DNA of 62,376 nt, taken from positions 116,869-179,244 of the forward strand of contig NZ_BBPO01000005.1 in NCBI RefSeq assembly GCF_000787815.1. The letters run 5' to 3'. The notes beneath the pieces are model-generated. The model had not been told where the DNA came from. It searched no databases and saw nothing but the letters and a program-made list of their open reading frames with translations. The translations under genes were made by a program, and so were the position numbers. Each line of letters starts with the position of its first letter. Within the stretch, counting starts at the first letter, position 1. Shown here piece after piece: positions 1-62,376 of this stretch. The DNA comes from Streptacidiphilus neutrinimicus. Its GTDB lineage: Bacteria; Actinomycetota; Actinomycetes; Streptomycetales; Streptomycetaceae.

Positions 1-195
1 CGCCGAACGGCGGGGGCGGCCTCCTTGCCGGGCCCCCGAAGGACCGGCCGTGCACTGACCATCGGAGGACTCGGGATGTCCCGATCGGGAGGGCTTTGCC
101 ACAGTTGTCCCAGCCGTCTCCTTCACTCCATCAGTCACAGCTGTTGCGGCAGTCCCTATGTCCTCAATGACCTCGTTCGTCCCCGCCGTCTCATC
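1..195. other. Left-edge non-coding stretch
   Basis: No convincing gene is visible before the HtrA stop codon. The open frames here lack ribosome sites and recognisable protein sequence. It is the 3' flank of the protease gene on the minus strand. Confidence 0.5.
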
Positions 196-1323
196 TCATC
201 CGGCCGGGCCGGTGCCCAGGACGACGCGGGCCGTCTGCGCCTGGCCGCCGGCGTCGGTCCAGCCGAGGGTGACGGTGTCGCCGGGGTGGTGCTGCCCGAG
301 GAGCGCGGTCAGGGTGTTCGGGTCGGGCACCGAGGCGCCGTCGACCGAGGTGATCACATCTCCCGCGATCAGCCCCAGGTGGTCGGCTGGTGAGTCGGGC
401 ACGACCTGGACGACCGCCGCGCCGTTCGTCGCCGAGTACTGGTTCGCGGTGCCGACCCCGACGCCCAGCCACGCCGTCGCGCCGATGTGCACGCTCGACG
501 AGGCGTGACCCGCCGCGATGGCCTCGGCGGTGGCCTGCGCCTGGGTGGCCGGTATGGCGAAGCCCTCGGTGGGCGCGCTCTGGAACTGGTAGCCGACGGA
601 GGCGGCGGTGTCGATGCCGATCACCTGCCCCTGGGCGTTCACCAGCGGACCCCCGGAGTCGCCGGCCTGGATCTGCGCGTCGACCTGGATCAGGCCGCTG
701 AGCTGCTCGGAGCTGCCGGAGCCCTCGTCGGTGGCGGTGATCCGCTGGTCGAGCGCGGTGACCGAACCGGCCGCCTGGCTGGGCTGCCCGCCGCGCCCGC
801 CGGCATTGCCGAGTGCCGTCACCGCGTCGCCGACCGAGACATGGGTGCCCGCCGCCAGGCTGAGGGTCTGCAGGCCGGAGGCGCCGTGCAGCCGCACCAG
901 CGCCAGGTCGTGGCTGCGGTCGTAGCCGATCACGGACGCGCTGTAGGTGCGGCCGTTGCCGATGTCCACGGCGGACAGCGAGGTGGCGCCGTTGATGACG
1001 TGGTTGTTGGTGAGGACCATGCCGTCCGACGTCAGCACGATGCCGGTGCCGGCGGCCTCGGTGCCCTGGAGTCCCTGCTCGCTCACCAGGTCGACGCTTC
1101 CCGCCGCGACCTGCGCCAGCGTCCGCGGCGTCGTGCCCGAGCGCGCCGCGCCCAGCGACCCCGACCCCGAGGAGCCCGACGACGCCGACGCCGAGGGCGC
1201 GGTCCACGGCGAGGACGACCGCGTGGGCGACGTCGCGGTCGACGACGTCGACAGCGTGCACCCGGCGACACCCAGGGACACGGCTATCCCGCAGGCCGCG
1301 ATTCCTGCTGCGTTCCACCTCAT
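196..1323 (-). CDS. HtrA/DegP-like S1C serine protease lipoprotein with PDZ domain
   Basis: Extracytoplasmic trypsin-like protease, 375 aa. The start is the ATG at 1323, preceded by GGAGGTGG; a longer upstream frame has no such site. The N-terminus is a lipoprotein signal with lipobox VAGC (Cys22), followed by a Ser/Thr/Ala-rich linker. The catalytic triad is visible as His108 (TNNHVI), Asp139 (SHDLAL) and Ser223 (GDSGGPLV). The C-terminal ~90 residues are a PDZ domain (DHLGLIAGDVITSVDG). It lies 181 bp downstream of the peptide-export operon on the same strand. A role in quality control or maturation of the exported peptide is possible but only inferred from position. Confidence 0.9.
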   Translation of the reverse strand: MRWNAAGIAACGIAVSLGVAGCTLSTSSTATSPTRSSSPWTAPSASASSGSSGSGSLGAARSGTTPRTLAQVAAGSVDLVSEQGLQGTEAAGTGIVLTSDGMVLTNNHVINGATSLSAVDIGNGRTYSASVIGYDRSHDLALVRLHGASGLQTLSLAAGTHVSVGDAVTALGNAGGRGGQPSQAAGSVTALDQRITATDEGSGSSEQLSGLIQVDAQIQAGDSGGPLVNAQGQVIGIDTAASVGYQFQSAPTEGFAIPATQAQATAEAIAAGHASSSVHIGATAWLGVGVGTANQYSATNGAAVVQVVPDSPADHLGLIAGDVITSVDGASVPDPNTLTALLGQHHPGDTVTLGWTDAGGQAQTARVVLGTGPAG

Positions 1324-1504
1324 GGCGCCACCTCCGTGCTCGGCGCGCCTCCCCTGCCTGACAGATCCGTGCCCGGTGGGCGAGAGCGTCACGCGTGGGA
1401 GGAGTCGATTTGAAGGCCTTTCTCATGAAGCGCCCGGTCTCATCAGATCGCCCGGACGGTCACCGGACCCACCGCGCTTACTGCATCCGGGGGCTCCGGC
1501 CGCC

Positions 1505-4500
1505 CTAGCGCAGCTGGCGCCGGGCCAGTTGGTGGAAGGGGCCGGAGGGGTCGGCGAGGAGGGCGGCGGGCGTTCCCTCCTGGACGATCCGGCCGTCCGC
1601 CATGACCAGGACCCGATCGGCGTCGAGCACCGTCGACAGCCGGTGCGCGATCACCACGCGGGTGGCGCGCAGCCGACGGGTGCTCTCGATCACGATCCGC
1701 TGGGTCTCGTTGTCGAGGGCGCTGGTGGCCTCGTCGAAGAGCAGGATGCGCGGACGGCGGACCAGCGCCTGAGCGATCATCAGGCGCTGCCGCTGCCCGC
1801 CGGAGACCGTGCCGCCGCCGTCGGACAGCACGGTGTGCAGGCCCATCGGCATGGCCTTGACGTCCTCGGCGAGCCCGGCCATCGCCGCGGCCTCCCACAC
1901 CTCCTCCATGCTGTGCGGCTCGGTGCCGCGGATGCAGTCCAGGATCGAGCCGTTGAACGGCTGCGCGTGCTGGAGGACGACGCCGCACTGGCGGCGCACC
2001 GCCGCCTGGTCGAGCGAGGCGAGGTCCTGGCCGTCGAAGAGCACCGCGCCCGAGACGGGCCGGTCGAAGCCGATCAGCAGCCGCAGCAGGGTCGACTTGC
2101 CGCTCCCGCTCGCGCCGACGACGGCGACGAACTCGCCCGGCTCGATCCGGAACGTCACGTTGTCGAGCACCAGCGGCCCGCTCTCGGTGTAGCGGAAGGA
2201 GAGGCCGCGGGCCTCGATCCCGCCCGACAGCCGGCCGGGCGCGGCGCTGCCTCCGCGCACCTCCGGCACCTCGTCCAGGACCGGTTTGATCTGCTCGAAC
2301 AGCGGAAGCGCGGAGACCACCGAGAGCAGCGAGCCGGTGAGCTGGGTGACCGAGGTCAGCACCATCGTCACCGAGGTGCTGAAGGTGAGGAAGCTGCTCG
2401 CCGACATGCTGCCGCGGGCCGGTCCGGCCAGCAGCATGAACATCCCGAGCATGCAGACCGGCAGGTAGACGGCGTTGCAGACGGTGATCAAGTTCTTGAT
2501 CCTGCCCACCCGCCGCTGCATCTCCCGGCTGCGGGCGAACTCGCCCGCCCACGCCGCGTAGGCGAAGTCCTCGGCGGCGGCGACGCGCAGCTTGGGCAGG
2601 CCGCGCAGGGTCTGGAAGGCCTGGTTGTTCAGCTTGTTGTTCAGCACGGTCAGCCTGCGCTGCCAGCGCACCTGCCACAGGCCGAGCGCCAGGAAGACCG
2701 CGGCGATCACGACCAGCATGCCGACGGCGGCCAGCGCCAGCGGCACGCTGTAGCAGAGCAGCAGCGCCAGGTTGACCAGGCCGACCGTGCCCGCTTGGAC
2801 GACCACCGTGCTGACGCCGGACAGCAGGCGGCGGATGGCGCTGATGCCCATCGCCGCCGAGGCCAGCTCGCCCGTCGACCGTCCGGCGAAGAACCGGGTG
2901 GGCAGCCGCAGCAGCCGGTCCCAGATCGCCGGCTGCAGGGTGGCCTCGACGCGGCCCTCGAACCGCAGGATGGACAGGTTCTCCATCAGCATGAACGCGG
3001 CGGAGACCAGCGTGGTGGCGACGATCGCCAGCGAGGTCCGCACGATGAGATCGCTCTCGGCGTGCGGCACGTAGTCGCCGAGCACCTGCCCGGTGGCGAT
3101 CGGCACCAGCGTGCCGAGCACCACCGCAACCAGTCCGCTGACGACCAGCCGGCACAGGTCCGGCCGGGTGCCGCGCACGCTGAAGCGCAGCAACCGCCAG
3201 GCGGAGAGCGGCTTCTCGGGCAGCGGCCGGTAGCACAGCACGGCATAGGGCTCGAACTGGTCCGCGTTCTCCTCGCGGATCCGGGTGCGCCGCTCGCCGG
3301 AGGGGTCCACCGACTCGTACCCTCCGCGCCGCCACAGCAGCGCGACGGGCGTGCCGGACGCGGACCGGAAGCCGAGGAGCGGTCCGGCGTCCTGACGCCA
3401 CCAGCGTCCCTGGAGTCGAACCTGCCGGGTGCGGAAGCGGGAGGCGACCGCGATCCTCTCGATCGGGGAGAGCCGGTCGGCCGAGGTGACGCCGCCGGTG
3501 GGCGCGGTGATCGTGATCCCGGCCGCCGCGCCGACGATCCGGCAGGCGGCCAGGATCGCGTCGTCAAGGCCCGCGCCGCCTGCGGGCGCCTGCTCCGAGC
3601 GGCCCCGGTCGGTGCGCCGGAGGGAGGTGAGCAGCGCCTGGTCGGCCCGGGCGCGCGCCGCGTCGCCCGCCTTGACGCCCGCCTCGGCCCGGTCCTCGTA
3701 GGCCCGCTCCAGCTGGTCGATCCACCGGTCCAGCGCGAACAGCAGCCGGCTCTGCTGGTCGACCAACTGCTGCCAGGCGGCGGGGTCGACGAAGAGGTCC
3801 TGCGCCGTCTCCTGGCTGTAGACGCCGCCGTGGACCAGGCTGCCCGGAGGGAGCGACAGCCACTGCATGTCCTCGCCCAGGTCGTCCATGACGACGTCGG
3901 GCCCGCCCGAGCCGGCGCCGGCGCGGGCCTCGAAGAGCAGGCGCAGGCTGCGTCCGATGCCGCGGGCGAAGGCGTCCTCCAGCGGGGACGGCATCCCGTG
4001 GGCGCCGTAGTACGCCCAGTCGGGCGCGTACTGCGGGGCGAACAGCAGCTCGCGCAGCTGGATCCGGCGCAGCACGCAGCCGGCCTGCGGGCGGCCGACC
4101 ACCGTGTGCTGCGGCCCGTCGACGGGGCCGGGCAGCAGCGCGCCCGCGCCGAGCCGGCCGAGGAAGTGCCAGTGGCCCTCGAACACCGCGTCCACGGCGA
4201 ACAGGTCCATCGCCCCGGCGACCACCAGCCACACCACGTGCGGGCCCTCCAGCGGCAGCCGTCGCACGCCGGTGCAGTCGACGGGCGCGCCGAGGCCGCC
4301 GAGCGCGGTGAGCACCCCGTCGTCGCCGGGCTGCTGCGGGCCGGGCTCCTGGACGTAGCCCTGGGGGTAGGCCTGCGGGTAGCCCTGGACGTACGGCGTC
4401 CCCTGGGCGACCTGAACGACCTGGGCCGTCTGCCCGCTGGGCCACGACCCCTGGGCGCCCTGGGGGGCCTGCGGGGACGGCGGAGACGGCGGGGACAGCG

Positions 4501-4519
4501 GGGGTTCGGCGAACGACAC
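1505..4519 (-). CDS. NHLM-type bacteriocin export ABC transporter, permease/ATPase
   Basis: Second ABC transporter of an NHLM (nitrile-hydratase-leader-microcin) export system, 1004 aa. The Pro/Gln-rich N-terminus and a ~400-residue non-transmembrane region are typical of this family. An ABC membrane domain follows, with the ATPase at ~800-1004: Walker A GASGSGKST, signature VSGGQRQR, Walker B ILLFDEATSALD. The GTG start at 4519 lies one base after the TGA of the upstream transporter, with GGGAG just before it, so it is probably translationally coupled. It lacks a C39 domain, so peptide cleavage is left to its partner. Exact function relative to the partner transporter is not established in general. 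Confidence 0.9.
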   Translation of the reverse strand: MSFAEPPLSPPSPPSPQAPQGAQGSWPSGQTAQVVQVAQGTPYVQGYPQAYPQGYVQEPGPQQPGDDGVLTALGGLGAPVDCTGVRRLPLEGPHVVWLVVAGAMDLFAVDAVFEGHWHFLGRLGAGALLPGPVDGPQHTVVGRPQAGCVLRRIQLRELLFAPQYAPDWAYYGAHGMPSPLEDAFARGIGRSLRLLFEARAGAGSGGPDVVMDDLGEDMQWLSLPPGSLVHGGVYSQETAQDLFVDPAAWQQLVDQQSRLLFALDRWIDQLERAYEDRAEAGVKAGDAARARADQALLTSLRRTDRGRSEQAPAGGAGLDDAILAACRIVGAAAGITITAPTGGVTSADRLSPIERIAVASRFRTRQVRLQGRWWRQDAGPLLGFRSASGTPVALLWRRGGYESVDPSGERRTRIREENADQFEPYAVLCYRPLPEKPLSAWRLLRFSVRGTRPDLCRLVVSGLVAVVLGTLVPIATGQVLGDYVPHAESDLIVRTSLAIVATTLVSAAFMLMENLSILRFEGRVEATLQPAIWDRLLRLPTRFFAGRSTGELASAAMGISAIRRLLSGVSTVVVQAGTVGLVNLALLLCYSVPLALAAVGMLVVIAAVFLALGLWQVRWQRRLTVLNNKLNNQAFQTLRGLPKLRVAAAEDFAYAAWAGEFARSREMQRRVGRIKNLITVCNAVYLPVCMLGMFMLLAGPARGSMSASSFLTFSTSVTMVLTSVTQLTGSLLSVVSALPLFEQIKPVLDEVPEVRGGSAAPGRLSGGIEARGLSFRYTESGPLVLDNVTFRIEPGEFVAVVGASGSGKSTLLRLLIGFDRPVSGAVLFDGQDLASLDQAAVRRQCGVVLQHAQPFNGSILDCIRGTEPHSMEEVWEAAAMAGLAEDVKAMPMGLHTVLSDGGGTVSGGQRQRLMIAQALVRRPRILLFDEATSALDNETQRIVIESTRRLRATRVVIAHRLSTVLDADRVLVMADGRIVQEGTPAALLADPSGPFHQLARRQLR

Positions 4520-4520
4520 G

Positions 4521-6773
4521 TCAGTGCTCCCTGACCAACTGGGCGTAGGGCCCCGCGGCGGCCACCAGATCCTCGTGACGCCCACGCTCGACCACGACGC
4601 CGCGGTCCAGCACCACGATCTCGTCGCTGTCCCGCACCGTGCTGAGCCGGTGGGCGATCACCACGCAGGCGCAGCCGCGCCGGCGCAGGTTGTCCATGAC
4701 GACCTGCTCGGTCTCCGCGTCCAGGGCGCTGGTCACCTCGTCGAGGACCAGCACGCTCGGCTGGCGCACCAGGGCGCGAGCGATCTCCAGCCGCTGGCGC
4801 TGGCCGCCGGAGAAGTTGCGGCCGTCCTGCTCGACCCGGCCGTGGATGCCGCCGGGGCGCCGGGAGACGGCGTCGAGGACGGCCGCGTCCCGCAGGGCCG
4901 CGGTGACGGCCTCGTCGGATATCGAGGGGTCCCAGAGCGCGACGTTGTCGCGGACCGTGCCCTCGAAGAGGAAGACGTCCTGGTCGACGAAGGAGACCGA
5001 GGCCGCCAGCGAGCTCCGCGGGATGTCGGCGAGTCGCCGGCCGTCGATGGTGATCTCGCCCTCCCACGGTTGGTAGAGACCGGAGATCAGCCGGGAGACC
5101 GTGGACTTGCCGCTGCCCGAGCCGCCGACCAGGGCGACCTGGCGGCCGGGGCCGACGTCCAGGGTGAAGCCCTTCAGCAGCGGCTGGTCCAGAGCGCTGT
5201 AGCCGAAGGTGACGTCCTCCAGCAGCACGTGACCGCTGAGCCGGCGCGCGCCCGCCACCGAGCGCGAGCTCGTCAGCCGCGAGTCCGCCGGGAAGCTCTC
5301 GACGTCCTTGAGCCGGGCCATGTCGGCGGTGAAGTCCTGCACGCGCCCGGCCACCCCGTTCAGCCGGGTGACCGGCGCGGTGAAGCTGGCCACCAGCGCC
5401 TGGAACGCGACCAGCAGGCCGATCGAGATCTGGCCCTCCACCGCCCGCAGTCCGCCGATCAGCAGGATCAGCGCGCTGTTGAGCGCGGCGAGGGTGGGCG
5501 CGACGATGCTCAGCGTTGCGCCCGGCACGCCGAGCCGCTGCTCGCCGACGAGCGTGATCGCGTGCTGGCCGGCCCAGCGGCGGAAGTACCCCGTCTCGCC
5601 GCCGGTGGCCTTCATCGTCTCGATCAGCTGGAGCCCGCTGTAGGAGGTGTTGGTCAGCCGGGCGCTGTCCGCGCGCAGCTTCTGCACCCCGGTGCCGCGG
5701 ATGCGGACCACCACCCGCAGCGCCACCACGTTCAGCAGCGCGATCCCGATGCCGAGGACGGTCAACTGCGGGTCGTACGTCCACAGCAGCACGGCGTACA
5801 GCACCACCACGACGGCGTCGACGCCGACGGCGGAGAGGTCCCGGGCAAGGGTCTCCGCCACGGAGTCGTTGGACTGCAACCGTTGCACGAGATCGGCGGG
5901 GTTGCGCTGGGTGAAGAACGCCACCGGCAGGCGGAGCAGGTGACGCAGGAACCGCGCGCTGCTCAGCGTGGACGCGATCATCCGGCCGCGCAGCAGGTTG
6001 GCCTGCTGCACGGCCGTCAGCACACCGGTCAGCACCACCAGCGCCGCCATCGCCGCGAACAGCACCGGCAGCAGCGCGGTCCGGCCGCCGATCAGGAAGG
6101 AGTCGATGTAGGTGCGGCTCAGCGCGGGCATCGCCACGCCGACGGCGACCAACAGCAGGCTGGCGGCGAGGACAGCGGGCGTGGTGCCCTTGGTGCCGCG
6201 CAGCCGTGCGGGCAGGGCGCTCAGCACGCCGGGCCGCTTGCCGCCGGGGCGGAACTGTGGGCCCGGCTCGAAGGTCAGCACCACGCCGGTGAAGCTGGAG
6301 TCGAAGTCCTCCTCGTCGACGAACCGGCGGCCCCGCGCCGGGTCGTTGAGCTGCACGCCGCGCCTGCCCAACCGGCGGGCGGTGCCCTCGTAGACGACGA
6401 AGTGGTTGAACTCCCAGAACAGGACGGCGGGGGTGCGCACCTCGGCCGCCAGCGCGCCGGGCTCCATCTGCATGCCCTTGGCCGTCAGGCCGTAACCGCG
6501 GGCGGCCTTCAGCACGTTGCTCGCGCGGGAGCCGTCGCGCGAGACGCCGCAGGCGATCCGCAGCTCCTCGAGCGGGACGTGCCGGCCGTAGTGCCCGAGC
6601 ACCATCGAGAGCGCGGCGGCGCCGCACTCCACCGCCTCCATCTGCAGGACGGTGGGGGTGCGCACGGTCTTCTGGCGCACGGTCCTCTCGCGTGCGGTCT
6701 TCTCGTGTGCGGTCTGCCGGCGCACGCCCCGCTGGTGCGTCGCCTTCCGCCCGGCGGCGCGTCGTCCGCTCAC
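4521..6773 (-). CDS. NHLM-type peptidase (C39)/ABC transporter
   Basis: Peptidase-containing ABC transporter, 750 aa, expected to cleave a double-glycine leader and export the peptide. The N-terminus is rich in Arg/Lys/Thr (~40 aa). The C39 peptidase follows, with oxyanion Gln44, catalytic Cys50 (VECGAAAL), a His in NHFVVYEG and Asp in LNDPA. Membrane helices lead to the ATPase: Walker A GGSGSGKST near residue 548, signature FSGGQRQR, Walker B VLVLDEVTSALD. I chose GTG 6773, which overlaps the HlyD stop by four bases (GTGA), over the in-frame TTG at 6785. The overlap indicates coupled translation with its adaptor. Confidence 0.93.
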   Translation of the reverse strand: MSGRRAAGRKATHQRGVRRQTAHEKTARERTVRQKTVRTPTVLQMEAVECGAAALSMVLGHYGRHVPLEELRIACGVSRDGSRASNVLKAARGYGLTAKGMQMEPGALAAEVRTPAVLFWEFNHFVVYEGTARRLGRRGVQLNDPARGRRFVDEEDFDSSFTGVVLTFEPGPQFRPGGKRPGVLSALPARLRGTKGTTPAVLAASLLLVAVGVAMPALSRTYIDSFLIGGRTALLPVLFAAMAALVVLTGVLTAVQQANLLRGRMIASTLSSARFLRHLLRLPVAFFTQRNPADLVQRLQSNDSVAETLARDLSAVGVDAVVVVLYAVLLWTYDPQLTVLGIGIALLNVVALRVVVRIRGTGVQKLRADSARLTNTSYSGLQLIETMKATGGETGYFRRWAGQHAITLVGEQRLGVPGATLSIVAPTLAALNSALILLIGGLRAVEGQISIGLLVAFQALVASFTAPVTRLNGVAGRVQDFTADMARLKDVESFPADSRLTSSRSVAGARRLSGHVLLEDVTFGYSALDQPLLKGFTLDVGPGRQVALVGGSGSGKSTVSRLISGLYQPWEGEITIDGRRLADIPRSSLAASVSFVDQDVFLFEGTVRDNVALWDPSISDEAVTAALRDAAVLDAVSRRPGGIHGRVEQDGRNFSGGQRQRLEIARALVRQPSVLVLDEVTSALDAETEQVVMDNLRRRGCACVVIAHRLSTVRDSDEIVVLDRGVVVERGRHEDLVAAAGPYAQLVREH

Positions 6774-7579
6774 GGCAGGATCCAATCGATCGGGTGCTGT
6801 CCGGGCAGGTGCACGGCGGCGCTGACCAGCTCGCTGGACTGCAGTTGGTACGGCGGGCCCTGGGTGGTGGACCAGGCGTAGCCGGACCTGCTGCCGGACC
6901 GTTCCAACTGCACTACCACGGCGACCGGTTGGCCCTGTGCGCTGAACGCCTGGGCGAGCTGGTCGCTGCCGAGGAAGCCGGCGATCTGCTGGTGCGACTC
7001 GGGGCCGCCGCCGACCGACAGCACCTTCCCCCGCAGCAGCCCGTACTGCTGGACCGGCACCGACTGGACGTTCAGGTCGACCTCCGCGCCGACGGGCATC
7101 GAGGCGGCGTTGGTCGCCGACGCGTACAGGACCGCGACGAGCGGTTCGTCCGGGCTCGTGACGCGTTCGACAGCGGCGAGTTCGGAGCCGGTCTCGACGA
7201 CCGAGCCGAGCGGCGCGGCGAGCGTGGTGATCCGTCCCGCCGACACCGTCCTGATCGTCTGGACCTTCTGGCTCGTGCCCGTGCGGACGGCCAGAAGGGG
7301 GACCCCGGCGGCGAGGGTGTCGCCCGCGTTGGCGTAGACGGCGACCACCTGTCCGGCCACCGGGCTCTGCAGGGAGTAGCTGCCCTCCGCGTGGAAGAGG
7401 ATGCCGGGCGCGCTTACCGTGCTGGCGACCGTGCCGGTCACCGCCCAGAAGCCGGAGGCCGCCACCACCGCCGCCGTGACCAGGAGCACGAGGCGGCCCT
7501 GCGGTCGGGCCAGCTGAGCCGGCACGTCGAGATCCTCGGGCGACTGCTGCTTGGCCAGCGCCTGCTGCCGGAACTGCAC
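6770..7579 (-). CDS. NHLM-type secretion protein, HlyD-like periplasmic adaptor
   Basis: Membrane-fusion adaptor of 269 aa that partners the C39 transporter. One membrane helix (about residues 30-48, LVLLVTAAVVAASGFWAV) is followed by a split biotinyl-lipoyl-like domain (SPVAGQVVAVYANAGDTLAAG) and a beta-rich C-terminus. The GTG start at 7579 has AAGGAAAG eight bases upstream. It is short for HlyD proteins and has little coiled coil, as expected for a monoderm host with no outer membrane to span. It lies 151 bp downstream of the precursor peptide gene and is coupled to the next gene. Confidence 0.88.
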   Translation of the reverse strand: MQFRQQALAKQQSPEDLDVPAQLARPQGRLVLLVTAAVVAASGFWAVTGTVASTVSAPGILFHAEGSYSLQSPVAGQVVAVYANAGDTLAAGVPLLAVRTGTSQKVQTIRTVSAGRITTLAAPLGSVVETGSELAAVERVTSPDEPLVAVLYASATNAASMPVGAEVDLNVQSVPVQQYGLLRGKVLSVGGGPESHQQIAGFLGSDQLAQAFSAQGQPVAVVVQLERSGSRSGYAWSTTQGPPYQLQSSELVSAAVHLPGQHPIDWILP

Positions 7580-7730
7580 AGAGTATTTCTTTCCTTGGAC
7601 GACCCGGCGACTGCTCGGTCGTGGACTTCCGGAAATGCGCCGGAATGAAAAAGGGCGCGATACAGGCCCCGGAACGGACAGTTCCAGGGCCTGATCCCGA
7701 ACCGTTCAGCTCGGCGGGGATATCCAGAAA

Positions 7731-7994
7731 TCAGATACCCGTGACCACATTGGTCAGGTTGCTGACGGTGCCGGTCATGCCGGCCAGGCCGGTGACCTCG
7801 GAGACCAGGCCGCCGACCGGGAGGACGGAGCCGACGCCGTTCAGCGCGTCCGAGATGCCGGACACGTGAACGCCGAGGCCGGCCACGCCGTGCACGCCGG
7901 CGCCGGCGCCGATGCCGAGGCCGCCGGCCACGCCGTCCAGGTCGGTGTCGGCGATCTCGCGGGTCTCGACCTGCGGCGTGAAGTCGCTGCGCAT
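7731..7994 (-). CDS. Double-glycine leader precursor peptide, cysteine-free Gly-rich core
   Basis: Predicted substrate of the adjacent export system, 87 aa. The ATG at 7994 follows GAGAGGAAAA. Residues 1-25 are a leader ending in DLDGVAGG, the double-glycine type cut by C39 peptidases, with acidic and hydrophobic residues spaced as in NHLP/type A2 leaders. The 62-aa core has 16 Gly, many Val, Leu and Ala, ten Ser/Thr and no Cys. A thioether lanthipeptide or disulfide bacteriocin is therefore excluded. No modification enzyme lies nearby, so it is probably exported unmodified. Similar Streptomyces peptides tend to be labelled type A2 lantipeptide, which does not fit the core. Bioactivity is unknown. 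Confidence 0.8.
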   Translation of the reverse strand: MRSDFTPQVETREIADTDLDGVAGGLGIGAGAGVHGVAGLGVHVSGISDALNGVGSVLPVGGLVSEVTGLAGMTGTVSNLTNVVTGI

Positions 7995-8584
7995 GAGTGT
8001 TTTTCCTCTCAACGCTCTGAGCATTTCCAGTAGTGGGAACGGGTATATGCCCGCCCCTTTCTTGGCATGATCCAACCAGCCGCCGGTCGTATATGTCCAC
8101 TCGCGGCGTTCGGGTTTTATTGTGAACGTTCGAGTCGGTTCGTGGGCGGGCGCATCCGCGAATTCGGCCGAATAGTGGGGCTGCCGTGAACGAATGCGAA
8201 CAACCATGGCGCTGTTGCGTTGGTTGTGTGATGTCCCAGAGGGTGCGGTGTGTCCGACAAGGGCGCACGTGCACCGAACGCGGAGGAGATGCGGACGAAG
8301 TGAGGAGTCGTCCGACGGTTCCCGGGGCCCAAGACCCTCGTGAAGATTCCGCGAAGCCCCGCTCGGCGCCCTGTGCGCGGCACCCGCCGGTCGGCCCAGC
8401 ATGCCCGGGCGGTGGGCGTCCACGGAACCGACGATCGGCGGAGCCGAGGCCTCCAGCCGGTGGTACCCGTCCGCCGGGCGGCTTCGCGACGATGGGGAGC
8501 GGAACGCCCGTCCGCGCCTCAGTGGGCGGGGGCCGCCCCGGCCGTCGTGCTCGGCCGGGGCTCAAAGCCTCCGAGGACGCCGGG
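7995..8584. other. 590-bp intergenic region upstream of the export operon
   Basis: No supported gene. The part next to the peptide gene is less GC-rich than its surroundings and carries TATA-like stretches on the minus strand (8044-8049 and around 8090), so the operon promoter is probably here. A perfect 7-bp inverted repeat CGGACGA/TCGTCCG lies at 8292-8314. Open frames on both strands run through but lack family features. A Cys-rich plus-strand frame from 8186 has no good ribosome site. Confidence 0.5.
8292..8314. promoter_or_regulatory. Inverted repeat upstream of the peptide export operon
   Basis: Arms CGGACGA and TCGTCCG, 7 bp perfect, separated by nine bases. It lies about 300 bp upstream of the precursor ATG. 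A regulator-binding site is possible; no regulator gene is adjacent. Confidence 0.3.
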
Positions 8585-9004
8585 TCAGAAGTCGCTGACC
8601 CGGCGGTGGCTGGTGAGGCCCCAGATGACGAAGACGTCGACGGCCATCATCACGACGGACCAGAACGGGTAGTACGGCAGCCACAGGAACTGGGCGATCA
8701 GGCTCAGCCCGGCGATGCCGATGCCCGCCCAGCGGGCCCAGGTCTGGTCGGCGAGCAGGCCGACGCCGGCCAGGATCGCGAGGATGCCGAGCACGATGTG
8801 GACCCAGCCCCAGCCGGTCAGGCTGAACTGGTAGACGTAGTGCGGAGTGGCGACGTAGACCTTGTCCTTGGAGACCGCGGAGGCGCCCTCCAGCACCCCC
8901 AGGACCCCGCCGACCAGCAGCAGCACCGCTGCGAACACGACGGCGCCGGCGGCCAGCCGGCCTTCGTGGGCGCCGTTCCCGCGGGTGGGAGTCGGTGTGG
9001 TCAT
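8585..9004 (-). CDS. DUF7144-like four-helix membrane protein
   Basis: 139-aa membrane protein with four hydrophobic segments: about residues 17-40, 65-84, 88-108 and 112-132. The middle sequence GWGWVHIVLGILAILAGVGL and the later WLPYYPFWSVVMMAVD resemble a common actinobacterial membrane family of unknown function. The ATG at 9004 follows GAGGAGG at good spacing. It stands alone between the export operon's promoter region and small membrane genes. Function unknown. Confidence 0.8.
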   Translation of the reverse strand: MTTPTPTRGNGAHEGRLAAGAVVFAAVLLLVGGVLGVLEGASAVSKDKVYVATPHYVYQFSLTGWGWVHIVLGILAILAGVGLLADQTWARWAGIGIAGLSLIAQFLWLPYYPFWSVVMMAVDVFVIWGLTSHRRVSDF

Positions 9005-9163
9005 CTGCCTGCCTCCTCGCAGCTCGCCCGGTGGCGTCTCGGGCCAGCCTCCGCGAGGGGCCACCGTGGGGCGAGCGGGCGGAGCCGTTCGGGGGAGACG
9101 CGCGCAACGCGATCGGGGCCCGGCGATCCGAGGATCACCGGGCCCCGAGGGGGGCTGCTCGAC

Positions 9164-9424
9164 TCAGGCGACGTGCCAGATCATGCCGGGCGTGGCCGCG
9201 ACGGACGCGGCCAGCACGGCGAGGTCGGCGAGGCCCAGTGCGATGCCGAGGCCCGCGCGGACCGGTCGGCGCGTGCGGCGGACCAGCGCGATCGTGGCCA
9301 GCACGATCGCGCAGGGGCCGAGCACCAGGTTGAACACGAGCAGGCCGAGCAGGCCGAGGATGAACGACGCGACGGCCATCTGGTCGGCGTCGAAGGTGCG
9401 TTGGCGTTCGGTGAGGGTGTCCAC
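9164..9424 (-). CDS. DUF4190-like small membrane protein
   Basis: 86 aa with two membrane helices (AVASFILGLLGLLVFNLVLG and a later GLGIALGLADLAVLAASVAA) around a basic loop, the usual DUF4190 layout. GTG 9424 is preferred because GGAG lies seven bases upstream. A longer frame would overlap the gene behind it. It forms a short minus-strand pair with the 51-aa membrane protein, and both are divergent from the FabR-like regulator, so they may be its targets. Confidence 0.65.
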   Translation of the reverse strand: MDTLTERQRTFDADQMAVASFILGLLGLLVFNLVLGPCAIVLATIALVRRTRRPVRAGLGIALGLADLAVLAASVAATPGMIWHVA

Positions 9425-9444
9425 GGGAGGCTCCGAGGGGCTGG

Positions 9445-9600
9445 TCAGTGCTGCTTCCGGCGGGCGAGGCGCTCGCGGGCGCCGAAGGCGAGCAGCCAGG
9501 CGGCGATCGCGGCCGCGCTGCTCACGAGGACGGACGTGTCGGTGTGGAAGGCCGCTCCCGGCAGCAGGGTGAGGGCGGCGAGGGCGAAAAGGAGACTCAC
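9445..9600 (-). CDS. Small two-helix membrane protein, unknown
   Basis: 51 aa from a GTG at 9600. Two hydrophobic stretches (LLFALAALTLLPG and SSAAAIAAWLLAFG) end in a basic tail. No family recognised. A longer frame starts upstream, but it would cross the palindromic operator at 9651-9684, so the short form is preferred. It is the first gene after that operator on the minus strand and is probably co-transcribed with the DUF4190-like gene 20 bp downstream. Confidence 0.5.
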   Translation of the reverse strand: MSLLFALAALTLLPGAAFHTDTSVLVSSAAAIAAWLLAFGARERLARRKQH

Positions 9601-9650
9601 GGCGAGGCTCTTCTCTGGTCTTCGGCGGAGTGTGCAGACGGCGTGAACTT

Positions 9651-9684
9651 TCAGCGAACAGTTGTGATGACAACTGTTCGCTGA
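9651..9684. promoter_or_regulatory. Operator palindrome, site 1, for the FabR-like TetR regulator
   Basis: Perfect inverted repeat with 15-bp arms (left TCAGCGAACAGTTGT) around a 4-bp spacer. It lies between the divergent small membrane genes and the TetR gene. Nearly the same half-sequence recurs at 9715-9733 close to the regulator start. This is the expected layout for autoregulation. Confidence 0.7.
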
Positions 9685-9714
9685 CTTCTCCATCCTACGA
9701 CGGGTGGCGGATTT

Positions 9715-9733
9715 CAGCAAACAGTTGTTTACT
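9715..9733. promoter_or_regulatory. Operator, site 2, next to the TetR start
   Basis: CAGCAAACAGTTGT matches the left arm of site 1 at all but one position. Together with TTACT it forms its own imperfect palindrome (AAACA/TGTTT). It ends eight bases before the GTG of the regulator, so binding would block its transcription or initiation. Confidence 0.55.
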
Positions 9734-9740
9734 CAATGGC

Positions 9741-10361
9741 GTGAGTCACACGACAGGGGTCCGGCAGGCCCAGAAGCAGCAGTCGCGCCGCGCCCTGATG
9801 GACGCGGCCCTGCACCTGCTGGAGCACCAGAGCTTCTCCAGCCTCGGCATGCGCGAGGTCACCCGCGAGGCGGGCATGTCGCCGGCGGGCTTCTACCGGC
9901 ACTTCCGCGACCTCGCCGACCTCGGGGTCGCCCTCGTCGAGGAGGCGCTCGCCAGCCTGCACGAGATGGTCCGCGCCGCCTTCAAGGAGCAGGGCGAGCC
10001 GGACGAACTGATAGACCACGCAGTCAGGGTGATCGCCGATCACGTCCGCGAGCACCGCGCGCACGTCCGCTTCGTCGCGCGCGAACGCTTCGGGGGTGTG
10101 GCCCCGGTCCGCGAGGCGATCGCCGCCGAGCTGGAGCGGTTCACCGAGGAGGTGACGCAGGCGCTGGCCGCCCAGCCGGTCTCGGCGGGCTGGGACCGGG
10201 CCGACGTCCGGATGGTCGCCGAACTGTACGTCGACCACATGGTGCTGACGGCGGCGGCCCTCCAGCAGGCCGACGCCGAGACCGAGCGGCAGATCACCGC
10301 GACGGCCCGGCGTCAGCTGCGCCTGATCAGCCTCGGGCGGCGCCACTGGGTCTCGGGCTGA
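9741..10361 (+). CDS. TetR-family regulator, FabR-like
   Basis: 206-aa transcriptional repressor. The N-terminal TetR helix-turn-helix is at about residues 12-58 (SRRALMDAALHLLE ... MREVTREAGMSPAGFYRHFRDLADL); the all-helical C-terminus binds a ligand. The sequence around SPAGFYRHF and the length are those of FabR-type regulators, which in other bacteria control unsaturated fatty acid genes. No desaturase or fatty-acid gene is next to it here. The divergent genes are small membrane proteins, so the ligand may differ. GTG 9741 is the first in-frame start after the operator. Confidence 0.85.
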   Translation: MSHTTGVRQAQKQQSRRALMDAALHLLEHQSFSSLGMREVTREAGMSPAGFYRHFRDLADLGVALVEEALASLHEMVRAAFKEQGEPDELIDHAVRVIADHVREHRAHVRFVARERFGGVAPVREAIAAELERFTEEVTQALAAQPVSAGWDRADVRMVAELYVDHMVLTAAALQQADAETERQITATARRQLRLISLGRRHWVSG

Positions 10362-10401
10362 GCCCGCGCCGGTCGCGGGGCCGGGGCCGCCGCGTCCGGC
10401 C

Positions 10402-10812
10402 TCAGGCGAGGTTCAGCTGCCAGGAGACGCCGAACCGGTCGTTCACCCAGCCGAACCGGGTGCTGAACCCGTAGGAGCCGAGCGGCATCAGCTCCTGGCC
10501 GCCCTCGGCGAGCTCCCCGAACAGGCGGTCGATCTCCTGCTGGCTCTCGCACCGGACGTAGAGGGAGACCGAGGGCGTGAAGCCGAAGGCGTGCCGGGCC
10601 GGACTGTCGATGCACATGAACGACTGCCCGGCCAGGGAGAAGAGGGCGTGGCGCACGGTCCCCTCCAGGCCGTCCTGGTCGGGTCCGTAACGGTCCACGG
10701 ACACCACCTCGCCGTCGTCGAAGAGCGAGATGTAGAAGCGCATGGCCTCCTCGGCCCGGCCCTCGAACATGAGGAACGTGGTGATCTTCTGCGGCGACGT
10801 CGCGATGGCCAT
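10402..10812 (-). CDS. VOC-family protein, PhnB/3-demethylubiquinone methyltransferase-like fold
   Basis: 136 aa with one glyoxalase/bleomycin-resistance fold of the PhnB-like subgroup: ITTFLMFEGRAEEAMRFYISLF at the N-terminus and GWVNDRFGVSWQL at the C-terminus. The ATG at 10812 is preceded by GGAGGTGG. These proteins carry the fold of metal-dependent enzymes, but many have no known reaction. It converges with the FabR-like regulator. No substrate can be inferred. Confidence 0.85.
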   Translation of the reverse strand: MAIATSPQKITTFLMFEGRAEEAMRFYISLFDDGEVVSVDRYGPDQDGLEGTVRHALFSLAGQSFMCIDSPARHAFGFTPSVSLYVRCESQQEIDRLFGELAEGGQELMPLGSYGFSTRFGWVNDRFGVSWQLNLA

Positions 10813-10953
10813 CGGGGTCCACCTCCGGAGCTGGTCGCGGTACGGGAGAGCTGACGGTGTCGGGTCTACACCAGTCGGCGGCGGTATTCCCGATCCGGCG
10901 CACCGAGCAGGATGATCGACACCGACACGTCAGCATCCCGGGGGACGACGCCC

Positions 10954-12678
10954 ATGAGCACCACACCGACGAACGCGGTGGCGACCACGCCGCGGCAGCT
11001 CGCCGACGACCACGTCGCCCGCGTCGCCGCCCTGGACCCCGGTGTGACCACGTGGTTGGGGCTGGACCCGGCCGACGACCGGATGCCGGACCTCTCGCCG
11101 CAGGGATGTGACGCGCTCGCGGACCTGGCGCGCGACACGCTGCGGCGGCTGGACGCCCTGCGCGGCCCGGGCGCGGGCGTGGACGACGCGGCCGCGGACC
11201 CGGCCGAGCGGGTCTGCGCCCGGCTGCTGCGCGAGCGGCTCAGCTCGGAGCTCCAGGTCCACGAGGCGGGGGAGCACTTCCGCGCGGTGCGCAACCTGCA
11301 CGCCCCCGCGCACCAACTGCGGGGCATCCTCACCCAGATGCCCACCGCGACGGACGAGGACTGGGTCCCCGTGCTGGGGCGGTTGCGCAAGCTGCCCGCC
11401 GCGTTCCAGGGCTACCGGGCCACCCTCGCCGAAGGCGTTCGGCGCGGCCTGCTCGCCGCTCCCCGTCAGGCCCAGGTGCTCGCGGCGCAGCTGACCGAGT
11501 GGACCGGCGAGAAGACCGGAACGGCCGGATGGTTCGCCGAGTTCGTCGAGCCCGCGCCGCGGCGGCTCCGCCCGGAGCTCGCCGCCGCGGCCTGCGCGGC
11601 CACGGAGGCGGTCGCCGGTTTCCGCGACTGGCTGCGCACGGACTACACCGCCGCCGCGCAGGGCACCCCGGACGCCGTCGGCCGGGAGCGCTACCTGGTG
11701 TGGGCACGGCAGTTCACCGGCTCCGCCCTGGATCTGGACGAGACCTACGCCTGGGGCTGGGAGGAGTTCCACCGCGTCTGGGCCGAGCTGCGGACCGAGG
11801 CGGAACGGGTGCTGCCCGGCGCGACCGTCGAGGAGGCGCGGGAGCACCTGAACCGGCACGGCCACACCGTGCAGAGCGCCGAGCGGATGCGGGCGTGGCT
11901 GCAGCAGCTCGTCGAGGACGCCATAGCGGCCCTCGACGGGAGCCACTTCGACATCGGCGGCCCGCTGCGCCGCGTCGAGACCAGGATCGCCCCGGCCGGG
12001 AGCGCCGCCGCGCCCTACTACAGCGGCCCGAGTCTGGACTTCAGCCGCCCCGGCCGCACCTACCTGCCGCTCGCCAACGGCGACGCGGAGGAGCGGTTCC
12101 ACACCTGGCGCCTGGTCAGTACCTGGTACCACGAGGGGGCCCCGGGCCACCACCTGCAGATCGCCTCCTGGGCGGCCGAGGCCGACCGGCTCTCGCGCTA
12201 CCAGGTCACGCTCGGCAAGATCAGCGCCAATGTGGAGGGCTGGGCCCTGTACGCGGAGCGCCTGATGGACGAGCTCGGCTTTCTCGACGACCCCGGGCGG
12301 CGTCTCGGCTACCTGGGCAAGCAGATGATGCGCATCGTCCGGGTGATCGTCGACATCGGCATGCACCTGGAGCTGGCGATCCCGGCCCACTCCCCGTTCC
12401 ACCCGGGCGAGCGCTGGACCCCGGAGCTGGCCACGGACTTCATGAACGACTACGTGGGCATGCCCCCGGCGGCCCGCGACAGCGAGATCCTGCGCTATCT
12501 CGGCCGCCCCGGCCAGGCCATCGGCTACAAGCTCGGCGAGCGCGCCTGGCTCGCCGGCCGCGAGGCGGCCCGCGCCCGTTCGGGGAGCGCCTTCGACCTC
12601 AAGGCCTGGCACATGGCCGCCATCCGTCAGGGTTCCCTCGGCCTGGACGACCTGACAGACCATCTGGCCGTGCTCTGA
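10954..12678 (+). CDS. DUF885 family putative metallopeptidase
   Basis: 574-aa cytosolic protein of the DUF885 family, related to M3/M32-type helical metallopeptidases. The zinc-site sequence HEGAPGHHLQ sits near residue 400, followed by EGWALYAERL, which supplies the third ligand and an acid. The length matches the family. ATG 10954 follows GGGGGA; an upstream in-frame ATG at 10912 is less likely. No signal peptide. It stands alone on the plus strand. Substrate unknown. Confidence 0.88.
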   Translation: MSTTPTNAVATTPRQLADDHVARVAALDPGVTTWLGLDPADDRMPDLSPQGCDALADLARDTLRRLDALRGPGAGVDDAAADPAERVCARLLRERLSSELQVHEAGEHFRAVRNLHAPAHQLRGILTQMPTATDEDWVPVLGRLRKLPAAFQGYRATLAEGVRRGLLAAPRQAQVLAAQLTEWTGEKTGTAGWFAEFVEPAPRRLRPELAAAACAATEAVAGFRDWLRTDYTAAAQGTPDAVGRERYLVWARQFTGSALDLDETYAWGWEEFHRVWAELRTEAERVLPGATVEEAREHLNRHGHTVQSAERMRAWLQQLVEDAIAALDGSHFDIGGPLRRVETRIAPAGSAAAPYYSGPSLDFSRPGRTYLPLANGDAEERFHTWRLVSTWYHEGAPGHHLQIASWAAEADRLSRYQVTLGKISANVEGWALYAERLMDELGFLDDPGRRLGYLGKQMMRIVRVIVDIGMHLELAIPAHSPFHPGERWTPELATDFMNDYVGMPPAARDSEILRYLGRPGQAIGYKLGERAWLAGREAARARSGSAFDLKAWHMAAIRQGSLGLDDLTDHLAVL

Positions 12679-12703
12679 CCCGCGGCCTGGCGGCTGTTCC
12701 CGA

Positions 12704-13162
12704 TCAGGCGGTCGGGGCCGGGTGTGGGTCGCGGAAGGTGAACGCACGCGGCCCCGAGCCGTGTTCGCGCAGCAGCGCGACGCGCTCCACGGCCTCGGCC
12801 ACGGTCGGCCGGTGTCCGGCCGGGACCCACCACAGCGCCTGGTGCGCCTCGGTCATCCGGGTGAACCACTCGCGGCGTCGGGTGAGCACCCGCAGGTGGT
12901 CGCTGCGGTAGACGTAGTCGCGCAGCACCTCGACCGACTCCCAGACCGAGCAGTTGACCAGGAGCAGGTCGTCGGCGCCGTCCGGTCGCAGCGTGGTCGC
13001 GTCCGCGCCGTCGTCGTCGACCATGCGCCAGACGAACCCGGGCGACTCCTCGGCGAGCTTGTTGATCGCGGGCAGCTCGGCCACGAAGCACGCGAGCTCC
13101 GGTCCGTCGATCGGGGCGACGATGCGCCCGACGTTCACCTGCGCGAGATGAAAACCAGTCAT
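12704..13162 (-). CDS. DUF3291 domain protein
   Basis: 152 aa covering a DUF3291 ferredoxin-like domain: FHLAQVNVGRIVAPIDGPELACFV, then FVWRM and a late HQALWWVPAGHRPTVAEA. The fold resembles heme/antibiotic monooxygenase-type barrels, but no activity is known. The ATG at 13162 has a weak ribosome site. An 8-bp inverted repeat lies directly in front of it, so expression may be controlled there. It is 48 bp downstream of the SufR-like regulator and may belong to the same transcription unit. Confidence 0.82.
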   Translation of the reverse strand: MTGFHLAQVNVGRIVAPIDGPELACFVAELPAINKLAEESPGFVWRMVDDDGADATTLRPDGADDLLLVNCSVWESVEVLRDYVYRSDHLRVLTRRREWFTRMTEAHQALWWVPAGHRPTVAEAVERVALLREHGSGPRAFTFRDPHPAPTA

Positions 13163-13163
13163 G

Positions 13164-13189
13164 GAGCAAGGATGGCGGCACCCTTGCTC
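13164..13189. promoter_or_regulatory. Inverted repeat in front of the DUF3291 gene
   Basis: Perfect arms GAGCAAGG/CCTTGCTC with a 10-bp spacer, ending one base before the ATG on the minus strand. A TTGACG (13193-13198) just upstream could be a -35 box. It could be an operator for the adjacent regulator, or an RNA hairpin that hides the start. Confidence 0.5.
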
Positions 13190-13210
13190 TATCGTCAATG
13201 AGATTTGTTT

Positions 13211-13963
13211 TTAGAATCTCCGCAGGGCGACGCAGCAGCGGCCGGGGCCGGGTGACATCTCCGCCGACCACCGGTCCGCCCCTGCCGCGCGGTCGTCCCG
13301 CCCGGCGACCAGGCCCTCCACCAGCGCCAGGTTCATCCCGCAGACCAGCGCGGGGAACTCCTCGGCGAGCGCGTGGAACGGGCAGTTGCGCAGCCGCACG
13401 ACGTCCTCGTCGCCCGCCTCGTGGAACGGCTCGTAGCCGTGCGCCCGGAGCGTGTCGACGGCGTCGCCCGAAGCCTGTTCCGCCCCGCGTTCGCGGGCGA
13501 CCGCCTGGAGTTCGCGGTCGAGCCCGGCCCGCTCCACCGCCTCCGCCAGCAGACGCCCCGCGGTGTCGTAGGCGCGCGGGGGCAGCGACAGCGTGTGCTC
13601 GCGGGCAGCCCGCCGGTACAGCTTGGCGGGACGCCCGGCGCCGGGGCCGGACCGGCCTGACAGTCGCCGGAAGACCGTCTCCAGCAGCCCGGCCTCGACG
13701 AGCCGGTCCAGATGGAAGGCGGCGAGCGAGCGCGAGATCCCGGCGGCCTCGGCGGCGGCGTCGCGCCCGACCGCCGCGGGCGCCGCCGCGACGAACCGGT
13801 AGAGCCCGCGCCGCACCGGATCGCCGAGGGCCCCGAGGGCGGCGAGCGCCTCGTCCTCGGGCCCCTCGCCGGTCTCGCGGTCCGCGCGCTCGGGCCCCTC
13901 GCCGGCCTCGCGGTCCGCGCGCTCGGGGTCCGCGCGCTCGGGGTCCTGCTGCTCCTCGCTCAT
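13211..13963 (-). CDS. ArsR/SufR-like helix-turn-helix regulator with C-terminal cysteines
   Basis: 250-aa regulator. The first ~36 residues are an acidic/basic repeat (GEGPERADRE type) encoded by two 33-bp DNA copies. A winged helix follows (GDPVRRGLYRFVAA ... GISRSLAAFHLDRLVEAGLL), then a C-terminal sensor with RNCPFHALAEEFPALVCGMN and GRCCVAL. Cys194, 208, 243 and 244 resemble the cluster-binding cysteines of SufR-type iron-sulfur repressors. The fit is by pattern, not proof. It starts 9 bp after the truncated methyltransferase and precedes DUF3291, suggesting one transcript. Confidence 0.8.
   Translation of the reverse strand: MSEEQQDPERADPERADREAGEGPERADRETGEGPEDEALAALGALGDPVRRGLYRFVAAAPAAVGRDAAAEAAGISRSLAAFHLDRLVEAGLLETVFRRLSGRSGPGAGRPAKLYRRAAREHTLSLPPRAYDTAGRLLAEAVERAGLDRELQAVARERGAEQASGDAVDTLRAHGYEPFHEAGDEDVVRLRNCPFHALAEEFPALVCGMNLALVEGLVAGRDDRAAGADRWSAEMSPGPGRCCVALRRF
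13859..13945. repeat. Tandem 33-bp repeat inside the SufR-like regulator
   Basis: Two 33-bp copies (13859-13891 and 13892-13924) differ at one base, followed by a shorter partial unit. The period is 11 codons, so the reading frame is kept. It encodes the charged N-terminal repeat ahead of the DNA-binding domain and could vary in copy number by slippage. Confidence 0.75.
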
Positions 13964-13972
13964 CGGACGAGT

Positions 13973-14308
13973 CTATGGTCGTCGCGCGGTGACGACGAAG
14001 TAGTCGAGGACCCGGGCCTCGCAGGCCCCCGCGCAGCCCATCCCGAGACCGCGGCCCACCTCCAGGACCTCTGGCCCACCCGGCTCTCCCGGCAGCCCGG
14101 CGGAGTCCAGGACGCGCCAATAGAGAGCCTCCTGGCTGCGCACCCGTTCCGCCTCGCCCATCGGACCGCCGGGGTCGACCGCCCGCCAGCAGCCGAAGTT
14201 GATGAACCCTCCGGCGAACATCGGCTGCGCGCCCAGATCCGTCGGCCCGTACACCTCGCGCACGGCGGGCCGGATCTCGGTACCGGCCTGCCGAGTCTCG
14301 TCCTCCAC
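13973..14308 (-). pseudogene. Truncated SAM-dependent methyltransferase
   Basis: 111 aa from a GTG with GGGAGG five bases upstream. The start resembles small-molecule methyltransferases: VYGPTDLGAQPMFAGGFINFGCW, then VLEVGRGLGMGCA, the SAM-binding motif I. The frame stops shortly after, with DYFVVTARRP replacing the rest of the Rossmann fold and all substrate-binding parts. Motif I also has Arg where Gly or Cys is usual. An intact enzyme would be more than twice as long. I read it as a degraded gene that may still be translated, since start and ribosome site are intact. Confidence 0.6.
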
Positions 14309-14338
14309 CGTGCCGTGCCTCCCGTGGGAGCAGCCGTC

Positions 14339-14352
14339 ACCGCTTCAGCGGT
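14339..14352 (-). terminator. Short hairpin after the DUF202 gene
   Basis: ACCGCT/AGCGGT, a 6-bp perfect stem with a 2-base loop, about 85 bp after the stop of the DUF202 gene and 30 bp before the methyltransferase fragment. No T-run. It is a weak terminator candidate or an operator. Confidence 0.3.
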
Positions 14353-14437
14353 CCTCGACCATGCTGCCCTCCGCGTGGGCCGATGACCCACCTCTCGTCC
14401 GTTCGGGGGACGCGGCGACGGCGGCGCGGCCGGAAGC

Positions 14438-14815
14438 TCATCCCGAGCCGGTGGCCACCACAGCGCAGACGAGGCCGCCGAGCAGCAGGAAGCCGAAGAG
14501 CATCACGGCCTGCCAGGCTGAGTGGCCGAGCGGGCGGCGCAGGCGCATCCGGTGCTGGCGGCGGCGCCACTGGACGTACCCGGTGACGGTGGTGGCCATG
14601 GCGAGGGTGATCAGGTAGGCGGACAGGGCCAGCCGCAGCCGGAACGGCGCGACACCGCCCAGCGGGAGGATGGCCAGCGAGCCCGCGAGGAGAGCGAGCG
14701 AGGTGCGGGTCCAGGCCAGGAACGTCCGCTCGTTGGCGAGCGTGGCACGGTAGTCCGGCTCATCGCCCTGCTCCCACCAGGGCCGGTCCGCATCCTCAGG
14801 ATCCGGCGTCGCCAT
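14438..14815 (-). CDS. DUF202/YidH-like membrane protein
   Basis: 125 aa with the DUF202 signature ANERTFLAWTRTSLALLAG and three membrane helices. ATG 14815 is chosen because GGGAG lies eight bases upstream; the in-frame ATG at 14857 has AGGG directly abutting it. An N-terminal acidic, Trp-containing segment (PWWEQGDEPDYR) precedes the domain. Function of the family is unknown. It is divergent from the secreted lipase, with a 14-bp palindrome between them. Confidence 0.85.
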   Translation of the reverse strand: MATPDPEDADRPWWEQGDEPDYRATLANERTFLAWTRTSLALLAGSLAILPLGGVAPFRLRLALSAYLITLAMATTVTGYVQWRRRQHRMRLRRPLGHSAWQAVMLFGFLLLGGLVCAVVATGSG

Positions 14816-14907
14816 CTCGGTGCTCCCGCTGCTCGGTGCCGCGTCCGTGGGATCCATCCCTAACACCCGGTGAGGGGAAATTCCTGTCGTACCTCTGGGC
14901 ATTGCGT

Positions 14908-14921
14908 TTACCGCACGGTAA
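14908..14921. promoter_or_regulatory. Palindrome between DUF202 and lipase genes
   Basis: TTACCGCACGGTAA, a near-perfect dyad (6-bp arms, 2-bp centre), about 55 bp before the lipase ATG and 93 bp before the DUF202 start. It is suited to control one or both divergent genes. Confidence 0.45.
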
Positions 14922-14975
14922 CTTACTCGGGCGTCAGGTCCATGTGTGATCCGTTTCACGATCCCTGGGGGACTC

Positions 14976-16349
14976 ATGCCCGGAAGAGCCGCTCGTCTCC
15001 TGGCCACCGCCGTCGTCGCGGCGACGACGGTCGCCGTCGTCCCGGCCGTCACGGCCGAGGCCGCCGCCGCCGCCGCCCCGCGGGCCGAGTCCGTCACGAC
15101 GACCGCCACGACGACCGCGACGAGCGACCCGTTCTACAGCTACGACGGCAGCCGGCCGCTCGCCTCCTTCGCCCCCGGAGACGTGCTGAAGGAGCGGACG
15201 CTGCAGTACCACGTCCTCGGCGTGCCCACGCCGGTGAAGGTGGTCCAGCTGCTCTACCGCACCGTCGACGCGGAGGGACGGCCCGTCGCCAACGTGACCT
15301 CGGTGGTCCGCAGCCTGAGCGGTCAGAGCGCCAAGGCGGTGTCCTATCAGTCGTTCTACGACTCGCTCAATCCGGCGGACAGCCCCAGCCGCGCCATCGC
15401 CGGCGGCCTCAGCCTGGGCGGCGTGATCCCCAACGCCGAGGCCATCCTGCTGGCCCCGCTGCTGGTGCAGGACTACAACCTGGTCATCCCGGACACCGAG
15501 GGCCAGAACGCCGACTTCGCCGCCGGTCCGGAGTACGGCGCCGCCACGCTGGACTCGATCCGGGCCGCCACCAGGGCCGCGGACACCGGCCTCAGCGGCG
15601 ACACCAGCTTCGGCCTGATCGGCTACTCCGGCGGTGCGATCGCCACCAACTGGGCGGCCGCCCTGGCCCCGGCGTACGCGCCGGAGGTGAACCGCAAGCT
15701 GGTCGGCTTCGCCGAGGGCGGGCTGCTGGTGGACCCGGCGCACAACCTCACGTACGTGAGCGGTTCCCTGGCCTGGTCCGGCGTCATCCCCATGGCGCTG
15801 ATCGGCGTCGCGCGCTCCTACGGTCTGGACCTCACGCCCTACCTCAGCAGCTACGGCCTGAAGGTCTACAACGGCCTGCGGCAGGGCTCGATCGTGAACG
15901 CGATCGGCGAGTACCCCGGGCTGACCTGGCAGCAGATGGCGAAGCCGCAGTACGCCAACCCCGACTCGGTGCCGGCCTTCGTCGGCGCGGTGAACAGGAT
16001 CAACCTCGGCTCCGCCGCCACCCCGACCATCCCGGGCTACATCGGCCAGGGCGACGGGGGCGTCTGGGAGGGGACGTTCAGCAACCTCCCGGGCATCGGG
16101 ACCGGCGACGGCGTGATGGTCGCCGGTGACGTGCGCGCCCTGGCCCGGCAGTACTGCGCCACCGGCGACAGCGCGATCGACTACCAGCAGTTCGACGCGC
16201 TCAGCCACATCGGCACGGCCGTCCCCTGGGCCGTGGCCGCCATCGGCTACCTGAACGACCGCTTCGCGGGGCGCGCCGCGCCCTCCGACTGCGGCGGGAT
16301 CGCCATGGGCAACTCCCTCGCGCCGGAGGTGCCCACCTCGGGTTCGTGA
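14976..16349 (+). CDS. Secreted lipase, LIP (secretory lipase) family
   Basis: 457-aa extracellular lipase/esterase. Signal peptide of about 30 residues (RAARLLATAVVAATTVAVV, cut after an Ala-rich stretch). The mature part matches the secretory lipase family: YSYDGSRPLASFAPGDVLKER near the start, nucleophile motif GYSGG (IGYSGGAIATNWAA), and an Asp/His pair in the C-terminal third (GQGDGGV, SHIG). ATG 14976 follows GGGGGA. It converges with the flavodoxin gene 13 bp away. Substrate range cannot be told. Confidence 0.88.
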   Translation: MPGRAARLLATAVVAATTVAVVPAVTAEAAAAAAPRAESVTTTATTTATSDPFYSYDGSRPLASFAPGDVLKERTLQYHVLGVPTPVKVVQLLYRTVDAEGRPVANVTSVVRSLSGQSAKAVSYQSFYDSLNPADSPSRAIAGGLSLGGVIPNAEAILLAPLLVQDYNLVIPDTEGQNADFAAGPEYGAATLDSIRAATRAADTGLSGDTSFGLIGYSGGAIATNWAAALAPAYAPEVNRKLVGFAEGGLLVDPAHNLTYVSGSLAWSGVIPMALIGVARSYGLDLTPYLSSYGLKVYNGLRQGSIVNAIGEYPGLTWQQMAKPQYANPDSVPAFVGAVNRINLGSAATPTIPGYIGQGDGGVWEGTFSNLPGIGTGDGVMVAGDVRALARQYCATGDSAIDYQQFDALSHIGTAVPWAVAAIGYLNDRFAGRAAPSDCGGIAMGNSLAPEVPTSGS

Positions 16350-16362
16350 ACTCAGTGGAGCG

Positions 16363-16821
16363 TCACGCCTTCGTCGACCGGCGCGCCAGCCGCTCGGCGA
16401 AGGCGTGCGCGGCGTCCAGGTCGGCCGGCCCGGGCAGCCCCTTGTGCAGACCGCCGACGAGCCTGAACGGGAGGAAGGTGTCGAAGGCGCGGCAGGAGAA
16501 CGCGCCGTCCACCCGGAAGCCCTTCTGCCCCAACGCCCGTTCGAGCGGGCGGAAGGGCACGCCCGGCAGTCCGCTGGTGGCGAAGACGAACGCCCGGCCG
16601 TGTCCGTCCGCCGGGAGCGCCCTGACGAACCTGCGCAGTCGCGGGTGGAACCTGCGCAGGTAGATCCCCGAGCCGAAGCCGACCAGATCGAAGCCGGACA
16701 GCTCCTCCGGATCGACCTGCCCGGGGTCGACGACCCGGGCCCGCAGTGCCCGGCCCATGGCGTCGGCGATCCGCCGGGTGTTGCCGTGGGACACGGAGGT
16801 GCACACGATGAGGGCCTTCAT
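16363..16821 (-). CDS. Flavodoxin domain protein
   Basis: 152-aa FMN-binding flavodoxin-fold protein. The phosphate loop is visible as CTSVSHGNTRRIADAMG near the N-terminus; later FGSGIYLRRFHPRLRRFV and FATSGLP carry the isoalloxazine-binding loops. ATG 16821 follows AAAGGAG. Related proteins act as electron carriers or in heme synthesis (HemG-like), but no partner gene is adjacent. Confidence 0.85.
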   Translation of the reverse strand: MKALIVCTSVSHGNTRRIADAMGRALRARVVDPGQVDPEELSGFDLVGFGSGIYLRRFHPRLRRFVRALPADGHGRAFVFATSGLPGVPFRPLERALGQKGFRVDGAFSCRAFDTFLPFRLVGGLHKGLPGPADLDAAHAFAERLARRSTKA

Positions 16822-16918
16822 GGCCGCGCTCCTTTGCTGGGTCCGCTGATCCGGTTCCGTCAACAGGACAGAACAGGGGCGCGGAGCGTGACATCAGCAG
16901 GAGTCAGCGGTCACGGCC

Positions 16919-17980
16919 TCACAGTCTCCTTGCCGCGCGGAAGCCGTGGGCGTAGAAGTCGGTGCCGTCCAGCAGGGCGTGGCCGGCGAGGTCGCCCATG
17001 GTCGGGCCGTTGGCCGCGGAGCGGCTGGAGTAGAAGCGCGGGCGGCCCGCGTTGTCGGGTCCCAGGTACATGCCGCAGTGGTCGATGACGCTCGGCTGGT
17101 CCTTGCGGATGGCGAAGAAAACGAGATCGCCCGGCTGCAGCACACTCAGATCCGTGGCCTGCTTGCCGGAGTTGGGAATGAGCAGCACCCCGGGGCCGTC
17201 GGCGGCGATGGCGTAGGCGCGGCGCGGCAGGCCGATGCCGGCGGTGTTGGTGTTGTGCATCGGGATGCCCATCCGGTAGCCCCACACCAGCCGCTGGAAG
17301 CCGGAGCAGTCCGCGTCGCCGTAGCGGTCCTTCTCGGGCTGCGCGTGGGTGCCGTCGGAGAAGGTCCAGGGAATGCCGAGGTAGTCGTAGAAGTCGGACT
17401 TCTCGTCGTGGTAGCCGAAGTCCAGGGCGCCGGTCACGCTCGGGTTGCGCGGGCCGAAGTGGGCGGTGCCCGCGTAGCGGACACCCTTCGCGTCGACGCG
17501 GTTCGGCGCTCCGGCGCTGCTGTACTCGAACGCCACCCCGAAGACGTCCGGGCTGGTGTCGTGCAGCGCCTTGGGGAACCACTGGGTGAACCAGGCGCTC
17601 TGCTCCTCGCCCTGCTTCCAGGCCTTCGGCAGCACCCGCACCCAGGCGTTGGTGGTGACCGTGGCCTCGGTGGTGCTGGGCTCGCTGAAGGTCCGGCTCG
17701 GGCCGACGAGCACGGCGGTGCGGGCCCCGTCGGTGAAGACGGCGAGCTCGTCGCCCGACCCGTCCTGGACCACCGTGCGGCCGGGGGAGTTCTGGCGCTG
17801 GAACCGGTAGCCGCCGGACGTCGTCGGGGCGTCCGACGACGCGTCGGCGCTGCCGAGCGAGGGCCCCGACGCCCCGGCCCTGCCCTTGTTGAGCTCGAAG
17901 CCGAGCACGGCAGCGGTCGCGGCCAGTGCGACGCCACCGGTGCCTGCGAGCAGACGGCGGCGGGAGAGCGGCGAGGACAT
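16919..17980 (-). CDS. Tat-exported NlpC/P60-like cysteine hydrolase
   Basis: 353 aa. Tat signal SRRRLLAGTGGVALAATAAV at the N-terminus, then ~180 residues without a recognised domain and a C-terminal NlpC/P60-type fold. Catalytic Cys225 is in DADCSGFQRLVW and His301 in VIDHCGMYLG. ATG 17980 follows GGAG. It is the last gene after the pgsB-pgsC pair on the same strand. In Bacillus the poly-gamma-glutamate hydrolase PgdS is also an NlpC/P60 enzyme, so polymer trimming or release is a reasonable role here. Peptidoglycan cleavage is the alternative. Confidence 0.75.
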   Translation of the reverse strand: MSSPLSRRRLLAGTGGVALAATAAVLGFELNKGRAGASGPSLGSADASSDAPTTSGGYRFQRQNSPGRTVVQDGSGDELAVFTDGARTAVLVGPSRTFSEPSTTEATVTTNAWVRVLPKAWKQGEEQSAWFTQWFPKALHDTSPDVFGVAFEYSSAGAPNRVDAKGVRYAGTAHFGPRNPSVTGALDFGYHDEKSDFYDYLGIPWTFSDGTHAQPEKDRYGDADCSGFQRLVWGYRMGIPMHNTNTAGIGLPRRAYAIAADGPGVLLIPNSGKQATDLSVLQPGDLVFFAIRKDQPSVIDHCGMYLGPDNAGRPRFYSSRSAANGPTMGDLAGHALLDGTDFYAHGFRAARRL

Positions 17981-18053
17981 CGGGACTCCGGGGGTCGAGG
18001 CTGGGGGCCGTCGAGGGTCGGGCGTGTGCGGCGGCGGTGTGAGCGGTGCGGGG

Positions 18054-18536
18054 TCAGGCGGTGGGCAGGGCGCCGAGCAGCAGACCCGCCGCCAGCACCA
18101 CATAGGTTGCCAGGGTCACCGCCGTGGTGGAGATGATGGTGGCGGCCTTGGGCTGGCGGACGAGCTGGTACGCGATCAGGCCGGGCACGATGAAGCCCAG
18201 TGTCTGCGCCGTGTAGAGCAGCGGGAACTGCTGCTGCAGCGCCAGCATGACGGTCATCTGCAGCACCACCGCGGTCAGCACCACGGCGGCGAAGAGCCGC
18301 TTGCCGTAGAGGATGACGACGCGTTGGAGTGCCACCGTCACCAGGAAGGTCAGCACGGTGACGCCGATGACCAGACCGAACCGCTGCAGGTCGGTGACCA
18401 GGGTCAGCGCCAGCCAGCCGGGGGTGATCATGCCGCCCGGGGAGAGGTTGGTGGTGAGGTAGCAGATCAGCGAGAAGACGAGGCCCAGGGCGATACCCAG
18501 CGCGGCGGTCTGGGGGGTGACGTTGGCGGGGATCAC
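18054..18536 (-). CDS. pgsC: Poly-gamma-glutamate biosynthesis protein PgsC/CapC
   Basis: 160-aa integral membrane protein with four to five helices. The family start TPQTAALGIALGLVFSLICYLTTNLSPGGMITPGWLAL carries the conserved G-L-x-x-PG pattern of CapC. The GTG at 18536 overlaps the pgsB stop by four bases (GTGA), so the two are translationally coupled. It forms the membrane part of the polyglutamate ligase complex with PgsB. No PgsA/CapA homologue lies in the window. Confidence 0.88.
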   Translation of the reverse strand: MIPANVTPQTAALGIALGLVFSLICYLTTNLSPGGMITPGWLALTLVTDLQRFGLVIGVTVLTFLVTVALQRVVILYGKRLFAAVVLTAVVLQMTVMLALQQQFPLLYTAQTLGFIVPGLIAYQLVRQPKAATIISTTAVTLATYVVLAAGLLLGALPTA

Positions 18537-20137
18537 AGGGCTTCCTCGTGGTGGCGGCTGTCGTCGTGGTGGTCGTTCGTCGTGGGGCGGCCGCCGGCCC
18601 AGTGCTGGTCGGGCGTCCAGTGCTGGTCGCCGTAGGGCTCGTCCGGCTGGTGCGGGTCGGGCTGCTGGTGGCCGTGCTGCTGGTGGCTGGGCCGTTGCCG
18701 GCCGCGCTCCTGGTGACCGGGCTGCCGGTCCTGGTGCGCCTCGTCCGTACGGGGGTCGCCGAACCAGGACGACGTCTGGGGCCGGGGCTGGTGGTTCTGG
18801 CGGCGACGCTGGAGCTGCAGCGGCAGACGCAGCGTCATCGTGGGCGAGTCCGGCAGCTGGGCGCCGGGCCAGGACGCCCACGGGTCCTCGATGCCCTCGG
18901 GGAACTCCTCGTACCGGTTCTCGGGGGCGGCCGGCGTGTAGGCGTCGTCCTCCTCGTCGTCGGCCGGCAACTCGGCCAGGCAGTCCAGGAAGAGCTCGCC
19001 CTGGCCGTGGATGTTGCCGACGGCCACCAGGGAGGAGTCCGGCGGCAGTGCCGCCAGCAGGTCCCGGGTGAGCTCCTCGGGGTCGCGCTTGTCACCGCCC
19101 AGGTCGACGATCTCGCCGCGCCAGCCCTCGGGGATGCCGTCGCGGGCGCTCTTGGTCGGATGACCGATCAAGAAGACCGTCTCCGGGGCCAGGTCGGGCA
19201 CGATCGCGCCCATCTGCCCGTTGCGCTCCACCCGGTCGGGGCGGCAGTTGATGACGACGTTGACCGGCTTGCGGATCGCGCCGAGGTCCAGCAGCTGCTG
19301 CACGTTCATCAGCGTGGACTCGGGGTCGTTGGCCGCGAAGACGTTGGCGAAGCGCAGCCGCTTCCCGTCGTGTGTGCGGTAGCGCTCCACCGAGAGCACG
19401 CCCGGGTCCGGCGGGGCCTCCCACATGCCGCGCAGCGCGGTCTGCCGCTCGACGCCCAGCAACTCCGCGACGGCCAGCGCGATGGCGACGTTCTCCTTGA
19501 AGGTGAACCAGCTGAAGCCGCGCAGCTCCTCGTCGCTGACGGTCTCCGGATCCACCGCGACCAGCCGGCAGTTCCGCTTGTCGGCCTCCTCCTGGAGGAT
19601 GTGCAGCCGGTCGCGCTCGGCCGTCACGCACACGCCGCCCTCGGGCATGGAGCGGGACAGCGACCGGGCCACGTCGTCCAGGGTCGGGCCCATCTCCGCG
19701 AGGTGGTCCTCGCGGACGTTGCAGAGCACGCCGATGGTCGAGCGGATCAGCTTCTGCTGGTTGATCTCCTGCAGGGCGGGCATGACCGCCATGCACTCGA
19801 TGACCAGCGCGTCCGGACGGTAGACGGCGGCGCGCCGGACGATGCCGATCTGCTCCACCACGTTGGCCAGGCCGAACTTGCGGTAGACCGGCTCCTCGGT
19901 GGCGTCGGGGTGGATGAACCGGGCGGCGGTGCCGGTGGTCTTGGCGACGGTGACCAGGTCGCCGCCGCGCAGCGCGCCCGCGCACAGACGGGTGATGGAG
20001 CTCTTGCCGCGGATGCCGTTGACCAGCACCCGCACAGGTATCTGCTCCAGCGAGGTGTAGTGCCGCCGTTGCTCGACGACGCCGGCCGTGAGCAGCCCGG
20101 CGCAGCAGATCATGAGCACGCAGTAGAGGAAGAGCAC
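18533..20137 (-). CDS. pgsB: Poly-gamma-glutamate synthase PgsB/CapB
   Basis: 534-aa ATP-dependent amide ligase of the Mur ligase superfamily. An N-terminal membrane helix (LFLYCVLMICCAGLLTAGV) is followed by the P-loop NGIRGKSSITR at residues 40-50 and the CapB core with GVLCNVREDHLAEMGPT and VINCRPDRVERNGQM. The last ~100 residues are a low-complexity His/Gln/Pro/Asp tail that is not part of the usual 390-430-aa enzyme. The GTG start at 20137 has AAGGAA upstream and lies 21 bp after the receptor gene's stop. The product may be a capsule or a released polymer. Confidence 0.9.
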   Translation of the reverse strand: MLFLYCVLMICCAGLLTAGVVEQRRHYTSLEQIPVRVLVNGIRGKSSITRLCAGALRGGDLVTVAKTTGTAARFIHPDATEEPVYRKFGLANVVEQIGIVRRAAVYRPDALVIECMAVMPALQEINQQKLIRSTIGVLCNVREDHLAEMGPTLDDVARSLSRSMPEGGVCVTAERDRLHILQEEADKRNCRLVAVDPETVSDEELRGFSWFTFKENVAIALAVAELLGVERQTALRGMWEAPPDPGVLSVERYRTHDGKRLRFANVFAANDPESTLMNVQQLLDLGAIRKPVNVVINCRPDRVERNGQMGAIVPDLAPETVFLIGHPTKSARDGIPEGWRGEIVDLGGDKRDPEELTRDLLAALPPDSSLVAVGNIHGQGELFLDCLAELPADDEEDDAYTPAAPENRYEEFPEGIEDPWASWPGAQLPDSPTMTLRLPLQLQRRRQNHQPRPQTSSWFGDPRTDEAHQDRQPGHQERGRQRPSHQQHGHQQPDPHQPDEPYGDQHWTPDQHWAGGRPTTNDHHDDSRHHEEAL

Positions 20138-20158
20138 CGAATCGTTCCTTCGGATCGG

Positions 20159-22435
20159 TCAGTACCGGGGCGCGGAGGCTGCTGGGGTGGACGCGGTGGA
20201 GTGGTGACCGGCCACCAGCCGTTGACGGATGATCTCCAGGCTGCGGGTGATGGAGCCGACCTCGTCGTGGTGGACCGGGTACAGCACGGTACGCCGGTCG
20301 CCCGCGGCGAGTCTCTCCGCGATGCCGGAGAGCTCGCGCAGCGGCCGCACGACGACCACGAGGAGCCAGCCGAGGCAGAGCACGGACACGGTCAGGCCGA
20401 TCAGGCCGACGAGCATGGTCAGGTGCTGGGTGCGGTTGGCGCTCAGGTCCAGCCAGGAGACCGGCTGGGAGCTGACGACCTGCCAGCTGGGCTGACGGGA
20501 GACGCCGGGGATGGCGGACACCGGGGCGCTGGCGGCGATCGCCGGGCCGTCGGAGGTGGGCACCAGCGAGTGCGCGGGCTGCGACGGGCTGTCCACGGCG
20601 AGGCTCGTCAGCGAGGAGTCGGGCAGGCTCTGGAAGGCCTTGAACCCCTCGGGGGAGCCGATCACCTTGTGCCGCGCGTCCACCAGCCAGACATGGCCCA
20701 TGCCCGCGTGGTTCAGGATGCTGTTCAGGTACGTGGTGTCGAACTCGCCCACGACGGCGACCGGCCCCCGGGACCCGAACGCGGTCGGCTTCTTGAAGAT
20801 GGCGTTCGCGGTCTTGGGCACGGTGGCGTAGACGGCCATCGAGGGGACCTTGCCGCCGGTGTTGAGCTGCAGCACGCCGTCGCCCTGCGGCACGGAGCTC
20901 AGCTGGTGACGCGGGCTGCCGCCCGCCCGGCTGATCACCGAGCCGTCCTGGGCCAGCACGTAGAGCGTGCTGTAGCGCCCGTGCTCCTTCAGGGTTCGGC
21001 TCAGCAGCAGCTGGATCTGGTCGGGGCTGCTCAGGCTGGCTATGGCGGTGGCGATCCCGGAGACGTCGGTCGAGCCGGTCGCCAGGCTGCTGCTGATGCG
21101 GCCGGCCGCGGCGACGGTGCGCAACTGCTGGTCGCTCACCATCTGGGTCGGGACGGTGTTCGCGTTCGGGGTGGGGCGGTCGACCAGGAAGAGCAGCGGC
21201 ACGGACCAGGCCACCAGGACGACGCCGCACAGCACGACCAGGGCGCGTGAGCCGAAGGACCGGCGCAGCGGTTGGAACTCCTGCGGCGAGGCGCCCAGCT
21301 GCTGGACGCGCAGCGCCTCCAGGGCGTGGCCGATCCGGGCGGCCTCGCCCAGGCGCGGTTGCGGGGCGGGCCGGGAAAGGTCGCCGCGGGCGAGCCTGGC
21401 GCCGCCGAGGTGCAGCCGCAGCAGGGGTCGCTGCAGGCCGAGCACCAGCAGGGCGGTGATCAGGAGGGTGGCGACGATCAGGGACGCGGCGGCGGTCAGG
21501 GCCACCAGGGTGTTGCCGGTGACGGCGGAGGTCTGCGGGGTGCTGACGGCGACGACGGCGACCAGGTGCAGGGCGTCCGCGCTGCCGTCGGCCTGCGACG
21601 CGACGTCGGCCCAGCCCGCGACGGTGCGCTTGCCGCTCACCAGGCTGCCCAGCAGGAAGCCGGAGGGGCGGGTGGTGCTGTTGATGTCGCCCTGCTGCGC
21701 CGAGGTGGTGGCCGCGTCGGTGGGAATGCGGCGGTCCTGAATGGTCGTCAGGGCGGGGCCGACGCTGGCGACCACCTTGCCGTGCTGGTTGACGGCCTGC
21801 ACGGTACGGGTCAGATCACCGCCGGGCGCCTGGACCGAGAGCACGTCCGAGCCGACCAGGAGGCGCCTGCCCTGGCCCGGCAGGTCCACCGAGGCGAACG
21901 CCAGCAGCCGGGTCTGACCGTCCCTCAGGGTGACCAGCTTCGGCGCGATGGTGTCGTTCGCGGCGACGGCGCTGACCGCGCTCGCCGGGAAGGCCTCGCC
22001 GGTGACGGCCAGCTCCTTGCCGGTCGTCGGGTCGACCAGGGCCGCGCCGCGCCAGTGCGTGCCGAGCGAGGTGAAGAGCTTCAGGTATCCGGCGTCGTCG
22101 GGGGCCTGCGCCTCGGAGAGCGCGGTGGCGGACTCGCGCACCGCCGCCACGTCCTGGTTGACGGCGGCGCGGATCTCGGAGGCGGTGTCAGCGGCGATGT
22201 GCTGCTGGGAGGTGAGCACGGCCTGGGGCACGTCCTCGGCTACGGTGGTGCCCAGGGCGAGCATCGCCAGGGCGACCACGGCGAGCAGCAGACAGAGCAG
22301 CACGGCGATCGGCGGGCGGACGCCGCCGAGCAGCGGCATGTCGGCGCGGAGCCGGGTCTTGTGCCGACGAGGCCGGTTGCGGACGATCGGCGACGGCTGC
22401 CCCGGCGTCCCGGAGGGCGTGGACAGGGTATTCAC
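20159..22435 (-). CDS. Double Cache/HAMP membrane receptor without output domain
   Basis: 758 aa. A cytoplasmic basic N-terminus, then a helix (IAVLLCLLLAVVALAMLALG), an extracellular sensor region, a helix, and a HAMP-like segment (GARLARGDLSRPAPQP). A second unit of helix, Cache-like sensor (YVLAQDGSVISRAGG ... FDTTYLNSILNHAGMGHVWLVDA), helix and HAMP (LAAGDRRTVLYPVHHDEVGSI) ends within 30 residues of the C-terminus. There is no kinase, cyclase or methyl-accepting domain. The start is uncertain; GTG 22435 is given. It precedes pgsB by 21 bp, so it probably serves polymer synthesis. Confidence 0.72.
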   Translation of the reverse strand: MNTLSTPSGTPGQPSPIVRNRPRRHKTRLRADMPLLGGVRPPIAVLLCLLLAVVALAMLALGTTVAEDVPQAVLTSQQHIAADTASEIRAAVNQDVAAVRESATALSEAQAPDDAGYLKLFTSLGTHWRGAALVDPTTGKELAVTGEAFPASAVSAVAANDTIAPKLVTLRDGQTRLLAFASVDLPGQGRRLLVGSDVLSVQAPGGDLTRTVQAVNQHGKVVASVGPALTTIQDRRIPTDAATTSAQQGDINSTTRPSGFLLGSLVSGKRTVAGWADVASQADGSADALHLVAVVAVSTPQTSAVTGNTLVALTAAASLIVATLLITALLVLGLQRPLLRLHLGGARLARGDLSRPAPQPRLGEAARIGHALEALRVQQLGASPQEFQPLRRSFGSRALVVLCGVVLVAWSVPLLFLVDRPTPNANTVPTQMVSDQQLRTVAAAGRISSSLATGSTDVSGIATAIASLSSPDQIQLLLSRTLKEHGRYSTLYVLAQDGSVISRAGGSPRHQLSSVPQGDGVLQLNTGGKVPSMAVYATVPKTANAIFKKPTAFGSRGPVAVVGEFDTTYLNSILNHAGMGHVWLVDARHKVIGSPEGFKAFQSLPDSSLTSLAVDSPSQPAHSLVPTSDGPAIAASAPVSAIPGVSRQPSWQVVSSQPVSWLDLSANRTQHLTMLVGLIGLTVSVLCLGWLLVVVVRPLRELSGIAERLAAGDRRTVLYPVHHDEVGSITRSLEIIRQRLVAGHHSTASTPAASAPRY

Positions 22436-22544
22436 CTCTGGATCAGGGAGGGGCGCCGCTCCTCGCCTTGGCGGCCTGCTGACCGAAGCTAGCGAGCCAA
22501 CAGGCACAAAAGCGTCACATGAGTTGCCCCTTCCTACCAGACTT

Positions 22545-22593
22545 TGTCGACACGTTCGAGGCTGTGCGATTTCTGTGCGAAGAGATGTCGACA
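22545..22593. promoter_or_regulatory. Pair of TGTCGACA palindromes in a divergent promoter region
   Basis: The 8-bp palindrome TGTCGACA occurs at 22545-22552 and 22586-22593, 41 bp apart (about four helical turns), in an AT-richer stretch between the polyglutamate operon and the glycosyltransferase gene. It is a plausible operator pair; no regulator gene is adjacent. Confidence 0.4.
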
Positions 22594-22720
22594 TATATGC
22601 CGGTAATGTTCGTATATTCCGCTCTCCATCCGAACCCGAGAGAGTACGCGAAGAGGGTCTGGCCTACACTCCCCGTCATCACCCCGTGTCCGCTGACCCC
22701 TGCCGCAGAGGTGCCGCCCC

Positions 22721-24646
22721 ATGACCACCACTGATCTCGGTTCTCTGTCGGCCGAGGCGGGCACACGGCGGAGCCACAGGGCTCGCCGCCGCACCACCGA
22801 CCGTGCGCCGGGCTGGGTGATCGCAGCTCTCGTCCTGATCTGCCTGCTGGCCGCCTACCTGTACGGATGGGGCCTCAGCGGCACGTCGCTGCACCCGTAC
22901 TACACCGCTGCCGTGCGCTCCATGGCCTCGAGCTGGCACGCCTTCTGGTACGGCGGGCTGGATTCGAGCGCGAGCATCACCGTGGACAAGCTGCCCGGCT
23001 CGCTGTGGCTGCAGGCGCTGTCGGTGCGCATCTTCGGCCTGAACGTCTGGGCGGTGGCACTGCCGCAGGCGGTCGAGGGCGTCGCCACGGTCCTGGTGCT
23101 CTACCGGATCGTCAGCAAGTGGGCGGGCCAGGTCACGGGCCTGCTCGCGGCCCTGATGCTGGCCGTGACGCCGATCGCCACCGCGCTGGACCGGCGCAAC
23201 ATCGCCGACTCGCTGCTGACCCTGCTGCTGGTACTGGCCGCGGGCAGCCTGATGAACGCGGTGCGGACCGGCGGACTGCGTCCGCTGGTCGCCTGCGGCG
23301 TGTGGATCGGGCTGGCCTTCCAGGCCAAGATGCTGCAGGCCTGGGTGGTCCTGCCGGTCTTCGCCCTGGTCGTGCTGTACGCGGCGCCCGGCGACCTGCG
23401 GCGGCGCGTCAGGAACACGGTCGTCGCGGGGCTGGTCGCGCTGCTGGCGTCCTGCTCGTGGATGCTGTGGGTGCTCGTCATGCCCGCGGCGGACCGCCCG
23501 TACCTGGACGGCACGACCGGGAACAACCCCTTCGCCCTGGCCTTCGGCTACAACGGTCTCTCCCGCTTCGGCAGCGGCGGCGTCGGCAACAGCGCCGGGT
23601 TCGGCAGCGTGGCCGGCACAGCTGCGAGCCGCCCGGTGGGCGGCTCCGGCTGGACGGTGCTGGTCAGCCACACCGCGGCGCCGCAGATCAGCTGGTTCCT
23701 GCCGATCGCCCTGCTGGGCCTCGGCATCGGCCTGGCCTGGCGGCGGGCCGAGTCGCGCACCGACCCGGTGCGCGCCGGCTACCTGCTCTGGGGCGGCTGG
23801 CTGCTGATCAACACCCTGGCCTTCGGGGCCTCCTCCGGCATCCACGACTACTACCTGATCGTGCTGGCCCCGGCGATCGCCGCGCTGGCCGCGGCCGGTC
23901 TCACCACGGCGTGGGCGGCCTACCGGGAGGGCGGCGACCGAAGCCGCGCCCTGCTCGCGGCGCTGCTGGTCGGCGTGCTCTGGGCGGCGGTGGTCAGCTC
24001 CAAGTACAAGAGCTTCAACCTCTGGCTCGTCCCCGTCGTCGGGCTGCTCGCCCTCGTCGCGGCGGCGGGACTCGCCCGGGGCGGCACGGCCGCCCGTCCC
24101 CGGATCGACGCGGTCACCGCCGCGTCCGCCGCGACGGGCCTGCTGGCCGTCGTCCTGGCTCCGCTCGTGTGGTGCTTCGCCACGCTGGATCCGCTGTACG
24201 CGGGCAGCGCCACCTCGCCGCTGGCCGGCCCCGTCGGCGTCGGCTACACCCAGCTGCTGCACCATCGGGGCGGCTCGGTCGTCGGCTTCGGCCCCGCCGC
24301 GGGCCGCTACGGCAAGCTCCTCACCTACCTGCAGCAGAACCGCGGCGCCACCCACTACCTGGTCGCCACCCAGAGCGCGGAGCCCGCGGAGCCGCTGCTG
24401 CGCGCCACCTCGGATCCGATCCTGGTGACCGGCGGCTTCACCGGGAACACCCCGTTCCCTTCGGCGCAGGACTTGGCCTCGCTGGTGCAGCAGGGGCAGC
24501 TGCGGTTCGTCATCACGACGTCCATCAGGCCGAAGACGGCCGCGAGCCGCTGGGTGACCGCCCACTGCACGCTCGTCTCGCCGATGGCCTACGGTGAGGC
24601 GGCCAACGGGACCACCTCCCTGTACGACTGCCGCAGCCAGCACTGA
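22721..24646 (+). CDS. PMT/ArnT-like (GT39/GT83) membrane glycosyltransferase
   Basis: 641-aa polytopic membrane protein of the YkcA/YkcB and ArnT type, which uses lipid-linked sugar donors outside the membrane. A short basic N-terminus is followed by about a dozen helices. Family landmarks are SLHPYYTAAVRSMASSWHAF, ITVDKLPGSLWLQALSVRIF, DRRNIADSLLTLLLVL and the C-terminal soluble domain with THYLVATQSAEPAEPLL. The Asp in the first loop and in TVDK would be the catalytic region. ATG 22721 is the first start. It is divergent from the polyglutamate operon, and the acceptor is unknown. Confidence 0.87.
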   Translation: MTTTDLGSLSAEAGTRRSHRARRRTTDRAPGWVIAALVLICLLAAYLYGWGLSGTSLHPYYTAAVRSMASSWHAFWYGGLDSSASITVDKLPGSLWLQALSVRIFGLNVWAVALPQAVEGVATVLVLYRIVSKWAGQVTGLLAALMLAVTPIATALDRRNIADSLLTLLLVLAAGSLMNAVRTGGLRPLVACGVWIGLAFQAKMLQAWVVLPVFALVVLYAAPGDLRRRVRNTVVAGLVALLASCSWMLWVLVMPAADRPYLDGTTGNNPFALAFGYNGLSRFGSGGVGNSAGFGSVAGTAASRPVGGSGWTVLVSHTAAPQISWFLPIALLGLGIGLAWRRAESRTDPVRAGYLLWGGWLLINTLAFGASSGIHDYYLIVLAPAIAALAAAGLTTAWAAYREGGDRSRALLAALLVGVLWAAVVSSKYKSFNLWLVPVVGLLALVAAAGLARGGTAARPRIDAVTAASAATGLLAVVLAPLVWCFATLDPLYAGSATSPLAGPVGVGYTQLLHHRGGSVVGFGPAAGRYGKLLTYLQQNRGATHYLVATQSAEPAEPLLRATSDPILVTGGFTGNTPFPSAQDLASLVQQGQLRFVITTSIRPKTAASRWVTAHCTLVSPMAYGEAANGTTSLYDCRSQH

Positions 24647-24779
24647 CCTCTGCTGGGCCCTGCGGGGCCCGCCGACGGAACGTCAGGGCTGCGCAGGGGG
24701 TGCAGGTTCGGCGACGGTACTGTGTGCGACATCCGATCGTCTGGTCCGCGATCGAAGAGCACATCGAAGAGGGGGCTCC

Positions 24780-26120
24780 ATGCATCACCGTCGCCCGCGC
24801 CCGAGCAGCCGACTGGTCGCCAGGGCGATCGGCACCACGGGGCTGCTGGCCGTCGTCCTGGGAGCGGGCGTCGCGCCCGCGATGGCCGCCGGGAAGACGT
24901 CCGGCACGCCCACGGCCACCGGGTTCTCGCCCGACGACGACAACACGCCCTGGGCGCCGCAGAACGACGAGGCGCCGCTGCGGCACCAGGCCGTGCACCC
25001 GTCGGTGACGGCCAGGCAGGCGGGCAGGGCCCCGCGACGGCTCAGCATCCCCGCGCCGACCGGCAAGTACGCGGTGGGCACGTTCAGCATGCACCTCGTG
25101 GACCGGTCCCGCACCGACCCGTACGTGCCGGGCACCGCCCCGCGCGAGCTCATGGTGTCGGTCTGGTACCCGGCGTCCTCCACGGCCGGTCACCACGCGG
25201 CGCCGTACATGCCCTCCCTGTCCGGCGCCAGCTTCCTCGCCTCTCGCGGCCTCACCCCGCAGCAGGTGGCGCTGCCGACGACCGCCGGCCACGTGCTCGC
25301 CCCGGTCGACACCAAGCTCGGCAGGCTGCCGGTCCTGCTCTACTCGACCGGCCTGCACTCGGACCGCTCGATGGGCACCGCCCTGGCCGAGGACATGGCC
25401 AGCCGCGGCTACCTCGTCGTCACCGTCGACCACACCCACGACGCCAACGAGGTGCAGTTCCCCGGCAACCGCCTCGCCGTCGACACGATGCCCTCGAACG
25501 CGCACTCCTCGCAGACGCTCGCCGTGCGCGCGGCCGACATCCGCTTCGTCATCAACCAACTCCAGCAGATAGCCGACGGCAGGAACCCGGACGCCGACCA
25601 CGCCTCGCTTCCCTCGGGGCTGGGCCGCGTGGTGGACATGTCCCGGATCGGGATGTTCGGCTGGTCGCTGGGTGGCGCGGCGGTCGACACCTCCATGCAG
25701 CTGGACTCCCGCATCAAGGCGGGGGCCGACCTGGACGGCCAGTTCTTCGGCTCCGCGCCGGGCAAGAACCTGAACCGCCCGTTCATGCTCTTCAGCTCCG
25801 GCACCCACAACCGCAACGACGACGCGTCGTGGCGCACCCTGTGGTCGCACCTGAAGGGCTACCGCCTCGACATCCAGCTGCACGGCGCGGCGCACCTGTC
25901 GTTCAGCGACAACGAGGCGCTGGTCCCGGAGTACGCGAGCCTGACCGGGGAGTCCCCCTACCAGGTCCAGCAGCAGTTCGGCACGATCGACCCGGACCGG
26001 GCGATCGAGATCCAGCGGGTCTACCTCGCGGCCTTCTTCGACCAGGAGCTGCGCGGCCACCACAGCCCCCTGCTCGAGGGGCCCCACCACGCCTATCCGG
26101 AGATCGGCTTCGTGCGCTGA
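24780..26120 (+). CDS. Secreted alpha/beta hydrolase, PAF-acetylhydrolase-like
   Basis: 446 aa. Signal peptide with hydrophobic core TTGLLAVVLGAGVAPAMAA. The mature part has the PAF-AH/dienelactone-type fold: LMVSVWYPAS, PVLLYSTGLHSDRS as oxyanion region, VTVDHTHDANEVQFP, and nucleophile motif GWSLGG. A His near the C-terminus (HGAAHLSFSD) would complete the triad. ATG 24780 follows AGAGGGGG. It ends at a strong terminator. Likely an ester or lipid hydrolase. Confidence 0.86.
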   Translation: MHHRRPRPSSRLVARAIGTTGLLAVVLGAGVAPAMAAGKTSGTPTATGFSPDDDNTPWAPQNDEAPLRHQAVHPSVTARQAGRAPRRLSIPAPTGKYAVGTFSMHLVDRSRTDPYVPGTAPRELMVSVWYPASSTAGHHAAPYMPSLSGASFLASRGLTPQQVALPTTAGHVLAPVDTKLGRLPVLLYSTGLHSDRSMGTALAEDMASRGYLVVTVDHTHDANEVQFPGNRLAVDTMPSNAHSSQTLAVRAADIRFVINQLQQIADGRNPDADHASLPSGLGRVVDMSRIGMFGWSLGGAAVDTSMQLDSRIKAGADLDGQFFGSAPGKNLNRPFMLFSSGTHNRNDDASWRTLWSHLKGYRLDIQLHGAAHLSFSDNEALVPEYASLTGESPYQVQQQFGTIDPDRAIEIQRVYLAAFFDQELRGHHSPLLEGPHHAYPEIGFVR

Positions 26121-26125
26121 AACTG

Positions 26126-26163
26126 ACGGCTCCGCCCTCCGGCAGGTCCGGGGGCGGAGTCGT
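26126..26163 (+). terminator. Stem-loop terminator after the alpha/beta hydrolase
   Basis: GC-rich stem of about 13 pairs (core CTCCGCCC with GGGGCGGAG) starting five bases after the stop codon, with a short run GTTCC after it. It lacks a long T-run, as is common in high-GC actinomycetes. Confidence 0.6.
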
Positions 26164-26202
26164 TCCGGCCTGTGGCGCCGGGGAGTCGGCGGCCCGATCC
26201 CG

Positions 26203-26208
26203 TAGGCT
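26203..26208 (+). promoter_or_regulatory. Leaderless-type -10 box TAGGCT
   Basis: TAGGCT ends six bases before the ATG of the YciO gene, and there is no Shine-Dalgarno sequence. That spacing puts transcription start at or next to the A of the start codon. The -35 box is not clear. Confidence 0.5.
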
Positions 26209-26214
26209 CGGCGG

Positions 26215-26835
26215 ATGGCGAAGTACTTCGACGTGCACCCGCAGAACCCGCAGCAGCGCATCCTCGACAACGTGGTCGACCTGATCCGGTCCGGCTCGCT
26301 CGTCGCCTACCCGACGGACTCGTGTTTCGCCCTCGGGTGCCAGCTGGGCAACCGTGAGGGCCTGACCCGGATGCGGTCGATCCGGCAGCTCGACGACCGT
26401 CACCACTTCACGCTGGTGTGCCAGAACTTCGCCCAGCTCGGGCAGTTCGTCCACATCGACAACAACGTCTTCCGGGCGATCAAGGCGGCGACGCCCGGCA
26501 GCTACACGTTCATCCTGCCCGCGACCAACGAGGTGCCACGGCAGCTGCTGCACCCGAAGAAGAGGACGGTCGGGGTCCGCATCCCGGACCACGTCGTCAC
26601 CCAGGCGCTGCTCGCGGAGCTGGGGGAGCCGCTGCTCTCCAGCACGCTGCTGCTGCCGGGGGAGGAGGAGCCGATGACCCAGGGCTGGGAGATCAAGGAG
26701 CGGCTCGACCACGTGGTGGACGCGGTGCTCGACTCGGGGGACTGCGGCACCGAGCCGACCACGGTGATCGACTTCTCCGGCGGCGTCGCCGAGATCGTCC
26801 GCCGGGGGGCGGGCGACCCGTCCCGGTTCGAGTAG
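26215..26835 (+). CDS. YciO/Sua5/YrdC family protein (threonylcarbamoyl-AMP synthase-like)
   Basis: 206 aa with the YrdC nucleotide/RNA-binding fold: LIRSGSLVAYPTDSCFALGCQLGN at residues 23-46, RQLDDRHHFTLVCQ, YTFILPATNEVPRQLLHPKKRTVGVRIPDH and TTVIDFSGG at the end. The sequence is of the YciO branch rather than the C-terminally extended Sua5. The tRNA threonylcarbamoyladenosine role of that branch is uncertain. It appears to be a leaderless gene. Confidence 0.88.
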   Translation: MAKYFDVHPQNPQQRILDNVVDLIRSGSLVAYPTDSCFALGCQLGNREGLTRMRSIRQLDDRHHFTLVCQNFAQLGQFVHIDNNVFRAIKAATPGSYTFILPATNEVPRQLLHPKKRTVGVRIPDHVVTQALLAELGEPLLSSTLLLPGEEEPMTQGWEIKERLDHVVDAVLDSGDCGTEPTTVIDFSGGVAEIVRRGAGDPSRFE

Positions 26836-26909
26836 GGCGGGGCGTCCAGCGGTTTCTCCCGGTTTCCGCCCTCCCTGCTAGCCGCCGTGCAGCGGGGTAA
26901 AACGTACGT

Positions 26910-29681
26910 ATGGGCAGATTCGGCCACTTCTGGGTGCGGGGCAGCCCCGCGCGGCCGGCCTCGCCCAACCGAGGGGTGCACCGGCGTCGGGGATGGAGCG
27001 TCGCGGGCCAGGCGTTCGTGTGGCAGCTGACGGTCCTGCTGCTGCTCGTCGTGGCCGCGACGATCGCCCTGGCGATCAAGACCACGCACGACGCCCAGTC
27101 CGACGCCCGCGACCGGGCCCTCGCCGTCGCGGAGGGATTCGCCCACGCCCCCGGCCTGGTGCAGGCCCTCCAGTCGCCCCATCCCACCGCGGAGCTCCAA
27201 CCGCTCACCCTGGAGGCCCAGAAGGGCTCCGGGGTCGACTTCGTCGACGTGCTCAGCAAGGACGGCATCCGCTACACCGATCCGGACCCGGGGCTGATCG
27301 GCCGGCGCGCGCAGGGCGACATCGCCCGGGCGGCCTCCGGGGAGTCCTTCACCGAGATCTTCAAGGGCTCCCCGCAGAACGCGGTCCGCGCGCTCGTCCC
27401 CGTCAGGGACGCCCACGGCAACGTGGTCGGGCTGGTGACCACGGGCGTCCAGACCACCGACGTCGCCGCCACCGCCAACCGCCAGCAGCCGCTGCTGATC
27501 GCGCTGGCGGGGGGAGCGCTGGTGCTCGCCGCCGGCGGGGCCCTGCTGGTCAGCAGGCGGTTGAGCCGCCAGACGCACGGCCTCGGGCCGGTCGAGATGA
27601 CCCGGATGTACGAGCACCACGACGCCGTGCTGCACAGCGTCCGCGAGGGGGTGCTGATCCTGGACGCCGACCAGCGTCTGGTGCTCGCCAACGACGAGGC
27701 GCAGCACCTGCTCGGCCTCTCCCCGGACGCGCACGGGCTGCCGCTGGACGAGCTGGGCCTGGAGCCGGGCATGGCCGAGCTGCTGGCCTGCGGGCGGACC
27801 GTCACCGACGAGGTGCACCCGGCCGGCGACCGCCTACTGGCCGTCAACCTCCGTCCCACGCAGATCCGCAGCGGTCCCGCCGGATACGTGGCGACCCTGC
27901 GCGACACCACCGAGCTGCTCACCGTCGCCGACCGGGCGGAGGAGGCCCGGGAGCGGCTGAAGCTGCTCTACGACGCGGGCATGCGCATCGGCACCACCCT
28001 CGACGTCGCCGCCACGGCGCAGGAGCTGGCCGACGTGGCGGTGCCCCGGCTGGCCGACTTCGTCAGCGTCGACCTCATCGAGGACCTGCTGACCGGCAGC
28101 GAGCCGGCCCCGGGCCCGGTCACCGGCGCGGTGCTGCGCCGGGTGGCCAACCGGTCCGTCCTCGAGGGCGCGCCGGAGGCCGTGGTCCAGGTCGGCGAGG
28201 CGGACTTCTACACCGACGCCTCGCCGCAGGCCCGCTGCCTGGCGACCGGCCGCTCCGAGCTGCACCAGGTCGAGAACCGGGCCATCGTGGCGTGGCTGGC
28301 CCAGGACCCCGCCCGGTCGGCGACGTGCCGGACGTACGGGATCCACTCGTGGATGGTGGTCCCGGTCATCGCCCGCGGCACGACCCTCGGCGTGGTGGAC
28401 TTCCTGCGCTCCCGGCATCCCGAACCGTTCTCCGCCGAGGACCTCGCCCTGGCCGAGGAGCTGGTCGCGCGGGCCGCCGTCTGCCTGGACAACGCCCACC
28501 GGTTCGCCCGCGAGCACACCGCCGCGCTCACCCTCCAGCACAGCCTGCTGCCCCGGCGGCTGCCGGAGCAGTCCGCGGTGGACGCGGCCTTCCGCTACCT
28601 GCCGGCCGACCCGCGGCTCGGCGTGGGCGGCGACTGGTTCGACGTGATCCCGCTGTCCGGCGCGCGGGTGGCGCTGGTCATCGGCGACGTGGTCGGTCAC
28701 GGCCTCCAGGCCTCCGCGACCATGGGCCAGCTGCGCTCCGCCGTGCGAACCCTCTCCGACGCCGACCTCCCGCCCGACGAGCTGCTCACCCACCTCGACG
28801 ACCTCGTCATCCGGCTCGCCGCCGACACCGACACCGACACCGCGACCGGCGCGGAGCGCACCCCCGTCGCCGACGTGGGGGCGACCTGCCTCTACGCCGT
28901 CTACGACCCCGTCTCGGGCCGCTGCTCCCTGGCCCGCGCCGGGCACCCGCCGCCCGCGGTGGCCCGTCCCGACGGCACCACCACCGTCCTGGACCTGCCC
29001 GCCGGTCCCCCGCTCGGCCTCGGCGGGCTCCCCTTCGAGGCGGCCGAGACGGTCCTGCCCGAGGGCAGCCTGCTCGCCCTCTACACCGACGGCCTGATCG
29101 AGAACCGGCAGCGCGCGGTCGACGCCGGGCTCGACGCCCTGCAGCAGTCACTGACGGCGCCGGACGGCTCGCTGGACGCGCTGTGCGACCGGATCGTCAC
29201 CGCGCTGCTGCCGGAACGGCCCGCGGACGACGCCGCACTGCTGGTCGCCCGGATGCGGCGGCTGGACGCCGACCGGGTCGCGACCTGGGACGTGCCCGCG
29301 GATCCGGCGGCGGTCGCCGGGCTGCGGGCGGAGGCGAACCGCAGGCTCGCGGAGTGGAGCCTGGAGGAGGCCGGGTTCGTCACCGAGCTGGTCCTCAGCG
29401 AGCTGGTCACCAACGCCATCCGCTACGGCCGCGAGCCCATCCAGCTGCGGCTGATCCACCCCCATCCCCTCACCGGGCCTGGCGGCGCGCCCATCCGCAC
29501 GCTGATCTGCGAGGTCTCCGACGGCAGCGGCACCGCCCCCCACCTCCGCCGCGCCCGCACCTTCGACGAGGGCGGCCGCGGCCTCCTCCTCGTCGCCCAG
29601 CTCACCCAGCGCTGGGGCACCCGCCCGACCGCCAACGGCAAGACCATCTGGTGCGAACAGACCCTCCTCCCGGACGCCTGA
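26910..29681 (+). CDS. Membrane sensor phosphatase: Cache-PAS-GAF-PP2C(SpoIIE)-HATPase
   Basis: 923 aa. An N-terminal helix (VWQLTVLLLLVVAATIALA), an extracellular CitA/DcuS-like sensor (VDFVDVLSKDGIRYTDPDPGLIGRR), a second helix, a PAS domain (~240-340), a GAF domain (~350-540), and a SpoIIE-type PP2C phosphatase with metal-site motifs GGDWFDVIPL, VIGDVVGHG and DDAALLVARM. The C-terminus is an RsbW-like ATPase (ELVLSELVTNAIRYG ... DEGGRGLLLVAQL). One chain therefore holds both anti-sigma-antagonist phosphatase and anti-sigma kinase modules. It is the first of two adjacent PP2C genes. Confidence 0.9.
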   Translation: MGRFGHFWVRGSPARPASPNRGVHRRRGWSVAGQAFVWQLTVLLLLVVAATIALAIKTTHDAQSDARDRALAVAEGFAHAPGLVQALQSPHPTAELQPLTLEAQKGSGVDFVDVLSKDGIRYTDPDPGLIGRRAQGDIARAASGESFTEIFKGSPQNAVRALVPVRDAHGNVVGLVTTGVQTTDVAATANRQQPLLIALAGGALVLAAGGALLVSRRLSRQTHGLGPVEMTRMYEHHDAVLHSVREGVLILDADQRLVLANDEAQHLLGLSPDAHGLPLDELGLEPGMAELLACGRTVTDEVHPAGDRLLAVNLRPTQIRSGPAGYVATLRDTTELLTVADRAEEARERLKLLYDAGMRIGTTLDVAATAQELADVAVPRLADFVSVDLIEDLLTGSEPAPGPVTGAVLRRVANRSVLEGAPEAVVQVGEADFYTDASPQARCLATGRSELHQVENRAIVAWLAQDPARSATCRTYGIHSWMVVPVIARGTTLGVVDFLRSRHPEPFSAEDLALAEELVARAAVCLDNAHRFAREHTAALTLQHSLLPRRLPEQSAVDAAFRYLPADPRLGVGGDWFDVIPLSGARVALVIGDVVGHGLQASATMGQLRSAVRTLSDADLPPDELLTHLDDLVIRLAADTDTDTATGAERTPVADVGATCLYAVYDPVSGRCSLARAGHPPPAVARPDGTTTVLDLPAGPPLGLGGLPFEAAETVLPEGSLLALYTDGLIENRQRAVDAGLDALQQSLTAPDGSLDALCDRIVTALLPERPADDAALLVARMRRLDADRVATWDVPADPAAVAGLRAEANRRLAEWSLEEAGFVTELVLSELVTNAIRYGREPIQLRLIHPHPLTGPGGAPIRTLICEVSDGSGTAPHLRRARTFDEGGRGLLLVAQLTQRWGTRPTANGKTIWCEQTLLPDA

Positions 29682-29796
29682 GACGAAGAAGCCCGTGCGG
29701 GCCGGCTGGCGGGTTGGTGGGGGAGCGAGACGATAGGGGGGTGATTCCCGGGCGCCGGGACGCGGTGGCGCGGGTCCGGCGGAGGGAGGTGGCCGG

Positions 29797-31869
29797 ATGG
29801 GAGCCGCGAACAGGAGCCGGCAGGAGCCGGACCCGTCGCTGGAGCCGGGCGGGCTGCTGGACGTGCTCGGCGTCGCGGCGATCGTGCTGAGCGCCGAGGG
29901 GCGGATCGCCCTGTGGAGCCCGCAGGCCGAGGCCCTGTTCGGCTACTCCGCAGCCGAGGCGCTGGGGCGGCCGGCCGCCCGCGTGCTGGTCGACGAGCAG
30001 CACGTCGCCTGGGTGCTGTCCTGGTTCGCCGGCATCATGTCCCGGGGCCGCGCCTGGGCGGGCGTCTTCCCGGTCCGCCACAAGGACGGGTCCACGCGGC
30101 TCACGGAGTTCCGCAACATGCGCCTCGAGGACGGGCAGGGACGCCACTACGCGCTGCTGCTCGCCTCCGACCAGGCCACGCTGCGGCGCCTGGAACGCGA
30201 TCTGGCGCTGTCGCTGCGCCTGGTCGAGCAGTCGCCCATCGGGCTCGCCGCCGTCGGCACCGACCTGCGCTACATCCTGGTGAACCCGGCGCTGGAGCGC
30301 ATCAACGGCATCTCCGCGGTGCACCAGCTGGGGCACACGGTCGGCGAGGCGCTGCCGTTCCTGGACGCGCACGGGATCGAGTCGGCGATGCGCACCGTGC
30401 TGGAGAGCGGGGCTCCGCTGCTGGACCAGCTCACCGTCGGCCGGACCCCGGCGAAGCCGGGGAGCGAGCGCGCGTGGTCGGTGTCCTACTACCGCCTGGA
30501 CGACCCGGGCGGCCGCGTCGTCGGCGTGGCCACCTCGATCGTCGACGTGACCGAGCAGCACCGCTCGGAGGTCGCCGCCGCGGCGGCCCGCCGCCGGCTC
30601 ACCGTGATCGCCGACGCCTCCGAGCGCATCGGCACCACCCTCGACCTCGACGTCACCGCGCGCGAGCTCGCCGACGTGCTGGTGCCCGAGTTCGCCGACT
30701 TCGCCGCGGTCGACGTGCTGGACTCGGTGCTCTCCGACAGCACCGCGCGGACCGGCGACGGCAGCCCGGCCGTGTTCCGGGCTCTGGCGATCAAGACCGC
30801 CTACCGGACCCTCGCCGAGGCCGCCGACCCGGTCGGCGAGATCGCCCGGTACGACGCCAGCCGCCTGGTCACCCGCAGCGTCCGCAAGGGTCGGCCGCTG
30901 CTCGTCGCCCACGTCACCGACGCCGACCTGCCGCGGATCGCCCGCGACGAGGCCGCGGCGGAGCTGCTGAAGCAGTCCGGCATCCACTCCTACATGGTTC
31001 TGCCGCTGCGCGCCCGCGGCCAGGTCCTGGGCGCGCTCGACCTGGTCCGCGCCCGCAACCCGCACCCGTTCACCGACGACGACGTGCTGCTCGCGACCGA
31101 GCTGGCCGCCCGCGCGGCGGTCTGCATCGACAACGCGCGCTGGTACCAGAGCCAGCGCCACGCGGCGCTGGCGCTGCAGCGGCACCTCCTGCCCACGCGT
31201 CCCACCCAGCCGCCCGGCCTGGAGGTCGCCTACCGGTACCAGCCGGCGGGCAGCGTGGTCGAGATCGGCGGCGACTGGTTCGACGTCATCGCCCTGGCGG
31301 GAGACAAGACCGCCCTGGTCGTCGGCGACGTCATGGGCAGCGGCATCAACGCGGCCGCGACCATGGGCCAACTGCGCACCGCGGCCCGCACCCTGGCCCG
31401 CCTGGACCTGGACCCGGCGACGGTGCTCACGCACCTTGACGGCATCGCCGGCGGCCTCGACGAGACCATCGCCACCTGCGTCTACGCCGTCTACGACCCG
31501 CACCGCGGCAGCTGCCGCATCGCCTGCGCCGGCCACCTGCCCCCGGTCCACACCCGCCACGGCCACGCCCCGCGCCTGCTGGATCTCCCCACCGGCGTCC
31601 CCCTCGGCGTCGGCGGCGCCTCCTTCGAGGACGTCCGCCTGGACCTCGGGGAGGGCGACGAACTCCTCCTCTACACCGACGGACTGGTCGAGACCCGCGA
31701 CCACCCCATCGACACCCGCCTCCAGGCCCTCACCGACCTCCTCAACCGCGACCGCCCCTCCCTCGAAGCCACTTGCGACCTCCTCCTCGACGCGCTCCAC
31801 CACCACGACGGCACCGACGACGTCGCCCTCCTGCTCGCCCGCACCCACCGCCTGCGCCCCGCCTGCTAG
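29797..31869 (+). CDS. PAS-PAS-GAF-PP2C (SpoIIE) phosphatase
   Basis: 690-aa cytosolic RsbU-like phosphatase. Two PAS domains (about 15-130, with LWSPQAEALFGYSAAEALG, and 145-255, with YILVNPALERINGISAVHQLG) are followed by a GAF domain (~265-450, GTTLDLDVTARELADVLVPEFADF) and a PP2C domain (GGDWFDVIALAG, VVGDVMGSG, TDDVALLLAR). ATG 29797 follows GGAGGGAGG. It has no C-terminal ATPase domain, unlike its upstream neighbour. The GAF-PP2C halves are alike, which suggests duplication. Target is probably an anti-sigma antagonist not encoded here. Confidence 0.9.
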   Translation: MGAANRSRQEPDPSLEPGGLLDVLGVAAIVLSAEGRIALWSPQAEALFGYSAAEALGRPAARVLVDEQHVAWVLSWFAGIMSRGRAWAGVFPVRHKDGSTRLTEFRNMRLEDGQGRHYALLLASDQATLRRLERDLALSLRLVEQSPIGLAAVGTDLRYILVNPALERINGISAVHQLGHTVGEALPFLDAHGIESAMRTVLESGAPLLDQLTVGRTPAKPGSERAWSVSYYRLDDPGGRVVGVATSIVDVTEQHRSEVAAAAARRRLTVIADASERIGTTLDLDVTARELADVLVPEFADFAAVDVLDSVLSDSTARTGDGSPAVFRALAIKTAYRTLAEAADPVGEIARYDASRLVTRSVRKGRPLLVAHVTDADLPRIARDEAAAELLKQSGIHSYMVLPLRARGQVLGALDLVRARNPHPFTDDDVLLATELAARAAVCIDNARWYQSQRHAALALQRHLLPTRPTQPPGLEVAYRYQPAGSVVEIGGDWFDVIALAGDKTALVVGDVMGSGINAAATMGQLRTAARTLARLDLDPATVLTHLDGIAGGLDETIATCVYAVYDPHRGSCRIACAGHLPPVHTRHGHAPRLLDLPTGVPLGVGGASFEDVRLDLGEGDELLLYTDGLVETRDHPIDTRLQALTDLLNRDRPSLEATCDLLLDALHHHDGTDDVALLLARTHRLRPAC

Positions 31870-31913
31870 GACCGTCTGCGTGTTGTGCACCGGTTTTGGG
31901 GGATTCCGCCGCG

Positions 31914-31919
31914 TAGGGT
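31914..31919 (+). promoter_or_regulatory. Leaderless-type -10 box TAGGGT
   Basis: TAGGGT ends six bases before the GTG start of the PPOX gene, with no ribosome site between. The spacing is the same as for the YciO gene. Confidence 0.45.
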
Positions 31920-31925
31920 GCCGGT

Positions 31926-32354
31926 GTGCAGCTATCCGAGCGGGATCTAGCGTTCCTTGCCGAACACCACGCCGCCGCCATGGTCACCGTCGCGCCCGAC
32001 GGGATTCCGAAGACGGCGCGGGTGGGCGTCGTGCTGGTGGACGGGCGGTTGTGGAGCAGCGGGACCAGGGACCGGGTGCGGACCGCGCGGCTGCGGCAGG
32101 ATCCGCGCTGTACCGTCTTCGTCTTCAGCGACTCCTACCGCTGGCTGACGCTGGAGACCACGGTGACGATCCTGGAGGGCCCCGACGTTCCGGAGCAGAG
32201 CGTGCGCCTGTTCCGGGAGATGCAGGGCCGCCCCGCCGGCGCGCTCAGCTGGTTCGGCGGCGAGCTCGACGAGGCGGCGTTCCGTCAGCGGATGGTGGAC
32301 GAGGGCCGGTTGATCTACGAGTTCACCGTGCACCGGACCTACGGAACGGGCTGA
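31926..32354 (+). CDS. PPOX-class F420-dependent oxidoreductase-like protein
   Basis: 142-aa split beta-barrel flavin/deazaflavin-binding protein. Landmarks are FLAEHHAAAMVTVAPDGIPKTARVGVVLVDGRLW at the N-terminus, GTRDRVRTARLRQDPRCTVFV in the middle, WLTLETTVTIL, and a C-terminal YEFTVHRTYGTG. This is the TIGR03618-type family, which binds F420, FMN or heme. The GTG at 31926 appears leaderless. Its last 32 bases overlap the convergent unknown gene's end. Confidence 0.85.
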   Translation: MQLSERDLAFLAEHHAAAMVTVAPDGIPKTARVGVVLVDGRLWSSGTRDRVRTARLRQDPRCTVFVFSDSYRWLTLETTVTILEGPDVPEQSVRLFREMQGRPAGALSWFGGELDEAAFRQRMVDEGRLIYEFTVHRTYGTG

Positions 32355-33822
32355 CGCCCGCGAACAGCGGGGTCTCGCGCCGCTGCGTGCCCCGCAGCCG
32401 CAGCGCCCAGCTGACCAGCGCGTGGTTCAGCATGTAGAGCCGGTGCTCCTCGCGGCCCCCCTCCGAGAGCCGGCCGACGACCCATTCGACCGGCGTGGCT
32501 CCGCCGTAGCCGGGCCTCGGGGAGAACAGCAGGTCGGAGCGGCCGATCTCGGCCAGGACGTTGAGCGCGTAGGCGAACGGGTAGGGCCGGTTGGTCCGGT
32601 CGTCGTCGGTGCGGTCCAGGTCGGGGAAGGCGTCCGCCCACCGGTTCAGCAGCGGCTCGCCGACCAGGTCCATGCGGCCGGTGAACATCGCGGTCTGCAC
32701 GAGGTAGGCGTAGGAGATGCCGCGCAGGAAGTAGTCGGCGCCGGGGTCGATGCGCTCCCCCTGGCCCACGACGTCCTCGACGAAGGCGTCCAGATCCGGC
32801 ACCTGGTCCCGCAGCCGGCCCAGGTTGTGCAGCGCGACCAGGTAGTAGAGGCCCATGTGGGTCCGCTCGACCGGGGTGAGCGCGGCCATCAGCTCGGCGG
32901 CCTCGGCGAGCCGGTCCCGGCCGTGGCTCAGGTACGTCTCGGGCCGCTCGGTCATGGCGACCGCGTTGAGCATGGTGAGCAGTGGGTAGATGCGGACGAA
33001 GGCGTCCGACATCGGCTGGGGGAAGGCGGGGCGCAGGCTCGGGCCGTCGGCGTGGTCCAGGTGGGAGAGGACCTCTCGCAGGCGGTCCCGGCCGCCGTCG
33101 TCGGTGATGAGCCGCTCGTGGCCGAGCAGCGAGACGACGGACAGCAGCATCGAGCCGCCGCGGCCGCGGAAGAAGGGCGCGGGGACCTGCTCCAGCAGGT
33201 CCAGCGCCTCGCGCACCCGGTTCCGCGGCCCGGAGACCAGCCGGTCCCCGAGGCCCAGCTGACCGGTCGCCAGGAAGACCGCCGTGCAGGCGGACAGGCG
33301 CTCGTAGTGGCCGTGGCGTCCCGCGTTCTCGTCCCTGGCGCGGTCGGGCTCGATCCGGTCCACCATGTCCAGCAGCTCGGCAGGCAGGTCCGTCTCGTCG
33401 TTGACCAGCAGCGAGCGGGGGAGGCCGAGTTTGGCGACGGCGTCCGCCAGGAGGCACCCGGCCATGACCCGGAAGTAGGGGTTCTCCTCGGCGCGCAGAG
33501 CGGCGAGGACGGGGCCCAACTCCTCGGGCTCGGCACGGCGGTACGGACCGCGTGACGGGTGCACCGTCGTCAGCACGAAGTCGGCCAGCAGCGAGGAGAA
33601 CCGGGTGTACGAGCCGGCGCCCGCGCCCTGGGCGTCGAGCAGCCGGAAGACGTGCCGGATCCGCCCGGCGGCCTCGGGGTCGTAGGCGACGGGGTGCTGG
33701 CCCAGGCCGATGCCGCGGACCATGCGGCTCCAGGGCGTGGCGATCACGCGGGTCTCGGTCGTCAGCTCGTCCAGACCGTGCACCGGGACCGGGAGAGGGA
33801 GGGGGAACGAGACGGTGGTCAT
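32323..33822 (-). CDS. Unknown helical protein partnered with the AT-kinase gene
   Basis: 499 aa, not recognised. No signal peptide or membrane helix. The sequence is predicted to be mostly helical, with Leu/Ala-rich and Asp/Arg-rich amphipathic segments such as LLPLLTMLNAVAM-like repeats. Tyr/His-containing patches occur (HMGLYYLVALHNLGRL, GADYFLRGISYAYLVQTAMFTGRMDLVG, PYPFAYALNVLAEIG), suggestive of an alpha/alpha toroid of helical pairs. ATG 33822 follows GGAAGGAG and lies 26 bp after the AT-kinase stop, so the two form an operon. Possible roles are a cyclase-like or scaffold partner; none can be supported. Confidence 0.7.
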   Translation of the reverse strand: MTTVSFPLPLPVPVHGLDELTTETRVIATPWSRMVRGIGLGQHPVAYDPEAAGRIRHVFRLLDAQGAGAGSYTRFSSLLADFVLTTVHPSRGPYRRAEPEELGPVLAALRAEENPYFRVMAGCLLADAVAKLGLPRSLLVNDETDLPAELLDMVDRIEPDRARDENAGRHGHYERLSACTAVFLATGQLGLGDRLVSGPRNRVREALDLLEQVPAPFFRGRGGSMLLSVVSLLGHERLITDDGGRDRLREVLSHLDHADGPSLRPAFPQPMSDAFVRIYPLLTMLNAVAMTERPETYLSHGRDRLAEAAELMAALTPVERTHMGLYYLVALHNLGRLRDQVPDLDAFVEDVVGQGERIDPGADYFLRGISYAYLVQTAMFTGRMDLVGEPLLNRWADAFPDLDRTDDDRTNRPYPFAYALNVLAEIGRSDLLFSPRPGYGGATPVEWVVGRLSEGGREEHRLYMLNHALVSWALRLRGTQRRETPLFAGVSPFRRSGAR

Positions 33823-33848
33823 GCGGGGCTCCTTCCGGGGACGGCTGC

Positions 33849-36800
33849 TCAGGCACGCAGGTGGGGAAGCGGGGGAACGTCCAGGCCGAGGAACTCGGTA
33901 CGGGTGCCGTCGAGCATCTGCAGGGCCCAGTTCAGCCACTTGACGCCCTCGCAGTAGATCGCGACCGGGCGGCGCTGGCTGCGGTAGCCGTCCACCAGCG
34001 TGCCGTCGAGCTCCTTCTGGAAGTGGAACGGCGGCATGGCGGTGAAGTGCTGTCCCATCATGAAGACGAAGCGGACCAGCCAGTAGGGGTCCTGCTCCAG
34101 GAAGGGCGAGTCGGGGTCGTCCAGACCCAGGGCGGCCGTCATCACGGGCGCGAAGTGGTCCTCCAGACCCTGCGGGGCCCCGGGGTGCAGGGCGCCGCCG
34201 TTCGCCGTCACATCCCGGACCCGGTAAGCGCGCTGGTACGGGTTCCCCTCCAGGAAGGCGATGTCGACGCACGGGGTCCGGCCCGCGGTGGCGTCGACGG
34301 CCAGCGTGAACTGCTCGAAGTGGATCTCGTCGTAGTGGCCGAGGGAGTTGTGCCACGGCTTGTTGTCGTACATCGCGTCGTCGCGGGTGTCCGCGCCCTC
34401 GCTCTTGAAGCCGATCGCGCGCGGGTCCAGGAAGCGAATGCCCAGGGTCTCGGCGGTGACGGCGTCCAGGGCGGCGTCGATCTGTTCCCGAGGTGCGCCC
34501 GACTCGATCACCTGTTGGGCGCGCAGCAGCGGTCCGCTGTCGGTGATCTTGATGTTCTCGGTGTTGGTGTCGCCCATGACCAGCGAGTGGAAGCGCGGCT
34601 CCAGGATCCGGGCGTAGTCGGGGTTGCCGCGGAACCGACGCAGCAGCGCGCCGGAGTTCAGGTAGGGGACGCCGTTCACGACGATCCGCTCGGTGTCCAG
34701 CAGATGTGTGTCGAAGGTCCGCGGCGCGGTGCGACGGCACAGGTCGAGCCGGTCCTCGATCTTCCGGAAGTAGGAGACGTCCAGCGTCTCGCCCGGGGCG
34801 GGCACCCGGCCCACGCTGTGCACCCGCTCGTTGAGCACCCGGATGACCTGCTCGTACAACCGGGCGACCAGGGCCGGCGGCGGGGAGTGCCGCTCGACGA
34901 ACCGGCTGACCTCCTCGCCCGCCACATAGCTCATCTCGTAGAGCACCTCGCGATCCACCGCCCGGTCCACCGCTCGGTCGGCGCGGCGTCGTTGCGGCGG
35001 AACCGGGACCTCGCGCTCGGAGACGTCGAAGACCTCGGGGAAGTAGGGGCGCACCGAGGCGGGGAGCGCCCGCAGGTACTCGGCCTGCTTCTTCGCCTTG
35101 GCGAACGGGGGCAGCATCACGCCGGTGCCCTCCGGGTTCCACCGCGCGGTGGTCAGCGCCTCGCTGAGGATCTTGCGGACGGTGATCCGCTCCTCGCCGC
35201 GCTTGCGGACGAAGACGGTCATCGACTCGCTGCCGCCCCTGCCGAAGCTGACCACCGACTCGTCGATGCCGATGTAGGCGTAGACGGTGCTGGAGAGCAC
35301 GCGGCGGCTGCGCGCGACCTCCAGCACGCGCGCGTTCTCCCGGGTCAGCGCCAGGGCGCAGGCGCTCTCGAGCCGGTCCAGCGCGGGGTTGCGCCGCCTG
35401 CGCCAGATCTCGGCAGGCTCGCCCACGCGGACCAGGTCAGCGTGGTAAGGGTCGGCGTCCACGCCGTCCGCCGTCAGCCGCGAACCGAGCGAGATCACCT
35501 GGCAGTTGCCGCCCAGCTGGATCCGGGCCCCGCCGTCGTACGCACCGGGGATCCGGTCAGCGAGCACGGTGCGCGTGGTCTCCGCCAGCTCCCTGAGCGA
35601 CTGCACCGGCACGCCCGCGGGGGAGACCAGCGGGATCTGCGGCTCGGCGAGCCCGCCCAGCATCCGCTCCAGCGCCTCGGGCCGTGGCCCGTCGACGAAC
35701 AGGCCGATGACCGCGGCCAGCGGGACTGCGCCGGAGACGGCGAGCGCCGCCAGCCAGCCCAGCGGGTCGCCGCCCGCCAGATAGTGGTCGTGCTGCGCGA
35801 ACAGCGCGGGCCGGTGCTGCTGCAGCGCGTCGAACAGCAGGTACTGGTAGAGCATCCGGCGGCCCTGCGGCGGCAGCTCGTCCTCCTGCAGGCCGAGCTC
35901 GCGCCGGAGCGCGTCGCGGATGCGCATCGCCGCGGGCTGCTCGACCTGCAGCAGCCGGATCCGGTCGGCCAGCGCGTCCTCGTCCAGCCCGACCGGGGCG
36001 TCGAAGTGCACGACCAGCACCTCGGGGCGGGTGGTCCGCGCGGTCCGGTGCACGGAGCCTCCGGCCCGGGTGAGGACGTCGAGTTCGAGCTCGGCCCGGC
36101 CGAGCCGCTCCGGGTCCGCCCCGGTCAGCCGTTTTTTCAGCCGCGCCCGGGCGACGAGCTCGCCGCCCGCGGCGTCGACGTGCTCGCGGTGGTTCCAGGT
36201 GTGCTGCAGCAGTTCGAGCAGCCGGTAGAACGCCCCGGTACCGTTGCGGTCCGGGCGCAGCATCTGCACGGTGACGACCCGTTCGAGCGCGCGGGCGGCG
36301 TACTCCTCGGCGAAGGAGCTGCGTGCGGCGCGGCGCAGCAGCTCACGGGCGAGTTCGAGGTCCACGTCCGCCGGCGGCTCGTCGCGGGTGTAGAGGTGTT
36401 CCAGCCGGGCCAGCACCCGCCCGGTCGCGGTGACGGCGCCCAGCACGTGGTCGTCGTCCTCGCGGCGGGCGGTGTAGTCCGTGACAGGGACCTCGACGGC
36501 GTTGTCCCGCAGCAGTCGCAGTGACTTGCCGCCCGGTCCCAACTCCAGCACCAGATCCAGGTCGAGGCCGTCCAGCGTCTCGCAGGTCTCCCGGGACGCC
36601 ATCACCCGGTCCGTCATGGCCAGCACGCCCCGGCGCACCTCCGCCGCGGTGGTGAGCAGCGACATGTCGTGGTTGGACACCACCGGCACGCGGGGCTGCC
36701 GGAAGCGGATCCCGGCGGAGTCGAGGAACGCGTCCAGCGCCTGCCGGGCCGGTCGCATCCGTGCGGAGTGGGCCAGGAAGACCGTGGGGTCCTTGAGCTC

Positions 36801-37592
36801 GCCGACGGTCACCTCGGGGAAGTCGGCGACGAAGCGGTCGAACCGCGCCCGGAAGCCCGCGCGGACGTACAGGTTGGCCTGGGTCCGCGCGTACGCCTTG
36901 TGCGGTTCGACGTCGGTGAGCGGGAAGCGCGCGGCGACGGCGGCGAGGACCGCCTCCAGAGTCTCGGCGTCCGGCGCGGTGACGGCCAGCACGTGGCAGG
37001 GTTCCGGGACCAGCGGGGCAGCCAGCACGGACGCGGGCAGGTGGCGGGAGAGGTCCCGGGCGATCGGCTCGTCGGCGTCGAAGCCGCCCGCGGCCAGCAG
37101 CATCAGCGGGGTGAAGACGCGGGCGATCCGGACGCCGTCGGAGACGGTCAGCGCCCCGCCGGCCACCGCGGCGGTCAGCACGCCGAAGCTCTCGCCCGCG
37201 TAGGCGACGACGTCGGCGGGCGTGCCGGACTCGGCGATCCGGTGCCGCAGGCAGGCGTCCAGGACCAGGCTGTGCACCAGCAGCGCCGCCCCGATGAAGC
37301 CCTGACGCTCCAGCATGCCCCGCCGGGGCCCGTTGGACGGCATGAGCAGCAGGTCGGGCCGCGCGGCGATGCCGAGGGCGTCGGCAGCCTCCCGGTAGAC
37401 GTCCCCGACCTCGGACACGTCGCAGTCCAGCAGGGAGCGGTCGAGGTTCCGGTAGAACGAGCGGCTGCCCAGGCCGGGGAAGAATCCGGCGATGCGCGCC
37501 CGGTGCTTCGCACCGAGGGCGTGGTCGGCCGGCAGTGCGAGTTCGACGGCCCCCCGAGGAGCCGGGACGGCGCGGAAAAGGGAGCGGGACAC
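33849..37592 (-). CDS. Acyltransferase fused to APH-like kinase domain, 1247 aa
   Basis: Residues ~30-390 are a malonyl-CoA:ACP-type acyltransferase domain. The nucleophile elbow is GESFG (Ser135) instead of GHSxG, and His275 is in AHSARM. PVVSNHD (~303) and LELGPGGKSL (~349) are the usual late AT motifs. Residues ~390-830 have no recognised domain; a segment near 735 reads RIQLGGNCQVISLG. The C-terminus (~840-1247) looks like an aminoglycoside-phosphotransferase-type kinase: VRK lysine, catalytic loop MGDTNTENIKI (Asp1008, Asn1013) and FLDPR (Asp1056). The GTG at 37592 has GAGAGGG upstream. No ACP or ketosynthase is adjacent. Product unknown. Confidence 0.75.
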   Translation of the reverse strand: MSRSLFRAVPAPRGAVELALPADHALGAKHRARIAGFFPGLGSRSFYRNLDRSLLDCDVSEVGDVYREAADALGIAARPDLLLMPSNGPRRGMLERQGFIGAALLVHSLVLDACLRHRIAESGTPADVVAYAGESFGVLTAAVAGGALTVSDGVRIARVFTPLMLLAAGGFDADEPIARDLSRHLPASVLAAPLVPEPCHVLAVTAPDAETLEAVLAAVAARFPLTDVEPHKAYARTQANLYVRAGFRARFDRFVADFPEVTVGELKDPTVFLAHSARMRPARQALDAFLDSAGIRFRQPRVPVVSNHDMSLLTTAAEVRRGVLAMTDRVMASRETCETLDGLDLDLVLELGPGGKSLRLLRDNAVEVPVTDYTARREDDDHVLGAVTATGRVLARLEHLYTRDEPPADVDLELARELLRRAARSSFAEEYAARALERVVTVQMLRPDRNGTGAFYRLLELLQHTWNHREHVDAAGGELVARARLKKRLTGADPERLGRAELELDVLTRAGGSVHRTARTTRPEVLVVHFDAPVGLDEDALADRIRLLQVEQPAAMRIRDALRRELGLQEDELPPQGRRMLYQYLLFDALQQHRPALFAQHDHYLAGGDPLGWLAALAVSGAVPLAAVIGLFVDGPRPEALERMLGGLAEPQIPLVSPAGVPVQSLRELAETTRTVLADRIPGAYDGGARIQLGGNCQVISLGSRLTADGVDADPYHADLVRVGEPAEIWRRRRNPALDRLESACALALTRENARVLEVARSRRVLSSTVYAYIGIDESVVSFGRGGSESMTVFVRKRGEERITVRKILSEALTTARWNPEGTGVMLPPFAKAKKQAEYLRALPASVRPYFPEVFDVSEREVPVPPQRRRADRAVDRAVDREVLYEMSYVAGEEVSRFVERHSPPPALVARLYEQVIRVLNERVHSVGRVPAPGETLDVSYFRKIEDRLDLCRRTAPRTFDTHLLDTERIVVNGVPYLNSGALLRRFRGNPDYARILEPRFHSLVMGDTNTENIKITDSGPLLRAQQVIESGAPREQIDAALDAVTAETLGIRFLDPRAIGFKSEGADTRDDAMYDNKPWHNSLGHYDEIHFEQFTLAVDATAGRTPCVDIAFLEGNPYQRAYRVRDVTANGGALHPGAPQGLEDHFAPVMTAALGLDDPDSPFLEQDPYWLVRFVFMMGQHFTAMPPFHFQKELDGTLVDGYRSQRRPVAIYCEGVKWLNWALQMLDGTRTEFLGLDVPPLPHLRA

Positions 37593-37778
37593 GGAAATCG
37601 CCCTCTCAGGATTGTCCTCTGCGGAATCGGAAAACTCTCTTCGAGAATTCTCCGGAGAGGCTGACGTGCCTTCAAGCGATCTTGGTTCAGGGTTCTGTCA
37701 TGCCAGTTCAGGGGCGTGTGAACGTTTCTTCCGTGGAAGGTCAGAAAAATGTCAGCAGCGCATCCTGCCATAAGAAAT

Positions 37779-37825
37779 GAGCCGGGGCCGGAGAACTTTC
37801 GTCCTCCGGCCCCGGCTCCTTTTTT
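37779..37825. terminator. Strong rho-independent terminator, probably bidirectional
   Basis: Perfect 15-bp stem (GAGCCGGGGCCGGAG and its complement) with a 10-base loop. On the plus strand it is followed by six T; on the minus strand by ATTTCTT. It lies 35 bp past the stop of the MFS gene and isolates it from the AT-kinase operon. Confidence 0.88.
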
Positions 37826-37859
37826 GGGGGAGTGGGACAGGCAGTTCTTGGATATTCCC

Positions 37860-39065
37860 TTACGAGACCCCGGCCTCGGTCATGTGCGCCGGCAGCGCCT
37901 CGTCGGACGCCGAGGGCGACGGGGCCGCGCCGCGGCCGAGCGATCCGCCGGCGACGACGACCAGCCCGGCGAGCGCGAGCCCCGCGCCCACCCAGAGCGG
38001 GGCCACGTAGCCCTCGCCGGCGGCCAGCGCCAGACCGCCGAGCCAGGCCCCCAGCGCGTTGCCGACGTTGAAGGCCGCGATGTTCGCGCCGGAGGCCATG
38101 GTCGGCGCGTCCGAGGCGTACGTCATGGTGCGCACCTGCAGACCGGGCGCCGAGGCGAGGCCGACGGCCCCCATCAGCAGCAGCGCGACGACGGTGGCGA
38201 CCTTGTTGTGCGCGGTGAGCGCGAACGCCGCCATCACCACGGCCAGCAGTGCCATGATGCCGATCAGCGCGGCGTTCACCGACTTGTCCGCCGCCTTGCC
38301 GCCGACGAAGTTCCCGACGAAGGTGCCGACGCCGAAGAGGATCAGCAGCCACGGCACCGTCGTGGTGGCGAAGCCGCTCACCTTGGTGAGGGTGAAGGCG
38401 ATGTAGGTGTAGCCGCCGATGACCCCGCCGAAGGCCAGGATGCTGAGGACGACGGAGACCCAGACCTGGCCGCGCCGGAAGACGGCGAGCTCGCTGCGCA
38501 GGTTCGGCCGGGCGGCCTCGGTCTGGCGCGGCACCAGCACCTGGATGCCGATCAGTGTGACGACGCCGATGACGGTGATCGCCCAGAAGGTGGAGCGCCA
38601 GCCGGCCTGCTGGCCGAGGAAGGTGCCCAGCGGCACGCCGAGCACGTTGGCCACGGTCAGGCCGCCGAACATCAGCGCGATGGCGCTGCCCTTCTTGTTG
38701 TCGGCGACCATGTCGGAAGCGACCACCGCGCCGACGCTGAAGAACGCGCCGTGGCAGAGCGCCGCCACGATCCGGCCGAAGAGCAGCACGTCGTAGCTGC
38801 CGGCCACGGCCGAGACCAGGTTGCCGACGATGAACAGCGCCATCAGGCCGACCAGGACCTTCTTGCGGTCCAGACGGGAGACCGCGGCGGTCAGCAGCAG
38901 GGCGCCGATCGCGACGCTGAGCGCATAGCCCGAGATCAGGTACCCGGCTACCGACTCGGAGACGTGGAAGTCGCCTGCCACCTCCGGCAGCAGACCCACG
39001 ATCCCGAACTCGGTGAGGCCGATGCCGAAGCCTCCCAGGGCCAGGGCGATGAGCCCGATAGGCAT
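37860..39065 (-). CDS. MFS drug-type exporter (AraJ/PbuE-like)
   Basis: 401-aa 12-helix major facilitator transporter of the DHA1 type. Motif A-like sequence SRLDRKKVLVG follows helix 2, and the N-terminus PIGLIALALGGFGIGLTEFGIVGLLPEVA is typical of AraJ/purine-exporter relatives. ATG 39065 follows GGAGGGA. It is divergent from the ArsR regulator, with two repeated operator-like sites between them, so the ArsR protein is the likely repressor. It ends in a strong terminator. Substrate unknown. Confidence 0.9.
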   Translation of the reverse strand: MPIGLIALALGGFGIGLTEFGIVGLLPEVAGDFHVSESVAGYLISGYALSVAIGALLLTAAVSRLDRKKVLVGLMALFIVGNLVSAVAGSYDVLLFGRIVAALCHGAFFSVGAVVASDMVADNKKGSAIALMFGGLTVANVLGVPLGTFLGQQAGWRSTFWAITVIGVVTLIGIQVLVPRQTEAARPNLRSELAVFRRGQVWVSVVLSILAFGGVIGGYTYIAFTLTKVSGFATTTVPWLLILFGVGTFVGNFVGGKAADKSVNAALIGIMALLAVVMAAFALTAHNKVATVVALLLMGAVGLASAPGLQVRTMTYASDAPTMASGANIAAFNVGNALGAWLGGLALAAGEGYVAPLWVGAGLALAGLVVVAGGSLGRGAAPSPSASDEALPAHMTEAGVS

Positions 39066-39132
39066 GTCGAATCCCTCCAGTGCCAAGGCGAGCGGTGCGG
39101 GACCGCGCCGTTGTGAACCCCAACGCATCGAA

Positions 39133-39186
39133 GCATCGCATAACGTCGATATGTTCTGTCAAGCGGACGCATCGCTTATCATCGAT
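39133..39186. promoter_or_regulatory. Two direct repeats with dyad symmetry, probable ArsR operators
   Basis: GCATCGCATAACGTCGAT (39133-39150) and GCATCGCTTATCATCGAT (39169-39186) match at most positions and are spaced 36 bp start to start. Each has an ATCG...CGAT dyad. They lie between the divergent MFS and ArsR genes, 68 bp and 36 bp from the two start codons. Confidence 0.65.
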
Positions 39187-39221
39187 GGATCGGTGGAGGC
39201 CCCGCACCGCCAGGAAGGCTC

Positions 39222-39641
39222 ATGACCACACACGACACATCCGCGCCGGACACAGCCCCGCCGAACACGGCCCCGACGTACGCAGCCTCGACGGAGAGCC
39301 TCGCGTCGCTGCTGGAGGCGCTCAAGGCGCTGGCCAATCCGGTGAGGCTGCAGGTGCTCCAGTGGCTGCGCGAGCCGGAGCGGAACTTCCCGGTCGAGCC
39401 GGCCGTCACCGATCCCCGGGCGGTCGGCGTCTGCGTCAGTCACATCCAGGCCAAGAGCGGCCTGGCCCAGTCGACCGTCTCCGCGTACATGGCCGTCCTG
39501 GAGCGCGCCGGACTCGTGCGCTCCACCCGGGTCGGCAAATGGACCCACTACCGGCGCGACGAGGAGCGCATCGCCGCGCTGGTCGAGGAGTTGAGAAGCG
39601 CCGTCGGCGGGGACGCCCACCTGGCGGACAGCCTTCTGTGA
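39222..39641 (+). CDS. ArsR-family transcriptional regulator
   Basis: 139 aa. A Thr/Pro-rich N-terminal ~25 residues precede the winged helix: SLLEALKALANPVRLQVLQWLREPE, recognition helix AQSTVSAYMAVLERAGLVRSTRVGKWTHYRRDEERI. A Cys-containing insert (VGVCVSHIQAKSGL) lies between helices. The canonical ELCVCDL metal box is absent, so it is probably a non-metal or thiol-responsive member. Divergent from the MFS exporter it likely represses. It ends three bases before the convergent TetR gene. Confidence 0.88.
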   Translation: MTTHDTSAPDTAPPNTAPTYAASTESLASLLEALKALANPVRLQVLQWLREPERNFPVEPAVTDPRAVGVCVSHIQAKSGLAQSTVSAYMAVLERAGLVRSTRVGKWTHYRRDEERIAALVEELRSAVGGDAHLADSLL

Positions 39642-39644
39642 AGG

Positions 39645-40307
39645 TCACACCGGCGCCGCCTGCAGATCCGGGGCGGCGTCGGCGTCCTCCGTCCCGCCCT
39701 CGGCCGCCGGCGTGTCGGTGCACAGTCGGGGCATGATGCCCGGCGCGGCGAGCCCCGGCAGCAGCAGACGCCACAGCGCGGAGACCCGGGCCGGCAGATC
39801 CTGGCGGTTGCTGTAGACCTGCGACATCACCTGCAGCCCGGTGAACGAGCCGACGACGGTCGAGGCGACCTCGCGCAGATCCATCCCGGGCAGCAGTTCC
39901 CCCTGCCGGTCGGCCTGTCGCAGCAGGTGCTCGATCACCGCGATCGCCTCGTCGTAGGGGGCCCGCGCCGACTGCGCGAAAGAGGACTGCTCGACGGCCA
40001 GGCGCACGCTCGCGCGCAGCACGGTGTCCCGTTGCAGGCGCCGGGCGAACTCCAGCGACATGTCGATGACCGCCTGGAGCTTGACCGTCCGGACCGGCGG
40101 CACCAGCGCCTCGCTCTGCGCCTCCACCAGCGCCGCGGCGATGGCCTCCTTGGAGGGGAAGTGGTGGTACAGCGCGCCGCGGGTGAGCCCGGCTCGGCTG
40201 AGGATCTCGTTGGTGCTGGCGGCGTCGTACCCGCGCTCGCCGAACACCTCGGCGGCCGCCTCGAGGATCGAGCGTCTCGATCGGATTCCGCGCTCTTGCT
40301 GGGCCAT
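39645..40307 (-). CDS. Gamma-butyrolactone receptor-like TetR regulator (ArpA/ScbR type)
   Basis: 220 aa. N-terminal TetR domain with GIRSRRSILEAAAEVFGERGYDAASTNEILSRAGLTRGALYHHFPSKEAIAAAL, the sequence typical of ArpA/ScbR/BarA receptors. The ligand domain has LRASVRLAVEQSSF, also characteristic. The C-terminal ~20 residues are an Ala/Asp-rich tail. An ARE-like palindrome lies 33-56 bp upstream of its ATG, so it is autoregulated. Together with the AfsA-like gene it would form a quorum-type switch. Whether it binds a true ligand or is a pseudo-receptor cannot be decided from sequence alone. Confidence 0.88.
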   Translation of the reverse strand: MAQQERGIRSRRSILEAAAEVFGERGYDAASTNEILSRAGLTRGALYHHFPSKEAIAAALVEAQSEALVPPVRTVKLQAVIDMSLEFARRLQRDTVLRASVRLAVEQSSFAQSARAPYDEAIAVIEHLLRQADRQGELLPGMDLREVASTVVGSFTGLQVMSQVYSNRQDLPARVSALWRLLLPGLAAPGIMPRLCTDTPAAEGGTEDADAAPDLQAAPV

Positions 40308-40339
40308 CCTCTAGTCCTAGCGGCTCGTGGTCGAGAAGA

Positions 40340-40363
40340 CCAAACAGACTTGCCTGTATGTTA
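40340..40363. promoter_or_regulatory. ARE-like operator upstream of the receptor gene
   Basis: Imperfect dyad AAACAGAC-TT-GCCTGTATGTT, matching the autoregulatory elements bound by ArpA/ScbR-type receptors. It overlaps the stop codon of the response regulator and lies just upstream of the receptor start at 40307. Confidence 0.72.
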
Positions 40364-41074
40364 CCGCGCATCGCCGATCCGGAAGCCCACCCCACGCACC
40401 GTCACGATCCAGCTCCCCGAGCCCAGTTTGCTGCGCAGGCTGCTGACGTGGGTGTCGATCGTGCGTCCCTGGTGCGACCACTCGTCGTCCCAGACCTGCC
40501 GGAGCAGCTGGCGACGCGAGAGCGTGGTGCCGGGCTGCGAGGCCAGCAGGTGCAGCAAGTCGAACTCCTTGGGCGTCAGCGGGATCGGCCGGCCGCCGAG
40601 GGCGATCTCCCTGCTGCGGGCGTCGATGCGCAGCGTCCCGTGCGTGATGACCCGCGCCGGGGGCGGTGCGGAGGGCTGGGCCCGGCGCATCACGGCGTCG
40701 ATCCGGGCCAGCAGTTCGCGCAGGCCGTAGGGCTTGACCACGTAGTCGTCCGATCCGGCCTGCAGGCCGAGCACGCGGTCGAGTTCGGTCCCGCGCGCGG
40801 TCACGATGATGATCGGGGTGTCGCCCTCGGCCCTGAGTCTGCGGCACACCTCCAGCCCGTCCAGGTCGGGCAGGTCGAGGTCCAGCAGGACCAGGTCGAC
40901 GCTCGGGAGCAGTTGCAGCGCGAGGCCGCCGGTGCCCGCGCTCCTGGCGGCGTGGCCGTGTCTGCGCAGCTCGTGCACCAGGCACTCGGCGGCGTCCGGA
41001 TCGTTCTCGACGACCAGCACCCGAAGCCCCTGCGTGTCCGCCGGGCGCTCGGGCTCCTCGGTAACGGTCTGCAA
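40361..41074 (-). CDS. Atypical OmpR-type response regulator, JadR1-like
   Basis: 237 aa. The receiver domain (residues ~18-130) has the phosphorylation-site Asp65, Thr92 and Lys114, but the acidic pair is Glu23-Asn24, so one Mg-binding acid is missing. The C-terminal winged helix (~145-235) has PLTPKEFDLLHLLASQPGTTLSRRQLL and TIDTHVSSLRSKLG. No sensor kinase is adjacent. Such regulators beside butyrolactone receptors resemble JadR1, which senses a product rather than phosphorylation. It starts with TTG 41074 after GGGGAGGGG, and an ARE-like site lies ~60-80 bp upstream. Confidence 0.85.
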   Translation of the reverse strand: MQTVTEEPERPADTQGLRVLVVENDPDAAECLVHELRRHGHAARSAGTGGLALQLLPSVDLVLLDLDLPDLDGLEVCRRLRAEGDTPIIIVTARGTELDRVLGLQAGSDDYVVKPYGLRELLARIDAVMRRAQPSAPPPARVITHGTLRIDARSREIALGGRPIPLTPKEFDLLHLLASQPGTTLSRRQLLRQVWDDEWSHQGRTIDTHVSSLRSKLGSGSWIVTVRGVGFRIGDAR

Positions 41075-41131
41075 GTGGGTTGCCCCTCCCCGTGCGCCAC
41101 TGCGAACTGTTGAGCGACCATGCAGGGGACA

Positions 41132-41156
41132 GTACCAGGCAGGCTTGTCTGGTTGT
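41132..41156. promoter_or_regulatory. ARE-like operator upstream of the response regulator
   Basis: Dyad ACCAGGCA...TGTCTGGT (seven of eight positions symmetric), 58-82 bp upstream of the TTG start on the minus strand. Similar in spacing and sequence to the other two ARE-like sites. Confidence 0.6.
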
Positions 41157-41305
41157 CAACGCCCTTCCAGGGCGGGCAGATAGGGACATATGGCGTCCTA
41201 AGCCGGGCTCGGGCGAGGGAAGTTGGCTTCACAATCTCGCAATCCGCTGGCAACTCGGACGCAAACAAGGCATCTCTGTCGGATTCTTAACGCCTGGCCC
41301 TCAAA

Positions 41306-41329
41306 AACATGCAGACCTGCCTGTATGTT
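41306..41329. promoter_or_regulatory. ARE-like operator upstream of the AfsA-like gene
   Basis: Arms AACATGCAGAC and GCCTGTATGTT, symmetric at nine of eleven positions with a 2-bp centre. It lies 39-62 bp before the AfsA-like start. The right arm matches the site at the receptor gene exactly over GCCTGTATGTT. Confidence 0.75.
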
Positions 41330-41367
41330 GATCGTGTACGGGTTTTCCGTTGGGGAGGGAGCCGACC

Positions 41368-42417
41368 GTGCTGGGTCTCGTGCATGATCGAGGGAACGAC
41401 GTGGTGGTGGGCCGGGCGCCGGCGCTCACGGCGACCGTGCCCCGCGAGTACGTCCACCGTGCCTCCGTGGCAGAGGTGTTGCTCACCGGCTGGGACGACG
41501 CCCCGGGCGGCGAGCCCGACTCCTTCGTCGTGCGGGCCCAATGGCCCAGGAGACACGCCCTGTTCGCCCCCGCCCGCGGCCAGCAGGACCCGATGCTCCT
41601 GGCCGAGACGGTGCGCCAGGCCGGACTGCTGCTCTCGCACGCCGAGTACCAGGTGCCGTTCGGCCATCAGTTCCTCATGTGGGAACTGTCGTTCGCGGCG
41701 GTCCCGGACGCGTTCGCGACCGGCCCGGCGCCGACGGACGTCGAACTGCGCGTCGTCTGCCATGACATCGCGCGTCGTGGACGCGGCATCGCGGCGATGC
41801 GGTACGAGGTCACCATGCTGCGCGCCGGACGGCCCGTCGCCGCCGGCGGCGCGCGGTTCAGCTGCACCAGCGGCGCCGTGCAGCGGCGGATGCGCGCCGG
41901 GCGTCCCACCGTCAACGGACGCGCCCTGCCCGCCGCCGCCGACCCGGCGCTGGTGGGCCGCGCCCTGCCGCAGGACGTGCTGCTCGGCGCTGCGCGGGGC
42001 CAGGCCACGGCCCACGCCGCCGCCGACGGTCGCGACGCCGCCGCCGACGCCGACGGTCGTTGGGAGCTGCGGGTCGACACCGACCACCCGATCTTCTTCG
42101 ACCACCCGGTGGACCACGTGCCCGGCATGCTGCTGCTCGAAGCCGCCCGGCAGGCCGCCCGCGCCGCCACCCGGCAGCCGGACGCGGTGCTGCTGGGCGC
42201 CGCGAGCTCGTTCCTGCGCTACGCGGAACTGGACGCCCCGTGCTGGATCGAGGCCCGGATCGAGCCCCGTGTCGGACCCCGTGTCGGACCCCGGGGCGAG
42301 GCCCTGGCCGAGCCCTCGGCCGACCGCGCCTGCTCCGTCCGGGTCGCGGTGAGCGCCACCCAGCACGGTGAGCAGGTCTTCCGCGCCGACCTGCTGCTCG
42401 GCCGTCCCACCGACTGA
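41368..42417 (+). CDS. AfsA-like gamma-butyrolactone synthase
   Basis: 349 aa with two hotdog-fold AfsA repeats: EYVHRASVAEVLLTGWD with GQQDPMLLAETVRQAGLLLSHAEYQVPFGHQFLMW, and FFDHPVDHVPGMLLLEAARQAARAA. These enzymes join a beta-ketoacyl thioester to dihydroxyacetone phosphate. The start is GTG 41368, with GGGGAGGGAG at good spacing; the upstream TTG at 41350 overlaps that site. It is divergent from the response regulator and is followed 27 bp later by the epimerase, as in jadW1-jadW2 type loci. Confidence 0.88.
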   Translation: MLGLVHDRGNDVVVGRAPALTATVPREYVHRASVAEVLLTGWDDAPGGEPDSFVVRAQWPRRHALFAPARGQQDPMLLAETVRQAGLLLSHAEYQVPFGHQFLMWELSFAAVPDAFATGPAPTDVELRVVCHDIARRGRGIAAMRYEVTMLRAGRPVAAGGARFSCTSGAVQRRMRAGRPTVNGRALPAAADPALVGRALPQDVLLGAARGQATAHAAADGRDAAADADGRWELRVDTDHPIFFDHPVDHVPGMLLLEAARQAARAATRQPDAVLLGAASSFLRYAELDAPCWIEARIEPRVGPRVGPRGEALAEPSADRACSVRVAVSATQHGEQVFRADLLLGRPTD

Positions 42418-42444
42418 CCCGCCCCGCCGACAGGAGACCACACC

Positions 42445-43389
42445 ATGACGTCCGTTCTGATCACCGGTGCGGCGGGCTTTCTCGGACGGCACGTCGTCGA
42501 GGAGGCCGCGCGGCAGGACGCCGCCCTGAGACTCATGTCGCACCGCCGACCGGCGGTCGTGACCCGGCCGGGGTGCGCGGTGGTCTGCGCCGACCTCCGC
42601 GACCCCGACTCGCTGCGCGGAGTCTGCGAGGGGATCGACGTGGTGATGCACTGCGCCTCCTACATCGGCGGCTCCGTGCAGAACAACGAGTTCGTCAACG
42701 CCCAGGGCACCCGCAACCTGGTCGCCGAGGCGCGCCGGGCGGGGGTGTCCCGCGTCGTCTACGTGAGCACGGCCTCCGTGTACGGGCGGGGCTCCTTCTG
42801 CGGCGCGACCCCGGCCGAGCTGACCCGGAACCCGGGGTCGCCCACCTCCGCCTCGCGGGCGGCGGCCGAGGACGCCGTCCTGGACGCCGGCGGTCTCGTG
42901 CTGCGGCCGCACCTCGTCTACGGCGTGGGGGACGCGTGGGTGGTGCCGGGCGTCAGCCGGCTGCTGCGGGCGCTGCCCGGCACCGTCGAGGGGTGGTCCG
43001 CCCGCCTCTCCCTCGTCTCGGTCCACGAGCTCGCCCGGCTCGCGGTCGCCGCCGGGCTCGCGCCCGCCGCCGACCTGACGGCCATGACCTACCACGCCTC
43101 CCACCCCGATCCCGTCACCGCGGCGACGCTGCTGCGGGCCGTGGCCGACTGCGCCGAACTGCCGTGGCCGCAACGTGATCTGACCGCGCTCCAGGCCTGC
43201 GGGTTGCTGGCGTCTGACCCGCGCTCGCTGCACGCCCTCGACATGCTGCGCACCGACCACTTCTTCGACAGCGCCCCGCTCTGGCGCGATCTGCGCCTCA
43301 CCCCCGGTCCGGGCTTCGCGTCCGCGTTCGCGCAGGCGGCCCCGTGGTACCGGTCCGCCCTGTCCGACGCCTCCTGCGCGGCGGGGTAG
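42445..43389 (+). CDS. NAD-dependent epimerase/dehydratase, butyrolactone-associated
   Basis: 314-aa extended short-chain dehydrogenase with the NAD motif ITGAAGFLG at residues 5-13 and CADLRDPDSL. The usual YxxxK pair is not seen: the expected region reads SPTSASRAAAEDAVL, with Ala where Tyr should be and Arg near the Lys position. It may be a degenerate or unusual reductase. ATG 42445 follows AGGAGA. It is co-transcribed with the AfsA-like gene and probably modifies the butyrolactone precursor (compare JadW2). Confidence 0.82.
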   Translation: MTSVLITGAAGFLGRHVVEEAARQDAALRLMSHRRPAVVTRPGCAVVCADLRDPDSLRGVCEGIDVVMHCASYIGGSVQNNEFVNAQGTRNLVAEARRAGVSRVVYVSTASVYGRGSFCGATPAELTRNPGSPTSASRAAAEDAVLDAGGLVLRPHLVYGVGDAWVVPGVSRLLRALPGTVEGWSARLSLVSVHELARLAVAAGLAPAADLTAMTYHASHPDPVTAATLLRAVADCAELPWPQRDLTALQACGLLASDPRSLHALDMLRTDHFFDSAPLWRDLRLTPGPGFASAFAQAAPWYRSALSDASCAAG

Positions 43390-43526
43390 GCCCGTGCCCC
43401 CGCCCCGCTCGGCTACGGCGTGGGCCAGGCCGCAGCCGCGCACCCGGGCGGCTCCCGCCGGTTGCCCGGCCGCCCGTTCCCGGCGACGATGAACGGGCCT
43501 GTGACCAGGAGTAGACGGGAACGACA

Positions 43527-45233
43527 GTGCAGCCGACGAAGTGGAACCCGCAGGGACGGCGCTGGGAGACCGAGCTTCGCGGGCGGGCGCTGCTCACCGA
43601 TCCGCGGCTGAACAAGGGCACCGCCTTCCCGCCGGACGAGCGGGACCGTCTCGGCCTGGTCGGCCTCATCCCGCCGACGGTGCTCACGATCGCCCAGCAG
43701 AGCTCGCGTGCCTACCGGCAGTACCTCGCGCAACCGGACGACCTGGCCAAGCACCTCAACCTGGCCGCCCTGCACGACCGCAACGAGGTGCTGTTCCACC
43801 GGCTCGTCAGCGAGCACCTCGAGGAGATGCTGCCGATCGTCTACACGCCGACCATCGGCACCGCGATCGAGCACTACAGCCACGACTACCGGCGCCCACG
43901 CGGCCTCTTTCTCTCCGTGGACGCGCCGCAGGACATCGAGCGCTCGCTGCGGGCCAGCGGCCTCGGCCCGGACGACGTCGACCTCGTCGTGGCGACGGAC
44001 GGGGAGGCGATCCTGGGCATCGGCGACTGGGGCGTCGGCGGCATCAGCATCTCGGTGGGCAAGCTCGCCGTCTACACCGCCGCCGCCGGGATCGACCCGG
44101 CGCGCACCCTCGCCGTGGTGCTGGACGTCGGCACCAACCGCAAGGAACTCCTGGACGACCCGCTCTACCTGGGCAACCGCCACCCCCGGGTCGACCCGGA
44201 GACCTACGACGCCTTCCTGGCGGCCTACGTGGAGACCGCGTCGCGACTGTTCCCCGGGGCCCTGCTGCACTGGGAGGACTTCGGCACCAGCAACGCCCGC
44301 CGGATCCTTACGCGCTACCGCGACAGCCATCTCACCTTCAACGACGACGTCCAGGGCACCGGCGCGGTCAACCTGGCCGCCGTCCTGTCCGGCGTGAGGG
44401 CCAGCGGCACCCCGCTGCGGGAGCACCGGGCCGTCGTGTTCGGCGCCGGCACCGCCGGCGTCGGCGTCGCGGACCAGCTCCGCGACGCCCTGATGGCCGA
44501 CGGCCTCGACCGCGAGGAGGCCGCCCGCCGGATCTGGTGCGTCGACCGCTACGGCCTGCTCACCGACGACATGACCGACCTGCGCGACTTCCAGCGCCCC
44601 TACGCCCGCCCGGCCGCCGAGGTCGCCGACTGGGCCCGCGGCGCGGGCACGGCAGGCATCACCCTGGCCGAGGTGGTGCACCGCTGCCGGCCGACCATCC
44701 TGGTCGGCACCTCTGGCCAGGGCGGCTCCTTCACCGAGGCCGTGGTCCGCGACATGGCCGCGGGCGTCGACCGCCCGATCATCCTGCCGATGTCCAACCC
44801 GACCCGGCTCGCCGAGGCGACCCCGGGCGACCTGCTCGCCTGGACCGACGGCCGCGCACTGGTGGCCACAGGCAGCCCGTTCGCCCCGGTCGAGCACGGC
44901 GGGGTCACGTACGAGATCGGGCAGGCGAACAACGCTCTGGTCTTCCCCGGGCTCGGTCTCGGCGCGATCGTGGCCCGGGCCACCCGCATCACCGACGGCA
45001 TGCTCAGCGCGGCCGCCCGCGCCGTCGCGGGCCAGGTCGACGCGAGCGCCCCCGGCGCGCCGATCCTCCCGCCGACCCGCCACCTGCGCGACACCTCCCT
45101 CGCGGTGGCCGTGGCCGTCGCCCGCGCCGCGGACGCCGACGGCGTCGCCCGCACCCCCGTCGGCGACGACATCGAGGCACGGGTCCGCGACGCCATGTGG
45201 CAGCCGGACTACGCCCCGGTCGCCGCCGTCTGA
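43527..45233 (+). CDS. NAD-type malic enzyme
   Basis: 568 aa, the size of the MaeA/SfcA class. Oxidatively decarboxylates malate to pyruvate. Landmarks are IVYTPTIG (catalytic Tyr), GGISISVGKLAVYTAAAGIDPARTL (Lys), DVGTNRKELL, FNDDVQGTGAV (metal Asp) and the NAD fold VFGAGTAGVGVADQL. The C-terminus contains ILPMSNPT. The GTG start at 43527 is preceded by GGGAACGACA. It stands alone; no operon partner. Confidence 0.93.
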   Translation: MQPTKWNPQGRRWETELRGRALLTDPRLNKGTAFPPDERDRLGLVGLIPPTVLTIAQQSSRAYRQYLAQPDDLAKHLNLAALHDRNEVLFHRLVSEHLEEMLPIVYTPTIGTAIEHYSHDYRRPRGLFLSVDAPQDIERSLRASGLGPDDVDLVVATDGEAILGIGDWGVGGISISVGKLAVYTAAAGIDPARTLAVVLDVGTNRKELLDDPLYLGNRHPRVDPETYDAFLAAYVETASRLFPGALLHWEDFGTSNARRILTRYRDSHLTFNDDVQGTGAVNLAAVLSGVRASGTPLREHRAVVFGAGTAGVGVADQLRDALMADGLDREEAARRIWCVDRYGLLTDDMTDLRDFQRPYARPAAEVADWARGAGTAGITLAEVVHRCRPTILVGTSGQGGSFTEAVVRDMAAGVDRPIILPMSNPTRLAEATPGDLLAWTDGRALVATGSPFAPVEHGGVTYEIGQANNALVFPGLGLGAIVARATRITDGMLSAAARAVAGQVDASAPGAPILPPTRHLRDTSLAVAVAVARAADADGVARTPVGDDIEARVRDAMWQPDYAPVAAV

Positions 45234-45293
45234 CCCCCGTCCGATCGCGGTCCGACCCCCGTCCGACGCGCGGGCCGACGTGACTTCCGAGGT

Positions 45294-45452
45294 TCAGCCC
45301 ACGGGCGGGCGGCGGCGCGCCCAGGGCAGGGCGACCTCGAGGGCGCGGGCGACCTGGAGCAGCAGGTCCTCGCGCCAGGGAGCGGCGAGGATCTGGACGC
45401 CGCCGGGCAGGCCGGGGGCGACGTCCTGGTGGAGCGGGAGCGAGATCGCCGG
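45294..45452 (-). pseudogene. C-terminal remnant of an amidase
   Basis: About 50 codons on the minus strand encode the tail of an amidase-signature enzyme: PAISLPLHQDVAPGLPGGVQ, then ILAAPWREDLLLQVARALE, then a stop at 45294. The frame upstream is unrelated and reaches a stop near 45505, so catalytic residues are missing. It is a leftover of a deleted gene between the malic enzyme and the PP2C gene. The rest of the 314-bp gap holds short GTCCGA direct repeats only. Confidence 0.7.
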
Positions 45453-45547
45453 TCGACGCGCCGGACCGGATGCCCCATGAGCTGCCCCCTCGTCACGGAG
45501 CTTTCACGGTCTCACGCGTCGGGCCGTCACGCCGCGAAACAGGGCCG

Positions 45548-47749
45548 CTACTCCGCGACCAGGACCAGCACCGCCTGGTCGTCGTCCGTGAGGCCGCCCG
45601 CGAAGCCGTCGACGGCCGCGGTGACCGCGTCGAGAACCCGTTGCGCGTCGTCGGCCCCCGCCGTCGACCGCAGGGCGGCCACTAGGCGCTCCTCGCCGAA
45701 GAGGACGCCGGCCCGGTCGCGGGCCTCCAGGATTCCGTCGGTCACCAGGACCAGGTGGTCCCCGCTGCGCATGGTGAACGACTCCATGGTCAGCTCCAGA
45801 TCGGGGGAGACGCCCAGGAGTTGGCCTGCCGGGCTGGGGCTGGTCACGGTGCCGTCGGCCCGCTGCAGCAGCGGCGGCGGGTGTCCGGCGCGGACCATGC
45901 TCACCGCGATGCCGTCGCGCACCCGGCGCAGTTCGGCGTAGATCAGGGTCACGAAGCTCTCGGTGCTGTCCGGCCGGGCGAGCAGCGCCTCGTTGACCGC
46001 CTCCGCCACCTTCCCCGGCGTCGGGAGCAGCGGCGCGACCGCGCGGGCGGTGTTGCGGACCAGCGCCGTCGTGGTCGCCGCGTAGGCGCCGCGACCGCAG
46101 ACGTCGCCGATGACGAGGCCCCACCAGTCGCCCGGCAGCGCGAAGACGTCGTAGAAGTCGCCGCCGATGTCCAGGCCCTCGCCCGCAGGCCGGTACGAGG
46201 CCGCCAGGCGCGCCCCGGGGACGTCGGGCAGCGCGGCGAGCAGCAGACCGGCCTGGAGGTCGTGCGCCAGGCGCGCCCGCTGGGCGTGCTGACGGGTGGT
46301 CTCCGCTCCGGCGGCGGCGGTGCGGGCGAGCTCCTCGGCGAGCGCGATCGCGCGGGCCCCCAGCGGCCGGTCCACGGTCGAGATCAGCGTCAGCGCGCCG
46401 AAGGTGTGCCCGCGCGCGGTCAGCGGGACGCAGACCTGGCCGCTGATGTCGAGGCCGAGCTCCTGCCACGCGCCTCCGGGCGCGGTGTTGCCGATCTCGC
46501 TCCGGCCGCTCGCCAGCACGCGGCCGACCGGGCCGTCCTCCACGTGGGCCGAGCTCTCCGCCGCCAGCAGCGCCTCCACCCGCCGGGGCAGCTCGGGCGC
46601 GACGGCCACGGCCACCCTCCGGACGCGGCCCGACTCCATCACGTCGATCACGCAGACCGGCCCGAGGGCGGGCACCGCGAGCCGCGCCAGCCGCTGGAGG
46701 TTCTGCGGGTAGGACGCCTCCTCGCTGACCGCGGTACTGGTCCGGAGCACGAACTCCAGGTCGGAGCTGAGCGCGTGCTCGCGCTCGTGTGCCTGCCGCC
46801 GCGCGACCTCGGTGCGGTGGCGTTCGATGGCGAGGGCCGCGGTGCGCGTGAAGACGATGCTCAGGTCGAGATCCTCCTCGCGCAGGGTTCGTGGCGTGCG
46901 GTGGTACATGGCGAAGGTGCCCAGCAGGTCTCCCGCGTTGGAGAGGATCGGGGACGACCAGCAGGCCCCCAGCCCCGCGCGCCTGGCCAGGTCCCGGTAG
47001 TCGGCCCAGAGCGGGTCGGTGGCGATGTCGTTGACCACCACCATCTCGCGGCGGTACGCGGCGGTGCCGCAGGAGCCCTCGTGCGGGCCGATCGGGCTGC
47101 CGTCGACCATCTCGTTGTAGAAGGCGGGCAGACTCGGGGCCGCGCCGTGCAGCAGCCGGGTGCCGGTCTCGTCGAGCAGCAGCACGGAGCTGAGCACCTT
47201 GGGGGAGAGCTTCTCGATGGCCCGGCACATGCCGTCCAGCACCTCCCCCAGCGGCGCGTCGCGGGCGATCTGCTCCAGCAGCGCCTGCTGCTCGGCGGCC
47301 AGCTTGTGCGCCGCGTGCTGCCGGGTCACGTCGACGGCGAGGAAGGCCACGCCGCGCACCCGCCCGGCCCGGTCCCGGCGCGGCTCGAAGCTGAAGTCGA
47401 AGTACCGCAGGCGGCTTCTGCCGACCGGCCCCAGCAGCACGCCGGCCGTGCGCGCGACGACCGGTTCGCCCCGCAGGTAGACGGAGTCGAGCATGGGCAG
47501 CAGGCCCTGGTGCACCAGCTCGGGCACGACCTCCGCGACCGGCCGGCCGAGTACGTCCCTGGCCCGGCCGACGCCCACCGTCTCGAAGAAGGCCTCGTTG
47601 GCCCCCTCGACCAGATGGGTGGGGCCGCCGAGCGCGGCGAAGATCACCGGAGCGTGGGCGAACATGCCGGGCAGCGGGTCGGCGCCGATCGTGCCGATGC
47701 GGGGCCGTCCGGTCACCCCGGCCCCGCGCTCTCGGCTCCCGGGCTCCAT
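45548..47749 (-). CDS. PAS-GAF-GAF-PP2C (SpoIIE) phosphatase
   Basis: 733-aa cytosolic phosphatase. A PAS domain at the N-terminus (VEGANEAFFETVGVGRARDVLGRPVAEVVPEL), then a GAF (LSSVLLLDETGTRLLHGAAPSLP), a second GAF-like domain, and the PP2C domain with GGDFYDVFALPG, VIGDVCGRG and DDQAVLVL. The ATG at 47749 is chosen over a longer frame because the upstream part is low-complexity and lacks a site. No membrane helix. It is the third such phosphatase in this window. Its partner kinase or antagonist is not here. Confidence 0.88.
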   Translation of the reverse strand: MEPGSRERGAGVTGRPRIGTIGADPLPGMFAHAPVIFAALGGPTHLVEGANEAFFETVGVGRARDVLGRPVAEVVPELVHQGLLPMLDSVYLRGEPVVARTAGVLLGPVGRSRLRYFDFSFEPRRDRAGRVRGVAFLAVDVTRQHAAHKLAAEQQALLEQIARDAPLGEVLDGMCRAIEKLSPKVLSSVLLLDETGTRLLHGAAPSLPAFYNEMVDGSPIGPHEGSCGTAAYRREMVVVNDIATDPLWADYRDLARRAGLGACWSSPILSNAGDLLGTFAMYHRTPRTLREEDLDLSIVFTRTAALAIERHRTEVARRQAHEREHALSSDLEFVLRTSTAVSEEASYPQNLQRLARLAVPALGPVCVIDVMESGRVRRVAVAVAPELPRRVEALLAAESSAHVEDGPVGRVLASGRSEIGNTAPGGAWQELGLDISGQVCVPLTARGHTFGALTLISTVDRPLGARAIALAEELARTAAAGAETTRQHAQRARLAHDLQAGLLLAALPDVPGARLAASYRPAGEGLDIGGDFYDVFALPGDWWGLVIGDVCGRGAYAATTTALVRNTARAVAPLLPTPGKVAEAVNEALLARPDSTESFVTLIYAELRRVRDGIAVSMVRAGHPPPLLQRADGTVTSPSPAGQLLGVSPDLELTMESFTMRSGDHLVLVTDGILEARDRAGVLFGEERLVAALRSTAGADDAQRVLDAVTAAVDGFAGGLTDDDQAVLVLVAE

Positions 47750-47798
47750 GAGATCAGCCTGAACCCACCCACCCGGGGGAACAACTCGGCGGAGCCGC

Positions 47799-48344
47799 TC
47801 AGTCCGCTTCGGGGCCCGCCTCGGCGTCCGGGCGCGGTTCGAGGATCTCGCTGCCGTACATCTCACCCAGCGGGTCCGCGATCAGTTCGATGCGCGCGCC
47901 GTCGGGGTCGCGGAAGTAGAGCGAGACGTCGCTGTGCACCTCGTGGGCGACGCCCGCGTCGGCGACCCGCTGCCGGAGTCTTCGCCAGCGTCCGGGCTCG
48001 ACCGAGATGGCGATGTGGTGCAAGCCGCCCAGCACCTCGGCGTAGGGGCCCACGTCCAGGCCGGGGAAGTCGAAGAAGGCGAGCAGGTTCTCGTTGCCGA
48101 GGTCGAAGAAGAAGTGCGAGGACCCCGGGTAGTCGCGGTTTTCGATCAGTTCGGTGAGGGGAAACTCCAGGAGGTCCTGGTAGAAGCGGATGGTCCGCTC
48201 CACGTCGCTGCTGATCAGCGCCGTGTGGTGGATACCGCGTGCGGAGGATGCGGGCCGGCGCCCGCGCGGGAGGAGATGGGCGGCGCGCAGCCGCTCGCGT
48301 TCGGCGGCCCGGGCGGCCACGGTCGCGGGATCGGGGGCGTTCAT
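47799..48344 (-). CDS. VOC/glyoxalase-family protein
   Basis: 181 aa. After a charged N-terminal helix, the vicinal oxygen chelate fold reads GIHHTALISSDVERTIRFYQDLLEFPLTELIENRDYPGSSHFFFDLGN. HHIAISVEPGRWRRLRQRV and a final VSLYFRDPDGARIELIADP follow. The metal-ligand His and Glu positions (HHTAL, IELIA) are present, so it may be an active dioxygenase or lyase. ATG 48344 is chosen; an upstream frame is unconvincing. Confidence 0.84.
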   Translation of the reverse strand: MNAPDPATVAARAAERERLRAAHLLPRGRRPASSARGIHHTALISSDVERTIRFYQDLLEFPLTELIENRDYPGSSHFFFDLGNENLLAFFDFPGLDVGPYAEVLGGLHHIAISVEPGRWRRLRQRVADAGVAHEVHSDVSLYFRDPDGARIELIADPLGEMYGSEILEPRPDAEAGPEAD

Positions 48345-48459
48345 GTCGCCAGTGTCCCGCCTGTCCTTCCGCCGCGCCTCACCCGCGGCCCGCCGCCTGC
48401 GGGCCATGTTTTCGGACACGACCGGTTCACGACCGGGAATCGAGTGGGCCCCGTCACGC

Positions 48460-48488
48460 TTGACGCGCTGACCAGCGCTGTCTCTAGT
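48460..48488 (+). promoter_or_regulatory. Putative promoter/operator of the MMPL gene
   Basis: TTGACG (48460-48465) and TCTAGT (48483-48488) are 17 bp apart. Between them lies the dyad GCGCTG/CAGCGC (48465-48478), which could be a repressor site. The ATG follows 15 bp later. Confidence 0.4.
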
Positions 48489-48503
48489 GGGGGCTACCTA
48501 CTG

Positions 48504-50633
48504 ATGAACTTCACCCGGCGGCTTGCCGCCCTCCCTTCCGGACGCCGCAGCAAGTGGGTGATCCTGGCTGTCTGGATCCTGCTGCTGATGGCGCTCGGCC
48601 AATTAGCCGGAAAGCTCAACGGCGCCGAGAACAACCAGACGTCGAGCTGGCTGCCCGGCAATGCGGAGTCCACGAAGGTGGTGAATCTGCAGGGACAGTT
48701 CGTCTCCACGCAGACCATGCCCACCATCGTCGTCTACTCGCGTGACGGCGGCATCACCGCGGCGGACCAGGCCAAGGCCGCGTCCGACGCGCAGACCTTC
48801 GCCAAGCTCGACCATGTCGTCGGCCCCGAGACGCCGCCGCAGCCGTCGCAGGACGGCAAGGCGCTGACCGTGGCGGTCGTCATCAACCTGTCCAACGGCG
48901 GCTGGACCGACATCGGTTCGCTGGTCGACTCGATGCGCGCGACGGCCAACCACGGCGATCCGGGGCTGGTCGCGCACGTCGGCGGGCCCGGCGGCTTCGG
49001 CGCGGACCAGAGCAAGGCGTTCACCGGCATCGACGGCACGCTGCTCTACGCCACCCTGGGCATCGTGATCGTGCTGCTGCTGCTCACCTACCGAAGCCCG
49101 ACGCTGTGGCTGCTGCCGCTGATCTCCTCGGGCCTGGCGCTGACCGTCGCCGAGGCGGTCATCTACCTGCTGGCCACCCATGCCGGACTGACCGTCAACG
49201 CACAGAGCGCGGGCATCCTGACCGTCCTGGTGATCGGGGCGGGAACGGACTACGCGCTGCTGCTGGTGGCCCGCTACCGGGAGGAACTGCGCCGGCACGA
49301 GGACCGTCACGAGGCCATGGCCGCCGCCCTGCACCGCGCCGGTCCGGCCATCCTGGCCAGCGCGGCGACCGTCGCGGTGTCGATGCTCTGCCTGACGGCC
49401 GCCCAGATGAACTCCACCCGCGGCCTCGGCCCGGTCTGCGCCATCGGCGTGGGTGTCGCGTTGCTGGCGATGCTGACGCTGCTGCCGGCGCTGCTGGTGA
49501 TCTGCGGGCGCTGGGTCTTCTGGCCGTCGCGGCCGCGCTTCGGCTCCGCCGAGCCGACCGAGACCGGTCTGTGGGCCCGCGTCGGCGGCTCGATCTCGCG
49601 TCGCCCGCGGTTCGTCTGGATCGGCACCACGGTGGTGCTGGGCGCGCTGGCGCTGGGCCTGTTCAGCCTGAAGGCGAACGGCCTGAGCGACATGGGCACC
49701 TTCACCAACAAGCCGGACTCGATCACCGCCCAGTCCGTGATCGACGCCCACTACCCGGCGGGGACCGGCTCGCCGCTCCAGGTGGTCTCCGACGCCTCCG
49801 CCGCCGACCAGGTCGTCACGGCGCTCAAGGGCGTCCCCGGCGTCACCGGCGTCACCACGCCCAAGGTCAAGGGCGATCTCGCCTACTTCACCGGCACGCT
49901 GACCAACGCGCCGGACAGCACCGCGGCCGAGAACACCGTCGACGCGGCCCGCGCCGCCGTCCACGCGGTCCCCGGCGCGCACGCGCTGCTCGGCGGCGAC
50001 ACGGCGGTCAAGCTGGACGTGGCCCGGGCCTCCGACCACGACAACAAGGTGATCATCCCGCTGGTGCTGGTGGTCGTGCTGCTCATCCTCGGCCTGCTGC
50101 TGCGGGCGGTGGTGGCGCCGATCGTGCTGATCCTGACGGTGGTGCTGTCCTTCGCGGCGGCGCTGGGCGTCAGCGCGTTCGCCTTCCAGCACCTGTTCCA
50201 CTTCCAGGGCGAGGACAACGCGTTCCCGCTGTTCGTCTTCGTCTTCCTGGTCGCGCTCGGCATCGACTACAACATCTTCCTGATGACGCGGGTGCGCGAG
50301 GAGTCGGCCCACCGGGGCACCCGGACGGGCTCGCTGGCCGCCTTGGCGGCGACCGGCGGGGTGATCAGCTCGGCGGGTCTGATCCTGGCCAGCACCTTCG
50401 GGGTGCTGGGCACGCTGCCGATCGTCAGCTTCGCCGAGATCGGCTTCGCGGTCTGCCTCGGCGTCCTGCTGGACACCTTCGTGGTCCGATCCGTCCTGGT
50501 GACGGCGCTGGCCATGGACCTCGACCACCGGCTCTGGTGGCCGAGCCGGCTCGGCCGCGGCGCGGAGCACGAGGTGGTCGCCGCGGGCCGGGTGCCGAAC
50601 CGGTCCCGGCAGCGCAGCGGGCAGCGTCGCTGA
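48504..50633 (+). CDS. MMPL/RND-type membrane transporter
   Basis: 709-aa transporter of the MmpL family. Helix 1 (WVILAVWILLLMALGQLAG) is followed by a large extracellular loop, then five helices (LLYATLGIVIVLLLLTYRSPTLWLLPLIS ... GAGTDYALLLVARYREEL), and a second loop-and-helices half with ALGIDYNIFLMTRVREE. The G-x-D-Y/F motifs of the proton relay occur in both halves. ATG 48504 is the start. Likely exports a lipid or secondary metabolite. No TetR gene is adjacent. Confidence 0.9.
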   Translation: MNFTRRLAALPSGRRSKWVILAVWILLLMALGQLAGKLNGAENNQTSSWLPGNAESTKVVNLQGQFVSTQTMPTIVVYSRDGGITAADQAKAASDAQTFAKLDHVVGPETPPQPSQDGKALTVAVVINLSNGGWTDIGSLVDSMRATANHGDPGLVAHVGGPGGFGADQSKAFTGIDGTLLYATLGIVIVLLLLTYRSPTLWLLPLISSGLALTVAEAVIYLLATHAGLTVNAQSAGILTVLVIGAGTDYALLLVARYREELRRHEDRHEAMAAALHRAGPAILASAATVAVSMLCLTAAQMNSTRGLGPVCAIGVGVALLAMLTLLPALLVICGRWVFWPSRPRFGSAEPTETGLWARVGGSISRRPRFVWIGTTVVLGALALGLFSLKANGLSDMGTFTNKPDSITAQSVIDAHYPAGTGSPLQVVSDASAADQVVTALKGVPGVTGVTTPKVKGDLAYFTGTLTNAPDSTAAENTVDAARAAVHAVPGAHALLGGDTAVKLDVARASDHDNKVIIPLVLVVVLLILGLLLRAVVAPIVLILTVVLSFAAALGVSAFAFQHLFHFQGEDNAFPLFVFVFLVALGIDYNIFLMTRVREESAHRGTRTGSLAALAATGGVISSAGLILASTFGVLGTLPIVSFAEIGFAVCLGVLLDTFVVRSVLVTALAMDLDHRLWWPSRLGRGAEHEVVAAGRVPNRSRQRSGQRR

Positions 50634-50746
50634 CGCGAACCGCGGGGACGTGAGGGCGTCCCGGGCACACGGCGCGGCAGCTGCGAACTCGCGGCTGCCG
50701 CGCTGTCGTTCGTGCGCCGTCGTTCGTGGGTTGGGGCCCGGCCTGG

Positions 50747-51487
50747 TCAGGCGTGCAGCCAGGAGACCGGGAAGGAGGTGCCGCTGAGCGCGCCGTCCTG
50801 GGTGAGCAGGACGCCGCCGCGTTCGAGGTTGGTGGTGTTCACCGTCCCGGCGGAGGCGAACGCCTGGCCGTTGGCGGTCACGTCGCTGAACTGGACCTGG
50901 TGGAAGTCGGGGCAGGCCGGGATGCCGGCACTGCCGATCGCCTCGACGATGACCTCGGCCGAGCTGAGCGGCGCGCTCGCCAGCGTCTTGGTGTAGGTCT
51001 TGGTCCAGCCCCGGGTCGGGTCGGCGAGGGTGAGCGTGAACGAGCCGCTGCCGTTGGTCGTCACCGAGGACGTCATGGTGTCGCCGGCCTTGACCGTCTC
51101 GGTGAAGTAGATGGAGTTCGCCGGATACATCTCGACCCACGGGTTGTACTGCACGGCGCCCTTGCGGGTGCAGACGGCGTCGAGGCCTATCTGCTCGACG
51201 CTGCTGCTGCTCCATCCGTCGAGGCCGGACCAGAAGGATATGTCCCCCGAAGTCGCCGAGCAGTCCAGCGCCGGGACGGTCCAGTCGCCCGTGACGGTGC
51301 GGTAGGTGCCGCCGGTCACGGCGTAGCCGCCCCAGTTGGAATCGCCGCTCGCGTGGCGGTCGATCCGGTGGCTCAGGTGCGGCGCCGGGGCGGACGTCCC
51401 GGCCGCTGAGGCGGTGCCGACGGCCGGGACGGTGAAAGTGGCGGCGAGGCCGAGCGTGAGGAGCGCGGCCGAGATGGTGCGGCGCAT
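50747..51487 (-). CDS. Secreted G1 (eqolisin-type) glutamic endopeptidase-like protein
   Basis: 246 aa. Signal peptide MRRTISAALLTLGLAATFTV, cut near ASA-AG. The mature part has the G1 peptidase pattern: SNWGGYAVTGG, TGDWTVPALDC, SFWSGLDGWSSSSVEQIGLD, PWVEMYP, and AEVIVEAIG for the catalytic Glu region. The Gln in VEQIG fits the second catalytic residue. ATG 51487 follows AGGGGAAA. These acid peptidases are best known in fungi but occur in actinomycetes. Confidence 0.82.
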   Translation of the reverse strand: MRRTISAALLTLGLAATFTVPAVGTASAAGTSAPAPHLSHRIDRHASGDSNWGGYAVTGGTYRTVTGDWTVPALDCSATSGDISFWSGLDGWSSSSVEQIGLDAVCTRKGAVQYNPWVEMYPANSIYFTETVKAGDTMTSSVTTNGSGSFTLTLADPTRGWTKTYTKTLASAPLSSAEVIVEAIGSAGIPACPDFHQVQFSDVTANGQAFASAGTVNTTNLERGGVLLTQDGALSGTSFPVSWLHA

Positions 51488-51630
51488 GGTTTCCCCTGTC
51501 AACATGCCTGTCATTCAGGCGTTCTGGCGGTGCGACAGAGAATTCAGACTGATCCTGGCCATGTCAATGGCCGAGGGGATTGTTTGTGTGACTATTCGAC
51601 GCGGGCGTGGGTCTCGTGGACGCGGCGTGG

Positions 51631-52458
51631 TCAGGGTGTGGGGCCGGGGAAGTCCGCCATCGGGCAGGAGCTCGGCTGGGACGGGTCGTACTGGTGGATG
51701 CCGATCGCGATGCCCGCCTGCGAGTTGCCGGTCAGCGGGGCGTCCCCGACGAGCACCAGCGCGTGCCAGCCGGTCTGCTCGGCCGTGTACAGGGTGCAGT
51801 TGTCGACCACCTTGGTGCTCTGCGCGGCGGCGGCCGTGCCACGGCCCTGCGTGTAGGTCGACGACTGGCCCGGGGTGGCCTCCAGCAGGTAGAGCGACTG
51901 GGCCGCCGTCGGCGTGCTCGCCCAGAAGGACTGGCCCGCGGTCAGGTAGATGTCCGAGATCGACGCGACCTGATTTCCGTTCAGCACGGAGAAGGCGATG
52001 TCGGGGTCGCCTGCTCCAGTCGTGCCGTGGTGGGTCGGCGTCGGGATGGTGGTGACCTTCGCGCCGTACTGCGCCTCGACCCAGTACGAGCCCGCCGTGT
52101 GCTGGACGACCTGCGGGTACCAGGTGCCGAACGGATTCGTGCCCGCGTTCGAGTCCACCGCGACGAAGTTGGTCCGGTTCGCCCCCAGGTTGCTGCCGCC
52201 GACGGGGCCCCCGCCCGCGTTCAGCAGGCTGAGCCCGTAGTTCGCGCCCGAGGACGGCTGGACTGCGGCGACCGACCAGTAGTCGTACGACGTGGTGTAG
52301 TTGTATCCCTGGGCCACCGTCGAGGAGACCGCGGTCCCGCTCGGCAGCGCACCCCCCGCCCAGGCGGTCCCCGAGAAGCCGAGCGCGGTGGCAGCCGCGA
52401 CCGCCGCCACCGTGAGCCACCGTCCGGATCTTCTCGCGTGCGGTCTTCCTGCGTTCAT
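51631..52458 (-). CDS. Secreted beta-rich protein of unknown function
   Basis: 275 aa. Signal peptide (WLTVAAVAAATALGFSGTAWA) then a Gly/Ser/Thr/Asn-rich mature chain with regular short beta-strand-like segments, such as FWASTPTAAQSLYLLEATPGQ, and two Cys (KVVDNCTLY, PSSCPMADF) that could pair. No enzyme motif. The sequence TAGQSFWASTPTAAQ recalls the pre-peptidase C-terminal jelly-roll, but the fit is weak. It precedes the G1 peptidase gene on the same strand by 143 bp and might be co-expressed with it. Confidence 0.7.
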   Translation of the reverse strand: MNAGRPHARRSGRWLTVAAVAAATALGFSGTAWAGGALPSGTAVSSTVAQGYNYTTSYDYWSVAAVQPSSGANYGLSLLNAGGGPVGGSNLGANRTNFVAVDSNAGTNPFGTWYPQVVQHTAGSYWVEAQYGAKVTTIPTPTHHGTTGAGDPDIAFSVLNGNQVASISDIYLTAGQSFWASTPTAAQSLYLLEATPGQSSTYTQGRGTAAAAQSTKVVDNCTLYTAEQTGWHALVLVGDAPLTGNSQAGIAIGIHQYDPSQPSSCPMADFPGPTP

Positions 52459-52501
52459 GAGCGTCTCCCCTGCGCCGTGCGCCCGGGGCGAGCCCCCGGA
52501 C

Positions 52502-52861
52502 CTACTGCACGGGACGCTGCCAGAGCTCGACCCGGTTGCCCTCCGGGTCGGTCACCCAGCCGAACCGGCCGACACCTTCCATCTCCTGCGTCTCCTCGGC
52601 CACGTCGGCTCCCTTGGCCCGCAGCTGAGCGAGCATCGCGTCCAGGTCGCGCACCCGGAAGTTGAGCATGGTCTGCTGGGCGCGGGAGCCGAAGTAGTCC
52701 GTCCCGGCCTCGAACGGCGCGAACACCGTCGGGCCCGCCTCCTGCCGCCACACGCCGTTCTCGTCCGCGTCCAGGCCCAGGCAGTCCCGGTACCACGCGC
52801 CGAGGGCCTCCGGGTCGGAAGCCCGCAGGAAGTACCCACCGATTCCCAGCACACGTTCCAT
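52502..52861 (-). CDS. VOC/glyoxalase-family protein
   Basis: 119 aa, one glyoxalase-fold unit: GIGGYFLRASDPEALGAWYRDCLGLDADENGVW, TMLNFRVRDLDAMLAQLRAKGADV, and GWVTDPEGNRVELWQRP. Compact, with the start fixed at ATG 52861. Metal-site Glu (VELW) is present; the N-terminal His is replaced by Gly-Tyr, so metal binding is doubtful. Confidence 0.85.
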   Translation of the reverse strand: MERVLGIGGYFLRASDPEALGAWYRDCLGLDADENGVWRQEAGPTVFAPFEAGTDYFGSRAQQTMLNFRVRDLDAMLAQLRAKGADVAEETQEMEGVGRFGWVTDPEGNRVELWQRPVQ

Positions 52862-52951
52862 GCCGTCATCCTGCCAGCGCGACGGCACGCCGAGCCGGTC
52901 CGCGTGCGTGTCGCAGCGCGGACCTCTCGCGTCCGCCGCCGACAATGAGCC

Positions 52952-53653
52952 GTGGCAACGGCTCCTGAGCAGGGCGGTCCGACCCCGTCGGCCGCGGAGG
53001 GCGGCCCGGCGCAGCGCGGTGAGCACTGGTGGCCGGTGGCGCTCGCGGTGCTGGTGGCAGCGGCGCTGCACGTGGCCCTGCCGGCCGCGTACCGGACCTC
53101 GCCGCGCTGGTTGGTGCCGGCGGCAGTCCTCACGTTGCTGGCGGCGCTGATCGTCGGGGACCCGGGGCGGATCGACCGGCGCCGTACCTGGCTGCGCGTG
53201 GTCACCAGCCTGCTCATCATCGCCATCACCACGGCGAACCTCTTCGCCGCCGGAAAGCTCGTCGCCGAGATCCTGACGAACAACAAGCTGTATGCGAACA
53301 ACGCGATCGGCCTGCTCGCGACGGGCGGGGTGATCTGGGCGACCAACATCATCGCCTTCGGTCTCTGGTACTGGGACCTGGACCGCGGCGGCGCGGCGGC
53401 CCGCGCGCACCAGCCCTTCGCGAACCCGGCGTTCGTCTTCCCGGAGATGCAGCGCGGCGGCTACGGGGCGCCGGACTGGGTGCCTGTCTACGTCGACTAC
53501 CTGTCGCTGGCCTTCTGGACCGCGACGGCGTTCAGCCCGACCGACGTGTCCGCGATCAAGCCGTGGGCCAAGCTGTTGATGATGACGCAGGCGGCCGTCT
53601 CGCTGGTGGTGGTCGGTCTGGTGATCGCCCGGGCCATCAACATCCTTTCCTGA
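52952..53653 (+). CDS. DUF1345-like membrane protein
   Basis: 233 aa with about six hydrophobic segments: VALAVLVAAALHVALPA, LVPAAVLTLLAALIV, SLLIIAITTANLFAA, AIGLLATGGVIWATNIIAFGLWYW, YLSLAFWTATAFSPTD and AVSLVVVGLVIARAINIL. The signature FSPTDV followed by a final helix pair is typical of DUF1345. Start at GTG 52952. Function unknown. It is divergent from the VOC gene. Confidence 0.82.
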   Translation: MATAPEQGGPTPSAAEGGPAQRGEHWWPVALAVLVAAALHVALPAAYRTSPRWLVPAAVLTLLAALIVGDPGRIDRRRTWLRVVTSLLIIAITTANLFAAGKLVAEILTNNKLYANNAIGLLATGGVIWATNIIAFGLWYWDLDRGGAAARAHQPFANPAFVFPEMQRGGYGAPDWVPVYVDYLSLAFWTATAFSPTDVSAIKPWAKLLMMTQAAVSLVVVGLVIARAINILS

Positions 53654-53775
53654 CTGGTCGTCCGGCGGCCCGGCGGCGCACTCTGGATACGACCCGCCAT
53701 ATGTACGACGCGCTCTGTCTGCGGCACACTCGCCTCGCCCGGTCTCCATCCGTCCCTCCTCGAACGAAGCCAGCC

Positions 53776-54966
53776 ATGAGACTGCATCCCGCTCCCGCCA
53801 CCCCCCACCCGCGCGGACTGCCAGTGAAGGCCTCCGCCGTCACCCTCGGCTTCGCGATGCTGCTCTCGGGCTGCGCCGCCGCCCTCGCCGGTGACACCGT
53901 GCGGACGCCCGCCGCCGAACCCGCGGCCGACACCGTCGCCACCTGCACGAACGCGAGTCAACTCGCCACCTGGTCCAACAAGCGGCTGGCCATGATGACG
54001 ATCGCGGTCCCCGTCCCGGAGACCACGCCCTCCGCCGTCACCACGGAGGTCGCCGCAGGGGCGGGAGCGGTCCTGCTCTTCGGCAGCTCCGCCCCGTCCA
54101 ACCTCGGCTTCCAGCTCGCCACGCTGCGCTCGCACGTGCCGGGGCGGCTGGGACTGCTGGTGATGACCGATGAGGAGGGCGGGGGCATCCAGCGGATGGC
54201 CAACCTGGTCGGATCGCTGCCCTGGCCGTCCTACATGGGCGCGCACTGGACGGCGGCCCAGATCCAGGCGAACGTGGCCGCCGTCGGCAAGAAGATGGCC
54301 GCCGCCGGGGTGAACGTGGACCTCGCGCCCGTGGCCGACGTCGACGGCCGCAACGTCGCGCCCGGCGCGACCGATCCGGACGGCTGGCGCTCCTTCAGCG
54401 GCAACACGGCGGTCGCGGCCCGCGACACCGTCGCCTATATGAACGGCCTGCGCTCGGCCGGGGTGATCCCGGTACTCAAGCACTTCCCCGGCCTCGGCGG
54501 CGCGAGCTACAACACCGACGACGGGCCCGCGCACACCCTGCCGTGGGCGACGGAGAAGACCGTCGCCCTCCCGCCCTTCACCTCGGCCATCGCCGCCGGG
54601 GCCCCCTCTGTGATGATGTCCAACGCCACGGTTCCGGGGCTGGCGACCAATCCGGGCGGCCTCTCGCCGACCCAGATCACCTACGAGCTCAAGGGCAAAC
54701 TGGGCTTCCACGGCCTGGTGATGACCGACTCGCTGACCGCCAAGGCCGTCTCCGCGGCAGGCTTCGGCGTCCCGGCGGCGGCCGTCCAGGCGCTGAACTC
54801 CGGGGCCGACCTCGTCATGTTCGGCCTCGTCTCCAACGTGAGCGGCGAGACGAACGCGATCTCCACGGCGATCACCGACGCCGTCGGCAGCGGCCATCTC
54901 CCCCGGGCCCGCCTCATCGACGCCGCCGGGCAGGTGCTGGCCGTCCGCCACGTCAACCTCTGCTGA
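53776..54966 (+). CDS. Exported glycoside hydrolase family 3 (NagZ-like) protein
   Basis: 396 aa from ATG 53776; the internal GTG at 53824 is an equally good start and would give a lipoprotein signal (VTLGFAMLLSGC, lipobox LSGC). GH3 domain: LGLLVMTDEEGGGIQRM, VDLAPVADVD, VIPVLKHFPGLGGASYNTDDGPAH (the His/Asp region of beta-N-acetylhexosaminidases), and nucleophile Asp in GLVMTDSLTAKAV. It is surface-anchored or secreted and probably removes N-acetylglucosamine from cell wall or chitin fragments. The loop GLGGASYNTDDGPAH differs from the strict GHG...DSH, so activity may be altered. Confidence 0.85.
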   Translation: MRLHPAPATPHPRGLPVKASAVTLGFAMLLSGCAAALAGDTVRTPAAEPAADTVATCTNASQLATWSNKRLAMMTIAVPVPETTPSAVTTEVAAGAGAVLLFGSSAPSNLGFQLATLRSHVPGRLGLLVMTDEEGGGIQRMANLVGSLPWPSYMGAHWTAAQIQANVAAVGKKMAAAGVNVDLAPVADVDGRNVAPGATDPDGWRSFSGNTAVAARDTVAYMNGLRSAGVIPVLKHFPGLGGASYNTDDGPAHTLPWATEKTVALPPFTSAIAAGAPSVMMSNATVPGLATNPGGLSPTQITYELKGKLGFHGLVMTDSLTAKAVSAAGFGVPAAAVQALNSGADLVMFGLVSNVSGETNAISTAITDAVGSGHLPRARLIDAAGQVLAVRHVNLC

Positions 54967-54993
54967 CCGAACCGCCGCGCGGCCCGTGCCGCC

Positions 54994-54999
54994 TAGGAT
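54994..54999 (+). promoter_or_regulatory. -10 box TAGGAT near the start of the peptidase gene
   Basis: TAGGAT ends eight bases before the ATG of the proline iminopeptidase gene, again with little room for a leader. The -35 region is unclear. Confidence 0.4.
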
Positions 55000-55007
55000 C
55001 GGTGGTC

Positions 55008-55967
55008 ATGGTTGACTTCTACCCTCCGACCGGTCCCTACGACAGTGGCTACCTCAACACCGGAGACGGCAACCGCATCTACTACGAACAGCTCGGCAAC
55101 CCCGAGGGCAAGCCGGCCCTGAACGTCCACGGCGGGCCGGGCTCGGGCGCTCCGCAGCGCCCGACCCGGGCCTGGGACCCGGAGCGCTACCGCGTCATCC
55201 GCTTCGACCAGCGCAACTGCGGCCGCAGCACCCCGCACGCCAGCGACCCGGCGGCGGACATGAGCCTCAACACCACGCAGCACCTCATCGACGACATGGA
55301 ACGGCTGCGCGAGCACCTCGGCATCGAGCGCTGGCTGCTCAACGGCGGGTCCTGGGGCTCCACCCTGGTCCTGGCCTACGCGCAGCAGCATCCCGAGCGG
55401 GTCACCGAGATGGTCATCCCGGCCGTCACGACCACGCGCCGCTCCGAGCTCGACTGGCTCTATCGGGGCGCGGCCCGCTTCCATCCGGAGGCGTGGGAGC
55501 GGTTCCGCGACGGCGTCCCGGAGGACGAACGCGACGGGGACCTGCTCGCCGCCTACGCCCGGCTGATGGAGAACCCCGACCGCGCGGTCCGGGAGAAGGC
55601 CGCCGCGGACTGGCTCGCCTGGGAGGACGCGGTGATCTCGGGCGAGCCCAACGGGGTGCCCGGAATGTACAGCGATCGGGAGGTCGACGCGCAGATCGCC
55701 TTCGTCCGGATCTGCGCCCACTACTTCAGCAACGGCGCCTGGCTGGAGGAGGACCAACTGCTGCGTGACGCCCACAAACTGGCCGGCATCCCGACGGTGC
55801 TGGTGCACGGCCGCCACGACATGGGCTCCCCGCCGCAGACGGCCTGGGAGCTGGCCAAGGGCTGGCCGGAGGCCCGTCTCCACATCATCGAGGACTCCGG
55901 CCACGCGGGCAGCGAGGCGCTGAGCAAGGTCGTCCGAACCGCCATCGAGGAGTTCAAGGACCGCTGA
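55008..55967 (+). CDS. pip: Proline iminopeptidase (S33 family)
   Basis: 319 aa, alpha/beta hydrolase of the prolyl aminopeptidase family, removing N-terminal proline. The family string GPYDSGYLNTGDGNRIYYEQLGN starts the protein. Oxyanion motif NVHGGPGSG, DQRNCGRSTPHA, and the nucleophile in GGSWGSTLVLAYAQ are present. Later FVRICAHYFSNGAWL and LVHGRHDMGSP (Asp) and EDSGHAGSE (His) complete the triad. ATG 55008; cytosolic. The stop codon lies inside a 15-bp tandem repeat. Confidence 0.93.
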   Translation: MVDFYPPTGPYDSGYLNTGDGNRIYYEQLGNPEGKPALNVHGGPGSGAPQRPTRAWDPERYRVIRFDQRNCGRSTPHASDPAADMSLNTTQHLIDDMERLREHLGIERWLLNGGSWGSTLVLAYAQQHPERVTEMVIPAVTTTRRSELDWLYRGAARFHPEAWERFRDGVPEDERDGDLLAAYARLMENPDRAVREKAAADWLAWEDAVISGEPNGVPGMYSDREVDAQIAFVRICAHYFSNGAWLEEDQLLRDAHKLAGIPTVLVHGRHDMGSPPQTAWELAKGWPEARLHIIEDSGHAGSEALSKVVRTAIEEFKDR

Positions 55968-56010
55968 CCGCCGTCCCGCTGACCGCCCTCCCGCTGAGCG
56001 CCGTCCCGCT
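55962..56010. repeat. 15-bp tandem repeat covering the stop codon
   Basis: Three near-identical copies of CGCTGACCGCCGTCC plus a fourth partial. Because 15 is a multiple of three, the TGA stop of the peptidase gene recurs in frame in the second and third copies. Confidence 0.75.
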
Positions 56011-56122
56011 GGCTCATCCCGTCCGCCGCTCAGGCTGACCGCGGCCTGGGGTCTGCTGGCCCGAACGTGCTGTTCTTCGCCCGCGGGCGTTGCCCCCGGC
56101 GGCGGCGGATCGTTGGCCATGC

Positions 56123-56386
56123 ATGACCAATCTCCGCCGTCGCATCCTCGCCACCGCCGCACTCGCCGCAGGAGCTGCCGCTCTCGGCGCCGCCACTCCC
56201 GCGTCCGCCGACGCGGCGGGGGCCCCGCACGACGTCCAGCACCTGTCGCAGAACATGTCGCCGACGAAGCTGGTCACCGGCGGCGCCCTCACCGGCGCGG
56301 GCGCGCTCACCGGCGGGATCGGCATGGCCCCGACGGCACTGGGGATGCTGCCCGGCGCGGTCGGCGGCCTGGGCATGCTCCCCTGA
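56123..56386 (+). CDS. Small secreted Gly/Ala-rich protein
   Basis: 87 aa. Clear signal peptide (RRRILATAALAAGAAALGAA, cut after ASA). The mature ~57 residues start with AGAPHDVQHLSQNMSPTKL and continue as a Gly/Ala/Leu/Met stretch with LTGAGALTGGIG and a final GAVGGLGMLP, without Cys or charged residues. It could be membrane-active or surface-associated. The ribosome site is weak. Alternatives: a minor cell-wall protein. Confidence 0.6.
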   Translation: MTNLRRRILATAALAAGAAALGAATPASADAAGAPHDVQHLSQNMSPTKLVTGGALTGAGALTGGIGMAPTALGMLPGAVGGLGMLP

Positions 56387-56553
56387 CGCACCACACACCC
56401 CTGACCGACCCCTGTGCGTCCCCCCGCCGAGTCCGTCCGGGCAGCCGATCGGCGGGTCCGGGGGCGGCCCGCCGCTGGCTACGCTCCATGAGCGTCCGGT
56501 CCGGTCGGTCCCGATCGGAGCCGGCCCGGTCGGCCGGGGACGGAGGGGCGCGG

Positions 56554-57501
56554 GTGGAGTTGGAGCTGCGGCATCTGCGGGCGTTGTGCGCGATCGCGGA
56601 CGCGGGGAGCGTCAGTCGCGCCGCCGCCGGGCTCGGCTACTCGCAGCCGGCCATGAGCACGCAGCTGCGGCGGATCGAGCGGCACTTCGGGCAGGCGCTG
56701 TTCGAGCGGAGCCCCCGGGGGGTGGAACCGACGCCGTACGGCGCGGAGGTGCTCGGCCGGGCGCGGGACGTGCTGGCGCGGATGGACGCGATCGGCGGCC
56801 ACCCGCCCGGGGAGGCGGCATCCGCGGAGGCGTGCCGGACGTTGCGGCTGGCGGCCACCAACTCGCCCGTGCTGCCCGGGTTGGTGTCCCGACTGCGCAG
56901 TCGGGCGCCCGATGTGGGGCTGCGGGTGAGCAGCGTCTACTCCTCCGCCGACATCGTCGGCCTGCTGGAGCAGGGCGAACTCGACGCCGCCGTCGCGGCG
57001 GACTACCCGGGCCTGGACCTGCGGCACTCCGACGCGGTCCGGCACCGCGGCATCGTGACCGAGCCGTCCTTCGTGGCGCTGCCTGCCCGTCACCGGCTGC
57101 GGCACCGGAGCGAGATCGAGCTGGCCGAACTGGCCGACGACGCCTGGTTCGTGACGCCCGACGACGGCGCCGGCTGGCCCGGGGTGTTCCACTCGGCCTG
57201 TGCCCGGGCCGGTTTCGCCCCCGCGACGGTGCACGAGTTCCTTGGCGACCAGCTCCAGTTGCAGCACATGATCGCCGAAGGCCTGGGCGTCTCGGTGGTG
57301 CAGGCGACGCTGCGGCCGATCGCCGGAGTCGTGGTCAAGCCCCTGGCCGGCACCCCGCTGTGGTGCCGCTACCTGCTGGCCTGGCGGAGCGAGGGCGTGC
57401 CGGACGAGCTGGCGGAGTCGCTCCACGCCGCCGCGACCGCGTCCTACCGGGACCTGATCGCGCAGGCGGCCCACTTTCAGGCCTGGGCGGCGCGAGGCTG
57501 A
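56554..57501 (+). CDS. LysR-family transcriptional regulator
   Basis: 315 aa. N-terminal winged helix ELRHLRALCAIADAGSVSRAAAGLGYSQPAMSTQLRRIERHFGQALFER; substrate-binding domain with LVSRLRSRAPDVGLRV and FVALPARHRLRHRSEIELAELADDAWF. The GTG at 56554 follows GGAGGGG; a longer frame upstream is poor. It is flanked by the small secreted protein and, downstream, by the collagenase gene. Effector unknown. Confidence 0.86.
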   Translation: MELELRHLRALCAIADAGSVSRAAAGLGYSQPAMSTQLRRIERHFGQALFERSPRGVEPTPYGAEVLGRARDVLARMDAIGGHPPGEAASAEACRTLRLAATNSPVLPGLVSRLRSRAPDVGLRVSSVYSSADIVGLLEQGELDAAVAADYPGLDLRHSDAVRHRGIVTEPSFVALPARHRLRHRSEIELAELADDAWFVTPDDGAGWPGVFHSACARAGFAPATVHEFLGDQLQLQHMIAEGLGVSVVQATLRPIAGVVVKPLAGTPLWCRYLLAWRSEGVPDELAESLHAAATASYRDLIAQAAHFQAWAARG

Positions 57502-57518
57502 CCCCGCGAGGCCGGCCG

Positions 57519-57540
57519 CGAGGCCGACTGGACGGCCTCG
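57519..57540 (+). terminator. Hairpin after the LysR gene
   Basis: CGAGGCCG/CGGCCTCG, 8-bp perfect stem with a 6-base loop, 18 bp after the stop. No T-run follows beyond GCGTTATG. Likely terminator, typical for this GC content. Confidence 0.5.
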
Positions 57541-57673
57541 GCGTTATGTCCGTTCGCCGCCATATGCTATGTCACACCTCATTGTGGAGCCGCGGGGGGC
57601 GGTGAGACGGTGCCACACACGCCTCAGCTCCCGCTCCGAGGCGCATCCGTGCACCGCCCGTGAAGGAGTGACG

Positions 57674-59884
57674 ATGCGTCACCGATTGCCCCTGTCCAAA
57701 AGACTGGCCCTCGCCCTGATGGCGGGGGCGGCCTGCGTCGGGCTGCTCGCGGCGCCCAGCCTCGCCGCGGCCACCGCCGACCCCGGCCCCGCGCACATCC
57801 GTGACGCACGCCTCGGTGACGCGCAATCCCTGGTGGGCCGGGCCCGCCCGCTGCCGCCGACCGCGGCGCGCACCGGCGGGACCGGCGACCGGGCGGCGGT
57901 GCAGACCGGACGCCTCACCGCGGCCCAGCTCCCGCCGCACGCCCCGCCGACGTCGCCGACGTCGCGGCCGGGGACGGCCGTGCAGCCCGCGACGGCTTCC
58001 TGCACCCCCGCGGACTTCGGCGGCCGCACCGGAGCGGCGCTGGTCTCCTTCGTCGAGTCCTCGACGACCGACTGCGTCAACACCCTCTTCGGCATCACCG
58101 GTCCCGGTGCGGGCGCGGTGTTCCGGGAGAGCCAGATGACCTCCATAGCCGACGCCTTCGCGGCGGCCGCGGCCGGGTACGCGGGCGACGACTCCAAGGG
58201 CATCTGGCAGTTGGTGCTCTTCCTGCGCGCGGGCTACTACGTGCAGTACAACGACGGCGCCGACGTGGGCGCCTACGACGCCGCCCTCACCTCGGCGGTG
58301 GCCCGCGGCATCGACGCCTTCGCCGCCTCGCCGCACTTCGGCGACGTCAGCGACGCGAACGGCGAGGTCGCCGGAGACGTCGTGGTGCTGACCGACAGCG
58401 CCGATCTCCAGGCCCGCTATCTCGGCCTGTACCAGCGGGTGCTGGACGGCTACAGCGCCGCCTACGACTCCTCCTGGTACATGGTGAACTTCGTCAACGA
58501 CGTCTTCACCCCGCTGTACCGGGGCCACCAGTTCCCGGACTTCGTCACCGCCGTCACCGCCGACCCGTCGGTGATCCGCACCCTCGACGCGTTCGCCCTG
58601 CACCACACCGCCCTGCTCGGCACGGCCGACGCGTTCCTCGACGCCAACGCCGGGGTGGAGACCGCGCGTTTCGTCGAGCACCCGGCGCTCCAGGGCACGG
58701 TGCGGCCGCTGGTCAAGGGGCTGCTCGAGGTCTCCTCGATCACCGGCCGGACCGCGCCGCTCTGGGTCGGCGTGGCCGGCCTCGCCGCCGGCGAGGACCA
58801 GGCCGACTGCGGCTACTACGGCGTCTGCGACCTGACCCGGCAACTGACCCGCGCGGCCCTGCCGATCAGCCACACCTGCGACGCCACCCACACGATCCAG
58901 GCCCAGGCGCTCACCCCCGCCGACCTTGCGGCCGTCTGCGCCAGCCTGCGCGGGGAGGACCCGTTCGTGCAGAAGCTGGTCCAGCGGACCCGGGCACTGC
59001 CCCACCAGTACGAGAACACCGTGACGTTCGTGGTGTTCGCCAGCCCCGGCGACTACCGGACCTACGCGGGCGCGATCTTCGGGATCGACACCGACAACGG
59101 CGGCATCACCCTCACCGGCGACCCGACCGACCCGAAGAACCGGCCGATGTCCATCGTCTACCAGGAGCCGAAGGCCGACGGCTTCACGGCCCGGGTCTGG
59201 AACCTCAACCACGAGTTCACCCACGACCTCGACGGCCGGTACGACATGCTCGGGGACTTCTCCGCCGAGACGACGGTGCCGGACGTCTGGTGGATCGAGG
59301 GCGTGGCCGAGTACGTCTCCTACACCTACCGCGGCGTCACCGACACCGACGCGGTCGCCGAGGCGGCCAAGCACACCTATGCGCTGAGCACGCTGTTCCA
59401 GAACACCTACGAGAACAGCGACGTGACCCGCACCTACCCGTGGGGCTACCTGGCCGTCCGGTACATGGTCGAGAAGCACCCCGCGGTCGTCCAGCAGATG
59501 CTGGCCCGCTTCCGGGTCGGCGACTTCAAGGGAGGCTACGCCGTCTACGCCGGTCTCGGCACGCGCTACGACGCCGACTTCGACCACTGGCTCGACGCCT
59601 GCGCGGCGGGCGCCTGCGCGGGCGCCGGCTCGCCGACCGCCGCGTTCCGAGCCGTCGCGAGCGGCCTGACGTTGCGGCTGTCCGAGCGGTCGAGCGACGT
59701 CGGCAAGGCCCGGATCACCTCGTACGCCTGGGACTTCGGCGACGGCACCCACTCCGCCGCGGCCGCGCCCACCAAGACGTACGCCAAGCCGGGCAGCTAC
59801 CTGGTCACCCTCACGGTGACCGACTCGAACGGCCGCACCTCGACCGCCTCCCAGCGCGTCACGGTCAAGGCACGGCGGCCCTGA
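57674..59884 (+). CDS. Secreted M9 microbial collagenase with PKD domain
   Basis: 736 aa. Signal peptide (RLALALMAGAACVGLLAAPSLAA), a Pro/Ala-rich propeptide, a helical N-terminal M9 domain (activator), and the peptidase with HEFTH at residues 513-517 and the third ligand Glu542 in WWIEGVAEYVSY. A PKD domain forms the C-terminus (ITSYAWDFGDGTHSAAAAPT ... TLTVTDSNG). ATG 57674 follows GAAGGAG. It degrades collagen-like protein outside the cell. Domain order and motifs are complete. Confidence 0.93.
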   Translation: MRHRLPLSKRLALALMAGAACVGLLAAPSLAAATADPGPAHIRDARLGDAQSLVGRARPLPPTAARTGGTGDRAAVQTGRLTAAQLPPHAPPTSPTSRPGTAVQPATASCTPADFGGRTGAALVSFVESSTTDCVNTLFGITGPGAGAVFRESQMTSIADAFAAAAAGYAGDDSKGIWQLVLFLRAGYYVQYNDGADVGAYDAALTSAVARGIDAFAASPHFGDVSDANGEVAGDVVVLTDSADLQARYLGLYQRVLDGYSAAYDSSWYMVNFVNDVFTPLYRGHQFPDFVTAVTADPSVIRTLDAFALHHTALLGTADAFLDANAGVETARFVEHPALQGTVRPLVKGLLEVSSITGRTAPLWVGVAGLAAGEDQADCGYYGVCDLTRQLTRAALPISHTCDATHTIQAQALTPADLAAVCASLRGEDPFVQKLVQRTRALPHQYENTVTFVVFASPGDYRTYAGAIFGIDTDNGGITLTGDPTDPKNRPMSIVYQEPKADGFTARVWNLNHEFTHDLDGRYDMLGDFSAETTVPDVWWIEGVAEYVSYTYRGVTDTDAVAEAAKHTYALSTLFQNTYENSDVTRTYPWGYLAVRYMVEKHPAVVQQMLARFRVGDFKGGYAVYAGLGTRYDADFDHWLDACAAGACAGAGSPTAAFRAVASGLTLRLSERSSDVGKARITSYAWDFGDGTHSAAAAPTKTYAKPGSYLVTLTVTDSNGRTSTASQRVTVKARRP

Positions 59885-59889
59885 GCCCG

Positions 59890-59935
59890 CTCGCCCCGGC
59901 GTCGGGAGGCGAGGTCCTCCCGACGCCGGGGCGAG
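59890..59935 (+). terminator. 19-bp perfect hairpin after the collagenase gene
   Basis: Stem CTCGCCCCGGCGTCGGGAG with its exact complement, 8-base loop, starting six bases after the stop codon. No T-run. A strong intrinsic structure likely to stop transcription or protect the 3' end. Confidence 0.75.
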
Positions 59936-60062
59936 AGGGTGCGGCCTGGGTCAGCTGTCGCTCAGCTCCACGCCGCCCGCCGCCTCGGACAGCGCGGAGG
60001 TGGAGCGGTGGGCCCGGCGGCTTCGGCATGTCTGCTGCGCGGTATGAATCGGTTGTGATCAG

Positions 60063-60081
60063 CCACCCTGTGGCAGGGTGG
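60063..60081. promoter_or_regulatory. Hairpin in the leader of the deacetylase gene
   Basis: CCACCCTG/CAGGGTGG, 8-bp perfect stem with a 3-base loop, followed by TTTG and 39 bp before the GTG start. It may be an operator or a leader attenuator. Confidence 0.4.
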
Positions 60082-60119
60082 TTTGAAGTTGCTGTGTGCG
60101 GCATGAGAGCTTCTGACCT

Positions 60120-60995
60120 GTGACGGACATCTGGACACCTTCGTGGTCACGTCGGCGCTTTCTGGGCGGCGCGGCGCTTCTCGCTTCCCTGGGCTCGTTC
60201 GCGACCGCGTGCGGCAGCACCGGGGGCAAGCCCTCCTCCGACGCCGCGGGGTCAGGTCCGTCCGCGACCGCCTCGGCGAGTGCGCCCGCCGGCAGCGGTG
60301 TGGACGCCGAGCTGATCGCCCGGCGCTACCCGGGGCTGAAGCCGTTCGCGCCCGCACCGCCCCCGCCCGCGGTCAAGCCCGTCACGCTGAGCGCGGCGCA
60401 CCCGCTCGTCTTCTCGCGCGTCCCGATCACCGAGAAGGTCGTCTTCGTCACGATCGACGACGGCGTGGAGAAGGACCCGGCCTTCATCCAGATGGTCAAG
60501 GACTTCCAGATCCCGCTCACCCTGAGCCTGGCGGACACCCTGATCAAGGACGACTACCGCTACTTCGCTGAGCTGTTCGCGACGGGGTTCGTGTCGATCC
60601 AGAACCACACCGTGACCCACCCCCTCGCCATGCCGAGGCTGTCCGCCGCGCGTCAGCTGGAGGAGATAGCCGGGCAGCAGGAGAAGCTGAAGCGCGAGTA
60701 CGGCACGACGCCGTACATCTTCCGGCCGCCGGGCGGCAACTACAACGCCACCACCGTCGCCGCCGTGAAGGAGGCCGGGCTGCGGGGCATGATGCTGTGG
60801 AAGGAGTCGATGGAGATCCACGACATGCAGTACCAGACCGCCTCGCACCGGCTTCGCCCCGGCGACATCATCCTGTGCCACTTCCGCGGTCCGGCGCAGC
60901 TCAAGGGCGAGACCATGGTGCAGATGATGGCGAACCTGTACCGCCACATCCAGGGCCAGGGCTTCACCGTCGCGGACATCACCCACTACGTCTGA
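60120..60995 (+). CDS. Tat-exported lipoprotein polysaccharide deacetylase (NodB/CE4)
   Basis: 291 aa. Tat signal SRRRFLGGAALLASLGSF leading to lipobox ATAC (Cys31). After a Ser/Ala/Pro linker, the NodB domain has VTIDDGVEKD (motif 1 Asp pair), SIQNHTVTHP (His-x3-His zinc site), FRPPGGNYN (motif 3), and late CHF(RG) (motif 5 region). GTG 60120 is the start. It likely deacetylates peptidoglycan or another surface glycan. It converges with the penicillin-binding protein gene. Confidence 0.9.
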   Translation: MTDIWTPSWSRRRFLGGAALLASLGSFATACGSTGGKPSSDAAGSGPSATASASAPAGSGVDAELIARRYPGLKPFAPAPPPPAVKPVTLSAAHPLVFSRVPITEKVVFVTIDDGVEKDPAFIQMVKDFQIPLTLSLADTLIKDDYRYFAELFATGFVSIQNHTVTHPLAMPRLSAARQLEEIAGQQEKLKREYGTTPYIFRPPGGNYNATTVAAVKEAGLRGMMLWKESMEIHDMQYQTASHRLRPGDIILCHFRGPAQLKGETMVQMMANLYRHIQGQGFTVADITHYV

Positions 60996-60999
60996 CGGC

Positions 61000-62376
61000 T
61001 CACGGAGCGGGCGCGAAGCCCAGCGGGTTGTTCGGCAGGCCGCTCATCGCGCTGGTCATGGCGTCGTGCCAGATCGGCCCCGCGGTGAGGTAGCCGTAGG
61101 CCGGGTCGTAGCTCTGGCCGCCGATGTCCACGCCGTTGAGGGAGTTCAACGGGTGGTTCGGGTCGGTGACCACGGTGGCGTCGGAGAGCTCGGCGGTGTA
61201 GCCGGCGAACCAGGCCTGCGCCTCGCTGTTGGTGGTGCCGGTCTTGCCCGCGTCCGAGTACGGGATCGCGATGGTGGCGCCGGTGCCCTGGTCGGAGACC
61301 ACCGAGTGGAGCAGCGTGTTGACCTGCTGCGCCACGCTCGGCGAGAGCACCTGGTGGCAGTCGCCCGAGGGCACCGGCAGGCTCTTGCCCTGCGCGTTCG
61401 TCACGGACGTGAGGGCGGTCGGGGCGCAGTAGGTACCGTTGGCGGCGAAGGCCGCGTAGGCGTCGGCGATCTGGAGCGGGGTCAGGTCGTTCACACCGAG
61501 GGTCAGCGACTGCGCCTGGGCGATCGGCTCCAGCGCGGTGCCGGAGGAGTCGACCATGCCCTGGCTGCCGAGACCGAGGCTCTGCGCCATGTGGACGACG
61601 TTGCACAGACCCGCCTGGGCCTCCAGCGGGACGAAATAGGTGTTCACGGAGTCGGCCATGGCCTTGACCATGGTGATCTCCCCGTAAGGGGTCGGCGTGT
61701 CGTTCTCGTCGCCGCCGACGGCCGGGTGGACCACGCCGTTGCAGTCGGTCATCGCCGGGTAGTCCGCGTGGGCGGGGGAGTCGATCTGGTAGCTGAGCGG
61801 GTAGCCCTGGGACAGCGCGGTGGCCGCCGTCACCGCCTTGAAGACCGAGCCCGTCTGGAAGCCCTCGCCGCCGCCGTGCAGTCCGTCGACGTTGTAGTTG
61901 ATCTCTGTCTCGTTGTCGCCGGTCCCGAAGGGGCGGCTCTGCGCCATCGCCAGGATCCGGCCGCTGCCGGGCTGCACCATGCTGGACACGGCGACGGCCT
62001 TGTCACTGGCGTAGACGTGACCGTGCATGGCCTGCTCCTCCGCGGACTGGTCCTGCGGGTTGAGCGTGGTGTTGATCCGCAGTCCGCCCTGGTCGAACAG
62101 GGCCTGCCGGGCCTGCGGGGTCGCGCCGAAGACGGGGTCGTCCAGCAGCACGTGCTCGACGTAGTTGCAGAAGAACTCCTCGCCCGGCACGGCGGTGATG
62201 CAGCCGGTCCTGGGGACGGTGACCTTGAGCCCGAGTGGGGTGGCCTTGGCCTCGGTGGCCTGGGCCTTGCTGACGGTGCCGTAGGTGGCCATCGCGTCCA
62301 GCACCTCGTTGCGGCGGGTCAGCGCCGCCGCCGGGTCCTGCACCGGGTCGTAGGCCGACGGCGACTGGACCAGGCC
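61000..62376 (-). CDS. Class A penicillin-binding protein, partial (C-terminal part)
   Basis: At least 458 residues are in view; the gene continues past the right edge. The visible part begins in the end of the glycosyltransferase domain (LVQSPSAYDPVQDPAAAL). The transpeptidase domain has SVFK (catalytic Ser in FQTGSVFKAV), SVN (ADSVNTYF) and KTG (DAGKTGTTNSEAQAWFAGYT). It builds and cross-links peptidoglycan at the membrane. It ends five bases from the convergent deacetylase gene. Confidence 0.93.
   Translation of the reverse strand, partial: GLVQSPSAYDPVQDPAAALTRRNEVLDAMATYGTVSKAQATEAKATPLGLKVTVPRTGCITAVPGEEFFCNYVEHVLLDDPVFGATPQARQALFDQGGLRINTTLNPQDQSAEEQAMHGHVYASDKAVAVSSMVQPGSGRILAMAQSRPFGTGDNETEINYNVDGLHGGGEGFQTGSVFKAVTAATALSQGYPLSYQIDSPAHADYPAMTDCNGVVHPAVGGDENDTPTPYGEITMVKAMADSVNTYFVPLEAQAGLCNVVHMAQSLGLGSQGMVDSSGTALEPIAQAQSLTLGVNDLTPLQIADAYAAFAANGTYCAPTALTSVTNAQGKSLPVPSGDCHQVLSPSVAQQVNTLLHSVVSDQGTGATIAIPYSDAGKTGTTNSEAQAWFAGYTAELSDATVVTDPNHPLNSLNGVDIGGQSYDPAYGYLTAGPIWHDAMTSAMSGLPNNPLGFAPAP

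Follow-up and report, generated by a model that had tools for sequence, protein, structure and literature searches.

A conserved bacterial gene pair encoding an acyltransferase–kinase-like fusion protein and a repeat-built partner, possibly an enzyme system of specialized metabolism

Introduction

Several described enzyme systems resemble parts of the gene pair considered here. In the lanthionine synthetases, kinase and LanC domains phosphorylate serine or threonine residues of a peptide and then cyclize it; in LanKC and LanM the kinase works with a toroid of helical hairpins, and the zinc ligands of LanC are two cysteines and one histidine. FabD and MdcH (TIGR00128, TIGR03131) share a Ser-His catalytic pair, and the APH-type small-molecule kinases (PF01636) have catalytic Lys, Asp, Asn and Asp residues in that order with a D-x4-N spacing. 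The mammalian proteins ACAD10 and ACAD11 join a kinase to an acyl-CoA dehydrogenase, and their kinase domain is reported to phosphorylate 4-hydroxyacyl-CoAs (PMC12440821, PMC11342911).

We have analysed a gene pair from Streptacidiphilus neutrinimicus, located within a window of 62,376 nucleotides (the whole stretch of DNA that was analysed). As in ACAD10 and ACAD11, a kinase-like domain is joined to an acyl-handling domain, but here an acyltransferase takes the place of the dehydrogenase and the helical partner is a separate protein. A search of the open-access literature yielded no account of the pair and no assigned product for any relative; the word acyltransferase is absent from the main text of PMC11429834.

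Methods

Relatives were collected as 53 loci from a pattern scan, with domain counts made by tblastn. Their gene calls came from a GC-frame caller and not from annotation, so that some starts will be wrong. The alignments were built without L001–L004 (near-duplicates), L060 and further fragments whose coverage fell under the limit, and the plasmid loci L062–L064; L052 was left out of alignment A1 (residues 375–1247) only. A sample of 394 genomes of the family was searched at E 1e-60 in one search and E 1e-20 in the other. P0003, used for the family sample at E 1e-20, for the fusions and for L042 and L053, includes ten additional codons ahead of the start. The Pfam scan covered 32 proteins of the window, for 20 of which the cut-off was E 1e-5.

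Results

The features of the locus are as follows.

32323–33822 (−): partner gene, 499 aa, ATG start; GC by codon position 0.748/0.478/0.962
33849–37592 (−): acyltransferase–kinase gene, 1247 aa; GC by codon position 0.759/0.472/0.947
33852–35330 (−): kinase-like domain, residues ~755–1247, with K807, D1008, N1013 and D1056
35493–35957 (−): middle part 2, residues ~546–700, degenerate second acyltransferase by hhalign
35958–36440 (−): middle part 1, residues ~385–545, no domain match above noise
36459–37496 (−): acyltransferase domain, residues ~33–378, with Ser135 in GESFG and His275
37765–37832 (no strand): GC-rich terminator-like hairpin separating the MFS gene from the acyltransferase–kinase gene
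37860–39128 (−): MFS transporter, 422 aa, upstream neighbour (Pfam MFS_1, 4.6e-46)
39222–39641 (+): ArsR-type regulator, divergent from the MFS gene (Pfam HTH_5, 1.1e-5)
39645–40307 (−): TetR-family regulator, autoregulator-receptor type by position (Pfam scan)
40361–41074 (−): response regulator with winged-helix output (Pfam scan)
41350–42417 (+): AfsA-type gamma-butyrolactone synthase (PF03756, E 1.3e-44)
42445–43389 (+): NAD-dependent epimerase/reductase (Pfam scan)

Both genes of the pair lie where the initial annotation had placed them, as judged from their coding GC pattern, with its high third-position values, and from conserved relatives. The partner gene follows the acyltransferase–kinase gene on the same strand after 26 bases, a gap with which co-transcription is plausibly compatible, and the terminator-like hairpin upstream of the pair suggests that it has a promoter separate from that of the MFS gene. 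A 505-aa open reading frame in another frame (32339–33856, minus strand) was rejected as a gene because its third-position GC is 0.478. The butyrolactone genes previously noted nearby are present in the form of the AfsA-type gene and the TetR-family regulator; the epimerase/reductase is possibly a butyrolactone reductase, given its place beside AfsA. Palindromic autoregulator boxes were looked for near the operon and none was convincing. The 32 scanned window proteins contained no acyl carrier protein (ACP), ketosynthase or NRPS domain, in agreement with the earlier reading.

The description of the N-terminal part as malonyltransferase-like is borne out by NCBIfam matches to mdcH (E 6.7e-10; 38.9 bits against a curated cut-off of 297.9) and fabD (E 1.5e-6; 27.9 bits against 260.9), both under the cut-offs, and by matches of the family profile to malonyl transacylases in the PDB, down to E 3.4e-12. 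PF00698 gave no match at E≤0.001 on contig C180, and no family matched the N-terminal extension of the split acyltransferase protein. Ser135 and His275, correctly located in the initial annotation, correspond in the alignment to the FabD catalytic Ser and His and are each invariant in 43 of 43 relatives. The likeness to FabD and MdcH extends over both halves of the domain, but the domain differs from them in having GESFG for GHSxG and PGLG for PGQG, in lacking an equivalent of Arg117, and in sharing its chain with a degenerate second copy and a kinase-like domain. At the site of the carboxylate-binding Arg, 25 residues beyond the Ser, there is Phe160; this Arg is found in all four reference acyltransferases and is missing from all 43 relatives (Phe in 40, Leu in two, Thr in one), and malonyl is therefore an unlikely donor. 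An unusual acyl donor, earlier proposed from the variant GESFG elbow, is probable, and the loss of the Arg is the better evidence for it.

The region of about 440 residues that follows had been reported as unrecognized, which holds for middle part 1 but not for about 130 residues of middle part 2, which form a degenerate second acyltransferase. In a trimmed hhalign comparison, chosen after the resemblance had been noticed by eye, middle part 2 aligned with the acyltransferase profile over residues ~546–676 with a score of 39.9 (E 4.4e-5; best of 60 column shuffles, 21.4), while a full-length comparison of acyltransferase and middle region matched only their shared overlap at the border. The corresponding elbow, GGDPLGW at residues 607–613, has no Ser, and the nucleophile is found in none of 42 relatives. 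A FabD structure (2qc3) matched at the same place without significance (E 0.11), behind a Notch chain at 0.092. Middle part 1 was also compared with an AfsA-like hotdog domain, and this candidate was rejected (score 12.9; best of 30 shuffles, 19.1).

In the C-terminal domain, K807, D1008, N1013 and D1056 occur in the order of kinase catalytic residues, with D-x4-N spacing, and each is invariant in 51 of 51 sequences; from the motifs they would be the beta-3 Lys, the catalytic Asp, the Asn and the metal-binding Asp. The two motifs first pointed out, GDTNTEN and the later LDPR, are indeed conserved, GDTNTEN and the D-P-R of LDPR in all 51 and its Leu in 50; the alpha-C Glu position is Glu in only 38 of the 51. 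The domain gave no significant family in Pfam, NCBIfam or the PDB, where the best sequence match had E 1.1. Scores of hhalign comparisons with proteins of the same genome were 13.9 for six APH proteins and 23.1 for four protein kinases, within the noise set by shuffle maxima of 20.0 and 25.3 (40 shuffles each), yet these weak alignments fall on the expected motifs. The sole Pfam APH match among the members, in L043, is sub-threshold (E 0.022) and covers a stretch before the catalytic loop. The earlier assignment to the APH type is a candidate one that draws on the invariant residues and this single match. The domain resembles APH kinases in residue order and spacing and differs from them in having Met-Gly-Asp for His-Gly-Asp, a spacing of 43 residues from the Asn to the second Asp, and a further invariant stretch, YDNKPWHNS. 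The best Pfam match of its relatives, to G5 (E 0.0012), was seen in one of 51 and set aside as isolated. Eight other cyanobacterial genomes gave weak kinase-profile matches; three of the eight were inspected, resemble glutamate-cysteine ligases by eye and were rejected.

The partner protein is made of repeats of about 57 residues (self-comparison E 6.8e-11; five column shuffles, 0.27 or worse), which suggest that it is probably an alpha/alpha toroid. Isolated Pfam matches of its relatives to SidE_PDE (the best, E 2.5e-4) and GH88 (E 0.03), each in one of 51, were set aside. A scan of viral contigs with one pattern found no relatives of the partner.

All 53 loci have the kinase-like domain; 50 also have the partner, 44 the acyltransferase and 42 the middle region, so that the kinase-like domain and the partner are the core of the system. 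Nine loci have the kinase-like domain without any acyltransferase, eight of them with the partner. The question whether the partner always follows has a qualified answer: it usually follows or adjoins, and the same 12 genomes of the family sample carry both genes, adjacent in all 12, but L042 and L053 are without an adjacent one. The kinase-like domain is a separate gene in some relatives; the partner is fused to the kinase chain in L035 and L049 (Omnitrophota) and to the acyltransferase in L061. Divergence of the kinase domain and of the partner is correlated over 46 loci (r 0.88; none of 2000 permutations as high; mean kinase-domain identity 0.61), as would in part be expected from common descent alone. 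The range of the unit spans actinobacteria, proteobacteria, cyanobacteria and Omnitrophota. Copies lie on three plasmids, one a 12-kb Acinetobacter plasmid.

In 31 of 53 loci the core has a transporter-like gene no more than three genes away, which belongs to the same MFS family in 25; the other 22 have none within that distance, and in some of these the contig ends there. Recurrent regulatory neighbours are the ArsR-type cluster c2 (16/53 loci), the response regulator cluster c3 (13/53), the TetR-family cluster c4 (10/53) and the AfsA-type cluster c5 (9/53). In streptomycetes the unit often stands beside gamma-butyrolactone and ArsR-type regulatory genes. Recurrent short open reading frames within 1.5 kb of the core were the ArsR-type gene, its antisense frame and ACP genes.

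Discussion

We tentatively favour, at somewhat less than even weight, the reading that the pair is a two-protein enzyme system of specialized metabolism that carries out biosynthetic acyl and phospho transfer. The kinase-like domain would phosphorylate a small molecule at a hydroxyl group while the toroid-like partner holds it, and the acyltransferase may take a monocarboxylic acyl group off CoA or an ACP and either load it onto this substrate or deliver it to the kinase. The degenerate acyltransferase copy could be structural or could hold the carrier or substrate; the product may lose phosphate by elimination or cyclization in the partner and would then be exported by the neighbouring pump. 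The self-contained pair of the earlier reading, which would activate or phosphorylate an acyl substrate, is a possibility qualified by the nearby transporter-like genes and by the ACP genes of four loci. We counted for biosynthesis the retained Ser and His and lost Arg of the acyltransferase, its degenerate copy, the invariant kinase residues, the partner repeats, the co-occurrence, fusions, correlated divergence and plasmid copies, the frequent transporter-like gene, AfsA with the regulators, the occasional ACP gene and the analogy with ACAD10/ACAD11. Against it we counted the kinase comparison within noise, the PDB result, the variable alpha-C Glu, the loci without an adjacent partner or a nearby transporter-like gene, and regulators of ArsR and LysR type with an exporter, which also suit detoxification.

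The pair might instead serve inducible detoxification, with a regulated exporter and the phosphorylation and acylation of a toxic compound, which might be aromatic or quinone-like. The divergently oriented ArsR-type gene next to the MFS gene and its recurrence elsewhere would fit, as would LysR-type neighbours seen by eye at four enterobacterial loci and at L044 (cluster c14), a flavodoxin-fold quinone-reductase-type gene at six of 53 loci (by Pfam for L029), EmrAB-like genes beside the Asaia copies (by eye) and the copy on the small Acinetobacter plasmid. We nevertheless consider this unlikely, since nearby AfsA-type and ACP genes suit biosynthesis better and a conserved acyltransferase with a degenerate second one is much machinery for resistance. 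It is rather unlikely, too, that the C-terminal domain is a different kind of enzyme, with GDTNTEN and LDPR motifs that are kinase-like by chance: the lack of a significant kinase match in Pfam, NCBIfam or the PDB, hhalign scores within noise and the G5 match would agree with this, but four invariant catalytic residues in order and correctly spaced, weak alignments on the correct motifs and the APH match of L043 speak against it.

An ACP gene occurs near the core at four of the 53 loci: it directly follows the partner in L018, L027 and L039 and stands one position beyond that in L016. L016 and L018 have ketosynthases as well, and two plasmid-borne versions of the large protein carry the annotation ACP S-malonyltransferase. 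These observations would suit a stand-alone acyltransferase serving an ACP in trans, polyketide-style, with an accessory or regulatory C-terminal domain. That explanation is improbable given the loci with kinase-like domain and no acyltransferase, most of which keep the partner, the absence of the malonate-binding Arg from every relative and the lack of ACP or ketosynthase among the scanned window proteins. Lanthionine-type chemistry, in which the kinase would phosphorylate peptide Ser or Thr and the toroid cyclize, draws on the pairing of a kinase-like domain with a repeat-built partner, one fused chain in Omnitrophota. The toroid here is predicted from repeats. Unlike LanC with its zinc ligands, the partner has no Cys or His among its invariant or nearly invariant columns (51 sequences), and short open reading frames within 1.5 kb of the core included no recurrent precursor peptide beyond chance-like pairs, which makes this chemistry very improbable.

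The favoured biosynthetic reading can be extended to a bolder proposal that we hold to be doubtful, namely that such units are compact natural-product synthases of a new class, in which kinase and toroid would phosphorylate a hydroxyl before elimination or cyclization, the acyltransferase and its dead copy would, in some lineages, choose the acyl block, and the product would be exported. Two families without a matching Pfam entry, one of them highly conserved across phyla, travel together, which points to undescribed chemistry. Genome-mining tools may miss it, since members of a family without the malonyl-binding Arg are named ACP S-malonyltransferase in two plasmid copies. The unit is small and is therefore directly testable by expressing two genes. 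This rare pair, common to distantly related bacteria, may be a small machine that makes or modifies an acyl compound.

Results

Both genes of the initial annotation, an acyltransferase-kinase fusion (AT-kinase) and its helical partner, were found on the reverse strand of the window, and in the 1247-aa frame GC content varies over the codon positions as in a genuine coding gene. The genome around the window is of 8.4 Mb and, judged by the AT-kinase gene, its nearest named relatives are Streptacidiphilus anmyonensis and S. melanogenes.

Features of the gene pair
33849-37592, (-), AT-kinase gene, 1247 aa, GC by codon position 0.759/0.472/0.947
32323-33822, (-), partner gene, 499 aa, GC by codon position 0.748/0.478/0.962
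37765-37832, GC-rich hairpin separating the AT-kinase gene from the MFS gene upstream of it

The two genes are spaced by 26 bases. With this hairpin between them and the MFS gene, they are probably transcribed from a promoter of their own. A 505-aa ORF from a mechanical ORF list was rejected as the partner gene in favour of the 499-aa frame.

Domains of the long protein

When the long protein (ACYLTRANSFERASE) was searched, Pfam returned ClpB_D2-small alone (E 0.24) and NCBIfam returned mdcH (E 6.7e-10) and fabD (E 1.5e-6), both far under their curated cut-offs. A PDB search with a profile of 43 relatives found malonyl transacylases, down to E 3.4e-12, and alignment with four reference acyltransferases of the same and related genomes, three of them FabD-like, placed the catalytic Ser and His in 43/43 relatives, which bears out the malonyltransferase-like domain proposed initially. 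A Glu directly precedes the catalytic Ser in all 43; the position of the malonyl-carboxylate-binding Arg is occupied by F (40), L (2) or T (1), and that of the Gln of PGQG by L (39), I (1), M (1) or gaps (2). The simplest reading is that the AT is an active transferase, predicted to act on a non-malonyl acyl group.

The region between AT and kinase-like domain had been described as about 440 unrecognized residues. That description stands for residues ~385-545, which gave no match in Pfam, NCBIfam or profile comparisons, but not for the second half, whose likeness to the AT was first spotted by eye and then tested by hhalign. Over the nucleophile elbow, the part of the family profile that begins at residue ~531 aligned with the AT profile (score 39.9, E 4.4e-5; top score of 60 column shuffles, 21.4). 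Another alignment, less strong (25.3, E 0.008), lay where the C-terminal half should follow. When the profile of middle plus kinase-like domain was run against the PDB, a Notch chain (E 0.092) and two malonyl transacylase chains (0.11 and 0.13) were found, none significant alone, the latter two falling on the same elbow. The nucleophile position is Ser in 0/42 relatives and the elbow-closing Gly is invariant (42/42). These comparisons show the second half to be a further AT copy that has degenerated. At one locus (L041) tblastn detected AT and kinase-like domain without the middle.

In the C-terminal domain, K807, D1008, N1013 and D1056 are invariant in the alignment (51/51 relatives) and show the D-x4-N spacing known from kinases; the alpha-C Glu position varies more (E 38, Q 7, D 4, R 1, Y 1). 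Its top PDB match was beta-sarcoglycan (E 1.1), and Pfam APH matched one of 51 members (E 0.022), in the stretch ahead of the catalytic loop. The hhalign scores against APH (13.9) and protein kinases (23.1) lay below the maxima over 40 shuffles (20.0 and 25.3, respectively). These tests do not prove kinase kinship; our judgement is that the domain is quite probably a kinase.

The partner protein

The window's partner had no match in Pfam or NCBIfam, and Pfam searches of 51 relatives returned 13 families, each in at most two members, the best being SidE_PDE (E 2.5e-4) in one. The sequence looks helical. Self-alignment of the family profile revealed a repeat with a spacing of ~57 residues (E 6.8e-11), along with further off-diagonals. 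Five column-shuffled versions reached no better than E 0.27, and the corresponding values for the kinase and AT profiles were 0.43 and 0.03. If the repeats are helical hairpins, their length suggests an alpha/alpha toroid. The relatives' alignment contains no nearly invariant Cys or His.

Stand-alone partner copies (L065:7054-9906 and L066:7100-9943) adjoin a gene of acyl-CoA-dehydrogenase fold, in L065 an HsaA-like monooxygenase (NCBIfam E 9.8e-40, under its cut-off). Since these copies occur without a kinase-like gene, the partner may work with another enzyme too. Between loci L013 and L016 and loci L009, L010 and L011, kinase-like domains are 79-84% identical and partners only 51-56%, so a paralogue may have taken the partner's place. 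Of the two partner copies at locus L027, one is 58% and the other 52% identical to the partner in the window.

Distribution

One scan of a species-genome collection with six exact peptide patterns, which is not a census, yielded 53 loci spread over Actinomycetes, Enterobacteriaceae, Halomonas, Acetobacteraceae, Chromobacterium, cyanobacteria, Omnitrophota and a few others. In tblastn searches, all 53 have the kinase-like domain, 50 the partner, 44 the AT and 42 the middle. The initial annotation had asked whether the partner always follows: it is adjacent in 12/12 family genomes with AT-kinase, but absent at three of the 53 loci, namely L033 (where the contig ends), L042 (partner elsewhere in the genome) and L053, in whose available genome sequence a search for a partner found none. 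The AT is lacking at nine loci, seven of them cyanobacterial and two from proteobacterial MAGs; in a tree by a quick method, which left out L060, the other eight form one branch with support 100. Divergence of kinase-like domain and partner is correlated (r 0.88, 46 loci; 0/2000 permutations as high), part of which would follow from common descent by itself.

Acetobacteraceae and several actinomycetes have the long protein divided ahead of the kinase-like domain, and AT and partner are fused in L061. In Omnitrophota, AT, middle and kinase-like domain share a single chain of >3000 aa with the partner, present in two copies in L049 and in L035, where a third copy begins at the end of the chain; in L048 the chain is cut by the contig end. 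At L036, L037, L057 and L067 the separate AT protein, as delimited by our own gene caller, begins 326-460 residues before the FFPGLGSR motif (~residue 38 in the window); a family search with this extension matched none.

The pair is rare. Among 394 genomes of the window's family, AT-kinase occurs in 12 (E<=1e-60), with the partner adjacent in the same 12 (E<=1e-20) and a second, distant partner copy in two; among 296 genomes of the phylum, either gene occurs in the window's own genome only (E<=1e-15), and among 194 cyanobacterial genomes a strong kinase-like match occurs in the centre genome only. Three plasmid records carry the pair: both genes are annotated on two Streptomyces plasmids, and on a 12-kb Acinetobacter plasmid the best-matching region spans 63% of the long protein and carries no annotated gene. 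The patchy spread of the pair points to horizontal transfer.

Gene neighbourhood

A transporter-like gene (at least 8 predicted membrane stretches by a crude hydropathy count) lies within three genes of the core, i.e. kinase-like domain and partner, in 31/53 loci, in 25 of them of the window's MFS family; over all 725 non-core genes at the 53 loci, those same neighbours included, 6.5% are transporter-like by this count. Other recurrent neighbours, counted by sequence cluster over the 53 loci, are ArsR-type (16 loci), response regulator (13), TetR (10) and AfsA (9). In the window's ArsR-type/MFS intergenic region (39129-39221), two similar copies of a stretch starting GCATCGC are possibly operators of the ArsR-type regulator.

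Genes hinting at aromatic substrates recur near the pair: flavodoxin-fold quinone-reductase-type genes in 6/53 loci (by sequence cluster; Pfam for L029), FAD-dependent monooxygenases on both Streptomyces plasmids, 3,4-AHBA-type genes, annotated in plasmid locus L063 and recognized by eye in L026 and L042, and the HsaA-like monooxygenase described above, next to the two stand-alone partner copies. At several cyanobacterial loci a molybdenum-hydroxylase-like gene set adjoins the pair (names by eye; Pfam for three genes). An ACP gene comes next after the partner in L018, L027 and L039 and one gene later in L016 (Pfam for L027). Downstream of the pair, L016:16292-23723 and L018:15371-23619 hold a type II polyketide-like set of ACP, several ketosynthases (Pfam for two in L016) and, by eye, small DsrE-like proteins.

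Elsewhere in the window, three SpoIIE-type phosphatase genes with PAS/GAF sensor domains surround the region (26910-29681, 29797-31869 and 45548-47866). Two adjacent large genes at 1505-6785 (-) share sequence cluster c17, the protein of 4521-6785 (-) being an ABC transporter with a C39 peptidase domain, of the kind used in peptide export, and 57569-59884 encodes a collagenase (peptidase M9) with a PKD domain.

Discussion

The anatomy of the pair is the part that this study establishes. Conservation and co-occurrence lead us to propose that the C-terminal domain would use ATP, that the putative toroid would be its working partner and that the AT would feed an acyl group to it. The nearest described logic that we found is that of ACAD10/11, whose kinase domain is reported to phosphorylate a 4-hydroxyacyl-CoA (PMC12440821, PMC11342911). 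As to the purpose of such chemistry, the regulator-exporter context would suit detoxification, which is a live alternative, yet we prefer biosynthesis, given the acyltransferase and the neighbouring butyrolactone and ACP genes.

Our searches of open-access papers found no description of the kinase-like and toroid-like pair, or of its extension by AT and dead AT. Taken singly, all of the parts are similar to something that is known or probably so. There is a real chance that the pair will represent a new class once its structure and product are known.
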